Source: a virus. From it: a stretch of 64,000 nucleotides of DNA. How positions within the stretch are numbered: the first letter of the stretch is position 1; every line of letters begins with the position of its first letter. The notes under the pieces are model-generated. The model worked only from the letters and a program-made list of their open reading frames with translations. It was not told the DNA's origin and searched no databases. The stretch is taken from the IMG/VR virus record IMGVR_UViG_3300009156_000026, positions 1-64,000 of that record. One strand, given 5' to 3'. Made by a program: the position numbers and the translations under genes. This document shows, piece after piece, positions 1 to 64,000 of this stretch.

Positions 1-98
1 GCATCCTCCTCGGTATCGGTTGTGATGATCGGTTCCTGATACTCGTCGTAGACGAGCCAGCGTCCGTTACGCATCTCGGCCGTTGTGTACCTTGCCAT
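1..98 (-). CDS. Hypothetical protein, N-terminal part only (cut by window edge)
   Basis: Reads leftward from an ATG at 98 for 32 codons and runs off the window. It begins MARYTTAEMRNGRW and ends in an acidic stretch (TDTEEDA). A GAGGAGG ribosome-binding site lies just upstream of the start. No family is recognised. Confidence 0.7.
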   Translation of the reverse strand, partial: MARYTTAEMRNGRWLVYDEYQEPIITTDTEED

Positions 99-145
99 CG
101 GTCGGTCCTCCTCGAAGCGGGTGGCTCTTAGTCACATTAGGTTCG

Positions 146-298
146 TCACTCTCGTTCGGCCTCGCGCCGCTTGATGTCACGGGCGATCTGCCGCAGTGAA
201 GCCTGGGCCAGCATCCGGCATGAGAGTAGCACCGTCACGGCGAACACCAGTGCGACCCACCTCGGTAGCCAGACGGGCTCAATCCACCACTCAAGCAT
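146..298 (-). CDS. Small single-pass membrane protein
   Basis: Encodes 50 residues with one clear hydrophobic segment (about residues 10-27, WLPRWVALVFAVTVLLSC) followed by a basic amphipathic tail (RQIARDIKRREAERE). This layout fits a short inner-membrane protein with a cytoplasmic C-terminus. A purine-rich GGAGGGGGC precedes the ATG. The size would fit a holin-like or superinfection protein, but there is no evidence for either. Confidence 0.65.
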   Translation of the reverse strand: MLEWWIEPVWLPRWVALVFAVTVLLSCRMLAQASLRQIARDIKRREAERE

Positions 299-322
299 GC
301 CCCCTCCGTGTGTCCCAGAAAC

Positions 323-342
323 GCCCGTTTTCAGAGACGGGC
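323..342. terminator. Intergenic hairpin
   Basis: GCCCGT (323-328) pairs with ACGGGC (337-342) across an 8-nt loop, between the end of the gene at 372-581 and the start of the membrane-protein gene. It is a likely weak terminator or leader hairpin for leftward transcription, inferred from pairing and position only. Confidence 0.4.
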
Positions 343-371
343 TGACCTAAGCGCACAATATGTCGGGCTCG

Positions 372-581
372 TCAGACAGCCTCCCGCCTACGCTCCTCAA
401 TGCTGGACTCCACGTCCTCGACGTTGATCCAGTGGCAGTCGATGGCCTCCCCGATCCAGTCTCGCAGCATCTCCCGTGTAGCGAGCTTTGGGAGACCCTT
501 ACGGTCGGCTCTCTCTCGCATGTACGTGGTGATACGCTGCCTCTCCTCATCGGTGAACTCGAAGCTAACGATGACTTTCAT
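372..581 (-). CDS. Hypothetical small charged protein
   Basis: Encodes 69 residues starting MKVIVSFEFTDEERQR. It has a short beta-like N-terminus followed by charged helices and a basic C-terminus (SSIEERRREAV). A purine-rich site (AGAGAGGAAG) precedes the ATG. The beta strand plus helices loosely resembles a ribbon-helix-helix DNA-binding protein, but no diagnostic motif is visible, so the function is unassigned. Confidence 0.65.
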   Translation of the reverse strand: MKVIVSFEFTDEERQRITTYMRERADRKGLPKLATREMLRDWIGEAIDCHWINVEDVESSIEERRREAV

Positions 582-596
582 GACTTCCTCTCTGTG

Positions 597-851
597 TCAC
601 AAACGCCGGTTTACGGGACGGTCGTCACAATACGACGGCCACTTGGCGACGATGGCGCGCAGGCGGTCGATGGCGCCCAACTCGTCGCCGTGATCGTAGT
701 CGTAGAGCGCCTCCGTGATCGCTGCGCGGAGGAGCGCCCGCTCGCTGCGCAGCTTCTCCCGTGTGGCGATGGCGTCCTCCGGGTGCGGCCCGAGACAGTC
801 GCCGCACCAGACGTAGCCGACCTCGCCGCAGGTATCGCACCGTCCGCTCAA
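597..851 (-). CDS. Zinc-ribbon-like small protein
   Basis: A TTG start at 851 is chosen because an ACAGGAGGAG Shine-Dalgarno lies just upstream; the frame stays open further upstream to a GTG at 944 that has no such site. The 84-residue product opens SGRCDTCGEVGYVWCGDC, two CxxC pairs that should bind one zinc ion, followed by charged helices. It is one of many short Cys-pair proteins in this leftward block. The partner is unknown. Confidence 0.6.
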   Translation of the reverse strand: MSGRCDTCGEVGYVWCGDCLGPHPEDAIATREKLRSERALLRAAITEALYDYDHGDELGAIDRLRAIVAKWPSYCDDRPVNRRL

Positions 852-885
852 CGCGTACTCCTCCTGTCTCACTAACGCTCGTATC

Positions 886-943
886 TGACACACCCTCCAC
901 GGCGCCGATCGGCGCCGGGCCTCTCGGTATGGACGGTGTGTCA
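886..943. repeat. Nested inverted repeat with a 16-bp perfect palindrome
   Basis: TGACACACC (886-894) pairs with GGTGTGTCA (935-943). Inside lies the perfect palindrome GGCGCCGATCGGCGCC (901-916). It sits upstream of the TTG-started gene at 597-851, so it may be an operator or leader structure for leftward transcription. Confidence 0.5.
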
Positions 944-975
944 CAACCTCGTCTCGTATTCAATATCCCTGTTGG

Positions 976-999
976 GTCCCGTTCGACGAGTTACGGGAC
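976..999. terminator. Intergenic hairpin
   Basis: GTCCCGT (976-982) and ACGGGAC (993-999) form a 7-bp stem just past the stop codon of the leftward gene at 1010-1213. The position is right for a terminator or 3' end structure. There is no long T-run. Confidence 0.4.
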
Positions 1000-1009
1000 G
1001 GTCGGCGGG

Positions 1010-1213
1010 CTACTTGACCGTCGCGTTGGTTCGGATGGCGAGGGCGAGGTGGGTCCCGCCGCAGACGGCGAGGGCGTCCTCGCCGTCGAAGACCCAGAAG
1101 CAGGCGCGCTTCTCGGTGCCCTTCCACTGGCGACAATACTGGCAATAGCGAACGTCGTCCTGGTCGTTCAGGTCCAGGACTTCGACGCTGACCGTCGGCA
1201 ACACCTTGTGCAT
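1010..1213 (-). CDS. Small putative zinc-binding protein
   Basis: Encodes 67 residues (MHKVLPTVSVEVLDLND...). The centre has CQYC and later a Cys and a CGGTH, giving CxxC...C...CxxxH, consistent with a single zinc site. A GGGAGCAG ribosome-binding site precedes the ATG. It lies 9 nt past the stop of the next upstream gene, so co-transcription is likely. No named family is recognised. Confidence 0.65.
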   Translation of the reverse strand: MHKVLPTVSVEVLDLNDQDDVRYCQYCRQWKGTEKRACFWVFDGEDALAVCGGTHLALAIRTNATVK

Positions 1214-1222
1214 AGCTGCTCC

Positions 1223-1717
1223 CTAGATTGGGTTCTCGGCCATCACCTGGGCCTTGGCGCGGTCGAAGTCGTCGAGCGCCGGGGCGGTCCGCACCAGGAT
1301 CCGCAGCGCCTGGGTCAGGATGTCTCGGGTGGCCGGGTCCCATGGCGCGCGGATCCCCTTCGACAGGCGACACTGGAGCGTCTCGTCGTAGAACAGCACC
1401 CGCAAGAGCGGGCGGGACATCAGGTCGCGCCACTCGGTAAGCTGCTGGGTATCGCCCACGTTGCAAAACGTCTCAAGGTAGAGGTGCTCGGGCGGCGTCT
1501 GGGCGACCATCAGCATGCGGACCACGGGGCCGTGGATGGTCTGGTGGAGCTCGTAGCGGATCAGGAACGGGACGGGTCCACGGCAGCGCTCGATGTCGTC
1601 CTTGGGCATCTTGGCAGCCAGCACCGCGCCCTGGTCGGTGTCGGTCGAGACCAGGGCGAACTCGTGCTGGCTGAAGAACGCCGCGAGCTCGGGCGGCAGG
1701 ATATTCGGGGCGGGCAT
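1223..1717 (-). CDS. Hypothetical protein, 164 aa
   Basis: Starts MPAPNILPPELAAFF behind an AAGGAGACCC site. It looks like a globular mixed alpha/beta protein without Cys clusters or membrane segments. Codon use is typical of the block (nearly all third positions G or C). The function is not recognisable. Confidence 0.7.
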   Translation of the reverse strand: MPAPNILPPELAAFFSQHEFALVSTDTDQGAVLAAKMPKDDIERCRGPVPFLIRYELHQTIHGPVVRMLMVAQTPPEHLYLETFCNVGDTQQLTEWRDLMSRPLLRVLFYDETLQCRLSKGIRAPWDPATRDILTQALRILVRTAPALDDFDRAKAQVMAENPI

Positions 1718-1777
1718 CGGTGGGTCTCCTTGGGGTGAGTGTACCCGGCTACCCGCGAACGGGCAGCCGGGGCTGGG

Positions 1778-1975
1778 TCAGGCTGGGCGGTGCTCCTGGG
1801 TGATCCGGCCTCGGGCGGCCTGGAACCGATCCAGGCAGGGCACCTGATGGAACGGGCCGCGCTCCTCGATCTGGTCGGGGCCGACCTTGATGTAGACCGA
1901 GGCGAACGACTGGGGGGCCGGGATCGGCTGCCGGCACCACGCGCAGTCGCCGCGCTGGATAGCGCTCTGGATCAT
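1778..1975 (-). CDS. Small zinc-binding hypothetical protein
   Basis: Encodes 65 residues. CAWC near the N-terminus and a later HQVPC could chelate zinc. Its ATG overlaps the stop of the upstream gene (ATGA at 1972-1975), so it is likely translationally coupled. Function unknown. Confidence 0.65.
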   Translation of the reverse strand: MIQSAIQRGDCAWCRQPIPAPQSFASVYIKVGPDQIEERGPFHQVPCLDRFQAARGRITQEHRPA

Positions 1976-2142
1976 CGGTCTCGTCGCCTCACGATCTGGC
2001 GGATGACGGTCTGCTCCACGTCATCCATGAACGCCCGCACGTCGAACGCGTCGCTCCCGCCGAGGCTGATCTGCTCGCGGCTGATGGTGAGCTCGTCGTC
2101 GTCGTCGGGGTGGTAGATCTCGTCGCGGTCGATCTCTTCCAT
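1972..2142 (-). CDS. Small acidic hypothetical protein
   Basis: The start at 2142 (MEEIDRDEIYHPDDDDEL) is preferred because CAGGAGG precedes it; an upstream in-frame start lacks a site. The product is 56 residues with an acidic N-terminus and a basic C-terminus (IRQIVRRRDR). It overlaps the next gene by 4 nt. Function unknown. Confidence 0.65.
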   Translation of the reverse strand: MEEIDRDEIYHPDDDDELTISREQISLGGSDAFDVRAFMDDVEQTVIRQIVRRRDR

Positions 2143-2159
2143 GGGTGGGCCTCCTGGGC

Positions 2160-2612
2160 TCAGCATGCCACGGCACCTGTCCCAGGACCGTCGTGGGGGC
2201 CGACGATGCCCTCGGGCGGCATCGGGTGGATCGGGTGACGATCACCGCAACGGTTGACCATGAACTGGGCGTGCAGCGTGGCGAGGGTGGCTGCGTGCTG
2301 CTCGCTCTCCGCTCGGGTGACGCGCCGTCCGAGCGCCCGCTCGACGGGGATGGTCTGAAGGTCGCTGCACCGACGGGTGAGCCCCGTCAGGTCGCCGGCC
2401 TCGATCAGGTCGGAGCAGGCGGTACAGGCCGCCCAGTTGCCGATCGAGCCCCACTTCTGGGGCTCCAGGAAGAACGAGGTGGCCGGGTAGCACCAGACGA
2501 CAAGCTGCATCGAGCAGAAGTCACAGATGCCGCCGGACTCGGGTGCGTACTGGTGGATGGTGCCGTCGGGCTGGCGAACCTCGACGCGCCTGGGGTGCTG
2601 GTTCGTGGGCAT
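2160..2612 (-). CDS. Zinc-finger-like hypothetical protein, 150 aa
   Basis: Two CxxC pairs (CDFC near residue 30, CTAC near residue 63) about 30 residues apart suggest a treble-clef or zinc-ribbon fold. His-rich C-terminal part (CGDRHPIHP). A TGAGGAGG ribosome-binding site precedes the ATG. It belongs to the same leftward cluster of small Cys-pair proteins. The role is unknown; binding to nucleic acid or host RNA polymerase is possible but not shown. Confidence 0.7.
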   Translation of the reverse strand: MPTNQHPRRVEVRQPDGTIHQYAPESGGICDFCSMQLVVWCYPATSFFLEPQKWGSIGNWAACTACSDLIEAGDLTGLTRRCSDLQTIPVERALGRRVTRAESEQHAATLATLHAQFMVNRCGDRHPIHPMPPEGIVGPHDGPGTGAVAC

Positions 2613-2623
2613 CGCCGTCCTCC

Positions 2624-3310
2624 TCAGCCGAAGAGCTCAGTGATGACCTGGGCCTTCCAGCACGAGCAGGCGGTATCGGGGTTGTCGTCCAGGAGGGTGG
2701 CGCACTGCGTGGCGTGGGGCGCGTACTCCTCGACCGCCCGCAGCATCTCCAGGTAGTAGCTCGCCCGATCGTGGGCGAGGTCGCGCTGCTGCTTGAAGAG
2801 CGCGACCTGACTCTCAGGGGGTGGCGGGGTGGTAAGCTGGAGCTCGCCCACCAGCCCGGCTTTCCAGCAGGTGCAGGCGTGGTACACCTCGGCGCTCAGG
2901 TTGATCTTGCAGTCCTCGGTGTGGGGCGCCTTCTCGACGACGTCTTCGAGCAGCCCACGCACCCAGAGGGCCTCGTCGCGCTTCAGGTCGCGGTCGCGCT
3001 CGAAGTCCGCGATGCGGTCCTCAGCGGGGCAATCCTCGTCACACGCATGGGCCGACGCATGGGCGGGCTGCTGGCCGAGCAGCTTCTTGGTGCCGTGCTG
3101 CAAGCCAACGACGGTGTAGTTCACCAGCAGCGCGTTCAGCGCGTTGACCTGCGGCACACAGGTGCCACAGACGGCTCGCCCGCTGGCGTCGCGGGTCTGG
3201 TAGCTGCTGCCGCACGGCACGGCAGTCTCAAGGTTGGGGCCCGGCTGGGTCAGAAAGACGTAGACGCGGGCGCCGCAGCCAGCGGCCTGGATCTGGAACG
3301 GTCGGGACAT
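2624..3310 (-). CDS. Protein with two HxxC-CxCWKA zinc modules
   Basis: Encodes 228 residues. The N-terminal half has Cys pairs (CGTC). The C-terminal half carries two copies of a module of about 30 residues with the pattern APH-x3-C-x(10-12)-A-CxCWKA, at about residues 129-157 and 194-224, separated by charged helix. Each copy could bind one zinc ion. It has an AAGGAGACCC ribosome-binding site and is followed downstream by another Cys-pair gene. The family is not recognised. Confidence 0.7.
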   Translation of the reverse strand: MSRPFQIQAAGCGARVYVFLTQPGPNLETAVPCGSSYQTRDASGRAVCGTCVPQVNALNALLVNYTVVGLQHGTKKLLGQQPAHASAHACDEDCPAEDRIADFERDRDLKRDEALWVRGLLEDVVEKAPHTEDCKINLSAEVYHACTCWKAGLVGELQLTTPPPPESQVALFKQQRDLAHDRASYYLEMLRAVEEYAPHATQCATLLDDNPDTACSCWKAQVITELFG

Positions 3311-3340
3311 GAGGGTCTCCTTCAGGGGAGGTAGAAAAGA

Positions 3341-3371
3341 GGTACCCCCGGAATACCCCCGAGTGGGTACC
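3341..3371. terminator. Intergenic inverted repeat GGTACCC...GGGTACC
   Basis: The arms lie at 3341-3347 and 3365-3371 around a 17-nt C-rich loop, between two leftward genes. It may act as a 3' end for the gene at 3393-3902 or a leader for the gene at 2624-3310. Inferred from symmetry only. Confidence 0.4.
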
Positions 3372-3392
3372 CCAGGAGTGCTCAGCTTGAAG

Positions 3393-3902
3393 CTACGCCT
3401 GGAGCCTTGACTCCTGGGCGGCGCGGTGGTCGGGGCCGAGGTCGGAGACCCGCACGATTAGCTGGCCCCGAAAGCCACACGACAGGCCGATCGGGATCGT
3501 CCACTGCATGCCGGGCCCGAGCGCGCGGGTGGTGTGCAGGGCGTGGATCAGGGGCTTGATGAGTGGCCCGAGCTCGGCGTTGATCGCGTGGACCGCCTCG
3601 GCCTCGGGCCCGTGATGGTCGATCTCCTGGAAGGCCAGCGCGTCCATCACCCGGAAGAGCTCGTCCTGGGTGATCGGCGGCGGCCCGACCGCCTCCAGAT
3701 CGTCAGCGTTGCCAACGATGTGGCGGCCGAGGTCGACCAGCGACGAGTCGTCCAGCAGGAAGAGCTCGGGCTCATCGTCCTCCTGGGTGATCGGCAGCCG
3801 CTGGAGGCTGCCGATGACGGATCCCGACGACTCGGACGCCTCGATCGTGAGGCGGTACTCCTGGTCGCGGAAGCGGTAGATGCCGTTGTCGTGGAGCTCC
3901 AC
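3393..3902 (-). CDS. Hypothetical protein, 169 aa
   Basis: The GTG start at 3902 is set by TAAGGAGAGACCC immediately upstream. The product (VELHDNGIYRFRDQEYRL...) has a beta-rich N-terminus, an acidic middle (EDDEPELFLLDD) and a C-terminal alpha/beta part. No Cys clusters or transmembrane segments. Unassigned. Confidence 0.7.
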   Translation of the reverse strand: MELHDNGIYRFRDQEYRLTIEASESSGSVIGSLQRLPITQEDDEPELFLLDDSSLVDLGRHIVGNADDLEAVGPPPITQDELFRVMDALAFQEIDHHGPEAEAVHAINAELGPLIKPLIHALHTTRALGPGMQWTIPIGLSCGFRGQLIVRVSDLGPDHRAAQESRLQA

Positions 3903-3912
3903 GGGTCTCTCC

Positions 3913-4134
3913 TTAGAGGGTGCGGACGGTCTGGGTAAGCTGGGCGATCATCGCGCCCAGGTCGTCGGTCAGATCGTGGTAGGACGGCGTGCGGTTGGCC
4001 AGGGCGTACGCCTCGTTGATGGCGTTGATGGCGTTCGAGAACGCCAGGGCCATCCGCGCCTGCTCCTCGGCAGTCGGCTCCGGGTGCTCGTGCGTCGAGC
4101 ACTTGTCGTTCGGGCGGGGGTTCTTCGCTCGCAT
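3913..4134 (-). CDS. Small helical hypothetical protein
   Basis: Encodes 73 residues behind an AGAGGAGACCC site. The N-terminus has a Cys and His residues (CSTHEH); the rest is predicted amphipathic helix (FSNAINAINEAYALAN, LGAMIAQLTQTVRTL), suggesting a small helical bundle or coiled coil. Function unknown. Confidence 0.65.
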   Translation of the reverse strand: MRAKNPRPNDKCSTHEHPEPTAEEQARMALAFSNAINAINEAYALANRTPSYHDLTDDLGAMIAQLTQTVRTL

Positions 4135-4191
4135 ACGGGTCTCCTCTCGGGGGTAGAATCAGCGGCGGCCGTCGGGCCGGAAGCTGGTGGG

Positions 4192-4237
4192 TTACCTTTG
4201 TACGGTGGTGGTTGTGGGTTCGAGTCCCACCCGGGTC
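4192..4237 (+). other. tRNA 3'-half remnant (anticodon UGU, Thr-like)
   Basis: An anticodon arm (TTACC 4192-4196, loop TTTGTAC, GGTGG 4204-4208), a 5-nt variable loop and a T arm (GTGGG-TTCGAGT-CCCAC, 4214-4230) with 3' acceptor strand CCGGGTC read as the 3' part of a tRNA. The D arm is degenerate and no 5' acceptor strand GACCCGG is present, so it cannot fold as a complete tRNA. It lies between leftward genes, on the opposite strand. Confidence 0.5.
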
Positions 4238-4242
4238 CGGAA

Positions 4243-4276
4243 GGGCGCGGTAGCTCAATGGCAGAGCACCTCTCCA
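4243..4276 (+). other. tRNA 5'-half remnant
   Basis: GGGCGCGG followed by TAGCTCAATGGCAGAGCA reads as a 5' acceptor strand, positions 8-9, a D arm (GCTC/GAGC) and position 26. Similarity ends within the anticodon stem. Its acceptor does not pair with the remnant just upstream, so the two pieces come from different tRNAs, as if from the junction of a host tandem tRNA cluster. Confidence 0.45.
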
Positions 4277-4283
4277 TTGGCAC

Positions 4284-4559
4284 CTACTCGTCTGACGGCC
4301 GCGCAACCTCGGGCAGCCCGAGCCCCTCCATCGAGAAGTCGATCTGCGGCTCGGTGGCCTCCACGATCGCCTGCCGCAGGCTCTTGTCGAAGATCGGGTT
4401 GACGGGGTCGGGGCCGTAGTGGCTGGCGTACGGCGTCGTCTTGATGACCTTGCCGCCGTGGTCGCTGGTCCACTTGGTGGCCTTGGCCACCCCCTCCACT
4501 CGGTCCTGGTAGATCGTGACCTCCAGGATGATCCTGGCGATCTGGCCGTTACTGCGCAT
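4284..4559 (-). CDS. Hypothetical protein, 91 aa
   Basis: Starts MRSNGQIARIILEVTIYQDRV with an AGGAGAGGACCC site. A beta-hairpin-like N-terminus is followed by a mixed region. The start overlaps the end of the upstream gene by 11 nt. Unassigned. Confidence 0.65.
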   Translation of the reverse strand: MRSNGQIARIILEVTIYQDRVEGVAKATKWTSDHGGKVIKTTPYASHYGPDPVNPIFDKSLRQAIVEATEPQIDFSMEGLGLPEVARPSDE

Positions 4560-4794
4560 GGGTCCTCTCCTGCACGCGCCGCAGGCAGCGTGCGCACTGC
4601 TTCATGGCCGGGCGGTTGGACAGGAACGGCGTCGAGTAGACGCCGCTCCCCTTGACGAGGTGTCCGCAGGCGGTCTTGTAGACGTTGTCGAGCCGCTCGG
4701 CTCGCGACGGGAGCGTCGCGAACAGCACGGCGTGGATGCGCTGCCCCCAGCCGACGGCCGCCTCGTAGGCCGTCCTGGTCTCGGTCTCAGGCAT
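4549..4794 (-). CDS. Small zinc-finger-like protein, 81 aa
   Basis: The C-terminal half has CGHL followed about 25 residues later by CARC, giving C-x-H...CxxC, typical of a single zinc-binding module. The N-terminus is helical. CTGGAGAAG precedes the ATG. It overlaps both neighbours by 8-11 nt, so it is part of a coupled string. Confidence 0.65.
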   Translation of the reverse strand: MPETETRTAYEAAVGWGQRIHAVLFATLPSRAERLDNVYKTACGHLVKGSGVYSTPFLSNRPAMKQCARCLRRVQERTHAQ

Positions 4795-5071
4795 CGATCT
4801 TCTCCAGGGTGTTGAAGTTCCAGCGCTCGACGACGCCCGAGGGCTCGCAGCCCTCGCAGCCCTTGCCGTTGCAGTTGAAGCAGCGATCGTCGACCTTGGC
4901 AGCGTAGGTCGGGTTCTGCTCCCAGCCCCGATAGCCCAGCTTGTGGCGGGGCTGGGTGCCGTGCTCGCGCTCGTAGTGGGCCATCAGCAGGCTGTAGCCC
5001 GAGCGCTGCTGTCCCTGCGCGTTGCGGACCCACTCCGCGCAACGCCACTCGCACTGCTTACAGCCGATCAT
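4787..5071 (-). CDS. Double zinc-finger-like protein, 94 aa
   Basis: The N-terminal CKQCEWRC with a later H-x4-H (AHYEREH) resembles a C2H2-type finger. The C-terminal CFNCNGKGCEGC resembles a DnaJ-type CxxCxGxG zinc knuckle. It overlaps both neighbours by 4-8 nt. Nucleic-acid or protein binding is likely but not demonstrated. Confidence 0.7.
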   Translation of the reverse strand: MIGCKQCEWRCAEWVRNAQGQQRSGYSLLMAHYEREHGTQPRHKLGYRGWEQNPTYAAKVDDRCFNCNGKGCEGCEPSGVVERWNFNTLEKIDA

Positions 5072-5298
5072 CGCGGCTCCTCCGCAATCTCGATCACGCG
5101 GGCTCTCGCGGCCGGGTCTGGCAGATCGTCGACCAGGACCCAGCCGTCCTCATGGGCGTAGTAGACGGCCCGCTCGGGGGCACCCAGGCGGCGGGCCTCG
5201 TCGAGACGGCGCTCGACGTAGGCCCGATCCTCGGCGCGGTTCTCGTCGCAGCCCATGTAAAGCCGCTGGAAGGCGCGCAGGTACGGGTAGTCACGCAT
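5068..5298 (-). CDS. Hypothetical protein, 76 aa
   Basis: A helical N-terminal part (RDYPYLRAFQRLYMG, VERRLDEARRLG) is followed by a short beta-rich part (VYYAHEDGWVLVDDL). The start overlaps the upstream gene by 8 nt and the stop overlaps the downstream start (ATGA). Function unknown. Confidence 0.65.
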   Translation of the reverse strand: MRDYPYLRAFQRLYMGCDENRAEDRAYVERRLDEARRLGAPERAVYYAHEDGWVLVDDLPDPAARARVIEIAEEPR

Positions 5299-5686
5299 CG
5301 GGATCCACCAATGACTTCCAGTCGTTGGCCTCGCGGTCCCAGCCGGGCGGCACCCAGTCGTCGGTCGGCTCGATCGTCTCGATCGGGGCAGCCGCGTTCA
5401 GGTAGTCCTGCTCGGTCCGCATCTCGACGCCGTCCAGCTTGACCAGCGTGTCCATGCTGCTGCCCTGGCGGGTCAGCCCGGCGTGCTTCTTGAAGGCATC
5501 GAGGGTGCGGAAGCGCAGCGTCCAGTCGGCCGTCTCGCCGGGGTAGCCGGTATCGCCGTTGTCGTTAGTCCAGCAGTGGGCCTCGATCCGCCCCTCGTCC
5601 TGGGTCCAGGCGGTGATGATCATCAGCGAGCGCGGCTCGTGATACTCCGGCTCGTCGTCGTAGTCGCCGTCGTAGGCTCGTACCAT
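5291..5686 (-). CDS. Hypothetical protein, 131 aa
   Basis: Begins MVRAYDGDYDDEPEYH behind CAGGAGAGAGACCC. The start of the protein is acidic, and aromatic residues are spread through it. No signature motifs. First gene of a coupled run leading down to 4284. Confidence 0.65.
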   Translation of the reverse strand: MVRAYDGDYDDEPEYHEPRSLMIITAWTQDEGRIEAHCWTNDNGDTGYPGETADWTLRFRTLDAFKKHAGLTRQGSSMDTLVKLDGVEMRTEQDYLNAAAPIETIEPTDDWVPPGWDREANDWKSLVDPDA

Positions 5687-5737
5687 GGGTCTCTCTCCTG
5701 CATCAGATGTGATGCTCGGTGGGGGTGATGGGGGTGG

Positions 5738-6034
5738 TCAGTTGATGTCCCAGAAGTCGCCAGCCTCCCAGATGGCGTCCAGGATGACGCGGACGCTCTG
5801 GGTCGCGTCCTCGTCGTCGCCGCCGTCATCAGCGAGCACCTTGAAGCCGTTGAGGCCGTTGCCATCGACGAGCTCGACCTCGGCCTGGGGGAACGCCAAG
5901 CGGACGCGCTGAAGCGCGATCTGGTTGTAGCGCTCGGCGGCAGCAGCGGCCTCGCCGTGGGAAAGCGTGCCCGACGTGTCGGTCGCGAAGAGCTCGGGCA
6001 TGGTGGTGCGGGAGATGCCGATCCAGAGGGCCAT
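5738..6034 (-). CDS. Hypothetical protein, 98 aa
   Basis: Starts MALWIGISRTTMPELFATD with GGGAGGAGGTAACC. The middle is Ala-rich helix (GEAAAAAERYNQIALQRV) and the C-terminus is acidic. It could be a small alpha/beta protein. Unassigned. Confidence 0.65.
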   Translation of the reverse strand: MALWIGISRTTMPELFATDTSGTLSHGEAAAAAERYNQIALQRVRLAFPQAEVELVDGNGLNGFKVLADDGGDDEDATQSVRVILDAIWEAGDFWDIN

Positions 6035-6036
6035 GG

Positions 6037-6270
6037 TTACCTCCTCCCCTGGTAGGCGGCGATCAGCGCACTGGTGGCAGCAGCCGCCGAGTGGGTGATC
6101 CGCACGGCAGCCACGCGGGTGGCGCAGTCGAGTGCCTGGGCCTTGAGCTCGTGGCGGTGGTCGCAGCGCCAGACGACGCGGGAGCGGGGCGACTTCACGC
6201 GCAGGACGCCACGGAAGTAGCCAGGGCGTGGGTGGTACTGGGTGCCGGGGTACTCAGCGACAGGGCTCAT
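6037..6270 (-). CDS. Hypothetical protein, 77 aa
   Basis: The product is basic, with an N-terminal beta-rich part (YHPRPGYFRGVLRVKSP) containing CDHRHELKAQALDC, a possible Cys/His metal site. CGAGGAGACC precedes the ATG. First gene downstream of the hairpin element at 6295-6414. Confidence 0.65.
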   Translation of the reverse strand: MSPVAEYPGTQYHPRPGYFRGVLRVKSPRSRVVWRCDHRHELKAQALDCATRVAAVRITHSAAAATSALIAAYQGRR

Positions 6271-6294
6271 CGGGGTCTCCTCGGGGGTGTATTC

Positions 6295-6414
6295 GCGGGC
6301 GGGCCCGCTCTCAGAGCACCCACGAGCAGGTAGGGCACCCTGGACCGACTGCGTCGGTCAGGGAACCCTAGCCCGTGAGTGCCTAGAGGCCGGGTCAGCC
6401 TGAGATGTCAGGCT
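6295..6414. promoter_or_regulatory. Intergenic hairpin element, copy A
   Basis: Conserved flanks GGGCCCGCTC(T/G)CAG on the left and GCCTAGAGGCCGGGTC on the right enclose a long variable hairpin (6317-6382). That hairpin is two nested stems: GCACCCACGAGC pairs with GCCCGTGAGTGC, and an inner stem closes on ACCGAC-TGC-GTCGGT. A further hairpin (AGCCTGA-GATG-TCAGGCT, 6397-6414) touches the end of the next gene. It sits between leftward transcription units, upstream of the ribosome-binding site at 6270. Copies B and C are at 12 and 14 kb. Confidence 0.65.
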
Positions 6415-7727
6415 CAGCGGTCGACCACGTTGACGCGGTCCTGGGGCACCCGAAACGGCTTGCCTTTCGGACCCTTCACGTAGGGGCGGATCGGGATCCG
6501 TCGGCCGTTGGCCAGGGTCCGCATGTGGCCCGTGACTGGCCACTGACAGGTCCAGTCGACGGCGCGGGACCCGCCGTGCTTGGCGGCGTACTCGGCTTTG
6601 CGCCACTCGACGACCCGCACGACAGGCGCGACGTCGGCCCGCTCGGCACGGCGGCGGGTGGCACGGTCGAGCTCGCCCGGCTCGACCCGCCCCTGCTTGA
6701 GGATGCGCCCCTGCATCCACCCGAACAGGGCGCCCATCAGCAGGAACGGGTAGCCGTGGTAGGCGCGATCGGTCACGTCGTCGGGGTAGCGCTGCTGGAC
6801 GTCGGCCAGCATCTCGATGACCGTCGCGCCGTACGGGACGGGCGGCTGGATGAACGGCACCAGCCGCGCACCCTCGGCCCAGTCCCAGCCGGCCGCCTCG
6901 GCATCCACGAACGAGATGACCGCAAGCTGCTGCTCGGGATGGTCGACGCGATAGCTGCCGTCCGAGAGCGGGGCACCGACCTGGGCCGGCGTGAACACGA
7001 TCGCCCGCACGTTCTCGTCGAACCGCTGGCGGCCGTTCGGCTTGCGGGGCGCGGACGGGTCGGGCGGCAGCCAGAGCAGGCCACCATCCGGCGTCGGGAT
7101 GCGCTCGGTGTCGAACGCGAACGCCTCCAGGCCGCTGATGGGCGAGCCCAGCGCCAGCGCCTGCCCCTCCGCGTCCACCGTGGTCACCATCAGGGCGCGG
7201 CGGATCTCGGGGCTGACGTAGAACGACTCCAGCCGCCGCACCATGTGCGCGGTCTGGCGGACCGTGGACTCGACGTGGACCTGGGCCGCTCGGATCCGCT
7301 CGGCCTGGGTCGGCAGGGCTGCGACGGCGGGGTTGTCCATGAAGTAGGCCAGCAACGAACGACGGGCGCCAGTGGTCGCCAGGGCGCCGAGGATCGCCAG
7401 CTTGCCGTCGAGGGCCTCGCGCCAGGGCATCGGACCCCCCACCGCCGGCCTGGGCGCGGTCGGGGCGTTGATCGGGAAGCCGTGCTCCCTGGCGCAGGCG
7501 ATGTGCAGGGTGGCCGGCTCGTCGGGGTGGTCCGTCATCAAGACCATGATGACCTCGTCGCCCTTCACGATCCGCTTGTGACAGACCGTCGATCCGCAGC
7601 GGGTCATCGCCTCCGCGAAACGGAACGGCACCGAGAGCTCGTAGGTCTCGCCGCCAGAGTAGGCGTTGACGCGGTCCAGGACGGCCTGCCACCGCTCGGG
7701 CGGCCAGTTGACAGTCTCGGCGTCCAT
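6414..7727 (-). CDS. Hypothetical protein, 437 aa, with C-terminal GHxR-KGP motif
   Basis: Starts MDAETVNWPPERW behind GGAGGAGACCC. It has a His/Cys-containing N-terminal part (CGSTVCHKRIVKGDE, HIACAREHG), which may be a zinc-bound PARP-finger-like fold, a long alpha/beta middle, and a C-terminus with W-x-VTGHMR...PIRPYVKGPKGKP. That ending resembles a W..GHWR..PYxKGP motif I recall from uncharacterised actinobacterial and phage proteins. No catalytic function is assigned. The gene ends inside the hairpin of element A. Confidence 0.65.
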   Translation of the reverse strand: MDAETVNWPPERWQAVLDRVNAYSGGETYELSVPFRFAEAMTRCGSTVCHKRIVKGDEVIMVLMTDHPDEPATLHIACAREHGFPINAPTAPRPAVGGPMPWREALDGKLAILGALATTGARRSLLAYFMDNPAVAALPTQAERIRAAQVHVESTVRQTAHMVRRLESFYVSPEIRRALMVTTVDAEGQALALGSPISGLEAFAFDTERIPTPDGGLLWLPPDPSAPRKPNGRQRFDENVRAIVFTPAQVGAPLSDGSYRVDHPEQQLAVISFVDAEAAGWDWAEGARLVPFIQPPVPYGATVIEMLADVQQRYPDDVTDRAYHGYPFLLMGALFGWMQGRILKQGRVEPGELDRATRRRAERADVAPVVRVVEWRKAEYAAKHGGSRAVDWTCQWPVTGHMRTLANGRRIPIRPYVKGPKGKPFRVPQDRVNVVDR

Positions 7728-7748
7728 GGGTCTCCTCCCTCGGGGGTG

Positions 7749-8159
7749 CTAGCTCTGGAAGTGGGCCTCAAGGTGGCCGTAGGCGAGCCCGGTCGACAGG
7801 CGGAGCTCCTCCAGTTCAGGGTCGGTCACGAACGGGCCATCGCCACGGAGGGCGGCGTAGTACGGCTCGTCGGCGGCGTTGACAGCGGCGTGCAGCTTCT
7901 GCCCCTCGTCGCAGGAGACGTGGTACGAGGTGCCCTCGACGTAGCAGCCGCACGACAGGGTCTCGGGGCCCCGCTCGGCATAGGCGACGTGGACGTCGAG
8001 CACCTCGGTCGAGGGGCGGAACTTGGGGAGCTCGGCGTGGACGAACGTCCTGAGCTCGCCTCGGCGCCTGATCTGGTCCTGGTGGACAGGCTCGGGCTCG
8101 GTCAGCCACTCCGAGCCGTCCATCTCGACGACGATCTGGAGGGTGATGCGCTGGCGCAT
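7749..8159 (-). CDS. Hypothetical protein, 136 aa
   Basis: Starts MRQRITLQIVVEMDG behind AAAGGAAGAGACCC. A beta-rich start (an alternating hydrophobic strand) precedes a region with CGC and a further Cys (YHVSCDEG). Unassigned. It lies in line with the neighbouring leftward genes. Confidence 0.65.
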   Translation of the reverse strand: MRQRITLQIVVEMDGSEWLTEPEPVHQDQIRRRGELRTFVHAELPKFRPSTEVLDVHVAYAERGPETLSCGCYVEGTSYHVSCDEGQKLHAAVNAADEPYYAALRGDGPFVTDPELEELRLSTGLAYGHLEAHFQS

Positions 8160-8171
8160 GGGTCTCTTCCT

Positions 8172-8426
8172 TTAGGGGGTGAGGGTGAGGGTGGCGAGGT
8201 GCAGCCCGCCCGGCTTCTGGCGCTTCCAGACCTCGTAGCTGCCGTCGGGGAGACGTCTCCAGGCGGTCTCCCTGGTGGTCGACGCCCCGAACTCCCGCCT
8301 GACATGGTCGGCCCACTGGCGCAGCACCCGATCGTGATGACGGGGCATCACCTGCGTCGGGTAGGTCGCCTGGGCCGGGTGACTGGATCGCGGACGGACG
8401 TGATAGACGATCGTGATCATGGCCAC
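8172..8426 (-). CDS. Small basic hypothetical protein
   Basis: Encodes up to 84 residues. Start is GTG at 8426 (4 nt after GGGAGG) or ATG at 8420 (10 nt after it). His/Arg-rich; the C-terminal WRRLPDGSYEVWKRQKPGG looks like a beta-hairpin. The 12-bp palindrome GGAGACGTCTCC lies within the gene at 8249-8260. Confidence 0.6.
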   Translation of the reverse strand: MAMITIVYHVRPRSSHPAQATYPTQVMPRHHDRVLRQWADHVRREFGASTTRETAWRRLPDGSYEVWKRQKPGGLHLATLTLTP

Positions 8427-8439
8427 GACACCTCCCGAG

Positions 8440-8469
8440 CACGGGGTACCTGCTGACAGGTACCCCGTG
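8440..8469. terminator. Perfect 13-bp hairpin with KpnI-like core
   Basis: CACGGGGTACCTG (8440-8452) pairs perfectly with CAGGTACCCCGTG (8457-8469) around a CTGA loop. It lies between the stop of the leftward gene at 8475-9872 and the start of the next, where a terminator or processing site would act. No T-run follows on either strand. Confidence 0.55.
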
Positions 8470-8474
8470 GGTGG

Positions 8475-9872
8475 CTAGACGCCGACGGGGATCCCAATCT
8501 CGGACTGCGTCCGAGTTGGGATCCCGACGGCCTGTCGAGACCCGGCGGCCTCCAGGCTGTCGTCGTCCTCATCGCCCAGGCTGACGTCGGCGGCCTGACG
8601 GACGCCGGTATCCAGCCCCTGGCTGTCGTCGTCGTCGTCGAACAGGTCCGACGGGACAGCAGCCGACTCGCGACGCAGCAGGCTCTGGAGCTCCTCGACG
8701 TCGCCGCCGAGCCCGACGTCCTGCATCACGGCAGATCCGCGCTTGCCGACCTTCTTGTCCATCTCCATCAGGCTGAGCCGCGCCTCGGCCCCGAGCGTGG
8801 TCAGCACGCCCTTGAGCTCCTCGGCCGAGCGCTTCTGTGACGGCTGGTCCAGGATGCCCTGGAGGGACGCCAGGCGCGCCTGCAAGGAGCCGTTGCCCTC
8901 GTCCCAGAAGTCGAGCAGCTTGGCCTGCTTCAGGAACTTGGAGAGGGCGGTGCTGCTGTTCCGATCCAGCTTGCCGTCGTTGTCCTGGGCGACCTTGAGG
9001 GCGGCCGAGACGGCGTCGAAGACCTGGGTCTGAAGCTGGACGCGGACCTCCTCGACGAACTGCGAGACGCCCTTGCCAGCCTTCTCCGAGGCGGTCCGCT
9101 CGACCTCGTCGAGCATGATCCGTTCGGCCTCGGTCAGGCGGATGTCGCCAGCGGCCACTCGGTCGCGCTCGACCCGTGCGAGGTCGGGCAGCGAGGTGCA
9201 GTAGAACTTGATCTTCAGCTTGGTGCGGATCGTCTGGACCGTCGGGATCTCGGCCGCGATCATGTCCAGCTTGCCCTGGACCCAGGCGTCCTTGTCCGCG
9301 AAGTTGTCGAGCCGGGCGCCCGTGCCGAGCACCTTCAGCCGATCGTGGGTGCCCTGGAGAAAGCCCAGGAACGCGGTCAGGGTCTCCTTCTTGAGGTCGT
9401 CGTACTGCTCCTCGACCTTGTCCAGGAGGAGCGCAAACTGACCCTCGACCTCGCGGTGCGCGGACAGCCACTCGGCAAACGCCGGCAGCGGGACCCAGGC
9501 GCCCCAGAAGGTGGCGTACGACCATTTCTCCAGGCGGTAGCGGGCGCGGGAGTCCAGCTTCTCGAACTCCTCGTGGATCCGCAGCGGCAGCAGGTAGCGG
9601 TGGCCAGGGGCCAGGAACTGCCGCAGCCGCTTGGCCTCCTCGGGGTCGGCCGGCTCGATCCCGAGCATCTCCAGATCAAGCTGCAGCTTGAAGCGCTCGC
9701 GGGAGATCGAGAGGTCGACGACCACGCCCTTCTCGGCGTACTTGAGCCAGCGCGCGTCACGGGCGTAGACCTCGACGCCGAGCGCCTCGGAGAGCTCACG
9801 GTTGAGCGAGTCCACGCCGTTCTTCCTGGTCGGGTCCTCGGTGCGGGTGATGGTCTGGGTCTGGTCTTCCAT
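8475..9872 (-). CDS. Coiled-coil protein of the AAA+/SWIM module, 465 aa
   Basis: Long helical protein without Cys pairs or membrane segments. Middle region is rich in heptad-like charged helices (about residues 140-400), with a strongly acidic tail (DLFDDDDDSQG, DEDDDSLEA). It lies downstream of the SWIM protein and the AAA+ ATPase, separated by about 30 nt, with a GGAGACCC ribosome-binding site, so it is probably in one operon. It may be the adaptor or substrate subunit of the ATPase. It loosely recalls the DUF3150-type proteins that accompany AAA ATPases in phages, but this was not checked. The last codons lie within a long inverted repeat (8488-8525). Confidence 0.65.
   Translation of the reverse strand: MEDQTQTITRTEDPTRKNGVDSLNRELSEALGVEVYARDARWLKYAEKGVVVDLSISRERFKLQLDLEMLGIEPADPEEAKRLRQFLAPGHRYLLPLRIHEEFEKLDSRARYRLEKWSYATFWGAWVPLPAFAEWLSAHREVEGQFALLLDKVEEQYDDLKKETLTAFLGFLQGTHDRLKVLGTGARLDNFADKDAWVQGKLDMIAAEIPTVQTIRTKLKIKFYCTSLPDLARVERDRVAAGDIRLTEAERIMLDEVERTASEKAGKGVSQFVEEVRVQLQTQVFDAVSAALKVAQDNDGKLDRNSSTALSKFLKQAKLLDFWDEGNGSLQARLASLQGILDQPSQKRSAEELKGVLTTLGAEARLSLMEMDKKVGKRGSAVMQDVGLGGDVEELQSLLRRESAAVPSDLFDDDDDSQGLDTGVRQAADVSLGDEDDDSLEAAGSRQAVGIPTRTQSEIGIPVGV
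8488..8525. repeat. Long inverted repeat at the 3' end of a gene
   Basis: GGGATCCCAATCTCGGA (8488-8504) and TCCGAGTTGGGATCCC (8510-8525) pair over 16 bp with one bulged base around a CTGCG loop. It encodes the last residues of the coiled-coil protein (VGIPTRTQSEIGIPVG, itself a peptide repeat). As RNA it would form a very stable 3' hairpin. Confidence 0.55.
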
Positions 9873-9903
9873 GGTGGGTCTCCTGGGGGTGGTGGGTGAG
9901 AGC

Positions 9904-10266
9904 CTAGCGCCGCACCTGCGGCTCGAAGAGCTCGTCGTCGTCGTCGTCGAACAAGGGGCGGGCCTCCGGCACCGTCGGGAGCGGTGCCGGAGTACCCGTG
10001 GCTGGGCTGTCCACGACAGGCTGGGTCGGCTCGGTCGGGACGCTGAACGTGTTACTGGCGAACGCGGCGCTCAGGTGCTTGCAGCGGAACCGCATCCGCT
10101 CCTCGGGTGAGCGCTCGGGGTTGCGGGTGGTCTGGAAGAAAAACGCCGGGCAACTGCACGTTGCTGAGCCGTCGTCGTAGACCACCAGTCGATACTCGGT
10201 CGGCAGGCCGGTGCTGCGCTCGACCCGATTGGCCGAACGCACCGAACCGCTCCAGATCGCCCGCAC
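9904..10266 (-). CDS. SWIM zinc-finger protein
   Basis: The GTG start at 10266 is chosen because GAGGAGGTGTAAC precedes it; it lies 1 nt from the upstream ATPase stop. The 120-residue product contains CSCPAF-x(n)-FRCKHL, the CxC...CxH signature of SWIM domains, after a short beta-rich lead (YRLVVYDDGSAT). The tail is Pro-rich and acidic (DDDDDELFEP), like the tails of its two operon neighbours. SWIM domains bind DNA or proteins and often accompany ATPases. The 3-gene arrangement argues for one complex. Confidence 0.75.
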   Translation of the reverse strand: MRAIWSGSVRSANRVERSTGLPTEYRLVVYDDGSATCSCPAFFFQTTRNPERSPEERMRFRCKHLSAAFASNTFSVPTEPTQPVVDSPATGTPAPLPTVPEARPLFDDDDDELFEPQVRR

Positions 10267-10267
10267 G

Positions 10268-12211
10268 TTACACCTCCTCGTCGTCGTACGCGTCGAAGGC
10301 ATCGGTGTCGGTGATGGCGGTCCGAGCGGCGCCGACCTGGGGACGGGCGGCGGTCTTGGCGCGGGCCTGCTGCTTGCCCACGCGGTCGCGGTACCGCTCC
10401 GGGACCAAGCTGCGGAAGTTGCAGGCGCGGACCGCGAGGTCGGTGTGGAGCTCGACGTCAGCCGTCGACCGCACCATGTCGTCGAGGCCGGCCTCGAAGG
10501 CTCTGGCTGAGACCGAGCGATCGTCGCCGTCCGTCTCGGGCATCAGCCTGAGGCGGACCCGGTAGCCGGCCTCACCGACCAGCGCTTCGAGCTCGGCCGG
10601 CGTCCAGAGGTCGGTCGCCTCCCCGATCGCGAGGAGCTCCGCGTCCGACGGCATCGGCACCCGCTTGCGCCGACAGAGCGCAGCCACGGCGGCTGCGCGC
10701 TCCGAGGCCGAGTCCGGCGGCAGCAAGGGGATCGTGTAGTCGATGCGACCCGGGCGCTTGAACGCCGCATCGATCTGGTCGGGCCTGTTGGTGGCCGCGA
10801 TCAGCAGGATCTTGCCACGGTGCTTGTCGTTCGAGAAGAACTTCAGGAGCTCCCCGAACGTGTTGCCCTCGACCGAGTCGCCACCACCACCGCCGCCGCC
10901 CACGACGCGCTTGACCTTCTGGTCGAGCTCGTCAATAAAGACGACACACGGCGCCAGCGCCTCGATCCCGGTCAGCGCCTTGCGGAGCTTCTTCTCCGAC
11001 TCCCCGACGTACTGACCCTTGATCTTGTCGGCCTGGAGCTCGACGCAGTTGAGGCCCGTTTCGTGGGCGATCGCGCGAGCCACCCAGGTCTTGCCGGTAC
11101 CGGCCGGGCCCGCGAACATCAGCCCCATCGGGCAGACGTCGTGGAGGTCGGGGTCGCGCAGGGTGTTCAGCACCCGCTCCTGGAGAAACTGCTTGGCCCG
11201 ATCGTGGCCGCCGACCATCTCGAAGGTGACGTCGGGTTCGAGGATCTCCAGGACCTCGGCGTACTCCGAGGCGATCAGGTCGGCTTTGCGCTCCTTGACC
11301 ATCTCGCGGGTCAGCCGCCCGCCGTTGGCCGCTGCCCGCATGGCGATATCTTCGATGTGCCGCCTGCCCAGGCCGGCTGTTTCGTTGGCGAGCTCCATCT
11401 CGGTCAGGCCGTCGAGCTCGGCCCGACGGTCGGGCAGGGTCCGCGCGATGAACGCCAGTCGCTGGTCGACATCGGGGACGCCGACCTCGATCGTGCGGAT
11501 GCCCGAGGTCGAGGTGCGGAGGTCCGGGTGGATGTCCTCCAGCGAGGGGGCCAGGATGATGACCAGGGCCTTGTTGCGGTTGATCTCGATCGAGCGGCCG
11601 GCGCGGTCGAGGATGGCGAGCAGGCGGCGGTCGGTCGGGCCGAGGCGGGCCTTGTCCTCGGGTGGGACAATCAAGTCGGCGCGCTCGACGATGATGGCGG
11701 CGCGGGCGCCGACGGCGCGGCGGGCCTCGCCACGGCCAACGACCCGCTGGGGGACGCCGGGCTCTTCGATGGTGGCGCCACGGGCCCACTCGATCAGCTT
11801 GTCGATGGCCGAGGGGGCGTCGTCGGGCAGCTTGCCCTGGTTGCCGGCACCGACCGCAGCACCGGCAGCGGCCAGCGCTGCGAGGGGGTTGAAGGCATCG
11901 GCCGCCGACTCGTCCTGCTGCTCGATGCCGAGCACCCGCTCGACCCAGGCTCGGGACTCCTTGGCCACGAGCTCGGTGCCCGGGAACGTGACCCCCTGAT
12001 CGGGGGCGAAGGTGGCGACCGCGTGCAGCCGCAGCAGGCGCTGTTCGAGGTACTCGCGCAGCGTCAGGTTGGTCGAGGGGTGCTCGACGTAGTCAGCGAC
12101 GGCGCCGTGCAGCACGAAGACGTTGGCGGTGCCCGCTCGGTAGGTGTTCTGGAGCTCCGTCCACCAGGACGGGGTGACGGGGGTGGACAGGACGTCGAGC
12201 TCTTCAGCCAT
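10268..12211 (-). CDS. Double-domain AAA+ ATPase (Cdc48/FtsH-like)
   Basis: 647 residues. The second AAA+ domain is canonical: Walker A GPAGTGKT (about 366-375), Walker B VVFIDELDQ (about 423), sensor-1 AATNRPDQID and the arginine-rich KRPGRID that places it in the classic AAA clade. The N-terminal part (1-310) looks like a degenerate AAA domain that keeps an ILDRAGRSIEI/ILAPSLEDIHP-like strand pattern but no Walker A, as in Ycf46-type proteins. The tail ends TDAFDAYDDEEV. First gene of the module with the SWIM and coiled-coil proteins. Probably remodels a protein complex during infection; the substrate is unknown. Confidence 0.85.
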   Translation of the reverse strand: MAEELDVLSTPVTPSWWTELQNTYRAGTANVFVLHGAVADYVEHPSTNLTLREYLEQRLLRLHAVATFAPDQGVTFPGTELVAKESRAWVERVLGIEQQDESAADAFNPLAALAAAGAAVGAGNQGKLPDDAPSAIDKLIEWARGATIEEPGVPQRVVGRGEARRAVGARAAIIVERADLIVPPEDKARLGPTDRRLLAILDRAGRSIEINRNKALVIILAPSLEDIHPDLRTSTSGIRTIEVGVPDVDQRLAFIARTLPDRRAELDGLTEMELANETAGLGRRHIEDIAMRAAANGGRLTREMVKERKADLIASEYAEVLEILEPDVTFEMVGGHDRAKQFLQERVLNTLRDPDLHDVCPMGLMFAGPAGTGKTWVARAIAHETGLNCVELQADKIKGQYVGESEKKLRKALTGIEALAPCVVFIDELDQKVKRVVGGGGGGGDSVEGNTFGELLKFFSNDKHRGKILLIAATNRPDQIDAAFKRPGRIDYTIPLLPPDSASERAAAVAALCRRKRVPMPSDAELLAIGEATDLWTPAELEALVGEAGYRVRLRLMPETDGDDRSVSARAFEAGLDDMVRSTADVELHTDLAVRACNFRSLVPERYRDRVGKQQARAKTAARPQVGAARTAITDTDAFDAYDDEEV

Positions 12212-12244
12212 CAGAGGGGTCTCCTATAGGGGTGAGTCTAGCGA

Positions 12245-12316
12245 GCAGTCGGGCCCGCTCGCAGAGCACCCGCTGGCAGGTAGCCAGTGGGTGCCTAGCG
12301 GCCGGGTCAGGCTGAG
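12245..12316. promoter_or_regulatory. Intergenic hairpin element, copy B
   Basis: Same flanks as copies A and C (GTCGGGCCCGCTCGCAG and CTAGCGGCCGGGTCAGGC). The core stem GCACCCGCTGGC (12266-12277)/GCCAGTGGGTGC (12283-12294) has 12 bp with one wobble and a 5-nt loop. It lies upstream of the ATPase gene's ribosome-binding site and downstream of the gene at 12323, so it may be a terminator plus leader for the ATPase operon. Confidence 0.65.
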
Positions 12317-12322
12317 GGGTTT

Positions 12323-12547
12323 CTAGTGGTGGCTGGCGCCCAGACGGTGGGCGACCTGATGGGACTTGTCGTCGAGGTGCTTCTCGGGCTCGGACAGCCC
12401 GACGATCGGGAGCTCGGTGCCGATGACCCGAAAGAAGCGCTTCAGGGCTGGGCCCGCTTTCTCGAAGGTGGTGCCCGAGGGGATGCCCGCCGACAGCGAG
12501 CCGTCCGGGCCCTGGATCAGGATGATCTCGATCGTCTCGGCGCTCAT
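12323..12547 (-). CDS. Small protein, possibly DUF2997-like
   Basis: The start at 12547 (MSAETIEIILIQGPDGSL) is set by AAGGAGCCACCC. The 74 residues begin with a strand-turn-strand IEIILIQGPDGSLSAGI, then KAGPALKRFF, and a His-rich end. The layout resembles the small DUF2997 proteins encoded beside Ycf46-type AAA ATPases; this is a recollection-level comparison. Confidence 0.6.
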   Translation of the reverse strand: MSAETIEIILIQGPDGSLSAGIPSGTTFEKAGPALKRFFRVIGTELPIVGLSEPEKHLDDKSHQVAHRLGASHH

Positions 12548-12557
12548 GGGTGGCTCC

Positions 12558-12968
12558 TTAGAGGGGGATGCGGATCTTGGTGACGCGGGCCGCGCCCTGG
12601 CGGGCGTCCGACTGGATGGCAAGCTGGCCGTACTGGGCCTTGATGGCGGCGACCAGCCGCTCCTGGACGAGCGGGATGGCCAGCGCCTGGGCGAGCTCGG
12701 TGGCCTTGGCCGAGAGGGCGGCGATCTGGGCGGGGGTCAGGTCCAGCCGAGATGCCTGCACCTGGATGCCGTCTGCCCAGATGCGGACGGTGGCGGTGCG
12801 GCTGGTCAGGTAGGCGGTCTCGCCGTTGCGCTGGATGACGGGGACGCCGCCCATCACCTGGGCGAGCGCCTGGGCCAGCGCCTTGAGGCCGGCCTCGGAC
12901 TTGAGGAGCTCGACGCCGTACTTGGCGTCGAGCCGAGCGGAAACCACGGCGAGCATCGAACACACCAT
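12558..12968 (-). CDS. Hypothetical protein, 136 aa
   Basis: Helical N-terminus (LLKSEAGLKALAQALAQV) followed by strands (VPVIQRNGETAYLTSRTATVRI) and a long C-terminal helix. The start could be ATG 12968 or the nearer ATG 12956 (MLAVVSARL); no strong ribosome-binding site decides. Next to a DUF2997-like gene and an AAA ATPase it might play the part of DUF1257, but sequence support is weak. Confidence 0.6.
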   Translation of the reverse strand: MVCSMLAVVSARLDAKYGVELLKSEAGLKALAQALAQVMGGVPVIQRNGETAYLTSRTATVRIWADGIQVQASRLDLTPAQIAALSAKATELAQALAIPLVQERLVAAIKAQYGQLAIQSDARQGAARVTKIRIPL

Positions 12969-12976
12969 CTAGGTAC

Positions 12977-13447
12977 CTACTTTCCTGTCTTCGCTTCCGC
13001 CGCGTCCCACCGTCGATGGCAGAAGCGGCAGAGCCAGCGGACCTCAAGCGGTCGGCTGTAGTCGTGGTGGGCGGCTTCAATAGGGCCAGGGCCGCCGCAC
13101 TCCTGGCAGGTGTCGGGCTTGACCAGCGCGCCCCGCTTGATAGCGGCGCGAACCGCGTTGCCGGCGTTCCACATCAGGCGGAAGCGAGCCTTGATCGCTG
13201 GGTCTCGCTTCCGTTCGCGCGCCTCCTCGGCCAGCCGTTCGCGGTGCCGCTCGCGGTAGCGGGCGACGTTGCGGTTCGTGGTGGCTCGCACCCGTTCGGG
13301 ATCGGCAGCCCTGGCTCGACGCAGGTGCGCGTTGTGGGCCTCGGGGTTGGCTCGCACGCGCTCGACCTGGAGCGCTGACTCACATTTCATACAGGTGCGC
13401 CGCTGGGGGCGGAATGGGCCGTCGCCCCCGCAACGCTTGCAGACCAT
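12977..13447 (-). CDS. HNH/zinc-ribbon protein
   Basis: 156 residues: an N-terminal pair of Cys motifs (CKRCGG, CMKC), a long very basic helix (RYRERHRERLAEEARERKR), then CQECGG...EAAHHDYSRPLEVRWLCRFCHRRWD. The C-terminal pattern CxxC-x(n)-HHDYxxPLxVxWLCxxCHxxW is common in phage HNH-like and recombination-endonuclease-VII-like proteins. It may cut or bind DNA. Strong CAGGAGG site. The same C-terminal motif also occurs in non-catalytic zinc proteins, so nuclease activity is not certain. Confidence 0.75.
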   Translation of the reverse strand: MVCKRCGGDGPFRPQRRTCMKCESALQVERVRANPEAHNAHLRRARAADPERVRATTNRNVARYRERHRERLAEEARERKRDPAIKARFRLMWNAGNAVRAAIKRGALVKPDTCQECGGPGPIEAAHHDYSRPLEVRWLCRFCHRRWDAAEAKTGK

Positions 13448-13467
13448 CAGTCAATCCTCCTGGTGGG

Positions 13468-13716
13468 TTAGATCAGGCTCGGCTGAGCCAGGGCGGCGTC
13501 CTCGCGGTTCTTGAGCGACTGGAGGCGGGCGGTGATGAGATGGGCGTTGGCGGCCATCTCAGACAGGCGGGCGCGCTCGGTGGCGTTGGAGGCGATCTCG
13601 CTCTCCAGCTTGCGCGCCTGACGCGCGATCCGCTCGGCCAGCCGACGGACCGTACGGGCCTCCTGGCGGCGGCCATCGCGAAAGCCGGCGATGATGGCGA
13701 TCTCGTTGGCGTTCAT
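13468..13716 (-). CDS. Small coiled-coil protein
   Basis: 82 residues, almost entirely charged helix (RRLAERIARQARKLESEI, LSEMAANAHLITARLQSL). TAGGAGAGACCC precedes the ATG. Probably an oligomerising accessory protein; the partner is unknown. Confidence 0.65.
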   Translation of the reverse strand: MNANEIAIIAGFRDGRRQEARTVRRLAERIARQARKLESEIASNATERARLSEMAANAHLITARLQSLKNREDAALAQPSLI

Positions 13717-13725
13717 GGGTCTCTC

Positions 13726-14013
13726 CTAGAGGGTGATGTCGTCGCGGTTGCACGGGCCTCGGAACCAGAGCGCGATCGGCGCGCTGGCGCTATGGCAGGT
13801 GCGGGGCTTGAGGTCGTAGGTGACGGTGTGGCGCGGGGTCAGGCTGACGACGTAGGCGCCGTGCTCGTGGCCGCGCTGGTGGATGCTGCCGTGGTTGTCG
13901 CACTTGATGCGGAGCAGGCGGTCGCGCTCGTGCTGGAGGCGGCGCAGCGCGTACTCGCGGTCGGTGCCAGAGACGAGCTCCTCGCCGTCGCGGCCAGCGT
14001 GGTAGTGGGTCAT
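13726..14013 (-). CDS. Hypothetical protein, 95 aa
   Basis: N-terminal charged helix (YALRRLQHERDRLLRIK) followed by a His/Cys-containing region (CDNHGSIHQRGHEHG, TCHS, PCNRDD) that could hold zinc. TAAGGAGAGACCC precedes the ATG. Function unknown. Confidence 0.65.
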   Translation of the reverse strand: MTHYHAGRDGEELVSGTDREYALRRLQHERDRLLRIKCDNHGSIHQRGHEHGAYVVSLTPRHTVTYDLKPRTCHSASAPIALWFRGPCNRDDITL

Positions 14014-14023
14014 GGGTCTCTCC

Positions 14024-14185
14024 TTAGCGGGGGTCGGCCATCTCGGCGCGGGGGCAGTCGTCCTCGTGGGCGTACGGGTCGGGCTCGGTCGGGTGCTCGG
14101 TGTTGATCGTGACGTGGGCGCCGCAAGCGCCGCACTCGACGTCCTGCCAGACGGAGCGGATGTAGAGCGGTCGAAGGCTGTCCAC
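14024..14185 (-). CDS. Small zinc-ribbon-like protein, 53 aa
   Basis: The GTG start at 14185 is chosen because TGAGGAGACCCCCC precedes it; an upstream in-frame extension would run into hairpin element C. CGAC and a later Cys (HEDDCPRAE) suggest a partial zinc site. Confidence 0.6.
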   Translation of the reverse strand: MDSLRPLYIRSVWQDVECGACGAHVTINTEHPTEPDPYAHEDDCPRAEMADPR

Positions 14186-14212
14186 GGGGGGTCTCCTCAG
14201 GGGTGATCTAGC

Positions 14213-14275
14213 GGTCGGGCCCGCTCTCAGGCCCACCAGCGCTGACTGGTGGGCTAGAGGCCGGGTCGGACTCAG
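14213..14275. promoter_or_regulatory. Intergenic hairpin element, copy C
   Basis: Flanks GTCGGGCCCGCTCTCAG and CTAGAGGCCGGGTC match copies A and B. The core stem is GCCCACCAG (14231-14239)/CTGGTGGGC (14246-14254), a different sequence from the other cores although the fold is kept. It lies just upstream of the GTG gene at 14185. Confidence 0.65.
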
Positions 14276-22438: not shown

Positions 22439-22861
22439 ATGATGATGGAGGTCATGGGCCTGGAGCAGGAGCTCAAGCGTGAGCGTGTCGCACACCTGGA
22501 AACGCAGGGCTACCTGAAGCGGGCCCTGCGCATGGCCACCCACTACCACCAGCTAGTCGAAGAGATGGAGCGTCGCACGGATGGCATAGCTGCCCTGCCT
22601 ACCCCTGTCACTGGTGCGAGTGATAGTTGTACGAGTGGTAGTGGTGGTGTCGGTGTGTGTGGTGGTAGTGCGAGTCAGGCCCACCTGCTCGCAACGCTGG
22701 GTTGCCTTGCTCGCCTGGGTGAGTACCTGCTCCGCCCGAACCCACTGCGCCGACGCGACACGCTGTACCGCCTGTACGCACTGGCGCACCAGCACCTGGA
22801 CGCGCTCGGCACCCACCTGGGGGGACCCAGAGAGCACCAGGGGGAGGGGGGCAGTGCCTAA
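22439..22861 (+). CDS. Helical protein with a G/T-repeat linker, 140 aa
   Basis: Start at the first of three consecutive ATGs (22439) after GAGGAGGGGAA. Two helical parts (KRERVAHLETQGYLKRALRM; HLLATLGCLARLGEYLL) are joined by a Gly/Ser linker encoded by a G/T-rich tract (about 22612-22675) that is unlike the rest of the genome. The tract looks like a recently expanded simple repeat. Confidence 0.6.
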   Translation: MMMEVMGLEQELKRERVAHLETQGYLKRALRMATHYHQLVEEMERRTDGIAALPTPVTGASDSCTSGSGGVGVCGGSASQAHLLATLGCLARLGEYLLRPNPLRRRDTLYRLYALAHQHLDALGTHLGGPREHQGEGGSA

Positions 22862-23029
22862 GGGGGGTACCCAACACCATATCGCGTACTGGTGTCGCAT
22901 AGATGGGAGCGGTCTGTCTGCTCTGTTGTGTCCCGATTTTCCACCGCGCCAGGGAGCTTTTCCAGCCAGATCGGAAAATTTTTGGCCATCTTGGCCCGGA
23001 TTCTCCGCCGTTCCCGACAGGAGCCGACC

Positions 23030-23284
23030 GTGGATGACGACCTCCTGGCCGAGCTAGTCGCGGCCGTCAACCGCATAGCCGAGCGTCTCGCCTCGTCCAA
23101 CGTCGGGGACTCCAACGGCGAGATGGCCTACATCGTGGACGTGATCGACCGTCAGGCCCGCGCCACCGAGCTCCTGTCGGAGTCCGTTGATGAGGTCGCC
23201 CGTCAGATCGGGGAGGTTGCCAGTGCCATCGGGAGTGTGGCCGAGGCGCTTGCCAACCTCGCCGTGGCCCAGGACAGCCGATGA
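23030..23284 (+). CDS. Small helical (heptad-repeat) protein, 84 aa
   Basis: The GTG at 23030 follows GACAGGAG. The product is a continuous amphipathic helix pattern (LLAELVAAVNRIAERLAS, LLSESVDEVARQIGEVASAIGSV), a coiled coil. The preceding 160 nt are A/T-richer and carry an inverted repeat ATTTTCC/GGAAAAT, possibly a promoter region. Its TGA overlaps an ATG that opens the low-complexity tract. Confidence 0.6.
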   Translation: MDDDLLAELVAAVNRIAERLASSNVGDSNGEMAYIVDVIDRQARATELLSESVDEVARQIGEVASAIGSVAEALANLAVAQDSR

Positions 23285-24894
23285 CCAGCCGTCCCGCCGC
23301 AGGTCGACCCCAGCCTCATCTTGCCTGCCCGGCCGACGAACCCTGCCGAATCGCCCCTGGCCCTCTCGCATCGGTCCGACAGACCAGTCCAGATCCTGGT
23401 CACATCGAACCGTACCGATCCAGGCCGACCACCCGTGTCTCGCCGTATCGACGATCCAGGCCGAGCCGAATCGGTCCCCCTCCTTCCTCGCCCTGCCGAC
23501 CGTTCGGACCATGCTGGCCCAGTACGGCTCAGTCCAGACCCTTCCCGTCCGACATCCCAGTACCGCGTCACCCCGTGCTCCACCTCCCTGGACCTTCCCC
23601 GATGACGAGCCTATCCCGGCCACGCGACCCCGTGCCCGCCCTCCACGACATTCCCCACCTGAGCACCCCAGTCCCGTCCGACCTGTCAATCCCCCTCGCA
23701 CCATGCCCGGCTGAGCCGTGTCGACCACCCTTCCCGGGCCTCGACATGCCATTCCTTGCCTGCCCGACAGACCGTTCCCGGCCAACTCCCAACAGCCCCC
23801 GACGGGCCGACCTTCCGACCTCCTCCGCGCCTCGCCATGCTGTTCCCGTCCGACGACCCTGGCCATGTCGATGCTGGCCCAGCCGCCCCGACCATCCTGG
23901 CCCCACCAGCCCCCTTCCCCCCACATCGACATACCAGACCAAGCCCGACCTCGCTGACCCGCCGCCCCACATCGACTCGTTGCGGATCGCCCCCGCCCCT
24001 GTCAGACGACGCGCCTCGCCATGCCCACGCCGTGTCACCACGTGCCTAGCCTTGGCCATGCCGACGAGCCACGCCTCCACGTCGCAGCCCTCGCCCGATC
24101 CGCCCAGCCTACCCACTGATGGGCGACCTGCCGCGTCGAGCCGATCTGAGCCGTCGCAGCCTGTCCCTGGCCGAGCCAGCCCGTACCTCCCCGAGCCACA
24201 CCGATCCGACGACCCTTGCCGCATCACCTCCGCCCTCGACCGCCCGACCATCCACCCCGCGCCGATCCTCGCCCAGCCACATGACGACGCACGACCGACC
24301 GTGCCTAGCTCACCCTCGTCGATCCCCGGTGACCCACCGCGCTGTACCCCGCCTGATCTGCTCGTACCGACGAACCGTCACAGGCCGCGACCCACCGAGT
24401 CAGGTCACGTCGCTACCACCCACCGACCCTCCCGACCCGCTGGACCCCCACCAGGACGCGCCGCCCCGACGAGCCGACTCGTGCAGCGCCGTCACCGTCC
24501 TCCCCGACTTCCCATACCGCTCCTCCCCCCTCCCGGCGCCTCCCCTACCGGCCTTTGCCCGCCCCCGCCTGACATCCCAAGACGAGCCAAGCCGCCTCAT
24601 TGGCCCTGCCGTGGCGCCGCCAGCCGAGCCAAGCCAGCCCGACGGCCCTATCCAATCTCTCCCACCCCACGCCACGCCGACTCGCCATGTCTCGCTGCGC
24701 CTGCCCGCGTCCGTGCTGCCTCAGCCCATGCCGCGTCCGACATACCAACCCAGCCCGTGGCGCGCCCCTCCCCCCCGGTTCGCACCGACCGACCGCCCAT
24801 CTCACACCTCCCCTCCCAAGCGCAGTTCCGTCCCAACCACGTCGACAACCTTCGTCCACCCCGCCCGAGCCATCCGAGCCCCACGGGAGGTTTC
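23285..24894. repeat. 1.6 kb C-rich low-complexity tract, probably not ordinary coding sequence
   Basis: The + strand is strongly C-rich and G-poor and is full of short variants such as CCGTCCGACC, CGACGACC, GCCGATCC and CCCGACC. All six frames are largely open. The frame that starts at ATG 23281 would give about 538 residues of Pro/Arg/Ser/Thr/His-rich low complexity with scattered Cys, and its third codon positions lack the G/C bias of neighbouring genes. It is either a degenerate repeat region with a structural role or an unusual disordered protein in frame with the next gene. Confidence 0.5.
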
Positions 24895-25155
24895 GTGTCC
24901 TGGCCACCTGCCATGAAGCTCGTCTCGGTCGAGTGGATCGACTCCAACGGGACGAGTACCTGGACCCCCTACGACGACATGCTGTCCGACGTCAAGCAGC
25001 GCGACCTGACCTGCCGCACCGTCGGCTGGCAGATGCTCGATGCGCCTGATCGGATCGCCATCGTCAGCAGCCAGACCGCCAGTGGATCCGTGGCCGACGC
25101 CACGGTCATCCCCCGCGTCGCCGTGCTCTCGATCACCGAGATCACACCACCATAG
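24895..25155 (+). CDS. Hypothetical protein, 86 aa
   Basis: The GTG at 24895 has GGGAGG 4 nt upstream; ATG 24913 (MKLVSVEWIDSNG) is the alternative. Codon bias returns to normal here after the low-complexity tract, which supports an independent start although the frame is open far upstream. Small beta-rich protein. It directly precedes the deoxyribosyltransferase-like gene, with 8 nt between them. Confidence 0.6.
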   Translation: MSWPPAMKLVSVEWIDSNGTSTWTPYDDMLSDVKQRDLTCRTVGWQMLDAPDRIAIVSSQTASGSVADATVIPRVAVLSITEITPP

Positions 25156-25163
25156 GAGGCTCG

Positions 25164-25985
25164 ATGAAGATCTTCCTGAGCGGCAAGATCGACCGTCAGC
25201 ACGGCGCGTGGCGCGACAAGCTCGTCGGTAGCACCTACGACTACCAGACCCAGCGCCAGCGTCCGCATTGGGAGATCGAGGTCTCGCTGCAAGACAACGA
25301 CACCTGGGCCCACGACATCCCGCCCTGGCCCCGCGCCGCCAACACCTGGATCCTTGGCCACCACGAGTACGTGGGCCCGTACCGCGTCGATCTCGCTGAG
25401 GATGACGATGACAACAGCAGCCTCGGTACCTTCCATGGCTCGACCTGGGACGGCAGCCATGGGGTCATGACCGACGACACCCGCGTGGCCGTCGCCTCGG
25501 AGTGCCGCCAGGGCATCGCTCGGGCTGACCTCGTCTTCGCCTACCTCAACACCCCGGATTGCTTCGGCACCCTGGTCGAGATCGGCGTAGCTCTGGCCCT
25601 GGGTCGCTTCACCTACGTGGTCATCAGCGACGAGGCCGAGTGGGAGTACGGCGACTACTGGCTGATCGAGGCGATGGGGGCCCGCCTGCGCTACCTGGAG
25701 TACCCTGAGTCACGCCTCTGGGCTGCTGACCCGCCGCCGCCCGAGCCGGTCCTGCTCGACCTCCACCTCCGCGACGCCATCATCGCCTGGGCCGCGACCG
25801 TCGGGGAGCGTCAGCCGACCAGCCTGACACCTGCCCACCGCCCGACCATCGCGATCCGTATGCTCGACTCCGAGGAGCGGACCGAGATCGCCCGCTCGTT
25901 CAACCTGATCGCGCGTTGGACCTCCGACCCCAGAGTTCGCGCTGAGGCCCGCCGCATGCTCGGTCGTCTGGCTGGTGCTTCCTGA
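25164..25985 (+). CDS. Nucleoside 2-deoxyribosyltransferase-like protein
   Basis: 273 residues behind TAGGAGGCTCG. It opens MKIFLSGKID, like the first strand of the fold, and carries IARADLVFAYLNTPDCFGTLVEIGVA (about residues 117-142), the aD-x-V...GT-x2-E-x-G motif with the active-site Glu typical of the family. Such enzymes exchange bases on deoxynucleosides or hydrolyse modified nucleotides. It has a His/Trp-rich insert after the first strand and an additional C-terminal helical part of about 70 residues. Probable role in nucleotide supply or base modification. Confidence 0.75.
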   Translation: MKIFLSGKIDRQHGAWRDKLVGSTYDYQTQRQRPHWEIEVSLQDNDTWAHDIPPWPRAANTWILGHHEYVGPYRVDLAEDDDDNSSLGTFHGSTWDGSHGVMTDDTRVAVASECRQGIARADLVFAYLNTPDCFGTLVEIGVALALGRFTYVVISDEAEWEYGDYWLIEAMGARLRYLEYPESRLWAADPPPPEPVLLDLHLRDAIIAWAATVGERQPTSLTPAHRPTIAIRMLDSEERTEIARSFNLIARWTSDPRVRAEARRMLGRLAGAS

Positions 25986-25995
25986 GGACCCGCCC

Positions 25996-26544
25996 ATGGA
26001 CTCCCCGTCGAAACCGATCAGCTTCGTCGACCACCTCGACCCGCCCGACCAGCCGTTCTCCGAGGTCCCCTCCAGATGGCGACCTGGGGAGAGGGGCCCC
26101 AGCGTTCGCGGCCCGCAGGGCCCGACCGCCGAGATGCGGGAGCAGGTCGAGCGCGATCGGAAGCTGAAGCGTGCGATCGAGGACGAGAAGAAGCGGGCCT
26201 GGATCGAGGCCGGCAACGAGCTCCGTCAGCCGCCAGAGTACCGAGGGCGGGTGTTCGAGCACGTCGACCATGACGGCGTCCACCCGACCGCCTTCCCGCC
26301 CCTCCGCTGGGGGCCCCAGGAGGGTCTCTCCGACGAGTACATCGCCTTCCAGGACTGGAACCAGACCCGCTACGAGACCCACCCCGACTCGTACTGCGTC
26401 GCCTGTACCATTCGCTACAACGCCCGTCCAGGCGGCAAGTGCGGTCCCTGCATCGGGGCCGAGGCCAAGGCTAAGGAGGCCAAGGCGCTGCCGCTCTTCG
26501 ACGACGTGCCGCTCCAGATCAGCCTGCCGGAGTACCCGGACTAA
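25996..26544 (+). CDS. Hypothetical protein with C-terminal zinc ribbon, 182 aa
   Basis: Begins MDSPSKPISFVDHLDPPDQ. Charged helical middle (EMREQVERDRKLKRAIEDEKK) and, near the end, CVACTIRYNARPGGKCGPC, a clear CxxC...CxxC zinc ribbon. Its TAA overlaps the next ATG (TAATG), implying coupled translation. Confidence 0.65.
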   Translation: MDSPSKPISFVDHLDPPDQPFSEVPSRWRPGERGPSVRGPQGPTAEMREQVERDRKLKRAIEDEKKRAWIEAGNELRQPPEYRGRVFEHVDHDGVHPTAFPPLRWGPQEGLSDEYIAFQDWNQTRYETHPDSYCVACTIRYNARPGGKCGPCIGAEAKAKEAKALPLFDDVPLQISLPEYPD

Positions 26545-27677
26545 TGCCGAACAAGCAGAACCCGTTCGACGACGAGTCCTGGGTCGACAAGGCCCAGCGG
26601 CTGCTTGGCGCGCGGGACATGCAGACGGTCTTCGAGGAGGCCAAGCGGGACATGCAGACGGTCTTCGAGGAGGCCAAGCGGGCGGCCATCGAGAAGGAGA
26701 TGGCCGCCCGCTTGGCCGCTCAGCAGCAGCGTGACTTCTGGGAGGCCCAGCAGGACCAGCGGGCCGTTCCGTTCCTCCCGCAGTTCCCGCAGGGCCCGGG
26801 TCCCTCGGTCGACGGGTATACCAGCCAGCTTCGGAGCGTCCAGGCCCGCCAGCAGCGGCTCGCCACGGCCCGCCTGCTCGGGTCCAACGGCCAGCGGGCC
26901 GACGCCGCCGCCGAGGCCGTCCGTCAGGACCTGGGGCGGCTCCTCAAGCAGGCTATCGAGGTCGGGCTGATCAGCGAGGAGCAGGCCGTCGCCATGATCG
27001 TCGCCGGCGGCGTCAACAACGAGCCGATGGGCCCAGCCGACGCCGTCACCCAGGTCCAGGCGGCCCTGGCCCAGGCCGTCGCGAGCGGAGCGCTTTCCGA
27101 GGCCCGCTCGCGACAGATGTCGCTCGCCCTGGTGTCGGCCAGCGAGCCCGGCGTCCCCATGGACGTCCGTGCTTCGCCCGACCTCCGCGACCCGCTCGGC
27201 CAGGGCGCGACCCGCCCCGCAAGCCTCCGGCTGCCCGCCGACGGGCTCCCAGACCCCCGCGACCCGCTCGATCGCGACGCCCTGCTGGCGCTGGCCCTCA
27301 GAAGTCAGCCTGAGCCCGGGAAGTACGTCGAGGAGCCCGACCTCCAGGTCCTGGTACGGTCCTTGCCGGGTCTGCTGGCCGAGATCGACCGCCTGGAGGA
27401 CCTCGTCTACGACGCCTTGACGCTCCGTCCATGCCACAACACCGAGCACGACGAGTGGCACCGCGACGCGGCCATCCCCTGCGCGGATCAGGCGTCCTCG
27501 GCCGTCCTGGCGCTGCTCGACCGCCTGGGGGTCCCGCCGACGGGCCTCCCGAGGCGGGCCCACCTCGGGGCCGACGGTCGCCGTGCCCGCTGCTGCGCGC
27601 AAGACGGGCGGATCGGGACGTGGCTGCTCTACGGGCAGACCCTCGACCCCCAGGCCAGCTTCAGCGGCGATCGCTAG
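26544..27677 (+). CDS. Hypothetical protein, 377 aa, with internal 33-bp duplication
   Basis: An N-terminal charged helix contains a perfect tandem repeat of RDMQTVFEEAK (33 bp, 26614-26679); each DNA unit contains an internal ATG and a GAGGAGG. The middle is Gln/Ala-rich helix, the C-terminal third has HNTEHDEWHRD and CC residues. No family recognised. Confidence 0.65.
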   Translation: MPNKQNPFDDESWVDKAQRLLGARDMQTVFEEAKRDMQTVFEEAKRAAIEKEMAARLAAQQQRDFWEAQQDQRAVPFLPQFPQGPGPSVDGYTSQLRSVQARQQRLATARLLGSNGQRADAAAEAVRQDLGRLLKQAIEVGLISEEQAVAMIVAGGVNNEPMGPADAVTQVQAALAQAVASGALSEARSRQMSLALVSASEPGVPMDVRASPDLRDPLGQGATRPASLRLPADGLPDPRDPLDRDALLALALRSQPEPGKYVEEPDLQVLVRSLPGLLAEIDRLEDLVYDALTLRPCHNTEHDEWHRDAAIPCADQASSAVLALLDRLGVPPTGLPRRAHLGADGRRARCCAQDGRIGTWLLYGQTLDPQASFSGDR

Positions 27678-28015
27678 CCCCTCGTCACGCCTGTCCTATC
27701 GCAAACCGCACGCTCCCGAGTCGATTTCACACCGTACTGTGAAAATCTCCGCAAGATCTGCCCGATCCAGGACCCCTTATGCGTGTTTTGGGAGGTGGCC
27801 GTCGTATATTCTAGCTAGCGCGCGCGCACGGTGCGCAGCAATCGACGCTGCGTCACAGGCGCGCTACGGTCGCCCAGCCGGGGCCTCGGGAGGCGCCCTG
27901 ATCTGGTAGGTTGGGCGGTGCTGCGCCGCAGGCGGTCATTGACCGTCCGTCTCCGTCCCTCGCAGCGCCCGTTGCGGGCGCGCTGGCGGGGGCAAGCCCA
28001 CGGAGGTCCCCACCG
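27678..28015. promoter_or_regulatory. Intergenic control region before the HTH/membrane protein gene
   Basis: 338 nt without a supported gene. It contains an inverted repeat TTTCAC/GTGAAA (27725-27744), TATATT (27805-27810), CTAGCTAG followed by alternating (GC)5 (27811-27827), CGGTCA-T-TGACCG (27933-27945) and GGGCGCGCTGGCGGG (27976-27990). The last two are shared with the divergent region at 15.1-15.25 kb. Likely promoter and operator for the gene at 28016. Confidence 0.55.
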
Positions 28016-28819
28016 ATGCCCACGTTGACGAGCTCCTACAAGTCCCAGAGCGAGGCGGGGCGGCTCCTGAAGGTCCCGGAGTCGACGCTGCGGTCGTGGA
28101 TCAAGAAGTTCCGACCGTACGTCATCTGGACCATCGACAGCCAGACCCTCAAGCCGATCTACGACATGGACCGCCTGCGCGAGATCCACTACGTCTGCAA
28201 GGTCTGGGGCAAGCACCCCGTCATCCGCTCCCACGAGGAGATCGGCCGCGAGCTCGCCCGCCGCTACCCGATCGAGGCCGCCACGGCCGGCATCGAGTCG
28301 CCGCCCGAGCCCGACTTCGAGACCCTGACCGCCCCGACCCTGGCCGCCACGGGGTCCGACACCCTGGCCGCCGTCACGCTCCTGACCGAGGCTGCCTCGG
28401 CCCTGACCGACGCCACCGCGTCGTTGGCCGCGATCGCCAACGGGCCCGTCGTCGACAGCGACGTCCTGGCGCTGCGTGCCGACGTGGGCGAGCTTCGGCT
28501 GTTCGTGACCGAGCTCAAGCAGTCGGCCGACCAGCTTGCTCGGCTGACCGAGGCCGTCCCGTTGCTGGCCCGTCAGGTCCAACTGGCCGAGCTCCTGGTC
28601 GCCCACGGCGATCGTCGCGAGGGCGTCCAGGTCGCGATCCTGGCCCACCTCGAACGGCAGGCCGAGGTGGACTCCTGGTGGCACTGGTACTGGTTCTCGC
28701 CGCTCTTCATCTGGGCGGCCTTGACCGATCGGCTCCGTGGCGCCCATCATGAGGACGACCACCAGCAGCCGACCATGCGGCCTCAGCTTGAGCTCGTCGC
28801 TCCCCAGGAGGGCCCGTGA
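28016..28819 (+). CDS. MerR-like HTH protein with coiled coil and C-terminal membrane segment
   Basis: 267 residues. Residues 1-65: YKSQSEAGRLLKVPESTLRSW, a MerR/excisionase-like HTH, then a wing region. Residues about 90-200: Ala/Leu-rich heptads (coiled coil). Residues about 222-240: WWHWYWFSPLFIWAALT, an aromatic membrane-insertion segment, then an acidic/His tail. The order DNA-binding head, coiled coil, membrane anchor suggests tethering of phage DNA to the membrane or a membrane-bound regulator. It has its own control region and a CGGAGG ribosome-binding site. Confidence 0.65.
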   Translation: MPTLTSSYKSQSEAGRLLKVPESTLRSWIKKFRPYVIWTIDSQTLKPIYDMDRLREIHYVCKVWGKHPVIRSHEEIGRELARRYPIEAATAGIESPPEPDFETLTAPTLAATGSDTLAAVTLLTEAASALTDATASLAAIANGPVVDSDVLALRADVGELRLFVTELKQSADQLARLTEAVPLLARQVQLAELLVAHGDRREGVQVAILAHLERQAEVDSWWHWYWFSPLFIWAALTDRLRGAHHEDDHQQPTMRPQLELVAPQEGP

Positions 28820-29079
28820 AGCTGACCCTGTCGATCGAGGTCGAGCACGACCTCCTCCCGATCTCGACGCTGCTCTTCGCCCTGCCCGACGCGCTGGACT
28901 CGGTCCGTGTCGCGACCTCGGCCGGGGTCCAGGCGACGGGCCCGCTGGGCATGGACGTCCAGGTCCCCGGCACCCAGCGGCTCGCCCGGGTCCACTTCAC
29001 GCTGGGCTTCGCGGAGACCGCCGAGCGGATGCCGACTGCGAGTCCATCCGCAGCACCCGATGCGGCGCGCAGCGAGTGA
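28816..29079 (+). CDS. Small hypothetical protein, 87 aa
   Basis: GTG start overlaps the previous TGA (GTGA) behind AGGAGGGCCC. Beta-rich (KLTLSIEVEHDLLPISTLL, RVHFTLGFAE). Function unknown. Confidence 0.6.
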   Translation: MKLTLSIEVEHDLLPISTLLFALPDALDSVRVATSAGVQATGPLGMDVQVPGTQRLARVHFTLGFAETAERMPTASPSAAPDAARSE

Positions 29080-29083
29080 CACC

Positions 29084-29398
29084 GTGGTGACGCTGATGCC
29101 GCTCTCCGACGAGCCCGGCGGCCCCGAGCCCCTGGCCCAGAACGGGATGCAGGGGGTGATCGTCTACTGGCAGGGCCCGGCGCCCGTGACGGGCACCAGG
29201 ACCACACGGCGACGGGCCGTCGCCCTCCGCCCGGTCTGGCAGGCCCAGTTCGTCCGCTTCGAGGCGCTGGGTGAGCATGGGCGGCCGACCTCGGTCGACG
29301 ACATCCACCGCGTGACGCGGCTGGCGTACGCGTTCGCAGCCTCGATCCACCCGATCCCGTCGTCGGCCGAGATCTACTACGAGCTCCGTCTCGGATGA
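29084..29398 (+). CDS. Hypothetical protein, about 104 aa
   Basis: The start is uncertain: GTG 29084/29087, ATG 29096, or upstream ATG 29060; none has a strong ribosome-binding site. The middle and C-terminal part (VWQAQFVRFEALGEHGRPTS; YYELRLG) looks globular. Overlaps the resolvase start (ATGA). Confidence 0.55.
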   Translation: MVTLMPLSDEPGGPEPLAQNGMQGVIVYWQGPAPVTGTRTTRRRAVALRPVWQAQFVRFEALGEHGRPTSVDDIHRVTRLAYAFAASIHPIPSSAEIYYELRLG

Positions 29399-30045
29399 CG
29401 TCTCTGACGGCGCTCGACCTGTCCCTGACCGCCACGGGCCTGTTTCACGGTGACCCGCTCGACCCGAGCATCCCCTGGCACGCGGAGGAGATCGCCACGC
29501 CCGATCGGAAGACGGGCGAGGGAGACGTCTCCTGGAACGCCCGTCGGTTCGACGCCTTCTCGGGCAAGCTGTTGGCGCACCTGGAGCAGTTCTCCCCACG
29601 GCTTGTGGTCCTGGAGGTCACGGGCCACGCCCACCAGTTCTACACCCGCGACGGTGAGCGCCAGTCGACCTCTAGAGGCCAGGAGTTCCGGGCCGGCCTC
29701 GGGTTGGGACGGGCGTTAGGCTGGATCGACGGCACCCTGGTCCTCGCTGCCGCCTACGGCTACGGCCCCGCCCGTACCGACACGATCGAGGCCAGAGACG
29801 CCAAGCTGCGGGTCACCGGCAACCAGGGCGCCTCCAAGGCGACCGTCCGCGCCAAGCTCAAGGAGCTTTTCGGCTGGGACACCGCCGACTGGAAAGAATC
29901 CGAGGTCGATGCCTTAGCTGCCGGCCTCGGCTGGGTCCGTCAGCAAGCCCTGCTGGCCCATGAGCAGCGGATCCGGGCCCAGGGTGAAGCCCAGGCTGCC
30001 CGCCGACGGGCTCCCAGACGGATCAGGCCCCGCATCCTGGGCTAG
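29395..30045 (+). CDS. RuvC-like Holliday-junction resolvase
   Basis: 216 residues. The RNase-H-fold acidic residues appear in order: LDLSLTATGL (first Asp), VVLEVTG (Glu) and SEVDALAAG (final Asp pair region, about residue 180). The layout fits phage RuvC-type enzymes, which resolve branched DNA before packaging. The basic C-terminal tail (RRRAPRRIRPR) could bind DNA. It ends where a convergent small membrane-protein gene ends. Confidence 0.75.
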   Translation: MTSLTALDLSLTATGLFHGDPLDPSIPWHAEEIATPDRKTGEGDVSWNARRFDAFSGKLLAHLEQFSPRLVVLEVTGHAHQFYTRDGERQSTSRGQEFRAGLGLGRALGWIDGTLVLAAAYGYGPARTDTIEARDAKLRVTGNQGASKATVRAKLKELFGWDTADWKESEVDALAAGLGWVRQQALLAHEQRIRAQGEAQAARRRAPRRIRPRILG

Positions 30046-30218
30046 ACCCCTCTGGGGTGCAGGTGGTGGTGGTGCAGCGCCGCCGCCACGACGAAGAACA
30101 GCAGCCCGAGCGGGGTGAGCCCGACCGTGCCGGCTGCCTCGACGCCGAACGTCACCAGCAGGAAGCAGGCGGCGGCCAGGACGAAGAACGCCAGCGTGAC
30201 GAGGTGCAGCGTGGTCAC
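30042..30218 (-). CDS. Small two-segment membrane protein on the opposite strand
   Basis: GTG start at 30218 behind GGGAGGTCGAAG; 58 residues with two hydrophobic helices (LVTLAFFVLAAACFLLVTF and LTPLGLLFFVVAAAL) and a His-rich C-terminus (HHHHLHPRGV). The size and topology fit a holin-like or small ion/metal-interacting membrane protein. It is the only leftward gene in the right two thirds of the window. Confidence 0.65.
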   Translation of the reverse strand: MTTLHLVTLAFFVLAAACFLLVTFGVEAAGTVGLTPLGLLFFVVAAALHHHHLHPRGV

Positions 30219-30254
30219 CTTCGACCTCCCGTAGCTACCTGGATTGGGCACTTG

Positions 30255-30287
30255 ATACTAGCGCAGCACCGGCTGCTGCGCTAGTAT
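30255..30287. promoter_or_regulatory. 14-bp perfect inverted repeat between divergent genes
   Basis: ATACTAGCGCAGCA (30255-30268) and TGCTGCGCTAGTAT (30274-30287) with a 5-nt spacer, located between the starts of the leftward membrane protein and the rightward small genes. It could be a repressor site controlling both or a hairpin insulating them. Confidence 0.55.
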
Positions 30288-30337
30288 GGGCGGAGACCCG
30301 TGGCTCTTTCTGTCCCGATCGCCCCTGGAGGCCCTGG

Positions 30338-30412
30338 ATGGACGCCACCGTCGCCGTCAAGAAGTGCAAAAGCTGTGGAAAGTACCACAGCGGACCGTGT
30401 CCCAAGAAGTAG
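30338..30412 (+). CDS. 24-residue zinc-knuckle peptide
   Basis: A GGAG precedes the ATG. The product has CKSCGKYHSGPC, a CCHC knuckle (CxxC-x3-H-x3-C), in a Lys-rich context. Such mini-proteins occur in phage genomes and may bind RNA or DNA. Small size lowers confidence, but the Cys/His spacing is hard to get by chance. Confidence 0.55.
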   Translation: MDATVAVKKCKSCGKYHSGPCPKK

Positions 30413-30421
30413 CCGCAGGCC

Positions 30422-30565
30422 GTGCCATTTAAGTCGGAATCGCAGCGCCGCTGGATGTGGGCTACCCACCCACGGATGGCCCGCCGCTGGCAGCGTGAGA
30501 CGCCGAAGGGCAAGAAGCTCCCGAAGCATGTCCGCTCCAGGCGGCGGCCGAAGGGACGCCGTTAG
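30422..30565 (+). CDS. Small basic phage protein (FKSESQRRWMW type), 47 aa
   Basis: GTG start. PFKSESQRRWMWATHPRMA followed by RRWQRETPKGKKLPKHV matches a short basic protein family I recall as recurrent in phage genomes (pattern FKS-x-AQRR...ETPKGKKLP). Role unknown. Its stop abuts the next ATG. Confidence 0.65.
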   Translation: MPFKSESQRRWMWATHPRMARRWQRETPKGKKLPKHVRSRRRPKGRR

Positions 30566-31111
30566 ATGTTGGCGCCAGCACTCGTCGACCAAGCCCCGCC
30601 CCCGCCCCACGTCCGCAAGGAAGGGCGGCTGTTCATCGGCCGCTTCCTGGTCCCCGACCAGCCGTTCCTGCTCCCGAGGCCCTGCCCGGCCTGCTCGGGC
30701 CCGGCCATGCACGACGACGGCGACCTCAAGTGCCTCTGGTGCGCCAGGGAGCTCATCGTCGCCAGGATCTCCCCCGAGGGCCGCGTGCAGGCCCTCGATC
30801 TGCGCCACCCCAGAGAGGTCGCCCTGGTCCGCATCAACACGGGCCAGATTCGACGGGCCGCCCGCACCCTGTCGAAGAGCGAGGGCGTCACCGGGCTCCA
30901 GGCCAGGGTCCTGAAGCTGGTCCCACGGGGCCCGGACGGCCACGCCGTGGTCGAGGCGATCTCGCGGACGCTCTCGGTCAGGCGGGAGCTCGTCCGATCG
31001 GCGCTCGACGCCCTGGAGAGCGACGGTCTCGTCGAGCGCTTCGTCTTCAATAAGGGGTACCGCGTCGGCTACCGCCGCGTGCCCCACCCGCGTTCGCAGG
31101 AGACCCGCTGA
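30566..31111 (+). CDS. Zinc-ribbon plus winged-helix protein, 181 aa
   Basis: Residues about 40-62: CPACSG-x(10)-LKCLWC, a zinc ribbon. Residues about 115-165: a winged helix (VVEAISRTLSVRRELVRSALDALESDGLVERF). Probably a transcription factor; its place just before the structural genes suggests it could control late genes. TGATG overlap with the following gene. Confidence 0.7.
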   Translation: MLAPALVDQAPPPPHVRKEGRLFIGRFLVPDQPFLLPRPCPACSGPAMHDDGDLKCLWCARELIVARISPEGRVQALDLRHPREVALVRINTGQIRRAARTLSKSEGVTGLQARVLKLVPRGPDGHAVVEAISRTLSVRRELVRSALDALESDGLVERFVFNKGYRVGYRRVPHPRSQETR

Positions 31112-31593
31112 TGGCCCTCCCGGCCCCGATCTCCGTCCTCTACCCGCCGGATCACGACCACGAGACGCTCGATCCGGCCCCGTCCCCGCCGATCTTCGTG
31201 CCGTTGCCCGAGACCGACATCGGCCAGATCTACCGAGGCGATACCGTCCTGCTGCCGATCTGGTACGCCCTGGACTACTACGACGCCGAGAACATGGGCG
31301 GCGTGATCGACCTGACGGGCGGGAGCGTCTGGTTCACCGCCAAGATCGACCTCGACGAGCCCGATGAGTCCCCCTCGGCCATCCGTCGGACCACCGGCAA
31401 CGGGGGTGCGGTGATCGAGGTCGCCACGGCCGGGGCCTACCGCGTCTGGATCGACCCGGCCTCGACCTGGGCCCTCGACGACGACACCATGTACCTCTTC
31501 GACGTCCAGGTCACGACCGCCGAGCTCAGGACCGTCACCGTCAGGCGCGGGATCATGAAGGTCCTCAGAGACGTCACCCGCACCGTGGCCTAG
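31111..31593 (+). CDS. BppU-like beta-sandwich structural protein, 160 aa
   Basis: The pattern IGQIYRGDTVLLPIWYAL...GVIDLTGGSVWFTAKIDL...GAYRVWIDP...YLFDVQV...DVTRT fits the N-terminal domain of phage baseplate/fibre proteins that connect fibres to the particle. The same domain forms the C-terminus of the protein at 34670-36157, so the two are paralogues. Confidence 0.65.
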   Translation: MALPAPISVLYPPDHDHETLDPAPSPPIFVPLPETDIGQIYRGDTVLLPIWYALDYYDAENMGGVIDLTGGSVWFTAKIDLDEPDESPSAIRRTTGNGGAVIEVATAGAYRVWIDPASTWALDDDTMYLFDVQVTTAELRTVTVRRGIMKVLRDVTRTVA

Positions 31594-31623
31594 CGCCTGA
31601 CAGCCGCCACAGGGAGCCCGCCG

Positions 31624-32238
31624 ATGCGCATGTCCGAGGCCGCCAAGAACCAGATGCTGGAGACGCTCGACGAGACGAATGCTGCGGGCGCCAAGTTCGG
31701 CTCGCTCCACGACGCCTACTCCGCGTCGGGATCTTCCGAGCTCTCGGGCGGCGCCCCGCCCTACGCCCGTAAGGCGCTGGTCTGGGGCCCGGCCGCCGTC
31801 GGCGCCAAGGCCACCTCGGCCGAGGTCCTCTTCGACATCCCCGGCGGGCGGTTCGTCCGCTTCATCGGCTTCTGGACGGCCGTGACTGGCGGCACCTTCC
31901 TCGGCATGACCCCCAACGGCGGCGGGCTGGTCCAGGCGTTCGTGGTCCCCAACACCACCACCGACGTCCTGCAATGTGTCGCCCACGGGCTGATCGACGA
32001 CGAGGCTGTGGTGGTCTGGGCCGTTCCCGGCGACCCGCTCCCAACCCCGCTCGTCGAGGGCACCGTCTACTACGTGGTCGCGTCCTCGCCCGACACCATG
32101 AAGCTCGCGGCCACCCTCGGAGGAGCCCCGATCGACCTCTCGACGATCGGGGCCGGCGAGCTCCAGAAGATCGTGCCCGAGCAGTTCGCGGCCCAGGGAT
32201 CGCACACCGTGACCTCGGTCACGATCAACCTGGACTAG
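31624..32238 (+). CDS. Probable structural protein, 204 aa
   Basis: Ala/Gly/Thr-rich beta protein (GRFVRFIGFWTAVTGGTFLG, VYYVVASSPDTMKLA) behind AGGGAGCCC. It lies in a run of fibre-like genes, which supports a minor virion or adhesion role. No family named. Confidence 0.6.
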   Translation: MRMSEAAKNQMLETLDETNAAGAKFGSLHDAYSASGSSELSGGAPPYARKALVWGPAAVGAKATSAEVLFDIPGGRFVRFIGFWTAVTGGTFLGMTPNGGGLVQAFVVPNTTTDVLQCVAHGLIDDEAVVVWAVPGDPLPTPLVEGTVYYVVASSPDTMKLAATLGGAPIDLSTIGAGELQKIVPEQFAAQGSHTVTSVTINLD

Positions 32239-34056
32239 ATGATGGCGATCGACTTCCCATCTGGCGACCCGAACCTCCCGCCGGCCGCCTTGACGGGCGA
32301 GAGCCTGGGCACGATGCACGGCGGGGCCGGCCACCCGGCCGTCACCAACCGCTTCATCACCAACATCAAGGCGCTGGCCCAGAAGCTCGGCTACGGCGCC
32401 GGGAGCGGGCCCGGCGCATCGGCCGGCGTCTTACGTCGAACCGGGACGGGCCTTTCTGACTGGGGGCTGGTCGTCGGCGGCGACATCGCCCCGGCCACCA
32501 TCGACCCATCGAAGCTGACGACCCCCGTCGGCACGGCCGGCGGGCCCCGCCTCGCCCTCGGCTACGCCCTGCCCTCGGAGATCAGCGGGCTGGCGCTGAC
32601 GACGGGCACCTGGAACACACTCGTCACCCTGCCGTCATTCACCGTCGACTCGGCCTCGTCGCTGGTCTCGGTCAGCATCCAGCTTTCGATGTTGGTCGGT
32701 GGCGGCACGGGCACGCAGGTCATGGGGCGACTGCTGCTCGATGGCACGACGCCGCTCCCGCTCGGCGGCCATTATCACGGCCCCACCGACTCGCCGTACT
32801 CGAACCCCGCGACGGGCGGCTCGACGGTCTGGCCCGGGTCGCTTGCGGCGGGATCTCACACCCTGGCGCTCCAGGTCTATCCGAACGCCACGGGCCAGAA
32901 TGTCTACTGCCGCGCCGTGACCTTGCCGAACCTGGAGTGGTTCCGCGCCCAGGTGGTCGAGCACAAAATGGGGGGCGCGGCCTGGACCCCGAGGGGCGCC
33001 TGGAGCAGCGCGATCGCCTACGGCGCCAACGACGTCGTCAATTACAACGGATCCTCGTACGTCGCGATCCAGACCGGCACCAACCAGCCGCCCTCCTCCT
33101 CCCCGACCTTCTGGGTCCTCTTAGCCTCGGTCGGGGGCTCGATCCTCTGGCGGGGCGCCTGGGCGGGTGCGACGGCGTACGCCGTCAACGACGTCGTCAC
33201 CCGGAGCGGGACCACCTACATCTGCATCCTGGCCTCGACGGGCCACGACCCCTCGACCGACGGCGGCGTCCACTGGGCCGTGATGGTCGCGCCCGGGACG
33301 ATGGCCAACCCGATGACGACGGCCGACGACATCATCGTCGGCGGATCGGGGGGGGCGCCGGCCAGACTCGCCAAGGGGCCTGCCAGCCGGGTGTTCGGGG
33401 TCGATGCCTCGGGCGTGCTCGGCTACCGTCAGGTCGTCGGCGCCGACCTTGTCGCCGGGACCCTCAACAGCACCCAGGTCGGGCTGGGGGCGGCCGGCAT
33501 CCACGGCAACCGCCTCGTCCCCCTGTCGATCACGTCCGCCGAGATCATGGACAGCGGGGTCACCGCCGCCAAGGTTGCCGACGGCGCGATCAACCGCTAC
33601 GCCCAGATCGCGGATGCCTTGATCATCGCCCAGAAGATCGCGGACGGGAACGTCACCTGGGCCAAGATGGCCGCCGGGGCGGCGACGAAGATCGCGGCCG
33701 GCGCGCTCGACGGCAACACCCTGACGCTGTCGGGCGGCTTCCAGACCTGCACCGGCACGCCGTGCTCGATCACCGTCAGCGCCGGCTCGTCCCTGCTGGT
33801 GATGTTCTGCGGCGAGCCGACCGCCTCCGGCTCGGCCAACCTGTACTTCCAGCTTACCGGGGCCACCGTCGCCAACTCCAACGCCTCTGCCTACCTCACC
33901 CCGACTCGCCAGAACATCGCCATCTTCAACTACTTCAACCCCAACGCTGGGACGCACACCGTCAGCATGATGGTCGCCGGCTCCGGCGTCTTCAACTCCA
34001 ACGCCGCGACCACCGTCGCCACCATCCTCGCCATCGAACTGAAGAAGCCGGGGTGA
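32239..34056 (+). CDS. Tail-fibre-like protein with two carbohydrate-binding (ChtBD3-like) modules
   Basis: 605 residues, Gly/Ala/Thr-rich. Residues about 250-345 hold two copies of the chitin-binding type 3 pattern: RGAWSSAIAYGANDVVNYNG-SSYVAI...FWVLL and RGAWAGATAYAVNDVVTRSG-TTYICI...HWAVM. A repetitive trimer-like shaft follows (ITSAEIMDSGVTAAKVADG). This suits a receptor-binding fibre recognising surface glycans. Confidence 0.7.
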   Translation: MMAIDFPSGDPNLPPAALTGESLGTMHGGAGHPAVTNRFITNIKALAQKLGYGAGSGPGASAGVLRRTGTGLSDWGLVVGGDIAPATIDPSKLTTPVGTAGGPRLALGYALPSEISGLALTTGTWNTLVTLPSFTVDSASSLVSVSIQLSMLVGGGTGTQVMGRLLLDGTTPLPLGGHYHGPTDSPYSNPATGGSTVWPGSLAAGSHTLALQVYPNATGQNVYCRAVTLPNLEWFRAQVVEHKMGGAAWTPRGAWSSAIAYGANDVVNYNGSSYVAIQTGTNQPPSSSPTFWVLLASVGGSILWRGAWAGATAYAVNDVVTRSGTTYICILASTGHDPSTDGGVHWAVMVAPGTMANPMTTADDIIVGGSGGAPARLAKGPASRVFGVDASGVLGYRQVVGADLVAGTLNSTQVGLGAAGIHGNRLVPLSITSAEIMDSGVTAAKVADGAINRYAQIADALIIAQKIADGNVTWAKMAAGAATKIAAGALDGNTLTLSGGFQTCTGTPCSITVSAGSSLLVMFCGEPTASGSANLYFQLTGATVANSNASAYLTPTRQNIAIFNYFNPNAGTHTVSMMVAGSGVFNSNAATTVATILAIELKKPG

Positions 34057-34057
34057 C

Positions 34058-34666
34058 ATGTACATCGACAAGAACGTCGATATCGAGACCCTGCTCCCTG
34101 AGATTCAGCAGGCCGGGCTGCCCATCACGGCCCTGCGGTTCTTGGCCAACGCGGACCTCACCCCTGGGGGTGAACTGCGGACGGACGACCCTCAGGGGGT
34201 GGCGCGCGACTTCACGCCCGAAGAGCAGGTGATCGTCCTGCCCGTGGTCGAGGCCCACGTCCCGCCCCCGAAGCCGTTCGACTACGCCCTGGCCACCACC
34301 GTCGATGCCGTCCTGACGACCACCGACGACCTGGAGCACGACGTGTTCGTGCTACCGGCCCAGCCCAGATCCATCTACCGCGCCGAGCTCACGATGTCGG
34401 CCATGGACCGAGGGAACGGCGCCATGAAGACGATGACCGGCATCCTGGTCTGGAAGCGCCTGCTGGGGGCCAACGTGATCGCCCCGCCCTCGAACATCAC
34501 CGTGCTGTCCCAGATCAACGACACCGCTGCGGCCTCCTGGATCATGAACGGGGTCCCCCAGGCCGGGAACTTCCGGGTCTACGTCAAGGGCGCCCCTGGG
34601 CGCACGATCGACTGGTTCCTGACGGGCCCGATCGGGCGGTTCGCGCCCGGCGGACTCGACGTCTAG
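34058..34666 (+). CDS. Probable structural protein, 202 aa
   Basis: Lies between two fibre-like genes with almost no intergenic space. N-terminal MYIDKNVDIETLLPEIQ, C-terminal beta-rich (FRVYVKGAPGRTIDWFLTG). No named family; virion role inferred from context. Confidence 0.55.
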   Translation: MYIDKNVDIETLLPEIQQAGLPITALRFLANADLTPGGELRTDDPQGVARDFTPEEQVIVLPVVEAHVPPPKPFDYALATTVDAVLTTTDDLEHDVFVLPAQPRSIYRAELTMSAMDRGNGAMKTMTGILVWKRLLGANVIAPPSNITVLSQINDTAAASWIMNGVPQAGNFRVYVKGAPGRTIDWFLTGPIGRFAPGGLDV

Positions 34667-34669
34667 GCC

Positions 34670-36157
34670 ATGGCCTCCTCGCCCGTCCTGGTCGGCGCGG
34701 GCACCGCCGCGTTCGAGACCACCCCCGGGCTCGCCTTCACGCCGTCCCTGCCGCTGGGCTGGGCGCGCCGCGACATCCTGCTGCTCCTGTTCACCCACAC
34801 CGCCAACGGCCCCCTGAGCCCCCCGTCCGGCTGGACCCAGCTTGCCGCCCAGGACAACACCTCGGGCCAGCGGACCGAGCTCTGGTGGAAGCGGGCCACA
34901 CCGTCGGAGACGCCGCCGTCGCTGGTGCTTGCCTCGAACGCCGTCACGACGGTCCGTGGCGCCCGGATCTACGCCATCCGAGGCTGCCCGCCCGACGACA
35001 CGCCGTTCGATCGGGTCACCATCACCACCAACGCGGCGTCCGCGACGATCGACGTCCCGGCCGTCACCTCGACCAGACTGGCCGAGCTCGCCCTCGCCCT
35101 GGTCGCCTACGCCTCGAACCCGCTCACGGCCACCACCCTGGTCGGCTGGACCCAGCCGGCCCTGGCCGTCCAGGGCTACGGCACCGACGTCTGGTCGGGA
35201 TCCTATACGGTCGACTCGACCGACCCCGACGTCCCGTCGGGAGGCACGGCCGGCCCGGGCGCGATGCTGCTGCACCAGTACCGCCCGCTCGGCAACCCGC
35301 TGACCGTCCCGTCGACCAGCACCACCGTCTCGGAGGGCACGTTTAGCCCGGCCGTCTCGACGGTCATCACCCTGACGCTGGCCTCGCTGCCGTCGGCCAG
35401 CATGCGGGTCCGCGCACGGCTCCGTGGGCTTGCCCACCGTGGCGGCCCGGCCCTCGCGCGGGCGGCGGTCCGGGTCCTGTCCGTCGGGCGGAAGGAGACC
35501 GAGCAGCCGTCACGAACCCTGGCGGACGTCAGAGCCCGTGCGCAGACGCTCAAGGTCGGCCTGACCAGCCTCGTCGGGCAGGCCCGCTCATGGGCCACCT
35601 CGGCGGTCGTCAAGCGCGGCCGAGCCATGGCCGCGCTCGGGGTGCGCAGCGCCTCGATCGTCGTCTCGATGCGGACCCCGGACCTGTCGTCCCCGACCGC
35701 CGGACGGGTCCGCTCGCGGGGCACCTCGACGTACGTCTCGGCGCTCTCGCCGGGCCCGCTGCCCGTCAAGCCGCCCATCCCCCGCGACCTGGGTGAGATC
35801 TACCGAGGCGACACCGTCAAGCTGCCGGTCTGGGTGGCCCAGGCCCGCAACGGCCTGCCGATCGACCTGACGGGCGCGACGCTGCGGTTCACGGCCAAGC
35901 TCGACCTCACCGACGCCGACGCCGACCCGCCGACCATCAACGCCTCGTCCGAGGACGGCTCGATCGCGATCGCGGACCCGCCGACCAACGGTCGCTACCG
36001 GGTGACGATCCCGTCCACCGAGACCCTGGGGCTGGAGATCGACGGCAGCTTCACGTTCGACGTCCAGCTTACCCGCCCCGGCGACGCCTCCGTGGTCCAC
36101 ACGATCGAGTACGGGCGGCTGCTGGTCAACCGCGACGTCACCCGCACGTCTGCTTGA
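34670..36157 (+). CDS. Structural protein with C-terminal BppU-like domain, 495 aa
   Basis: Residues 1-240 form a beta-rich domain (LLLLFTHTANGPLSPPSGWTQLA... AELALALVAYAS). Residues about 250-370 are Arg/Ala/Ser-rich and helical. Residues about 375-495 repeat the domain of the gene at 31111 (GEIYRGDTVKLPVWV...IDLTGATLRFTAKLDL...GRYRVTIPS...NRDVTRT). Probably a fibre or baseplate connector. Confidence 0.65.
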   Translation: MASSPVLVGAGTAAFETTPGLAFTPSLPLGWARRDILLLLFTHTANGPLSPPSGWTQLAAQDNTSGQRTELWWKRATPSETPPSLVLASNAVTTVRGARIYAIRGCPPDDTPFDRVTITTNAASATIDVPAVTSTRLAELALALVAYASNPLTATTLVGWTQPALAVQGYGTDVWSGSYTVDSTDPDVPSGGTAGPGAMLLHQYRPLGNPLTVPSTSTTVSEGTFSPAVSTVITLTLASLPSASMRVRARLRGLAHRGGPALARAAVRVLSVGRKETEQPSRTLADVRARAQTLKVGLTSLVGQARSWATSAVVKRGRAMAALGVRSASIVVSMRTPDLSSPTAGRVRSRGTSTYVSALSPGPLPVKPPIPRDLGEIYRGDTVKLPVWVAQARNGLPIDLTGATLRFTAKLDLTDADADPPTINASSEDGSIAIADPPTNGRYRVTIPSTETLGLEIDGSFTFDVQLTRPGDASVVHTIEYGRLLVNRDVTRTSA

Positions 36158-36163
36158 AAAACA

Positions 36164-36179
36164 TGGCGGTAGCTTGTCG
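36164..36179 (+). promoter_or_regulatory. Repeated intergenic motif TGGCGGTAGCTTGTCG, copy 1
   Basis: This 16-nt sequence occurs in identical form at 46710-46725, again in a gap before a structural gene, and in both places is followed by TTTCGT-like sequence. A late-promoter element is the simplest reading; TAGCTT could be a TANNNT -10 box. Confidence 0.5.
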
Positions 36180-36240
36180 TTCGTGAACGTGGCATGACGC
36201 CTCACGGGCTCCCCACCAACGGGGACCCGGGAGAAGAGCC

Positions 36241-36456
36241 ATGCGACGCATGAGCGGAGGCACGCCCCGAGGCGGTCGCCCGTTCGGGGAGACCAGCTAC
36301 TCGGGACGGGGCTTCATGACCGCCTACACCCGCCCGTTCGGCGGGTCGATGAGCATGCGGGTCTCGGGCAAGAAGGCGACCGCCAACGGCATGAGACAGC
36401 TCAAGGGCCGCGTCTCGCGCACCCGTGGCGCCTGGGGATCCGGCACCAGCCACTAA
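36241..36456 (+). CDS. Small basic Gly/Arg-rich protein, 71 aa
   Basis: Behind GGGAGAAGAGCC. Composition Gly/Arg/Ser/Met (RGGRPFGETSYSGRGFM, SGKKATANGMRQLKGRVSRTRG), probably disordered and nucleic-acid binding; a decoration or internal DNA-binding peptide is possible. First gene after the repeated motif at 36164. Confidence 0.55.
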   Translation: MRRMSGGTPRGGRPFGETSYSGRGFMTAYTRPFGGSMSMRVSGKKATANGMRQLKGRVSRTRGAWGSGTSH

Positions 36457-36527
36457 TCGCAGCCCTGGCCGCTGCGCGCAGCGCCGGGTGTGGCGCGCAG
36501 TGCCCCTGGCTGCGCGGAGGTTGGCTG

Positions 36528-37238
36528 ATGCCATCCGTCTTCGACGATCCGCGCGAGGTCCTCGATCCGCCGACCTGGGCCGAGCTTGAGCAGAAGCTCG
36601 GGGAGCCGATCCTGGCGTTCGCCGTGGGCGACGCGGACGTGCTGGTCCCCCAGGGCCTGCTTAGCTGCTGCCACGTCGTCCACCAGCCCCACTGCCGCCA
36701 CCACACCGCGCTGAGTCTGGTCGGCTGCTACTTCACGGTGCGGCTGCCGGACGGGACCGAGCAGGAGCGGCGGCCCCTCAAGCAGGTCCACGAGGGCGAC
36801 GTCCTGGCCCGCCCGCTCGACCTGAAGGTGGCCGTCGAGACCGCCCGGCTGATGGCGATCGCGACCGCCGAGCAGCAGCAGGGCCTGCTCTCGACGATGC
36901 GGTTCGAGATCTGGGCCCTCAATCTAGAGACCGCCGAGATCTGGCGGTACCTGCATGCCCAGCAGGCCCAGGCGCTCTCCGACGGCTCGGACGCCGAGGC
37001 GATCGCCGCCCTGCCGATCGTCGTGCTCGACCCCGACGACCCCGAGCCGATCGCGTTCGTGATGGCCCACCCGTCCTTCCGTCACGCCCGCAGCTACGCC
37101 GATCGCGTGCTGCTCGTCCCCTCCGAGCTCGGCCACGACGATCAGGCCCGCTACGTCACCCAGCCCGTCTGGGGCGCGGCCGGAGACGTCTCCTCGGCCG
37201 CCGAGGCGATCGTCCGTGACCCACAGGAGGTGACGTGA
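36528..37238 (+). CDS. Hypothetical protein, 236 aa
   Basis: Has a Cys/His cluster (LLSCCHVVHQPHCRHHTA, about residues 45-62) that could bind metal, then alpha/beta sequence. GCGGAGGTTGG precedes the ATG; the stop overlaps the next GTG (GTGA). Contains GGAGACGTCTCC at 37182-37193. Function unknown. Confidence 0.6.
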   Translation: MPSVFDDPREVLDPPTWAELEQKLGEPILAFAVGDADVLVPQGLLSCCHVVHQPHCRHHTALSLVGCYFTVRLPDGTEQERRPLKQVHEGDVLARPLDLKVAVETARLMAIATAEQQQGLLSTMRFEIWALNLETAEIWRYLHAQQAQALSDGSDAEAIAALPIVVLDPDDPEPIAFVMAHPSFRHARSYADRVLLVPSELGHDDQARYVTQPVWGAAGDVSSAAEAIVRDPQEVT

Positions 37239-37666
37239 TCCGCCACCTCCTGGAGTGGGTCCATCGGCTGCTCGCCCCAAGTTACGTCGAGGTCGGGCCG
37301 GGGATCCCGTTGAAGTCTTTTCGAGCGAAGCTCGGACTTCAACGGGTACCCCCGCCCAAGACCGTCCGTCACAAGCCGCATGTGCCACGGGTCTGCACGG
37401 AGCACCCACCGACGGAGCACCCGCTGCCGGGCACCGGGTTCACTGGCACCGTCACCCGCGTCAAGTTCGACGCCTCCCGCACCTACGAGACGACCGTGGA
37501 CGGCCTGCTCCTGCAACGTGCGGCCGTGGACGTCCTCTTAGCCGACGGACGGATGTCCCGCATCGGGGTCCTGGCCGCCTACGACGCGCTCCCACCCCAC
37601 GAGCCCAGGCGGATCTCCTACATCCCGATCCACGAGATGGTCCCCTCGACGGAGATCGTGCCGTGA
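37235..37666 (+). CDS. Hypothetical protein, 143 aa, containing a large DNA hairpin
   Basis: GTG start coupled to the upstream gene. N-terminal helix MIRHLLEWVHRLLAP; the middle is Pro/His-rich; the C-terminal part (TVDGLLLQRAAVDVLLADGRM) is alpha/beta. A strong inverted repeat (37306-37346) lies in codons about 24-38. Function unknown. Confidence 0.6.
   Translation: MIRHLLEWVHRLLAPSYVEVGPGIPLKSFRAKLGLQRVPPPKTVRHKPHVPRVCTEHPPTEHPLPGTGFTGTVTRVKFDASRTYETTVDGLLLQRAAVDVLLADGRMSRIGVLAAYDALPPHEPRRISYIPIHEMVPSTEIVP
37306..37346. repeat. Large hairpin inside a coding region
   Basis: CCCGTTGAAGTC (37306-37317) pairs perfectly with GACTTCAACGGG (37335-37346), continued by CGAGC-GAA-GCTCG (37322-37334) after a TTTT bulge, about 17 bp in all. 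Confidence 0.6.
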
Positions 37667-38097
37667 CAGCCCAGCCGTACCCGCCGGGCCTCAGAATCGA
37701 GCCGTCTTTTGCTGTGGCGCCGCCGCCCCAGCCGCTCTGGCTGCCGCCCAGGCTGAAGCGACGGGTCATCGTGCCGGAGGTCGCCCACACCCAGAAGATC
37801 ATCTACTTCAAGGGGCGGCTCTTCCAGAAGGCGTTCACCTCGAAGGTCGACACCCGCTGGTACGGCAACGTCCGGGTCTGCCACTACAACGTCGACATCG
37901 ACGAGCCGGGCGCGGACAGCATGACCGTCCGCGACCACATCCACCTCTGGATCACCGGCAAGCTGGAGCGGGTCTACGGCGGGCGCTTCGTCCACCAGGA
38001 CTCCGACGAGCGCTACCACACCACCCTGATCGAGGAGTGGCCGCTTTTCCAGCACAACGTCGAGCGCTGGGCCCGCTTCTACCGGCGGGAGATCTGA
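37663..38097 (+). CDS. Hypothetical protein, 144 aa
   Basis: GTG start overlapping the upstream TGA. Basic N-terminus (PPRLKRRVIVPEV) then aromatic alpha/beta sequence (TRWYGNVRVCHYNVDIDE, IHLWITGKLERVYGG). Just upstream of the terminase genes. Unassigned. Confidence 0.6.
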   Translation: MTAQPYPPGLRIEPSFAVAPPPQPLWLPPRLKRRVIVPEVAHTQKIIYFKGRLFQKAFTSKVDTRWYGNVRVCHYNVDIDEPGADSMTVRDHIHLWITGKLERVYGGRFVHQDSDERYHTTLIEEWPLFQHNVERWARFYRREI

Positions 38098-38101
38098 GGT
38101 G

Positions 38102-38133
38102 CCACGGGAGGCGCGCAGCGCAGGGTCCCGTGG
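38102..38133. promoter_or_regulatory. Hairpin upstream of the small terminase gene
   Basis: CCACGGGA (38102-38109) and TCCCGTGG (38126-38133) form an 8-bp stem just before GGGAGG and the GTG start of TerS. It may be a terminator, a translation-control hairpin or part of a packaging site; phages often carry cos/pac near this gene. Confidence 0.4.
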
Positions 38134-38148
38134 TGGGAGGGCACGGTA

Positions 38149-38841
38149 GTGCCGAAGCCGCAGACGAGGGTGCCGGCGGAGGCGACGGTCGGGAAGAACG
38201 GCCGCAAGGTCTGCGGCGGCCTGAAGGCCGACGGCACGCGGTGCCAGGACCCGGCCGTCATGGCGAACGGCCGCTGCCGCCGCCACAAGGGCAAGGCGGC
38301 CCGTGGGATCGCCGCCCCCCAGACCATCAGCGGGCGGTACTCCAGAGACCTCCCGACACGGGTGCTGCTGCGGTACGAGTCGGCCCTGGCCGATCCGGAG
38401 CTCCTGTCGGTCCGCGATGACATCGCCCTGCTACAGGGCGCCATCAAGGACATCATGGCCGAGCTCAAGGAGGCCGAGGCCCGCCCGGACCTCGATCAGA
38501 TCCTCGGGTCGGTCGAGAAGATCTCGGCCGAGTGGCAGTCGTGGGACTGGACGAGGATGAACGGGGAGCTCGCGAAGCTCAAGGAGGCGATCACCTCCCG
38601 GGCCTCGCAGCGGCAGGCGATGAAGGAGATCCGCGAGCTCATCCGCGAGAAGTCAGCCCTGGTCGCGCAAGAGAACCGCCTCTTAGCCGATCGGCAGCAG
38701 TTGATCACCGTCGAGCAGTACGTGCTCGGCATGCGCGCCCTGGGGGCCGCTGTCCGACGGCTGGTCAACGACCCCCGCACGCTCCAGGCGATCGACGGCG
38801 AGTTCCGACGGCTGGCGTCGGTCCCCGAGAAGGGCAACTGA
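38149..38841 (+). CDS. terS: Terminase small subunit-like protein
   Basis: GTG start behind GTGGGAGGGCACGGTA; 230 residues. The N-terminal zinc-like motif VCGGLKADGTRCQDPA...GRCRRHKG (C...C...C...H) occurs in many phage TerS proteins. It is followed by long helices (ELKEAEARPDLDQIL, MKEIRELIREKSALV) of the oligomerisation type. Two genes upstream of TerL in overlapping register. Would recognise the packaging site. Confidence 0.7.
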   Translation: MPKPQTRVPAEATVGKNGRKVCGGLKADGTRCQDPAVMANGRCRRHKGKAARGIAAPQTISGRYSRDLPTRVLLRYESALADPELLSVRDDIALLQGAIKDIMAELKEAEARPDLDQILGSVEKISAEWQSWDWTRMNGELAKLKEAITSRASQRQAMKEIRELIREKSALVAQENRLLADRQQLITVEQYVLGMRALGAAVRRLVNDPRTLQAIDGEFRRLASVPEKGN

Positions 38842-38894
38842 TGGGTACCCACCAAAACCACCCGCAGGGTACCCGGTTTTGGCGGGGTCCCTGA
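38841..38894 (+). CDS. 17-codon coupling minigene between TerS and TerL
   Basis: The ATG overlaps the TerS stop (TGATG at 38839-38843) and its TGA overlaps the TerL ATG (TGATG at 38892-38896). The peptide is MGTHQNHPQGTRFWRGP. The DNA holds two GGGTACCC palindromes (38843-38850, 38867-38874) and an inverted repeat CCAAAACC/GGTTTTGG (38852-38882). It could pass ribosomes from TerS to TerL or mark a packaging/regulatory site. Confidence 0.5.
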   Translation: MGTHQNHPQGTRFWRGP

Positions 38895-40858
38895 TGGTCG
38901 CCGCACGACTGCCCTTAGCTCCCGGCCGTGGCCGTCCACGGACGTCGTTCCGGACGGGCGCCCTGCTCGCTCCGAGCGTCAACCCGCTCGACCTGACCTG
39001 GGTCGATCCGGAGCCGATGTCGGCGTTCCAGCAAGGGCTCGACGCCCTGTGTGGCGAGCTTGAGGTCACCCCCGAGAGCACCGACACCTGGGCGATGGAG
39101 GACGACCTCGGGCTGTTCTGTCGAGCGGCGCTGCCCTTGTTCGTCCCGGGCGAGATCCGCTGGTCCTGGTCGCACGACGCCGTCGTCGACCACCTGACGG
39201 CCATCAGCGCCGGCGAGATCACCAACCTGATCGTGGACCTCCCGCCCAGGTGTTTGAAAAGCAGCATCGTCTCGGTCTGCTGGCCGTGCTGGGAGTGGAT
39301 CCGCAACCCCTGGCTGCGCTACCTGTTCTCCAGCTACGACCTCAACCTGACGATCCGCGACAACGACTACGCCCGGCGGGTGATCAAGTCGAAGTGGTAC
39401 CAGGATCGCTGGGGCGATCGGTACCAGATCTCCAGCATCACCGACGCCAAGCGCCTGTTTGAGAACGACCAGAACGGCCGTCGGCTCGCCACCTCGGTCA
39501 GGTCGCGCGCGACGGGTGAGGGCGGCGATCGGCTGATCGTGGACGACCCGCACGACGCCCGGAAGGTGGAAAGCGACAGCGAGCGCAAGGAAGTGATCGT
39601 CTGGTGGCTGCGGACGATGAGCTCCCGCGTCAACTCGATGCAGGCCGCCAAAGTCATCACCGCTCAGCGCACGCATCATGCCGATCTCGTTGGCCACGTC
39701 TGGGCCGAGATGCTCGCTGGCGGCGAGTCGTACGAGATGTTGGTCTTACCCATGGAGTACGACCCGAGACTGTATGTCCGGGCCGAGGATCTACGGGTAG
39801 GCCCAGCTTCTCCGTCCGACCCGGACCAGGACGATGATATCCCCTGGGAGCCCACCGACGGGGAGTCAGAAGAAGACCAGGAAGAAGACTCCAGGCCACT
39901 CGACGACAACGAGGAGCTCGACACCCAGGGCAAGCGACGGGCCCTGGTCCTGGCCGACTTCGAGGACGCCCCTTCAGAAGCGCTCGACATCGTGCCGGCC
40001 AGGGCGATGCTGATCCCCAGGACCAACGGGCTCGGGTTTTCCGATCCCCGATCCACCACGGGCGAGCTCCTGGTGCCCGAGCAGTGGGACCACGAGTTCG
40101 TCCGCAAGCAGCGGCGGAACCTCGGCCCGATTGCCTATGCCGCCCAGTATCAGCAGGTCCCGACTCCGGCTGAGGGTGGCCAATTCAAAGAGTCGTACTG
40201 GCGCCGCTACAACTTCGGCGTCATGTGGCACCAGGGCCTGCGGCCCAGCATGATCTTCGTCGACTCGGCCTACGGGACCGAGGGTGGCGACCCGACCGGG
40301 GTGGCCGTGTGGGGCGAGCTTGGCGGGCGCCTGTACGTGCTGGCCGCAGCCGAGCTTGAGCTTGAGACGCCCGAGCTCCGCGCCCGCCTGCGAGACCTCC
40401 ACGCCCGCTGGCGGGTGCCCTTCATGGTCGAGCAGAAGGCCAACGGGATCGCCTTGACCCAGGACTTACGTCGAGGCGGCGACGACGAGACCCTGCCCAG
40501 CTTGCCCGTCATGGAGTACCGCCCGGACGGGATGAGCAAGGAAGCGCGGGCGCTGTCGGTCGTCCCGTACGTCGCCGGCGGCTTGTGCTACCTGCCGGAA
40601 GGTGCCGACTGGGTGGACAGGTTCATCACCCAGCACAAGGAGTTCCCGAAGGGCAGGAATGACGACTTGGTGGACACCACCGCGATGGCGATCTGCTGGT
40701 TAGCGTTGAGAACCGACGACATCCGCGAGTGGCTTGGACGGCCAGTCAAGGCGCCCTACGGAGCCGCCGCCTCGGGTGGGGCCGGCCTTGTCGGGGGCCT
40801 CGCTGGCGGCGCCCGGGCCGTGCCGGCCGGAGTCGGCCGCCCGTACTGGCAGCGCTGA
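38894..40858 (+). CDS. terL: Terminase large subunit (packaging ATPase/nuclease)
   Basis: 654 residues from the ATG at 38894. The ATPase part carries LPPRCLKSS (about 115-123), the LKS variant of the deviant Walker A known in one TerL group, followed by W..W...P and FSSYDLNLT; Walker B is DRLIVDDPHD with SDSERK...WW downstream. The nuclease part has FVDSAYGTEGGDPTGVAVWG (about 455) and RNDDLVDTTAMA (about 588), giving the acidic RNase-H-like centre. An unusual acidic insert (DDDIPWEPTDGESEEDQEED, about residues 315-345) lies between the domains. Motor that packages DNA into proheads. Confidence 0.9.
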   Translation: MVAARLPLAPGRGRPRTSFRTGALLAPSVNPLDLTWVDPEPMSAFQQGLDALCGELEVTPESTDTWAMEDDLGLFCRAALPLFVPGEIRWSWSHDAVVDHLTAISAGEITNLIVDLPPRCLKSSIVSVCWPCWEWIRNPWLRYLFSSYDLNLTIRDNDYARRVIKSKWYQDRWGDRYQISSITDAKRLFENDQNGRRLATSVRSRATGEGGDRLIVDDPHDARKVESDSERKEVIVWWLRTMSSRVNSMQAAKVITAQRTHHADLVGHVWAEMLAGGESYEMLVLPMEYDPRLYVRAEDLRVGPASPSDPDQDDDIPWEPTDGESEEDQEEDSRPLDDNEELDTQGKRRALVLADFEDAPSEALDIVPARAMLIPRTNGLGFSDPRSTTGELLVPEQWDHEFVRKQRRNLGPIAYAAQYQQVPTPAEGGQFKESYWRRYNFGVMWHQGLRPSMIFVDSAYGTEGGDPTGVAVWGELGGRLYVLAAAELELETPELRARLRDLHARWRVPFMVEQKANGIALTQDLRRGGDDETLPSLPVMEYRPDGMSKEARALSVVPYVAGGLCYLPEGADWVDRFITQHKEFPKGRNDDLVDTTAMAICWLALRTDDIREWLGRPVKAPYGAAASGGAGLVGGLAGGARAVPAGVGRPYWQR

Positions 40859-40860
40859 GC

Positions 40861-41238
40861 ATGACATCTGATGCTGGCATGACATCTGATGCTGGATGGG
40901 AAGAGACGATCGTGCTCGACGTAACACCCCTCGACGATGCCGCAGCACCTCCGGCGGAGCCGCAGCCGCAGCCGCTGTCACTCCTGGATGCCTGCCTGCG
41001 GCTGGCGCCCGTGATGCGCCACACCGGGCTGTCGTATGCCGCGACCGCCGATCGGATGGCGGCGTACAGCAACGAGCCGTACCTGCAACCGTACGCGTTC
41101 ATGTCGAACCACATCATCGCCTTCCTACGGGCGCTCGCTGCGACCGAGCAGGCGAGAGAGGACCAGCAGGCGGTGCTGGAGGCTCGGGTGCCGAGCCCGC
41201 GTCCGAGCTACGGCCCGAAGCTGCGGGAGGTGGGCTGA
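40861..41238 (+). CDS. Hypothetical protein, 125 aa, with duplicated start codons region
   Basis: The gene begins with an 18-bp tandem duplication (40861-40896) encoding MTSDAG twice, so it has two equivalent ATGs. The rest has a Pro/Gln stretch and a helical domain (LSLLDACLRLAPVMRHTGLSYAATADRM) that could be a small HTH. The stop overlaps the next ATG (TGATG). Confidence 0.6.
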   Translation: MTSDAGMTSDAGWEETIVLDVTPLDDAAAPPAEPQPQPLSLLDACLRLAPVMRHTGLSYAATADRMAAYSNEPYLQPYAFMSNHIIAFLRALAATEQAREDQQAVLEARVPSPRPSYGPKLREVG

Positions 41239-41477
41239 TGGGCGATCAAGTCTCCCTGCCGGCCTGGAAGAAGAGCAAGGCCGTGGCCGGCGCGATGATG
41301 CTGCTGAAGGGGTACGCCGAGCCCGTCACGATCTGCGACCACTGCGGGCGGGCCCTGGAACGGGCCAGCGGGCTGATCGACGTCGAGTTCTCGGGACAGC
41401 AGGCCCGCTACCCGTGCCCGCACTGCGGCGGCACGAGCGTCAGAGACCTCAAGGCTCCGGGAGCGGCCCGTGGCTGA
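41238..41477 (+). CDS. Zinc-ribbon protein, 79 aa
   Basis: CDHCGRAL and CPHCGG about 30 residues apart form a classic zinc ribbon after a Lys-rich N-terminus. Coupled to both neighbours by overlaps. Between TerL and portal; role unknown. Confidence 0.65.
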   Translation: MGDQVSLPAWKKSKAVAGAMMLLKGYAEPVTICDHCGRALERASGLIDVEFSGQQARYPCPHCGGTSVRDLKAPGAARG

Positions 41478-41988
41478 CCTGGGCGGCGAGCGGATCGTGG
41501 CCGACCCCCGACGAGCGTATCGGGAGCGCAAGCAGGCCCTGGCCGAGGGCTACCCAGCGGTGGGTACCCGGCTGGGGGACCGTCCACCCGGCCTGTTCGA
41601 CGACTCGCCCGGGATCAGGCGCCGTCCGTTGCGGGCGATCCGTGAGCTCGCGCCAGAGCCCGAGGGTCCCGATCCGTACCGCGACGCACTGCGCCTGCAA
41701 GTCCGCCCCGGTAAGCGCCGGAACGGCCGAGCTCGGGTGCGGGTCTACCACCTGTTGCCGGGCTACGCCCCGACCGACCGGGACGGTCTCTGCTGGGCGT
41801 TCACGATCAGCCGAGCCGCCTGGGAGCGGCTCCAGACCGAGCGCGTGCTCGACTCCGAGGGCGCGGTCTACCCCGACGGGCGGCCGTGCGTGCCGCCGGA
41901 TCTTGAACCCTTAGACGTACCGATCCAGTGTGGATCGTGCGGCACAACTTCGGTAGAGTGCCTACAGATTCAGTTCTATGAAGAGTAG
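41470..41988 (+). CDS. Hypothetical protein, 172 aa, with C-terminal CxxC
   Basis: GTG start within the upstream gene. Basic middle (RPGKRRNGRARVRVYHLLPG), alpha/beta C-terminal part and a final CGSC-x(6)-C near the end. Unassigned. Confidence 0.6.
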   Translation: MADLGGERIVADPRRAYRERKQALAEGYPAVGTRLGDRPPGLFDDSPGIRRRPLRAIRELAPEPEGPDPYRDALRLQVRPGKRRNGRARVRVYHLLPGYAPTDRDGLCWAFTISRAAWERLQTERVLDSEGAVYPDGRPCVPPDLEPLDVPIQCGSCGTTSVECLQIQFYEE

Positions 41989-42084
41989 AGCCTGAGATCC
42001 AGGCGAAGACCAGTTGTCATAACGGGCTGATCGGGCGAGGTTTCCAGCCTCTGGGGAGGGGCGCGGACGGAGCCCACGGCCCCT

Positions 42085-45033
42085 ATGCAGACCATCACCC
42101 CGGTGGCGGGCCCGGGCTCCAACCCGCTGCAACCGTACCGCACCACCAGGATCAGAAAAGGGCGGGTCACCCAGCAGCAGATCTACGACATCTGGGAAGG
42201 CAACGCTCCCGCGTGGCAGGCCAACTACTGGGAGCGGCTCGACGACACTCTCCACCACCTCTTAGGGGGCACCAGATTCATCCTGCCGGATGAGTTCCTG
42301 GAGGGGGTCGAGGGAAGAGAGCATATGGTCGTGATCTTCCCGCAGAAGATCACGACCCCGCTCAAGATCGTCAACCTGATCGGCAACAAGCGGCCGAAGA
42401 CGAAGCGGTACGCGGTCGGCCTTGCGATGTCCCAGGCGGGGATCGCGACCGACGTCGACACCTGGACCAACGCCTGCCTCGAAGCCGACATCGACGGGGC
42501 GCCCCTGGTCAACTACCGGGAGCTCGTCGGGCGGTGCTTCCTCGAAGGCGCCGTGGTCGTCAAGTGCCTGTCATCTGACGCCCACTGGCGGGTCAGCCCC
42601 TCCTGGCTCGACATCATCGACGAGGAGGAGTACGAGGAGCTCTCGTCCCGTCGGCGCCGCCGCTACAAGCCGGAAGAGGACGTCCTGTTCTCGGACGACG
42701 AGATCGACGAGATCGAGCAGGGCTGGACCTCCGAGGCCAAGCGGATGAACCGTGGCGGGGCCAAGCGGTACATCCACGTCGACCGTGACGGCGTGCCGGT
42801 CCCGAAGCGGCGCTTCCACCGCGACGCCAAGGGACGGACCCGAGACCACCCCTACTGGTCGGTCCCCAGGAAGGACAAGGACGGCGAGCCGATCAAGTTC
42901 ACGGAGGACCGATCGGCCTCACGGAAGGCGTACCAGGAGGAGCAGCGCGAATGGCTGGCCAAGCGCCTGCCATTCGAGGTCGAGATCATTAGTGCGCGAC
43001 ATTGCATCCCACTGATGGATGACAATGAGCGTATCGAAGCGATCCTGGTGATGCGCGAGTACGACGCCATCGAGGCGATCGGAAAAGACCTCGTCTGGGG
43101 CAACGACCAGGATATGCTGATCCCGTCCACGGCCGACGAGGGCGGCCCGATCGTCGTCTACGAGCTCTGGCATACCGACGAACGGATGCGTCCGTACGTC
43201 GCCTACTTCGTAGATGGGTACACCTGGACCGGGTTCGAGCGGCCCCAGATCGGCGCGACCGAGCCGCCGACCCAGTCGGACTTCATGCCGGGGGCTGCCG
43301 AGTCGGACGACGACACCGCGAGCTCGTCGCGGATCGTGGATGCCGTGATCGACCTCCAGAAGGAGTACGGCTGCTCGACCCTGCCGATCCGCTGGTTCTG
43401 GGGCTTGCACCTCCCGATCGACGACGTCACCCGTAAGGCGATCCCGTTCCTCTGGCCCGTCTTGTCCTCGATCAACGCCGCCGAAGGCATCGCCACCGCG
43501 ATGCATATTTACACCTGGCGAAACGCATTCGCAGGTTCGTTCATCCAGTTGGACCCCCAGATCCTGGAGCGGTACGGGAGCCTGTTCGCCAAGAACGGCG
43601 ACCTGTTCCGTTTCTCGTTGGGTCCGATGGAGAACGTGGTCGTCCCTGGGCGACCCCAGATTGCCGCTGCGCCCGATCCCGGTGCGGGTGCGCAGCAGCT
43701 TCTCCAGCTTCTGCTCCAGGCGTCCGCTGCGATGTCGCCGTCGGACGCGGTCTTCGGCGGCGGCGGCTCCGCATCGGGCCACGACCGCGCCCTCTCGAAG
43801 GAGTACATGGAGGTCGCGCTCTCCCAGGTCCTGGAGTCGGCCCGCCTCGCCATCAAGTTCATTGCGGAGCGGATGCTGGAGTACGCGGTCTGGATCGCAG
43901 AGAAAACCGGCCGCTGCGTGCCGGTCTATGCGAACACCCCGATCTCCCAGGTGACCACCCGGGTCGGGGAGACCACCACCGACATCATCGAGCTCAAGCC
44001 CTCCTGGCTCAAGACCAACCAGCAGGTCCATTGCTACTTCGAGAACGACGACGCCGACGAGCTCAAGCGTCAGCAGCTTGCACAACAGCACCTCCAGGGG
44101 CTGGTCCCGTGGGACCAGTACCGCGAGGAAGCCTGGAACGACCCGGCCCCCGACGTGACCCTCGTCAAGATTTTCAACGACCAGACCGCCCGCACCCCGG
44201 AGGGTCGCGAGGACGTGCTGGAGTTCGCCAAGGGCCTCAGAAGCGACGAGCAGGACCAGCAGAAGGAGAAGCTGGTCAAGCAGGGGCTCCTCTCCCCCGA
44301 CGGCTTGCCGACCAAGGCCAGGGTCCCGTTCACGCCGAAGCGCCTGCTGGGTCCGGCCGAGGGGGAGACGTCTCCGCCCAATGGGGCCGGGCTCGACGGT
44401 CTCGCCGCCATGATCGCGGCGGGTGCCGGCGGTCCAGCGCCCCCGGGTGGGGCTGTCCCTGGCCAGCGCGGCCCGGGGGCCGGGATGGGGATGCTGCCGC
44501 CCGGCGTCACCCCGCCCCCAGGTGTCCCGCCCGAGCTCATGGCGAGGCACATGCAACTCGACGCCAGCCACGCAGCGGCCCGCGCGGCGGCAGCGCCAAC
44601 CGGGCCACTCGGCCCGATCGGGGGCCCGGCGAACCCCGGTGGCCTCGGTCCTCCAGGCGGCGGCCCGCCAGGGATGCCACCCGGGATGCCGCCAGGGATG
44701 CCCCCTGGCATGGGTCCCGGAGGACCCGTTGGGATGGGGCCTGCGGCCGGGCCACCCATCGCGCCGGAGCTCCTGGCGGCCCTGCGGGCCACCCGTCCAG
44801 GGCTCGACAGAACGCAGGGTCTGCCGCCCGGCCAGGAAGGCGCCATGGACCAGGAGCGGTACCCCCAGAAGGGGGCGGCTGCTCCCAACCTGCCGGGCAT
44901 GCAGGGCTCGAAGCTCGGCAAGGCCAGTTCGGTCGACTCCCAGGCTGGCGGCGTGATCGCGGCGCAGTTGCGAAAGGCCGCAAAAGCCTACCACTCCAAG
45001 CGGCGGGGCCCGGCCGTCCCGAGCGGGTTGTGA
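42085..45033 (+). CDS. Portal-like protein, 982 aa, with Pro/Gly-rich tail
   Basis: Position after TerL, large size, an acidic/basic wing region and the long amphipathic stretch (about 420-640, including SKEYMEVALSQVLESARLAI) fit a portal of podovirus-like type. Residues about 770-925 are Pro/Gly/Met-rich (repeated GMPPGMPP) and disordered. The last part is basic (KAAKAYHSKRRG). Assignment rests on context and layout rather than a decisive motif. GGAGACGTCTCC occurs at 44364-44375. Confidence 0.7.
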   Translation: MQTITPVAGPGSNPLQPYRTTRIRKGRVTQQQIYDIWEGNAPAWQANYWERLDDTLHHLLGGTRFILPDEFLEGVEGREHMVVIFPQKITTPLKIVNLIGNKRPKTKRYAVGLAMSQAGIATDVDTWTNACLEADIDGAPLVNYRELVGRCFLEGAVVVKCLSSDAHWRVSPSWLDIIDEEEYEELSSRRRRRYKPEEDVLFSDDEIDEIEQGWTSEAKRMNRGGAKRYIHVDRDGVPVPKRRFHRDAKGRTRDHPYWSVPRKDKDGEPIKFTEDRSASRKAYQEEQREWLAKRLPFEVEIISARHCIPLMDDNERIEAILVMREYDAIEAIGKDLVWGNDQDMLIPSTADEGGPIVVYELWHTDERMRPYVAYFVDGYTWTGFERPQIGATEPPTQSDFMPGAAESDDDTASSSRIVDAVIDLQKEYGCSTLPIRWFWGLHLPIDDVTRKAIPFLWPVLSSINAAEGIATAMHIYTWRNAFAGSFIQLDPQILERYGSLFAKNGDLFRFSLGPMENVVVPGRPQIAAAPDPGAGAQQLLQLLLQASAAMSPSDAVFGGGGSASGHDRALSKEYMEVALSQVLESARLAIKFIAERMLEYAVWIAEKTGRCVPVYANTPISQVTTRVGETTTDIIELKPSWLKTNQQVHCYFENDDADELKRQQLAQQHLQGLVPWDQYREEAWNDPAPDVTLVKIFNDQTARTPEGREDVLEFAKGLRSDEQDQQKEKLVKQGLLSPDGLPTKARVPFTPKRLLGPAEGETSPPNGAGLDGLAAMIAAGAGGPAPPGGAVPGQRGPGAGMGMLPPGVTPPPGVPPELMARHMQLDASHAAARAAAAPTGPLGPIGGPANPGGLGPPGGGPPGMPPGMPPGMPPGMGPGGPVGMGPAAGPPIAPELLAALRATRPGLDRTQGLPPGQEGAMDQERYPQKGAAAPNLPGMQGSKLGKASSVDSQAGGVIAAQLRKAAKAYHSKRRGPAVPSGL

Positions 45034-45036
45034 CCG

Positions 45037-45540
45037 ATGGTCTTCTCCGGCTTCGCCTCACCGTCCGCCCTCGCTCGAAGAGAGATCCTCGGCTACGCCG
45101 CCAAGGAAGCGGCCCAGTTCGGCACCACCGTCCGTGGCGTCGTCGACACTTTCTTCGCGGGCAAGCCGCGCCCGGGGCTGCTCGCGTTCCTGGAGCGGAT
45201 GCAGGCCGTCTCGGGGCTGCCGCCGGCCGAGACGATGGCGCTGGTCTCGCGCTACTGGGACCCCGAGGAGATCGAGCCGGCCGACCTGCTGGTGGTCCTG
45301 GAGCAGCTTGTCGCGACCAACGCCCTGCCGACGCCCGAGCAGGCCCGCGAGCTCGTCGAAGCCTCGCAGCGGCTCTCACGGAGATCCCGCACCCACGCCC
45401 GCCTCGTCAAGGCCGCCCAGGCGGCGCACGACGCCGAGGTGGCGCTCACCTCGACTGATCCGCCACCCCTGCCGCCGCCGACCCAGCACGCCGTCCGCGC
45501 TCGATCTGTCCAGCGCTACTCCGGCCTGAGGGCACGCTGA
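45037..45540 (+). CDS. Hypothetical virion-operon protein, 167 aa
   Basis: Helical (ARREILGYAAKEAAQFG, EQARELVEASQRLSRRS) with a Pro-rich C-terminus. Lies 3 nt after the portal stop and overlaps the next gene. May be a scaffold, portal accessory or head-completion protein. Confidence 0.6.
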   Translation: MVFSGFASPSALARREILGYAAKEAAQFGTTVRGVVDTFFAGKPRPGLLAFLERMQAVSGLPPAETMALVSRYWDPEEIEPADLLVVLEQLVATNALPTPEQARELVEASQRLSRRSRTHARLVKAAQAAHDAEVALTSTDPPPLPPPTQHAVRARSVQRYSGLRAR

Positions 45541-46481
45541 TGAGCGTCGGCGGGCTGCCAGAAGCGCTCCCCTCGTCGGTGGTCCGTGGGCTGGTGGACC
45601 GGCTGATCACGCCCGTGGGTCAGCCACCCACCAGCCCACCGGGTCCAGGTCCCGTCCCAGGCACCGAGCCCGGAGGGCCCGTCGGTGGGCCACCCGCTGG
45701 TGGGCCTCCCCCAGGGCCCCCGCCGGGCGGGCCGCCGCCGGGTCCTCCGCCCGAGAACCCGCAGCAGTCGGGCGGTCCCGAGAAGCCGGCCACGGGCCCG
45801 GGTGAGCAGCCCTCTGACGGCCTCGACGACGATCAGGCCGAGGCGATGCAGTTGCTGCTGGCCGACCCGAAGGTCAGGCAGCAGGTCGCGGATCTGGCCA
45901 AGCGGGCCTCAGGCGAGGACAAGGGCAAGCCGAAGTCGCAGATGGACCCGAACCGTCGGCTGATGCTGGCGCAGGGCTGGAACAGCTACGTCGGGTCGCT
46001 GGCGCTCCAGATGAACGCCGCCCGCTCCCAGAGCCCGGGCGCCTCGAAGGCGTCGGACGAGAACCTGCTGCTGGTCTACTGGATGACGCCGATCGCGCCC
46101 TGGTCGGACGACGAGGAGCCGTTCCCGATCCCGCTCTCTGACATCGACGAGTACGCCGATGCGGTCCGCGTCCAACTCGTCAGGCAGGGCTGGACCGACG
46201 TCGACAAGATCGAGGACCAGACCACCAGAGAGTGCTTCCCGCTCCGCGAGACCCTAATCAAGAGCGGGCGCGACTGGGCCGATCAGGTCGACTTCACCGA
46301 CCAGATGGTCGAGCTCACCGACAGGTGGCTGCGTCGGTACGGGAAGCTGCCCGAGCCCGACCTGACGGTGCTGGCCCGCACCCGCCAGGGCCGAGGTGAT
46401 CCCGAATCGCAGGCCCGGGACACCGATAGCTCGCCGTACCCGCCGGGTGGGGTGCCCAGTCCGAACCTCGGGATGCCGTAG
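45540..46481 (+). CDS. Hypothetical protein, 313 aa, with Pro/Gly-rich N-terminus
   Basis: Residues about 25-95 are a Pro/Gly repeat (GGPPPGPPPGGPPPGPPP). Residues about 110-300 are folded, alpha-rich and acidic (YADAVRVQLVRQGWTDVDKI). The design resembles scaffold- or capsid-accessory proteins, unproven. Confidence 0.6.
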   Translation: MSVGGLPEALPSSVVRGLVDRLITPVGQPPTSPPGPGPVPGTEPGGPVGGPPAGGPPPGPPPGGPPPGPPPENPQQSGGPEKPATGPGEQPSDGLDDDQAEAMQLLLADPKVRQQVADLAKRASGEDKGKPKSQMDPNRRLMLAQGWNSYVGSLALQMNAARSQSPGASKASDENLLLVYWMTPIAPWSDDEEPFPIPLSDIDEYADAVRVQLVRQGWTDVDKIEDQTTRECFPLRETLIKSGRDWADQVDFTDQMVELTDRWLRRYGKLPEPDLTVLARTRQGRGDPESQARDTDSSPYPPGGVPSPNLGMP

Positions 46482-46823
46482 CTGGGATCTCAGGCTCGGA
46501 CAAGGCAAAGCCCCCGTCGTCGGCGTCCCGAATACCCGTGCGACAGGGGCCTTACCACACCCCCTCAGGCCGGAGACCCATCCAGCCGTGCAAGCCACGC
46601 ATGAGCGCGAGACAGGTGAGGTCATTCCGACTGTACCTGACCGTTTCCGCTGCGTCAAGGATCGCAGCCGCTGCTGCGCGCCACGACCATCGCTGCGGTC
46701 CCGCATTTGTGGCGGTAGCTTGTCGATTTCGTCTCGTGCAAGGTCACCCCTAGCGGGTCCCCAGGCAGGTCCAGGCTCCGCCTGACCAGACCTGCCTGGG
46801 AGCCCTAGCGGAGGGCCGGCGCG
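46482..46823. promoter_or_regulatory. Intergenic control region before the Gln-rich virion gene
   Basis: 342 nt without a supported gene. Contains the repeated motif TGGCGGTAGCTTGTCG (46710-46725) and, 35 nt later, a hairpin CCCAGGCAGGTC (46760-46771)/GACCTGCCTGGG (46789-46800) with an inner CAGG/CCTG pairing, directly before the ribosome-binding site AGCGGAGGG. Probably a second late promoter with a structured leader. Confidence 0.6.
46710..46725 (+). promoter_or_regulatory. Repeated intergenic motif TGGCGGTAGCTTGTCG, copy 2
   Basis: Identical over 16 nt to 36164-36179. It lies about 100 nt before the start of the Gln-rich virion gene, the same kind of position as copy 1 (62 nt before the small basic gene). 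Confidence 0.5.
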
Positions 46824-49058
46824 ATGTACTCGACGGGTTGGTACCAGCCGGGCGGCGGCTTCTCGGAGCCGCCAATCGGGCCCCAGCCCGAGCCGCCCAG
46901 AGTCGACGAGCCCACCACGCCACCAGGGGCTGGTGGGGGTGGCTACCGCCCGCCGGGCAGCCCGGGTGTCGGGGGAGGAGGCGGCGTGACGACTCCAGGT
47001 CAATACAACCTGACCGACCTGATGAACCTGATGCGCCAGCTTTCGCCGCTCCAGGCGGGCGCTGGATCCGATGAGCTCAACCGCGCCTATCTCGCGGCCC
47101 AGGCCCAGCAGAACGCCGCCCTCCTTGGTCAGAGCGTCCAGTTCCTGAACCAGGACCAGACCAACCAGATGCGGATGATGGAGCTCATGGGCCAGAGCGG
47201 GGGCGTCCCGACCGACGCCGCCCAGCGCTGGAGAAGCGAGCTCCTGGCCCAGCAGGGCATCCAGGGCACCCGCCTCCAGCAGGAGTACGCCCAGTTGATG
47301 GGCTACGGGGTCGATGCCCAGGGCAACCTGACCCAGCAGCAGACCCTCGGCGGACGCCAGCAGACCCTGGCCGAGCAGCAGGCCGCCCAGCAGAACCAGC
47401 AGCGGCTGTACGAGCTCATGGGATTTGGCCCCGGCGGCGTGCAGACGCTCGCCCGCGAGCAGTTCGGCAACGAGGTCCAGCAGGCCGAGCTCCAGCGCCG
47501 CCAGCAGATGGCCCTGCTGAACACCCAGCAGAACTTCCAGGGCGCCGAGTCGGCCCAGGAGCGGGCGGCGCGGCTCCAGCTTCAGCGCGAGCAGCTTCAG
47601 TTCCAGGGCGGCGAGTCGCAGCAGGAGCGCGACCTCCGCGAGCGGCTCCAGGCGGGCCAACTGGGCCAGCAGGAGGCGGAGTTCGCCCGCACCTACCTGC
47701 TCCAGCAGGCCCAAAGCCGCCGCCAGCAGGCCGAGCTCGCCGGCTACATGACCGACGAGAACGGCAACACCACGGGCCAGTTGACCGAGGCCGCCCGCGC
47801 CGCCAGATCCGGCGAGGCGACCCAGCGAGCCGCCCTGGCCGCCCAGCTTATGCAGTCCCCCAAGGACGTCTTCCGGGCCGGTGCCTACTTCAGAAGCCTG
47901 CGTGGCGCCAACCCGGCCGCGATGGGGCTCCAGGGCGGCGGCGTGATGGGCTTCAACTCGGCCGCCGATCGCGCGGCGATCGGCCTCCCGGGCACGCTGA
48001 CCCCCGACGACGTCATCAACGCCACGGGCGGAGATCTCTCCCAGCAGGGCGGCGCCACCCAGCAGTTCCAGGCGCTGGGGGCCGTCCCGGGCGCGGCCGA
48101 GGCGCGGGCCCAGGGAGCCTCGGCCGGTACCGGCGCCTCAGCCACCTCGACCGACACCACGGGCGGGGGCTGGGGCAGCGCGAGTGGTGCCCCAGCCGGC
48201 TCGTCAGAAGGCACCAGCACCACCGAGCGCGAGGGCCAGGAGGAGCAGACGGCCGGGCTGAGCCCCGGCGGGCCCGTCGGCTCGGCCGTCGACCGTCAGC
48301 TTGGCGACCTCGGGATGGGCGCGGGCGGGGCCATGGCCGGCCGAGCGCCCGCAGCGGCCACTGCGGCGTCCTCGTCGATCCCGTACATCGACCCTCGGGT
48401 CTTCGAGGAGCCGGCCATCCAGCAGATGACCAGGGAGCTCCGTCGGATCGGCCGCTCGGATGCCCAGACTGGCGGTGCCGGCCGCGCGCGGGGTCCATCG
48501 GGTCCCGTCGGGCGCGCCGAGCGTCGAGCCGGGACCACGCCTGCCCGCGTCGAGGTCGGGCCGTATCGCTTCGGGGAGCAGTCGGCCAGGGATCGGCAGG
48601 CCGCGACCGAGCGGTTCCTGCGGGGCGTGGCGCTGGTCAACCAGCGCACGAAGGTCCCGGGCATGAGCCCCGGCGGCCCGGTCGACGCGCCGCTCTGGCC
48701 CGATGGCACGGGCGGCACGGCCACCCCGCAGCTTCAAGACGCCGGGTCGCTGGGCGGATCGAGCTTCCAGGCGCCGATCTCCGAGCCGGTGTCGCTCGCC
48801 CAGGCGGCCTCCAGCTTCACGCCGGGCGGGATCGGCTCGGTCGACCCGGCCACCCAGGACTACGCCATGGGGCAGGCGGCGCAGATGGTCCAGGGCGGGA
48901 TCGGCAACGTCGCCCCGCAGATCTTCGAGCAGATGAGCAAGACCCAGCGCGGCACCCTCGAAGGCGCCTTCGAGGCGCTCGGCCTCAACCCCGACGACGT
49001 GATGCAGGCGTACGCCCAGACTCGGTTTGCCAACACCGGCAACGTCCTGAGTGCCTGA
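46824..49058 (+). CDS. Gln-rich virion-associated candidate, 744 aa
   Basis: N-terminal Pro/Gly part (1-60), then about 300 residues of Gln/Ala/Leu heptads (AEQQAAQQNQQRLYELMGF, AARLQLQREQLQFQGGES), a long coiled-coil rod. The C-terminal third is Gly/Ala/Ser-rich, then a small helical end. Such a rod-like Gln-rich protein just before a giant ejection-type protein suggests an internal core or ejection protein. Confidence 0.6.
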   Translation: MYSTGWYQPGGGFSEPPIGPQPEPPRVDEPTTPPGAGGGGYRPPGSPGVGGGGGVTTPGQYNLTDLMNLMRQLSPLQAGAGSDELNRAYLAAQAQQNAALLGQSVQFLNQDQTNQMRMMELMGQSGGVPTDAAQRWRSELLAQQGIQGTRLQQEYAQLMGYGVDAQGNLTQQQTLGGRQQTLAEQQAAQQNQQRLYELMGFGPGGVQTLAREQFGNEVQQAELQRRQQMALLNTQQNFQGAESAQERAARLQLQREQLQFQGGESQQERDLRERLQAGQLGQQEAEFARTYLLQQAQSRRQQAELAGYMTDENGNTTGQLTEAARAARSGEATQRAALAAQLMQSPKDVFRAGAYFRSLRGANPAAMGLQGGGVMGFNSAADRAAIGLPGTLTPDDVINATGGDLSQQGGATQQFQALGAVPGAAEARAQGASAGTGASATSTDTTGGGWGSASGAPAGSSEGTSTTEREGQEEQTAGLSPGGPVGSAVDRQLGDLGMGAGGAMAGRAPAAATAASSSIPYIDPRVFEEPAIQQMTRELRRIGRSDAQTGGAGRARGPSGPVGRAERRAGTTPARVEVGPYRFGEQSARDRQAATERFLRGVALVNQRTKVPGMSPGGPVDAPLWPDGTGGTATPQLQDAGSLGGSSFQAPISEPVSLAQAASSFTPGGIGSVDPATQDYAMGQAAQMVQGGIGNVAPQIFEQMSKTQRGTLEGAFEALGLNPDDVMQAYAQTRFANTGNVLSA

Positions 49059-50046
49059 GATGACCAGCCCGGCCTCGAACCTTCCGAACTGGCTGATCGA
49101 CGCGAGCGGCGGGCCCCGATCCGGGCGGGTCCTCGACGACCCGCCGCCCGAGGAGGAGGAGCGACCGATGGCGTTGCCACCGCCCGACGGGGGACTCCCG
49201 CCACTGCCGCCGGATCTCGGGGCCGGGCCCGATCCACTGGCAGCGCTCGCTGGTGGCGCGCCCGGCCTTGGCGGCCCGATGCCGCCGCCGGGTGGCCCAC
49301 CGCCGGGTGGCCTGCCGCCCGATGCCGGCGGCTCGTTCCTGCCGCCAGGGCCGCCGCCACCAGGACTCATGCCGCCTCCTGGCCTACCCCCGGGCGGCGG
49401 TCTGGGGCCACCCGGGCCACCCGGGTTGCCGACGGGTGGCCCGGGTCTGGGGCCCCCACCCCCTCTGCCGATGCCGCCGCCGGGCGCCCCGCTGCCGAAC
49501 CTGCCGCCCTTGATGAGTCAGGCCCCGCCACCAGGGCCGCCGCCACCGCCGACCGTCGGGGTGGCTGGTGGGACCGCGCCCGGCGCCCAGGCGCCCGTGA
49601 TGCATATCGCCAACAGCGTCGTGAACGTTGGCCAGCAGGACGTCCAGACGCAGGGCAATCCGGCCGCGCCCGGCAACGTCAGCGGTGAGGCTGGTGCTCC
49701 GCCAGCCACGGCCGCCCCGACCTCCTTAGCTGACATCCCGTTCGAGGACGTCCCGGCCCCGGGCGCCGGCCCCCCGATGAACCTGCCCGGCCCGGTCCCC
49801 GAGGCGCCGCCGCCCGCCCCCGTGATGGGGCCAGAGCCGTCGGTGCCAGAAGGAGCAACGGCGGGGCCCCTCCCTTCGGGCCTCCCCGCGTCGCCGCAGG
49901 GTGCCCTCGGGATGGCGGCTGCCGCTGCTCCGCCGGATCTTGGCATGCCGCCGGACCTGGGCCCGCCGCCGGATCTGGGGGGTGGGGCTGCGGCCGAGGC
50001 GCCGCTCGGGCCGACCTTCAACCCGCAGAGCGGCACCTACCAGTAG
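49051..50046 (+). CDS. Pro/Gly-rich disordered protein, 331 aa
   Basis: GTG 49051 or ATG 49060; overlaps the upstream stop. Residues about 40-175 are nearly only Pro, Gly, Leu and Met (PPPGGPPPGGLPP, PPPPPTVGVAG). A short folded-looking island follows (VMHIANSVVNVGQQDVQTQG). Shares its Pro-rich character with the portal tail and the neighbours at 45540 and 50056, suggesting shared packing or interaction within the virion. Confidence 0.6.
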   Translation: MPEMTSPASNLPNWLIDASGGPRSGRVLDDPPPEEEERPMALPPPDGGLPPLPPDLGAGPDPLAALAGGAPGLGGPMPPPGGPPPGGLPPDAGGSFLPPGPPPPGLMPPPGLPPGGGLGPPGPPGLPTGGPGLGPPPPLPMPPPGAPLPNLPPLMSQAPPPGPPPPPTVGVAGGTAPGAQAPVMHIANSVVNVGQQDVQTQGNPAAPGNVSGEAGAPPATAAPTSLADIPFEDVPAPGAGPPMNLPGPVPEAPPPAPVMGPEPSVPEGATAGPLPSGLPASPQGALGMAAAAAPPDLGMPPDLGPPPDLGGGAAAEAPLGPTFNPQSGTYQ

Positions 50047-50055
50047 GGGAGCATC

Positions 50056-50778
50056 GTGGCTGACGAGGATCAGAGCTTCCAAGACGACGACGACACCCCG
50101 CCGACGGCGATCGTGATCTCCCTGGGACCGCCAGACGAGGTGCCGGTCGAGGTGCCGTCCGAGCCCGGCCCGCCCGTCCACGAGCCGCCGCCGATGTCGA
50201 TGCCGACGCCAGAGCCACCCTCGGGCGAGCCCAAGCCGGCGCCGACGCCAGAGCCTGCGCCCGTCACCCCGGGCAACCCGCTCTGGGACACCCCGCCGCC
50301 GGGTACCCCGGGCACGCCAACGGGGGCCGGCACGCCGCTCGACGAGGGCTTTTACGTCTGGCTCAAGCATCACGGCGTCACCCCTGGCGATGCCTCCCAG
50401 CGGGCCCGCATGGGCGAGCTCTACCGCAACTACCAGTCGCTGCCGGAGCAGGACCACGCCTACTACCGCGAGGCCGGGCGGGCCGATCCCGCCAGCCACG
50501 CCTTCGACCTCAGCGGCTGGGCCGGGACGCCGGGCCTGCCGGCCTACGACCTGGGACGGAAGGAGCCGCCGCCCGTGGGCCCGCCCGACGAGGTGCCGCC
50601 CGAGGGGCCGCCCGAGGAGCCGGGGCCGCCCGTTCATGAGCCGATCATGATCGGGCTGCCCGAGACCGAGCGCGCGGCGTTCCGCGAGCGCTACGGCTAC
50701 GTGCCGACCGAGTACGACTGGGAGGGGCGGCGGACCCGCCGACGGCGCTGGGACGCGACGAGGGGGAGATTCGTCTAA
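50056..50778 (+). CDS. Pro-rich protein with small folded domain, 240 aa
   Basis: GTG start behind AGGGGAGCATC. Acidic/Pro-rich N-terminus, a helical island (FYVWLKHHGVTPGDASQRAR, about residues 98-145), another Pro/Glu tract, and a basic end (RRTRRRRWDATRGRFV). PPDEV-P-E and GPPVHEP motifs occur twice. Its TAA abuts the giant gene's GTG. Confidence 0.6.
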   Translation: MADEDQSFQDDDDTPPTAIVISLGPPDEVPVEVPSEPGPPVHEPPPMSMPTPEPPSGEPKPAPTPEPAPVTPGNPLWDTPPPGTPGTPTGAGTPLDEGFYVWLKHHGVTPGDASQRARMGELYRNYQSLPEQDHAYYREAGRADPASHAFDLSGWAGTPGLPAYDLGRKEPPPVGPPDEVPPEGPPEEPGPPVHEPIMIGLPETERAAFRERYGYVPTEYDWEGRRTRRRRWDATRGRFV

Positions 50779-53700
50779 GTGGCCGCCGAAGAGTGGGAGT
50801 ACGAGTACGACTATGACCAGCCCGAAGATTCGGGTGAGGACACGTCGTACGAGTACGAAGAGCCCAGCTACGAAGAGCCCAGCTACGAAGAGCCGGTCTA
50901 CCAGGAGCCCAGCTACCAGGAGCCCAGCTACGAAGAGGGCGGCGACTGGTACGACGCCTACGCCCGTGGCTACAGCGGCGGCGGCCTTGGCTACGTCGCA
51001 CCCGAGGCCGAGCCTGAAAGCTGGTACGACGCCTACGCCCAGGCGTTCAGCCCCCGCGTCGAGCAGCGTCCGACCGACCCGTACGCCTGGAGCTACAACG
51101 AGGGGGGCCGTCCCGAGACGATCGACACCTGGGCCGACGGCCGCCCGATGGACGAGAAGGCGGCCAAGCAGGCCCGGATCTACCGGGTGGCGCTCGAAAA
51201 CGGGCTCGACGAGGAGGGCGCACGGGTCCTCGTCGCGGTCACCGAGACCGAGGCGGGACTCTTCGGCGCGCTCGGTGACGGCGGCCAGTCTCGCGGCCCA
51301 TTTCAATTCTACGAAGGCGGGCAGATGCCGGCCTTCCGTCAGTGGGTGCAGGCCAACGGCATTCCCGGCGACCCCAACCAGCTTGTCCACGACCCCGAGA
51401 TCGCGACCTCGTTCGCGGCCTCGAACTACCTGGGCGCCGCGATCAAGCGTGGGCAGGCGCAGGGGCTGCACGGCGCCGATCTCGCGACCTACGCCCAGCG
51501 GACGGGACAGGTCTCGGTCTCTCCCGAGCGGACGGGCGAGAACTACCAGCGCCTGTTCGCCACGGGCGACCCGTACGGCGACGCCATCCGGGTGGCCCAG
51601 CCGTCAGCGGGGGCCCGGGCCCGTGCGAACGCCCAGATCCCGCCCGGGCACTGGGACGGCGACGGCCACGATCACGGCGTCGCGACCCCGTACACCCAGC
51701 AACAGGTCGGCCGTGACGGCTCGGTCTGGCAGATCGCGTTCGACTTCGACCAGCCGTACGCGGACCCGTTCAACCCCCAGATCCCGAACCATCGCGGCGT
51801 CGACCTCCAGCTAGCCGGGGCGCCCAACGGCGGCGAGAACACCCCGTACACGGCGATGCGCAATGGACGGGTGGTCAAGATCACCAACGACCCCCACGGC
51901 GGGATCGGGATCATCGTCGACACCGGCGACCCCTCGGCCAGATATGACAGATATTTTCACAACAACGCCGTCAGCGTGCGCGAGGGCGACGTCGTCCAGG
52001 CCGGGCGGACCAACCTTGGGGTGATCGGTCAGACCGGGAGTCAAGGCTTCCCGCACCTGCATTACGAGGTCAGCCAGAACGTTGACGGCGACCCGATGGG
52101 GCAGACGATCGACCCCCGTCCGTACCTCGGGCCACCGCCCGGGCGGCCCCAGGCCGCTGTCCGTGCCCAGCCCGGGGCGCCGTGGGACCCGTACGCCCCG
52201 TACGGTGGCGCGCAGCAGCAGCAGCCGCGCGCAGCAGCCGCCGTGGCGGCGCAGCCGAACGTCGTTGAGCTCACGACGCCGTACACCTCGGGCCGCCGCC
52301 AGACCACCGACGGGATCGTGATCCACGCGACCCGTGGCCAGGGCGAGACCCCCCAGGCCGAGTACGAGTGGACGCTGGGCTGGTTCGGGAAGAACCCGTA
52401 TCAGGTGAGTGCGAACGCCGTCATCGGCCCTGACGGCCAGATCGCGATGCCCCGCGACTGGGATCTGATCACCCACCACGCGGGCGAAAATAATGCGACC
52501 AAGTTCGGGATCGAGTTGGCCCAGTCGGCCGCCGACTCGGCTCGCGGGGTGCCGTACACCGACGCCCAGTACGCCTCGCTCGGCTGGCTGCTCGGGCAGT
52601 TGCACCAGCGCTACGGCATCCCGATCGACAGAAGCCATGTGGTCGGGCACGAGGAGCTCGACCAGGGTCGTCGACAGAACAAGACCGACCCCGGCGAGAA
52701 CTTCGACTGGGGGCGGGCCCTCCAGCTTGGCGCCCAGCCCCAGCGAGGGGTCCCGGCCCAGCAGGCCACCCAGACGGCCAGGGTCGCTCCAGCGGCGCCG
52801 TACCAGGACGTCGGCGGCACGGCCCCCGGCCGCCCGCCAGCGGGTACCCCGACACCAGCCACGGGCGGCAGCTACACGGTCGGCGGCCGTCCCGCGACCA
52901 GGGAGCAGTACGACGCGGCCGTCGCCAGCGATCGGGAGAGCCGCGACAGGTTCCTGGCCCAGCTTCCAGAGCCCACCCGGAACGCCTACACCGAGTGGGA
53001 GGCGTTCAGGCGTTCACGGGGCGAGGACCCCAACGACATCCCGGCCTTCCGCGCGCACATCGATCGGCTCGGCGTCGAGAACCCCTGGACGGGCCAGGAG
53101 CAGCGTAGAGAGCAGGCAAGAGTCGCAAGAGAGCAGTTCGAGGCGTCGCTGCCCGAGACGACCAGGACCCAGTTCCGCGAGTGGGCAGCCGACCGTGAGG
53201 CCCGTGGTCAGGACCTTACCCTGCCGGCCTTCCGCGAGCACCTGGGTGCGCTCGGCGCGCCGGATCCCTGGACGGCCCAGGAGCAGGCCGCCCGTGCTGC
53301 GGCTGCCCGCCCGGCGGCGGCCACACCACCGCCGCCGGCCGGACGGACGGTCTACAGGTTAGCCGGCGGGACCGAGATCTCCGAGGCTCAGGCGCAGGAG
53401 ATCGGGCGTCAGAATGCCGCCGCCGAGCGGATCAACGCCGGCTACAACGAGCGGATCGCGGCTGCCCGCGTCGAGCGGGAGCGGCTACGGACGTGGCAGG
53501 CCCAAAGCGACGCCTACTTCAACGATCCGAACGGCCAGCTTCCCCACCCGGGCCCGAGGCCGAGCACCGAGAACCTCGACTGGCTGGAGGCCGATGCGGC
53601 CAGGGGGGCCGACACGGGTGCCCGCGAGCAGCCGATCACGGTCGTCTCCAGCTACAACGAGCCGGCCTCGGCCGACGAGGTGGCAGCCGCCCGCGCCCGC

Positions 53701-56700
53701 GCCGAGGCCCGCGTCCAGACGGGCGCCCTGACCCGTGAGGCCGCAGCATCGTCGGACCCGCTCGTCCAGGCGGCCCAGGCGGCCCAGGCGCGATCCACCC
53801 AGCTTCTCCAGCAGGTCGAGAACCAGCGGATCCTCGATCGCGAGAGCCCGCTCGACCCCCGCTACATCGCGCTGGTCCGTAGCCAGGAGCTTCAGCGTCA
53901 GGGCGCGATGCAGGAGGGCCCGCTGCCCCAGCTTACCGACCAGGAGATCGCCATGCCCACGATCCGCCCGGCCCAGCCGGAGCGGTTCAATCAGGCGATC
54001 TACGACTACTACCGCAATCGCGGCTACTCCGAGGAGCAGGCCCGCGCCGAGGCGACCCTGGCGCCGGCCAGAGAAGCCACGATGGAGCCGCCGTCCCCGA
54101 GGGTGATCCAGGCCGATCCCGTCCCCGAGGTCGACCCGAACATCTCGACCTACGAGGCGCTGGCGAACGCTGCGATCCGTGGCACCGCCGGACTGGCGAC
54201 CGGGCTCTACAACATCCCCGAGGCGGTCGGCTACTACACGGGTCAGACGTGGCTGGAGGAGGAGTCTAGAGAACGGATCCGTGGCATCCAGGGCGCCGTC
54301 CGTGAGTCGGGGGCGCTGCGTCAGTCGGGCAACCAGTGGTACCAGAGCCCGCTCGGCTTCTTCGAGGGCGCCGCCGAGAACCTGCCCAACGTCGCCGCCA
54401 CCGTCGGCGCGGCGTTCCTGACGGGTGGCGGATCGATCGCCGCGATGGCGGCTGGCGGCGGGGCCCGGGTGGTCGCCCCGCTGCTCGTCCGTGGCGGGAT
54501 GGCGGCCTCTCGGGCGGCGCTGGTGGCGGGGTCGCTGGCATCTGGCGGCCAGATGCGCGAGTCGCTCCGTGACGAGGTCGCGGCCGGCCTGATCAACCAG
54601 GAGACGGCCGACTTCGCGGGTGCTGTCGCAGCGGCCACCGAGGCGCTGACCGAGACGGTCATGCCGGGCCTGGACAGGATGGTCCTGCGCGGCTTCGGCC
54701 TCCAGGCCGCCAAGGAGATCGGTCACGAGCTCATCAAGCGCGGCCTGGGCGGCGCGCTCAAGACGGTCGGCGGCGAGATCGTCAACGAGGCCGGCGAGGA
54801 GCTCGTGACCGAGGCGGTCGGGATCGGGACCGACCTCGCCTTCTCGGCCCAGAAGCCGACCATGCTGGAGGCCGCCGAGCGGCTGGCCACGGCTGGTGTG
54901 ATGGGCGGGGCCCTGGGTGGCGCGATGGCCGGCCCGATCACCGCTTCCGGTGCCGTCGTCCAGGCGCTCGAAGGCCGCAGAGAGACCGCCAACGCTCGCC
55001 AGCTTGACGCGGCCTTCGGCAGCCCGGCCGACCAGCTTGCCCGCGACGGGGTCCAGGTGGTGGTCGCCTCACCCGACTTCGGGACCTACGCCGTCCGCCA
55101 CATCGACCCGACCAACCCGAACCGCCAGCGCGCGTTCACCCTGAACATCTCCGAGGATGCCGAGGGCAACGCGGTCGTCACCCCGGGCGGCGCCTATCGC
55201 GGCGAGCCGCTGCGGACCATCGACCTCCAGGACCCGACCGCCGATCGGATGCGGGCCGCCCGCAACGCCGGCGCAGCGTTGACCTACCTGAACCAGCAGG
55301 GGGTGATCTCCAACGAGACGGCCTCGGGTGCGATCGAGTCGCTCCAGAAGCGGGCCGAGGCCGCAGCCAGCGGTGCGGCGGTCGCGACCCAGGCCCGTCC
55401 GTCCCGCGAGGCATCCCTGGAGGAGGGGCCCGAGCGCAGCGAGGGGTATATCAAGCCCGACGGCTGGTCCGACGTCGGCACGATCCCCGGCACCGACCTG
55501 CACCTGCGAGCCGCCGACCACCTGCCGCAGCCGCTGGTCTCCCAGATCATGCGGGCCGAGGCCGATCGCGTGATCGCGGCCTCGGTCTCGGAGCTCACCG
55601 ACCGCATGGACAAGCGGTCACAGGACCTGGGCATCACGCCGAGGACGATCGTGCGCCGCCTGATGGGCACCTCGCTCTACGGCGCCGGGATGATCGCCCA
55701 GAACGACAACATCTTCGTCGAGGGGACCCGAAACCGCGAGACCGGCATCGGCACGCTGGGCGGCTTCCAGTTCGATACGGGAGCCATCATCTTCGACGCG
55801 ATCAACGACGCCAAGGAGGCTGGCTACAGCCTCGCCCAGTTCCTCGATCCGAGGGTCGGCGGGCGGTTCCTGGCGGCCAAGATCGCGGAGGTCGCGGTCC
55901 ACGAGCCGAGCCACGACGTCAACGCCTACCATGGCGAGCGGTTCCACCAGACGATGACGGCCTACCGTCAGGCGCTGGTTGCGGAGCAGCGGGCGCTTGA
56001 GCCGATCATGCGCGAGCTTGTCTCGTCGGGCGCCGTCGAGCGGTCGCTGGCCCTGCACGCCCAGATGTACCGCGATCATGCCCGCCACTGGTACTGGCGA
56101 GGAAGGGGCCGAGATGTCGCAGCCGAGCTCGCAGCCCGAGATGCCCGACGCGGGACTCCCCTCGGGGGAGCTATTGATGTTCGTCGGCCTGATAGTCAAG
56201 GCGGCCGAGGAGCAAGACCAGCGGCTGCTCGACCTGTACCTGCGGATGGCCGAGGAGTCGGGGCTATCACGCTCCGAGGTCCTGGCCTACGCCCTGCGGC
56301 GCAGGCCGGGGAACCCGCTACTGGCGTCCCTGAGCTAGGCCCGCCCTCGCCGCTGGTCTCGCGTGAGGCCGCCATGGCCAGTGGCGTCCCGGTCGAGATG
56401 CCGTCCGACCCACGGGTCCAACAGGCGCTCGCCCGCACGCCCGGTATCCAGGTCACCCCAGATGGACTGGTGGTTGATGCGACGCGGTTCCAGCGACGGG
56501 GCAGCGGCGGCGCGCCGTCGCTCTCGGGCAACGTCTACTACGGCGTCTCGGGGCCAGAGACGACCATCGGCGGCGACAACAGCTACTACGACCAGCGCGA
56601 TCGGCTGGTCTACGGTGGGTCCGAGGCCGTCAGGGGTCCGACCGTCCTGCGCCGTCCGTTCGTCGGCACCTCGGGGGCGTTCCACCCGGAGGGGGCGCAG

Positions 56701-59700
56701 ACGATTGCCGAGGCGGTGGGTGACCAGGATGCCGCCCGTCCGCTCGCGGTGCTCAATCAGGCTGGCTTCCTGAACACGGCGTCGCCCGAGGCCAGGGCGG
56801 CCATCACCGACGCCATGGAGCAGTACGGGGTCGATCGCGCGATCCCCGAGCGGATCTTCCAGGCGCTTGACAGTGGGCTGATCCGCGAGCAAGCTGCCCG
56901 CTCGAACCTCTCCGAGGCGGTCGCTGGCGAGGCGTTGCGACGGGCCGGCTACGACGGCTACATCAGGCTGAACCCCGACAACACGGTCGACTCGATCATG
57001 GACGTCAGGGAGCAGACCTACCCGGACGAGGAGGGGCGAACCGCGCTCCATCCGCAGTTCGAGGGCGCAGCACCCGCTGTGACGCGCAGCGCCGACGGCT
57101 ACGAGCAGATCGGCATGTTCGACTCGGACGAGGTCCGCCCGTCGAACATGGCCGCCCGCGAGGCTGCACTGTCCCGACCGATCCCGACCCGTGTCCAGTA
57201 CCCGCCGGAGGTGGCCCAGCAGCTTCAGGCAGCCGGTCTGGAGCTCCAGCCTGAGCGGGGGCTGGTGGTGCCGATGGCGGCGCCAGCGGCGGGCGGCGTC
57301 GAGGCCGATCGCCGTCCCGATGGCGGCATCAGCTTCACCGAGCTTACGCCCGGCCCAGGTGGGCGCGAGGTCGCCCTGGCCAACCCGATCATCCACCAGG
57401 GCGGCACGATGGCCACCGATCGGGCGCAGGCGCTGGCCGATCTGCTGGGCGAGGACCCCGGGACGGGCTCCAGGTTAGTCGAAGCGATCCAGGACGCGAT
57501 CGCGCAGGACGGCCCGACGACCGAGAACGTCAGAACGATCATGGCCTCGATCGGGCTGGGGGACCCGGATCAGGCGGCGCTGCTGGTCAAGGCAGCGAGA
57601 GGGGATACCGGCCAGGGCTCGGGCAGCTTGGCCAACCACATCGTCTCGCAGATGCTCGCGCACGAGGGGCGGATCCACGGCCACGACGGGCTTGTGACGC
57701 TCGGTCCAGACGGCGCCCCCAGCATCGCTAGCTTCCAGCGGCCCCAGGATACAGCCGACACGGGCTACGTGGTCGACGACGGACAGCTTCTCTACCGTGG
57801 GGAAGCGGAGACGCCTCCGAGCTATCAGGTGCAGGACGGCCAGCTTGTCCACCAGGGCACGGGCTATGAGGTGCAGGACGGCCGCCCGGTCTACCAGGGC
57901 CCGTCGGCCATGGTCCCGAGCATCCGCCCGATGCGCGACGCGGTCGAGGCCGAGATCGCGAAGATGGAGGGTCACCGCACCGAGTCCCTGGCTCGCGCCG
58001 AGCAGAGCGGCGACTCCTGGGGCTACGACGCCAACAACGCCCGGCTGCTGGAGCAGCAGATCGCCCGTCGTCGAGCAGTGCTCGATCGGGTGGAGAGCCG
58101 GGCCCCGCTCGACTTCCCGGGCGTCGAGCCGAGGATCATCGTCCCGGCCGAGGCCGGCGAAGGGGTGACCACCTCGTCCGACTGGAACGGCGGCGTCCGC
58201 GCCTGGGCTCAGATCAACGGCGCCACCGTCCGAGGCGTCCCGATCGACGTGGACGACGAGCGGGTCCCGGACGTGCTGTACCACGCCACGACCAACCTAC
58301 CGGCCGTCCAGCGCTCGGGCATGCTGCGGGCGGGTGGGGTCGGCGGGCTGGGCGGCGACAACCGCGACAACATCGTCTCGCTGACGATCAGCCGCCCGAT
58401 TGCCGACGGGATCGCCCGTGACCTCCGTACGGCGATCGACGTGGCGCGCATCCCCGAGCCAGCCACGGTCCAGGTGCCCTGGGAGGACTCGCGGGGGCGG
58501 ACCCACTACAGCACCGAGTGGGCCGATCCCGAGGAGTACCAACGCTACCGCGAGGCCGTGATCACCCGCCTCCAGGCGCAGGCCCGGACCGAGGGCTGGA
58601 CGTGGGATGCCGAGCACATCTCGCCCACCGCTGCCGGGCGCGACATCTTCAGCACCTACTTCCAGGTGCGCTCGTACCAGACCGACCTGAAGAACCCGCT
58701 GATCTACACCGAGCTCGACGCGCTGCGGCTGATCGACCCCGAGAACATCGGCGTCGTCGAGGTCCCCCGTGACGCCCTCAGGACAGGCGCGTTACTCACC
58801 GACCTGGACCTGGGGAGGAACCACCTCGAAGAGATCAGAAGCTACGGCGACGTCCCGCTCCAGCCCGGGGTACCCACCAGCGGGCCCTCCGCGATGCAGG
58901 GCGAGCTTCCGCCGCCGCCGCCGATCGTCAGGCCCGACCAGCGGTCGTCACAGCCGTTCCCGTCGAACGTGATCATCCCCCGGCAGTTCATCGCGCCCGA
59001 CCTCCGGGCCGGCCCCGAGACCGAGCTTGCCGAGCCGCCGCCCTTCGCAGGCCCCCCGCTGGTGGGTACCGAGGAGGCGATCGACGCGGGCTGGGCCGGC
59101 ATCCCGGACCCCAGGACCCCGATCGAGAACCGCGCCGATCTGCACAATCGGCTGGTCCTGACGCGCTTCCTGTCGCAGCGGGAGCTCAAGGAGATCCTGG
59201 GCGAGCGCCCGCAGGACCTCCAGCAAGTCATCGACTTCATGGTCGCCCAGCGCCAGAAGGTGGTCGAGGGACGGCTGCTGCCATCGGACGTCGCCAAGGC
59301 GTACCTGATGACGGTCTCGTCCCAGGGCCAGGGCGCGATCGACCCCCAGATCATCCTGGACAAGACGGGACTGGCGATCCCCGACCACTTCTTGACCCCC
59401 AACCGTGACGGGGTGCGGCAGATCCGCGCCGAGGACGCAGCGGCTGCCTGGATCGCCTCCCCGACGGGTCAGCGGACGCTGGCCCAGCTTGACCAGGGCA
59501 CGTTCGACGAGGCCGGCTGGGAGAACGCCGCCTCCATTCGCGCGGCCTTCTCGGACGATCGGCTGAACAACAACAACGTCATGGGGACCCGTCCCAACAG
59601 ACGGGGCAGGATCTCGATGCGGGACGTCGTGGCCTTGACTGCCGATCTCAACCAGATCGGGGACAACCCACGGGCGATGGCGGCGGCGGTCGAGCGCCTC

Positions 59701-62700
59701 AATGGGATCGGCCCCCGCAAGACGGGCTTCATCCAGCATCTGCTTGGCTTCGGGGAGATGCCGACCCTCGATGCGCGGGCCTTGAACACCTGGATCACGG
59801 GTCAGGGCGACATCCGAGGGATGGACACCGAGGCCGCCCAGATCGCCCGGCTGATGAACCAGCACTACGCGGCCGACGCGACGGGGATCCTGACATTAGC
59901 CCGGATCATCAGCGGCTACAACCAGCTTCGCCGCTCCGGGTTCGCCCCCGACATCCCGAAGGCCGTCTACAACGCGGTCCTGCACAACTGGCTCTGGACC
60001 CGCATCAAGGGCCATGAGCGCACCTACGCCCCGATGTACGAGGCCCAGGCAGCCCCGGTCGAGCCCATCCCCCAGACCGAGTGGTCGCGCGACGACTTCG
60101 AGACCCGCAACCAGATGATGGAATCCTGGATGCGCGACCCGTACGAGGCCGAGGATCGCGAGCTCGGGCCGTACGATCCCGATGCCCGCGAGGGCCCGTC
60201 CGCCATGGCGGCCGAGATCCCCTCGATCCCAGCCTACCTGCGAGAGCACGCCGTCCCGTTCGCTGGCTACGAGCCGAACACGATCGAGGGGCGGATGGAG
60301 CAGGTGCTGATGGACGCGGCCCGCGCCCAGGGCACCAACCGACCGCAGTTCGAGAAGGGCGAGCTCGGCAAGCTTGAGCCGAAGTTCCTGCCCAGCCCGA
60401 CCGCCACCAAGGTCGAGATCAAGAAGAACCCGGACGGCACCAACAAGAAGGACAAGAAGGGCAAGGACGTCTGGGTCGAGAGCAACTACGGGGTAACGCC
60501 AGCCCTGGAAGATCAGCGGGTGGCGCTCCAGCTTGGGCGGCCGGCCTCGCGCTGGTACACCGAGCTTGCCCACTGGGTCTACGAGCGGGTCGGGCCCGAG
60601 GCGTTCGACGAGTTCCGCGTGATCTTCGGGGTGACCTCCGCCCAGACCGAGCCGACCGAGAACATGGCGACGACGTTCGCCGCGATGAAGATCGCCCGCG
60701 AGATGGCGGCCGAGGGGATCCTCGACGACGCCCACCGCGACGAGTTCCACGCGCGGATGAAGGCGTACCGGATCCCCAGCGTCAGTGAGGGGGTGGCCAA
60801 CGTCGAGAAGGACGGCACCCCGAAGATGGTCGGCTTCCGGACCTACACCGAGGGCAAGGGCAAGCAGATCATGGACCTCTACACCACGGGGTCCGTGACG
60901 GTGCAGACGAACGCCAAGACCCCGTCCTACGCTGGCAACATGATCTCGGCCCTGATGGGCGTCTACGACCCGAACGTGACGGTCGACGTCTGGATGGCGC
61001 GGGCCATGAACTACTGGTCGACATCCTGGATGGCGACCTCGGATCAGGCGTACCGCGCATCGCACGCGATCTACAACTGGCTCGCGCGCGAGGAGGGCAT
61101 CAGCCCGCACGAGGCCCAGGCCGCGATCTGGTTCCCGATCAAGACCGCCTGGGAGCGGGGCGGAACGGCGATCCGCCAGAAGATCCAGGATGGCGATCTG
61201 GCTGACGCGCTCCGAGACGCCGAGCAGGCTGGCCTGCTGCGCCCCGAGCTCATCCGTGGCGACCTCGCCGCGATCAACGCCGACGCCCGGGTCCAGCACG
61301 CCTGGGAGCAGCTTGCGCCCGTGATCGCCTCGTCTCCGCTCTCGCCAGGGCAGGCCGAGGCCGGCGTCACCGACATCGTCTACCCAGGCCAGACCAGAGG
61401 CCGAGGCGAGACCAAGGAGCCAGCCCGCCCGGTCGATCGGGCCCAGCGGGCGGCACTCCTGGACGTGGCCGAGGGACAGGCGCCGACGGTCGGGATCGTG
61501 GGGGTCCCTGACCGCGCCGCCCTCGGCTACGCCAACGGCCAGCTTGACTGGCTCGGCCAGCCGCATCAGGTGGTCCCGATCGGGGACGGGCTGATGGTCC
61601 GTCTGGTGGGCGGCAACCTCGACACCGCCCGCTACGTCGCGGCCGAGCTTGGTGAGCGCGCCGGCGCCCCAGCGGTCTCGCTCCAGCTTGCCTCGACAGA
61701 AGGCAACGCGCTCGGCTACGTCTTCTCGTCCTCGGGGGAGGAGCCGATCGAGAAGGCCGATCTGGAGGCGATCTCGGCGCTGGTCGCGGGGACCGGCATC
61801 CCGCTGGTGGCAGATCCCGGCGGCCACTACGTGGCCCTGATTGACTCGCCGTCGGTACCCGAGGAGATCTATAATTCGACGGTCGACGCGATCGCCAACC
61901 TGGGGATCGCGGGACTTGAACAGGAGGGTTACCGTGGCTGGGCAGAGCATCTCCCTGCGGCCGAGTATCGAGGAACGATTCAAGCGCTTGGGCATCGGTT
62001 CGGCGCCGGCGAGCCACAAGATCTACCAGTCGGGGCCGCAGGTGGTGATCGTGCTGCCGAAGAAGGCGGAGCCGAAGCCCAAGGAGTAGGCCCGTCGGCC
62101 ATGGGCGCGGAAGCTCCCTGGGCCGAGGGCTGGTCCCAGCCGACCCCCGAGGAGTTCCTGCGGATCCGCTCCCAGAGCGATCGCGGGGCGTACCTGTCGG
62201 CCTCGGACGTCGACAGTCTCAGGGGCAAGCGGCTCTTCGTCAAGCCGACCGACACGGGTGGCTACGCCGGGTTCGCGCTCGACGAGGACAACGACCTCCA
62301 GAACGTGTTCAACGTCCCGGGCCCTGACGGCCGGAAGTCGAAGGGGGCCGGGGTCGACGCGATGCTGATGGGGATCAGCCAGGGCGCCGACAAGCTGGAC
62401 GCCTTCGACCCGTTCCTGCCGAAGTATTACCATCAGTTCGGGTTCCGCGAGACGGGCCGCGTGCCGTTCAACGACGAGTACGCGCCCGAGGGCTGGGACT
62501 ACGCCAATGGCCGCCCCGACGTGGTCCTGATGACCTGGGACGGCTTCCACAACGGAGAGAGCCCCGATGACGTCCGCGCCAGGGTCGGAGGACCCAAGAC
62601 CGAGTGGATCGCCCAGCCTCACGCCCGAACCTTCGACGACTGGGACCAAGCAGCGGAGGTACGCGACGGACGACTCGCTGACCTCCGAGGAGGTGCAGTT

Positions 62701-64000
62701 CCTGGACGAGTGCGTCCCGTTGCTGGGCCAGGACGTGGTGGACCGGCAGTACGGCCTGATACTGGACCAGGGGCGGCAGGTCGGGGAGATCTAGCCGGGC
62801 CATCAGCCATGGTCGGACGTGAGGCGGCTATCACCACTGGCGTCCCGCTTGACCTGCCGACCCGCCGTGGCTTCTTGCAGGCGGTAGAGAATACAGACGG
62901 CGCCCAGATCACACCCGACGGCCTCTCGGTCGATCTGATCCGCTGGCAGCAGCCCGAGCAGGTTGGCGCCGAGGCTGGCCAGTCCGCCGTCTTCTACCTC
63001 GCTTCCGGCACGCACGCGCGGGACGTCGACACCTATCGCGGCACCTTCCTGGGCGACTATGGCGGCGACCAGCGGATCGCCGGGCCGTCGGTCTTTCGTC
63101 GGCCGTTCGTGGCGCGGGCGGGCGTGGGTGACGCTGCCATCGCGGCCTACGCTGCGCTCAATGGCCAGGAGGCCACCGATGCGATGCGCGGCCCGGTGGG
63201 TCGGCTCGGGGGCTTCCCGCGTCTCAGCCGCGACGAGGTAGTCGCGCGTACCCGCGATATCTTGACCCGTCACGATGCCGGCCCAGAAGCCGCCGAGCAG
63301 ATCGTGGACGCCTACCGCCTGGGTGCTCCGTTGGAGAACGCGGTCGAGGAGCGGATCGTCTCCCACGACTTGCGCCGCCGTGGGTACGACTCGGTCATCG
63401 GCTACAGCGGGGTCGGCCGCAACGCGCGCTTGACCGAACTGATGGATGTGCGGGAGCGGACCTACCCTGATGAGACGGGGCAGACCGAACTGCACCCGCA
63501 GTTCGGTCCTGGCCCCTCGGCCATGGCGGCCGAGATCCCAGGCTGGGTACCCGTCAGCGGGATGCCGGACGACCTGCACCAAAGAGTCCTGTCGGGCAGC
63601 CCCCGGCTCCAGGCGGTCGCGGCCGAGAGCACCGCGACCTTGCAGGAAGCCCTGATGGAGGCGCTGGACTCGGACCCGCTGATGACCGACGCGGACCGTC
63701 AGGTCCTGCACGGCCACGCCAGCTTCTACACCTCCGCGATCGTCGGGCTCGCGACAGAAGATCCCGCCCGCCTGGAGGCGGTCGGGCTTGACTACGCATC
63801 GGCGGAGCTCGAGCGAGATCGGGCGATCGGGCACCTCGAACGGATCGGACGGCTCGACGCGCTCTACAACGCCGAGGCCGCCTGGGCGAGCCTGTCCCCC
63901 CGTGACGATCCGAGCCAGGGCCGACCATCCGCCATGGCCGGCGAGGTCCCGGTCACGCTGGCCGAGCCGTTCTACTCCAGGCTGACCCAGGTCGCAGGCG
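50779..64000 (+). CDS. Giant polyvalent virion/ejection protein, >4,407 aa (cut by window edge)
   Basis: The GTG at 50779 follows the upstream TAA directly; the frame stays open to the edge. Order: EEPSY repeats (about 26-53); lysozyme/transglycosylase-like domain (about 135-260, catalytic-type TETEAG at 155-160); M23 endopeptidase (NHRGVDL about 337-343, HLHYE 426-430); Amidase_2 (VIHATRG about 515-521, GHEELDQ 623-629); two copies of a 60-residue helical repeat (about 720-840); hydrophobic Gly/Ala segments (about 1125-1385); zincin motif HEPSH-x5-HG (1708-1719); ADP-ribosyltransferase-like domains (about 1867-2098, about 2490-2700 with LYHATT, and a duplicate at 4012-4238); helical domains (about 2985 and 3268-3415); a GNAT-like domain (about 3776-3928). 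Three peptidoglycan hydrolases plus effector-like domains fit an ejected polyvalent protein of the kind described for phages and conjugative elements. (G/R)PSAM linkers separate the C-terminal domains. Confidence 0.85.
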   Translation, partial: MAAEEWEYEYDYDQPEDSGEDTSYEYEEPSYEEPSYEEPVYQEPSYQEPSYEEGGDWYDAYARGYSGGGLGYVAPEAEPESWYDAYAQAFSPRVEQRPTDPYAWSYNEGGRPETIDTWADGRPMDEKAAKQARIYRVALENGLDEEGARVLVAVTETEAGLFGALGDGGQSRGPFQFYEGGQMPAFRQWVQANGIPGDPNQLVHDPEIATSFAASNYLGAAIKRGQAQGLHGADLATYAQRTGQVSVSPERTGENYQRLFATGDPYGDAIRVAQPSAGARARANAQIPPGHWDGDGHDHGVATPYTQQQVGRDGSVWQIAFDFDQPYADPFNPQIPNHRGVDLQLAGAPNGGENTPYTAMRNGRVVKITNDPHGGIGIIVDTGDPSARYDRYFHNNAVSVREGDVVQAGRTNLGVIGQTGSQGFPHLHYEVSQNVDGDPMGQTIDPRPYLGPPPGRPQAAVRAQPGAPWDPYAPYGGAQQQQPRAAAAVAAQPNVVELTTPYTSGRRQTTDGIVIHATRGQGETPQAEYEWTLGWFGKNPYQVSANAVIGPDGQIAMPRDWDLITHHAGENNATKFGIELAQSAADSARGVPYTDAQYASLGWLLGQLHQRYGIPIDRSHVVGHEELDQGRRQNKTDPGENFDWGRALQLGAQPQRGVPAQQATQTARVAPAAPYQDVGGTAPGRPPAGTPTPATGGSYTVGGRPATREQYDAAVASDRESRDRFLAQLPEPTRNAYTEWEAFRRSRGEDPNDIPAFRAHIDRLGVENPWTGQEQRREQARVAREQFEASLPETTRTQFREWAADREARGQDLTLPAFREHLGALGAPDPWTAQEQAARAAAARPAAATPPPPAGRTVYRLAGGTEISEAQAQEIGRQNAAAERINAGYNERIAAARVERERLRTWQAQSDAYFNDPNGQLPHPGPRPSTENLDWLEADAARGADTGAREQPITVVSSYNEPASADEVAAARARAEARVQTGALTREAAASSDPLVQAAQAAQARSTQLLQQVENQRILDRESPLDPRYIALVRSQELQRQGAMQEGPLPQLTDQEIAMPTIRPAQPERFNQAIYDYYRNRGYSEEQARAEATLAPAREATMEPPSPRVIQADPVPEVDPNISTYEALANAAIRGTAGLATGLYNIPEAVGYYTGQTWLEEESRERIRGIQGAVRESGALRQSGNQWYQSPLGFFEGAAENLPNVAATVGAAFLTGGGSIAAMAAGGGARVVAPLLVRGGMAASRAALVAGSLASGGQMRESLRDEVAAGLINQETADFAGAVAAATEALTETVMPGLDRMVLRGFGLQAAKEIGHELIKRGLGGALKTVGGEIVNEAGEELVTEAVGIGTDLAFSAQKPTMLEAAERLATAGVMGGALGGAMAGPITASGAVVQALEGRRETANARQLDAAFGSPADQLARDGVQVVVASPDFGTYAVRHIDPTNPNRQRAFTLNISEDAEGNAVVTPGGAYRGEPLRTIDLQDPTADRMRAARNAGAALTYLNQQGVISNETASGAIESLQKRAEAAASGAAVATQARPSREASLEEGPERSEGYIKPDGWSDVGTIPGTDLHLRAADHLPQPLVSQIMRAEADRVIAASVSELTDRMDKRSQDLGITPRTIVRRLMGTSLYGAGMIAQNDNIFVEGTRNRETGIGTLGGFQFDTGAIIFDAINDAKEAGYSLAQFLDPRVGGRFLAAKIAEVAVHEPSHDVNAYHGERFHQTMTAYRQALVAEQRALEPIMRELVSSGAVERSLALHAQMYRDHARHWYWRGRGRDVAAELAARDARRGTPLGGAIDVRRPDSQGGRGARPAAARPVPADGRGVGAITLRGPGLRPAAQAGEPATGVPELGPPSPLVSREAAMASGVPVEMPSDPRVQQALARTPGIQVTPDGLVVDATRFQRRGSGGAPSLSGNVYYGVSGPETTIGGDNSYYDQRDRLVYGGSEAVRGPTVLRRPFVGTSGAFHPEGAQTIAEAVGDQDAARPLAVLNQAGFLNTASPEARAAITDAMEQYGVDRAIPERIFQALDSGLIREQAARSNLSEAVAGEALRRAGYDGYIRLNPDNTVDSIMDVREQTYPDEEGRTALHPQFEGAAPAVTRSADGYEQIGMFDSDEVRPSNMAAREAALSRPIPTRVQYPPEVAQQLQAAGLELQPERGLVVPMAAPAAGGVEADRRPDGGISFTELTPGPGGREVALANPIIHQGGTMATDRAQALADLLGEDPGTGSRLVEAIQDAIAQDGPTTENVRTIMASIGLGDPDQAALLVKAARGDTGQGSGSLANHIVSQMLAHEGRIHGHDGLVTLGPDGAPSIASFQRPQDTADTGYVVDDGQLLYRGEAETPPSYQVQDGQLVHQGTGYEVQDGRPVYQGPSAMVPSIRPMRDAVEAEIAKMEGHRTESLARAEQSGDSWGYDANNARLLEQQIARRRAVLDRVESRAPLDFPGVEPRIIVPAEAGEGVTTSSDWNGGVRAWAQINGATVRGVPIDVDDERVPDVLYHATTNLPAVQRSGMLRAGGVGGLGGDNRDNIVSLTISRPIADGIARDLRTAIDVARIPEPATVQVPWEDSRGRTHYSTEWADPEEYQRYREAVITRLQAQARTEGWTWDAEHISPTAAGRDIFSTYFQVRSYQTDLKNPLIYTELDALRLIDPENIGVVEVPRDALRTGALLTDLDLGRNHLEEIRSYGDVPLQPGVPTSGPSAMQGELPPPPPIVRPDQRSSQPFPSNVIIPRQFIAPDLRAGPETELAEPPPFAGPPLVGTEEAIDAGWAGIPDPRTPIENRADLHNRLVLTRFLSQRELKEILGERPQDLQQVIDFMVAQRQKVVEGRLLPSDVAKAYLMTVSSQGQGAIDPQIILDKTGLAIPDHFLTPNRDGVRQIRAEDAAAAWIASPTGQRTLAQLDQGTFDEAGWENAASIRAAFSDDRLNNNNVMGTRPNRRGRISMRDVVALTADLNQIGDNPRAMAAAVERLNGIGPRKTGFIQHLLGFGEMPTLDARALNTWITGQGDIRGMDTEAAQIARLMNQHYAADATGILTLARIISGYNQLRRSGFAPDIPKAVYNAVLHNWLWTRIKGHERTYAPMYEAQAAPVEPIPQTEWSRDDFETRNQMMESWMRDPYEAEDRELGPYDPDAREGPSAMAAEIPSIPAYLREHAVPFAGYEPNTIEGRMEQVLMDAARAQGTNRPQFEKGELGKLEPKFLPSPTATKVEIKKNPDGTNKKDKKGKDVWVESNYGVTPALEDQRVALQLGRPASRWYTELAHWVYERVGPEAFDEFRVIFGVTSAQTEPTENMATTFAAMKIAREMAAEGILDDAHRDEFHARMKAYRIPSVSEGVANVEKDGTPKMVGFRTYTEGKGKQIMDLYTTGSVTVQTNAKTPSYAGNMISALMGVYDPNVTVDVWMARAMNYWSTSWMATSDQAYRASHAIYNWLAREEGISPHEAQAAIWFPIKTAWERGGTAIRQKIQDGDLADALRDAEQAGLLRPELIRGDLAAINADARVQHAWEQLAPVIASSPLSPGQAEAGVTDIVYPGQTRGRGETKEPARPVDRAQRAALLDVAEGQAPTVGIVGVPDRAALGYANGQLDWLGQPHQVVPIGDGLMVRLVGGNLDTARYVAAELGERAGAPAVSLQLASTEGNALGYVFSSSGEEPIEKADLEAISALVAGTGIPLVADPGGHYVALIDSPSVPEEIYNSTVDAIANLGIAGLEQEGYRGWAEHLPAAEYRGTIQALGHRFGAGEPQDLPVGAAGGDRAAEEGGAEAQGVGPSAMGAEAPWAEGWSQPTPEEFLRIRSQSDRGAYLSASDVDSLRGKRLFVKPTDTGGYAGFALDEDNDLQNVFNVPGPDGRKSKGAGVDAMLMGISQGADKLDAFDPFLPKYYHQFGFRETGRVPFNDEYAPEGWDYANGRPDVVLMTWDGFHNGESPDDVRARVGGPKTEWIAQPHARTFDDWDQAAEVRDGRLADLRGGAVPGRVRPVAGPGRGGPAVRPDTGPGAAGRGDLAGPSAMVGREAAITTGVPLDLPTRRGFLQAVENTDGAQITPDGLSVDLIRWQQPEQVGAEAGQSAVFYLASGTHARDVDTYRGTFLGDYGGDQRIAGPSVFRRPFVARAGVGDAAIAAYAALNGQEATDAMRGPVGRLGGFPRLSRDEVVARTRDILTRHDAGPEAAEQIVDAYRLGAPLENAVEERIVSHDLRRRGYDSVIGYSGVGRNARLTELMDVRERTYPDETGQTELHPQFGPGPSAMAAEIPGWVPVSGMPDDLHQRVLSGSPRLQAVAAESTATLQEALMEALDSDPLMTDADRQVLHGHASFYTSAIVGLATEDPARLEAVGLDYASAELERDRAIGHLERIGRLDALYNAEAAWASLSPRDDPSQGRPSAMAGEVPVTLAEPFYSRLTQVAG
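56114..56338 (+). CDS. Nested +1-frame gene in the giant ORF, 74 aa
   Basis: The ATG follows GGAAGGGGCCGAG. The product MSQPSSQPEMPDAG... continues with GELLMFVGLIVKAAEEQDQ and EESGLSRSEVLAYALRR, a plausible helical protein. In the same stretch the giant frame reads as an Arg/Gly/Ala/Pro-rich shadow, so this frame looks like the one under selection. It ends TAG at 56336, followed in the giant frame by LGPPSPLV, which aligns with a degenerate linker, and then the first ADP-ribosyltransferase-like domain. Confidence 0.6.
   Translation: MSQPSSQPEMPDAGLPSGELLMFVGLIVKAAEEQDQRLLDLYLRMAEESGLSRSEVLAYALRRRPGNPLLASLS
61934..62089 (+). CDS. Nested +1-frame gene in the giant ORF, 51 aa
   Basis: The GTG has a perfect AGGAGG at 61922-61927 with a 6-nt spacer. 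The product (MAGQSISLRPSIEERFKRLG, then HKIYQSGPQVVIVLPKKAEPKPKE) reads as a small folded basic protein with a Lys/Pro tail. The TAG at 62087-62089 shares its G with the GGC of linker copy 4. Confidence 0.65.
   Translation: MAGQSISLRPSIEERFKRLGIGSAPASHKIYQSGPQVVIVLPKKAEPKPKE
62567..62794 (+). CDS. Nested +1-frame gene in the giant ORF, 75 aa
   Basis: The ATG follows GGAGAG with a 7-nt spacer. Disordered Ser/Pro N-terminus, then TSEEVQFLDECVPLLGQDVVD and YGLILDQGRQVGEI, a likely helical domain. The TAG (62792-62794) lies 2 nt before linker copy 5. In the giant frame the second half is Gly/Arg/Pro-rich shadow. Confidence 0.6.
   Translation: MTSAPGSEDPRPSGSPSLTPEPSTTGTKQRRYATDDSLTSEEVQFLDECVPLLGQDVVDRQYGLILDQGRQVGEI

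Follow-up and report, generated by a model that had tools for sequence, protein, structure and literature searches.

The question raised by this locus was what three similar hairpins, each lying in a gap between leftward genes, might do in a phage. They were examined in a window of 64,000 nt (positions 1 to 64,000 of the virus record IMGVR_UViG_3300009156_000026). A first-pass annotation of this window had described one hairpin element in three copies, with kept flanks and with stems that vary but still pair, and had suggested that it might be a phage-specific terminator, antiterminator site or leader. From comparison of the sequences, the element was judged to be a folded cis-acting mRNA element that probably controls the gene following each copy.

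All three copies were present where they had been placed, with exact arms at each. Copy w1 lies at 6302..6396, w2 at 12252..12308 and w3 at 14218..14267, in each case with the sense RNA on the minus strand, and these were the only copies found in the 108,690-bp source record. So delimited, the element is slightly shorter than the intervals first annotated, and a short segment downstream is added to it. In an exact-match search of the window, GGGCCCGCTCNCAG occurred without mismatch only at 6301, 12251 and 14217, and CTAGNGGCCGGGTC only at 6383, 12295 and 14254. A joint scan for the two arms across the whole record scored w1 to w3 at 26/26 and the next independent place at 21, and no fourth copy was found in it; stretches that half match the 5' arm (1739-1790 and 14947-14962) were left out of the count. 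Folding of the three copies was well separated from that of dinucleotide shuffles (z scores of -3.8 to -5.8), none of which folded as well. Covariance-model scores were 54.1 bits for w1, 62.7 bits for w2 and 68.1 bits for w3; the distal hairpin of w1 is enlarged by an extra stem, its outer stem and internal loops being the same as in the other copies.

Each copy occupies a gap between leftward genes, as expected from the earlier claim that the copies separate leftward clusters, and all of the flanking genes given here are on the minus strand. The stop codon of a 437-aa gene (6414..7727) lies 17 nt before w1, and the start codon of a 77-aa gene of unknown function (6037..6270) lies 31 nt after it, with the ribosome-binding site GAGGAGACC in between. 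Copy w2 begins 14 nt after the stop codon of a 74-aa gene (12323..12547) and is directly upstream of a gene for a 647-aa AAA ATPase (10268..12211), whose start codon follows 40 nt after the element. Copy w3 is preceded at 4 nt by the stop codon of a 190-aa gene (14272..14844) and followed at 32 nt by the GTG start of a gene for a 53-aa small protein (14024..14185, coordinates inferred from the reading frame).

Relatives of the element were sought in IMG/VR with a pattern consisting of both arms and a free core, which matched only two other contigs. Reading of these contigs and a search with a covariance model (R1) showed, in the first, G002 (IMGVR_UViG_3300036852_000300, 86 kb), 11 confident copies that share one orientation and lie within its last 9 kb, and a further weak match at 76137 (24 bits); in the second, G003 (IMGVR_UViG_3300037297_000082, 42 kb), they showed one good copy and one degenerate one. 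A second, degenerate pattern yielded one copy (43.5 bits, E 1.2e-7) in G004 (L152; IMGVR_UViG_3300049070_000112). The total was therefore 16 confident copies (3 + 11 + 1 + 1) and one degenerate copy in four phage contigs, with 11 of the 16 coming from G002. Confident copies in the three other contigs were matched by the covariance model R1 at E values of 7.8e-13 to 1.2e-7, obtained with a short calibration and with a model built from 13 of the copies that it later matches, the independent finds being b10, b11 and d1. Weak model matches of 12-22 bits (L022 at 5227, L150, L122, L140 and L153) and long-gap pattern matches (L154 and L155) were judged to be due to chance.

The contigs that carry the element resemble each other little in their proteins. 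The AAA ATPase of G002 is 39% identical to that of the window phage and one neighbour is 26% identical, while no homologue of the window phage's proteins was detected in G003 at E 1e-5 and G004 gave only a marginal terminase-like match. Copy b4 (82394-82444 of G002) lies upstream of the homologous AAA gene, the same place as w2, and each copy is preceded by two small genes, with products that by eye are similar between the phages, the 74-aa product upstream of w2 resembling an 81-aa product at the same place in G002. The order [136-aa-like][74/81-aa-like][element][AAA] is kept between the two phages, and the surrounding order differs. No copy was found in G001, a 57-kb relative with 70% terminase identity that is without the left arm, and there were no near-identical phages among 50,697 phage records. 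The named phage collection was covered by BLAST with the short consensus, a search with little sensitivity for two 14-base arms that are separated by a free core, which returned only a 20-nt chance match in a coding region of Streptomyces phage Hank144. Among bacterial genome contigs, a pattern scan returned 79 stretches, none with the element's structure, and model searches of 397 genomes from the phylum of Streptomyces nigrescens and 301 genomes from the phylum of a Chloroflexi bin returned nothing under strict filters and with reduced sensitivity. With copies in four phage contigs and none in about 700 bacterial genomes under those filters, the description of the element as phage-specific is consistent with the searches.

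The copies share the consensus 5'-GACCCG[GC]CNC[UA]-(8-10 bp variable stem and loop)-[CU]GN'G[AG]CGGGCC-3', which folds into an outer helix of 4 bp and a helix of 3 bp, separated by a 2x2 internal loop (G.G, C.A), with another 2x2 loop (U.U, A.C) between the 3-bp helix and a distal stem that is free in sequence and fairly fixed in length, usually 8-10 bp. Within the window alone, covariation rests on one outer-stem pair and the inner stems. Once relatives were added, the suggestion that covariation points to a structured RNA was strongly supported: across the 16 copies in mRNA sense, both sides had changed at 13 of 16 pairs (63 cells), and 96.9% of cells were paired. Compensatory changes, which the first-pass annotation had proposed to look for in relatives by a covariance-model search, are thus present, and its picture of kept flanks around stems that vary and yet pair was borne out. 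The covariation score of the 16 copies was 0.673, compared with 0.195 +/- 0.024 in shuffles (0/500) and at most 0.116 with slid partners; for 13 copies taken on the + strand, both members had changed in 12 of 19 pairs and the score was 0.493, compared with 0.122 when shuffled and at most 0.066 when slid. Pair 10-86 occurred in all four Watson-Crick forms (6/5/3/2), and in the outer part pair 3-93 changed together once, 6-90 three times, and 9-87 and 11-85 twice each. Such compensatory base changes are characteristic of a cis-regulatory structured mRNA element. The unpaired positions, however, were constant in 16/16 copies (A2.C, G7.G, U12.U and A13.C) or in 15/16 (C8.A). Such a pattern is typical of a single strand that folds and is recognised through its internal loops, and not of a double-stranded DNA site. 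As the paired bases vary freely and the unpaired ones are near-invariant, a trans-acting factor, whether a protein or a ligand, would be expected to read the two loops.

The strand that is folded was assessed by G.U pairs. At variable pairs, the mRNA strand had 11 G.U pairs and the opposite strand 5, or 11 and 2 among the first 20 pairs, these events not all being independent; pair 5-91 was U.G in b7, b10, b11 and d1, and pair 14-82 was G.U in six copies. The counts favour the mRNA strand, as support and not as proof. Three invariant mismatches would form G.U pairs if the opposite strand were the folded one, which by itself would argue for that strand; being the same in all copies, however, they say nothing on the choice between the two. 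In every copy, the direction of the neighbouring genes also fits the mRNA strand. The possibility that the + strand is the RNA, which gives better outer-stem folding in two of the three window copies, was dropped on the count of G.U against A.C at the variable pairs.

All copies sit between co-oriented genes, typically with the 5' end near the upstream stop codon and with the next start codon 22-40 nt beyond the 3' end. This distance is about 55-85 nt for b1-b4 and either 22 or 79 nt for d1, whose next start is uncertain. A fixed orientation just upstream of coding sequences is likewise characteristic of cis-regulatory structured mRNA elements, and the position just upstream of ribosome-binding sites agrees with the earlier suggestion of a leader. 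The upstream gene's stop codon runs into the first bases of the element in b7, b9, b10 and d1, and a ribosome terminating there would therefore sit on the 5' arm. Nothing common to the downstream genes suggests a ligand.

Shortly after the 3' arm, most copies have CCCGC(U) or a variant of it, complementary to the AGCGGG of that arm and able to form an alternative hairpin with it. In the window these segments are CCCGC at 6295..6299 downstream of w1, GCTCGCT at 12240..12246 downstream of w2 and CCGCT at 14210..14214 downstream of w3, all on the minus strand. At ten ribosome-binding sites of G002 without an element, a segment of the CCCGC type was weak or absent. Pooled over the 16 copies, the longest pairing amounted to 73 Watson-Crick pairs, whereas random genomic segments gave 56 on average and never more than 69 (0/1000), and an energy-based shuffle test of the alternative pairing gave 2/500; the alternative hairpin is significant only when pooled, most single copies not being so. 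When the outer 5' arm was forbidden, the 3' arm was predicted to pair downstream in 16/16 copies (with only two pairs in b3), and the predicted energies of the two states differed by no more than 3 kcal/mol in 14/16. In b3, b9, b10 and b11, in which the 3' arm is changed, the downstream segment was not changed in step; it mostly still pairs in copies of this kind, often via G.U. The Shine-Dalgarno was not consistently paired in either predicted state. A competing hairpin is therefore predicted as likely and partly supported, short of proof.

The arrangement at the junction of two cistrons fits a switch. The element may be an intercistronic, cis-acting RNA switch that acts post-transcriptionally on the downstream cistron and is read by a putative trans-acting factor, a reading that we consider to have an even chance of being correct. 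The outer helix would compete with a second hairpin, formed by AGCGGG of the 3' arm and CCCGC(U) just before the Shine-Dalgarno. With the factor bound, or with no ribosome at the stop codon of the upstream gene, the outer helix would stay closed, leaving open the region before the Shine-Dalgarno; in other conditions, the downstream hairpin would form beside the ribosome-binding site, and translation or stability of the next cistron would be changed. The structure, its covariation, its position and a strand preference are shown by the sequence comparison; the factor and the direction of control are what we infer. As little gene content is common to all four contigs, a host factor would be as likely as a phage one, a weak argument given that the contigs are fragments.

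However, the same hairpins could instead be mRNA processing sites, at which a double-strand-specific endonuclease (host RNase III or a similar enzyme) would cut the internal loops and split the polycistronic message. The leftover AGCGGG and CCCGC(U) would then form a protective 5' hairpin before the Shine-Dalgarno, as in T7 early mRNA. The RNase III hairpins of T7 early mRNA are intercistronic, about 50-60 nt long, have internal loops and occur several times per operon. The elements described here are also intercistronic hairpins with many copies per operon, and in most of them about 22 positions are stacked and the second loop lies close to the centre, matching the roughly two helical turns of intercistronic duplex found at RNase III sites. 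A distal stem that is fairly fixed in length and free in sequence would suit such an enzyme, and the competing downstream hairpin would arise naturally after cleavage. RNase III, however, does not usually depend on fixed bases in the loops, and unlike the T7 hairpins the elements have invariant loop sequences and a near-isoenergetic downstream hairpin. Furthermore, an RNase III domain was not found in the phage contigs, so a processing enzyme would have to be the host's. A processing site of this kind was ranked next after the switch, as possible but less likely.

A site in nascent RNA that modifies RNA polymerase on a long leftward operon, like put or nut, would also be a structured RNA with invariant internal loops and several copies in the same direction. 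The put sites of phage HK022 are structured nascent RNAs of early operons, few in number, near promoters and made of two adjacent hairpins, whereas each element here is one hairpin, placed ahead of a start codon. With as many as 11 copies in about 9 kb, associated with individual start codons and not with promoters, the element fits badly with the antiterminator site suggested by the first-pass annotation, and no downstream terminators were identified; such a role in antitermination or processivity is improbable.

Slightly less probable still is an element acting at the DNA level, where a cruciform or a folded single strand would serve to recombine gene cassettes. Integron attC sites are imperfect palindromes near stop codons, with fixed outer boxes, conserved mismatches and a variable terminal stem. 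The fixed outer boxes with mismatches and the variable terminal stem are found here as well, and the first bases often overlap the stop codon of the preceding gene. In contrast to attC, no integrase was found: the tyrosine recombinase domain PF00589 was absent from the five phage contigs searched, which may be fragments, and was detected in control genomes; a recombinase of the host could act in its place. Gene order around the AAA gene is partly kept between two phages, the G.U pairs are biased to the mRNA strand, and the element is closely tied to the downstream ribosome-binding site.

A transcription terminator, alone or with a new promoter, at each cluster boundary would account for G+C-rich hairpins after stop codons, but is very improbable, as a U-run is absent after every copy on the sense strand and also on the other strand for the window copies, most copies leave only about 10-20 nt to the next Shine-Dalgarno and hence too little space for termination plus re-initiation, and the conserved mismatches would be purposeless. 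Without a U-tract and with so short a distance to the Shine-Dalgarno in many copies, transcripts probably read through the element, and the terminator of the earlier annotation was not supported. A hairpin promoter like that of N4 was also rejected, as the distal stem is variable; in the giant ORF of this phage, the part that was scanned gave amidase and M23 domains and no polymerase.

Comparison with described elements returned no counterpart. No Rfam 15 family reached its gathering threshold anywhere in the window, permissive Rfam searches of the element regions gave one unrelated sub-threshold match or nothing, and no phage RNA element of matching kind was found in the open-access literature. 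The nearest match is to the extended start-associated sequences (ESAS) with SAS of Cluster K mycobacteriophages, inverted repeats that occur in several copies and enclose a variable spacer (Pope et al. 2011, PMC3203893). Both ESAS, which occurs at a subset of non-structural genes, and the present element lie just upstream of ribosome-binding sites. However, departures in the ESAS arms generally do not support RNA pairing, and DNA-binding sites were favoured by its authors (PMC3203893); SigA-like promoters were seen within ESAS in later work (PMC11373665). In the present element, by contrast, the two arms show strong covariation and the inner stem stays paired as it varies; its sequence also differs from that of ESAS. 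The Cluster K SAS is a 13-bp sequence, 5'-GGGATAGGAGCCC, at the ribosome-binding site (PMC3203893), whereas the ribosome-binding sites here read CTGAGAGGAG or AGGAGACC. Among Microbacterium phages, Cluster EF has SAS and ESAS, the latter poorly conserved around GTAGAG, and Cluster EG has a fixed 18-bp palindrome, GATCAACCNNGGTTGATC, located 14-22 bp before start codons (PMC7302621). The EG motif is likewise conserved in a short intergenic gap, but it is without a variable core.

The family is thus apparently undescribed, and constitutes a new family of cis-acting structured mRNA elements which is unusual in its build, although the kind itself is known. We tentatively suggest that it represents a class of RNA switch common to phages of unrelated gene content, in which one factor, possibly the host's, would read the two invariant 2x2 loops, choose between near-isoenergetic folds and in this way set up to a dozen genes at once. 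To our knowledge, repeated start-associated motifs of actinobacteriophages have been known for years without a mechanism. With a comparable element in which covariation of a folded strand is unambiguous, the question shifts from a DNA-binding site to an RNA structure, and the presence of this element in phages with little joint gene content points to a common recognition factor.

A candidate phage-encoded Y RNA was located on the plus strand at 4168-4298. Comparison with the Rfam YrlA model returned 36.7 bits (E = 1.2e-6), a clear match though below the gathering score of 69, and the same interval also matched a nematode small RNA family, likewise below threshold. Its layout consists of a T-arm followed by a D-arm, together with a closing stem, GCCGUC/GACGGC. 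No tRNA was called at this position by ARAGORN, and no Ro/TROVE protein was found in IMGVR_UViG_3300009156_000026 or in the contigs of its relatives.

On the minus strand, the gene for the AAA ATPase (10268-12211) lies within a group at 8475-12211, where it is overlapped by a SWIM zinc-finger protein gene (9904-10302), which is followed in turn by the gene for a 465-aa protein. The AAA and 465-aa families likewise occur together in the 86-kb phage contig IMGVR_UViG_3300036852_000300. Elsewhere, a single plus-strand open reading frame occupies 50779-64000 and runs on to position 69756 of the record, 6325 codons in all. Its product carries M23 peptidase and amidase domains close to the N-terminus and is very large, a size unusual among phage proteins.

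Three further minus-strand structures were observed. A very stable hairpin pair at 14855-14970 (z = -9.1 against dinucleotide shuffles) lies within the first leftward gene's leader and is preceded by the stretch GACCCAGCCCCTA, which is similar to the 5' arm of the intergenic hairpin element. The intergenic inverted repeat at 3320-3400, preceding a leftward start codon, folds weakly above chance (z = -1.7). The intergenic hairpin at 1739-1790 lacks the element's 3' arm and is preceded by CAGCCTGACCCAGCC, a context nearly that of element copy w2 (12252-12308); it may be a relic of the element.
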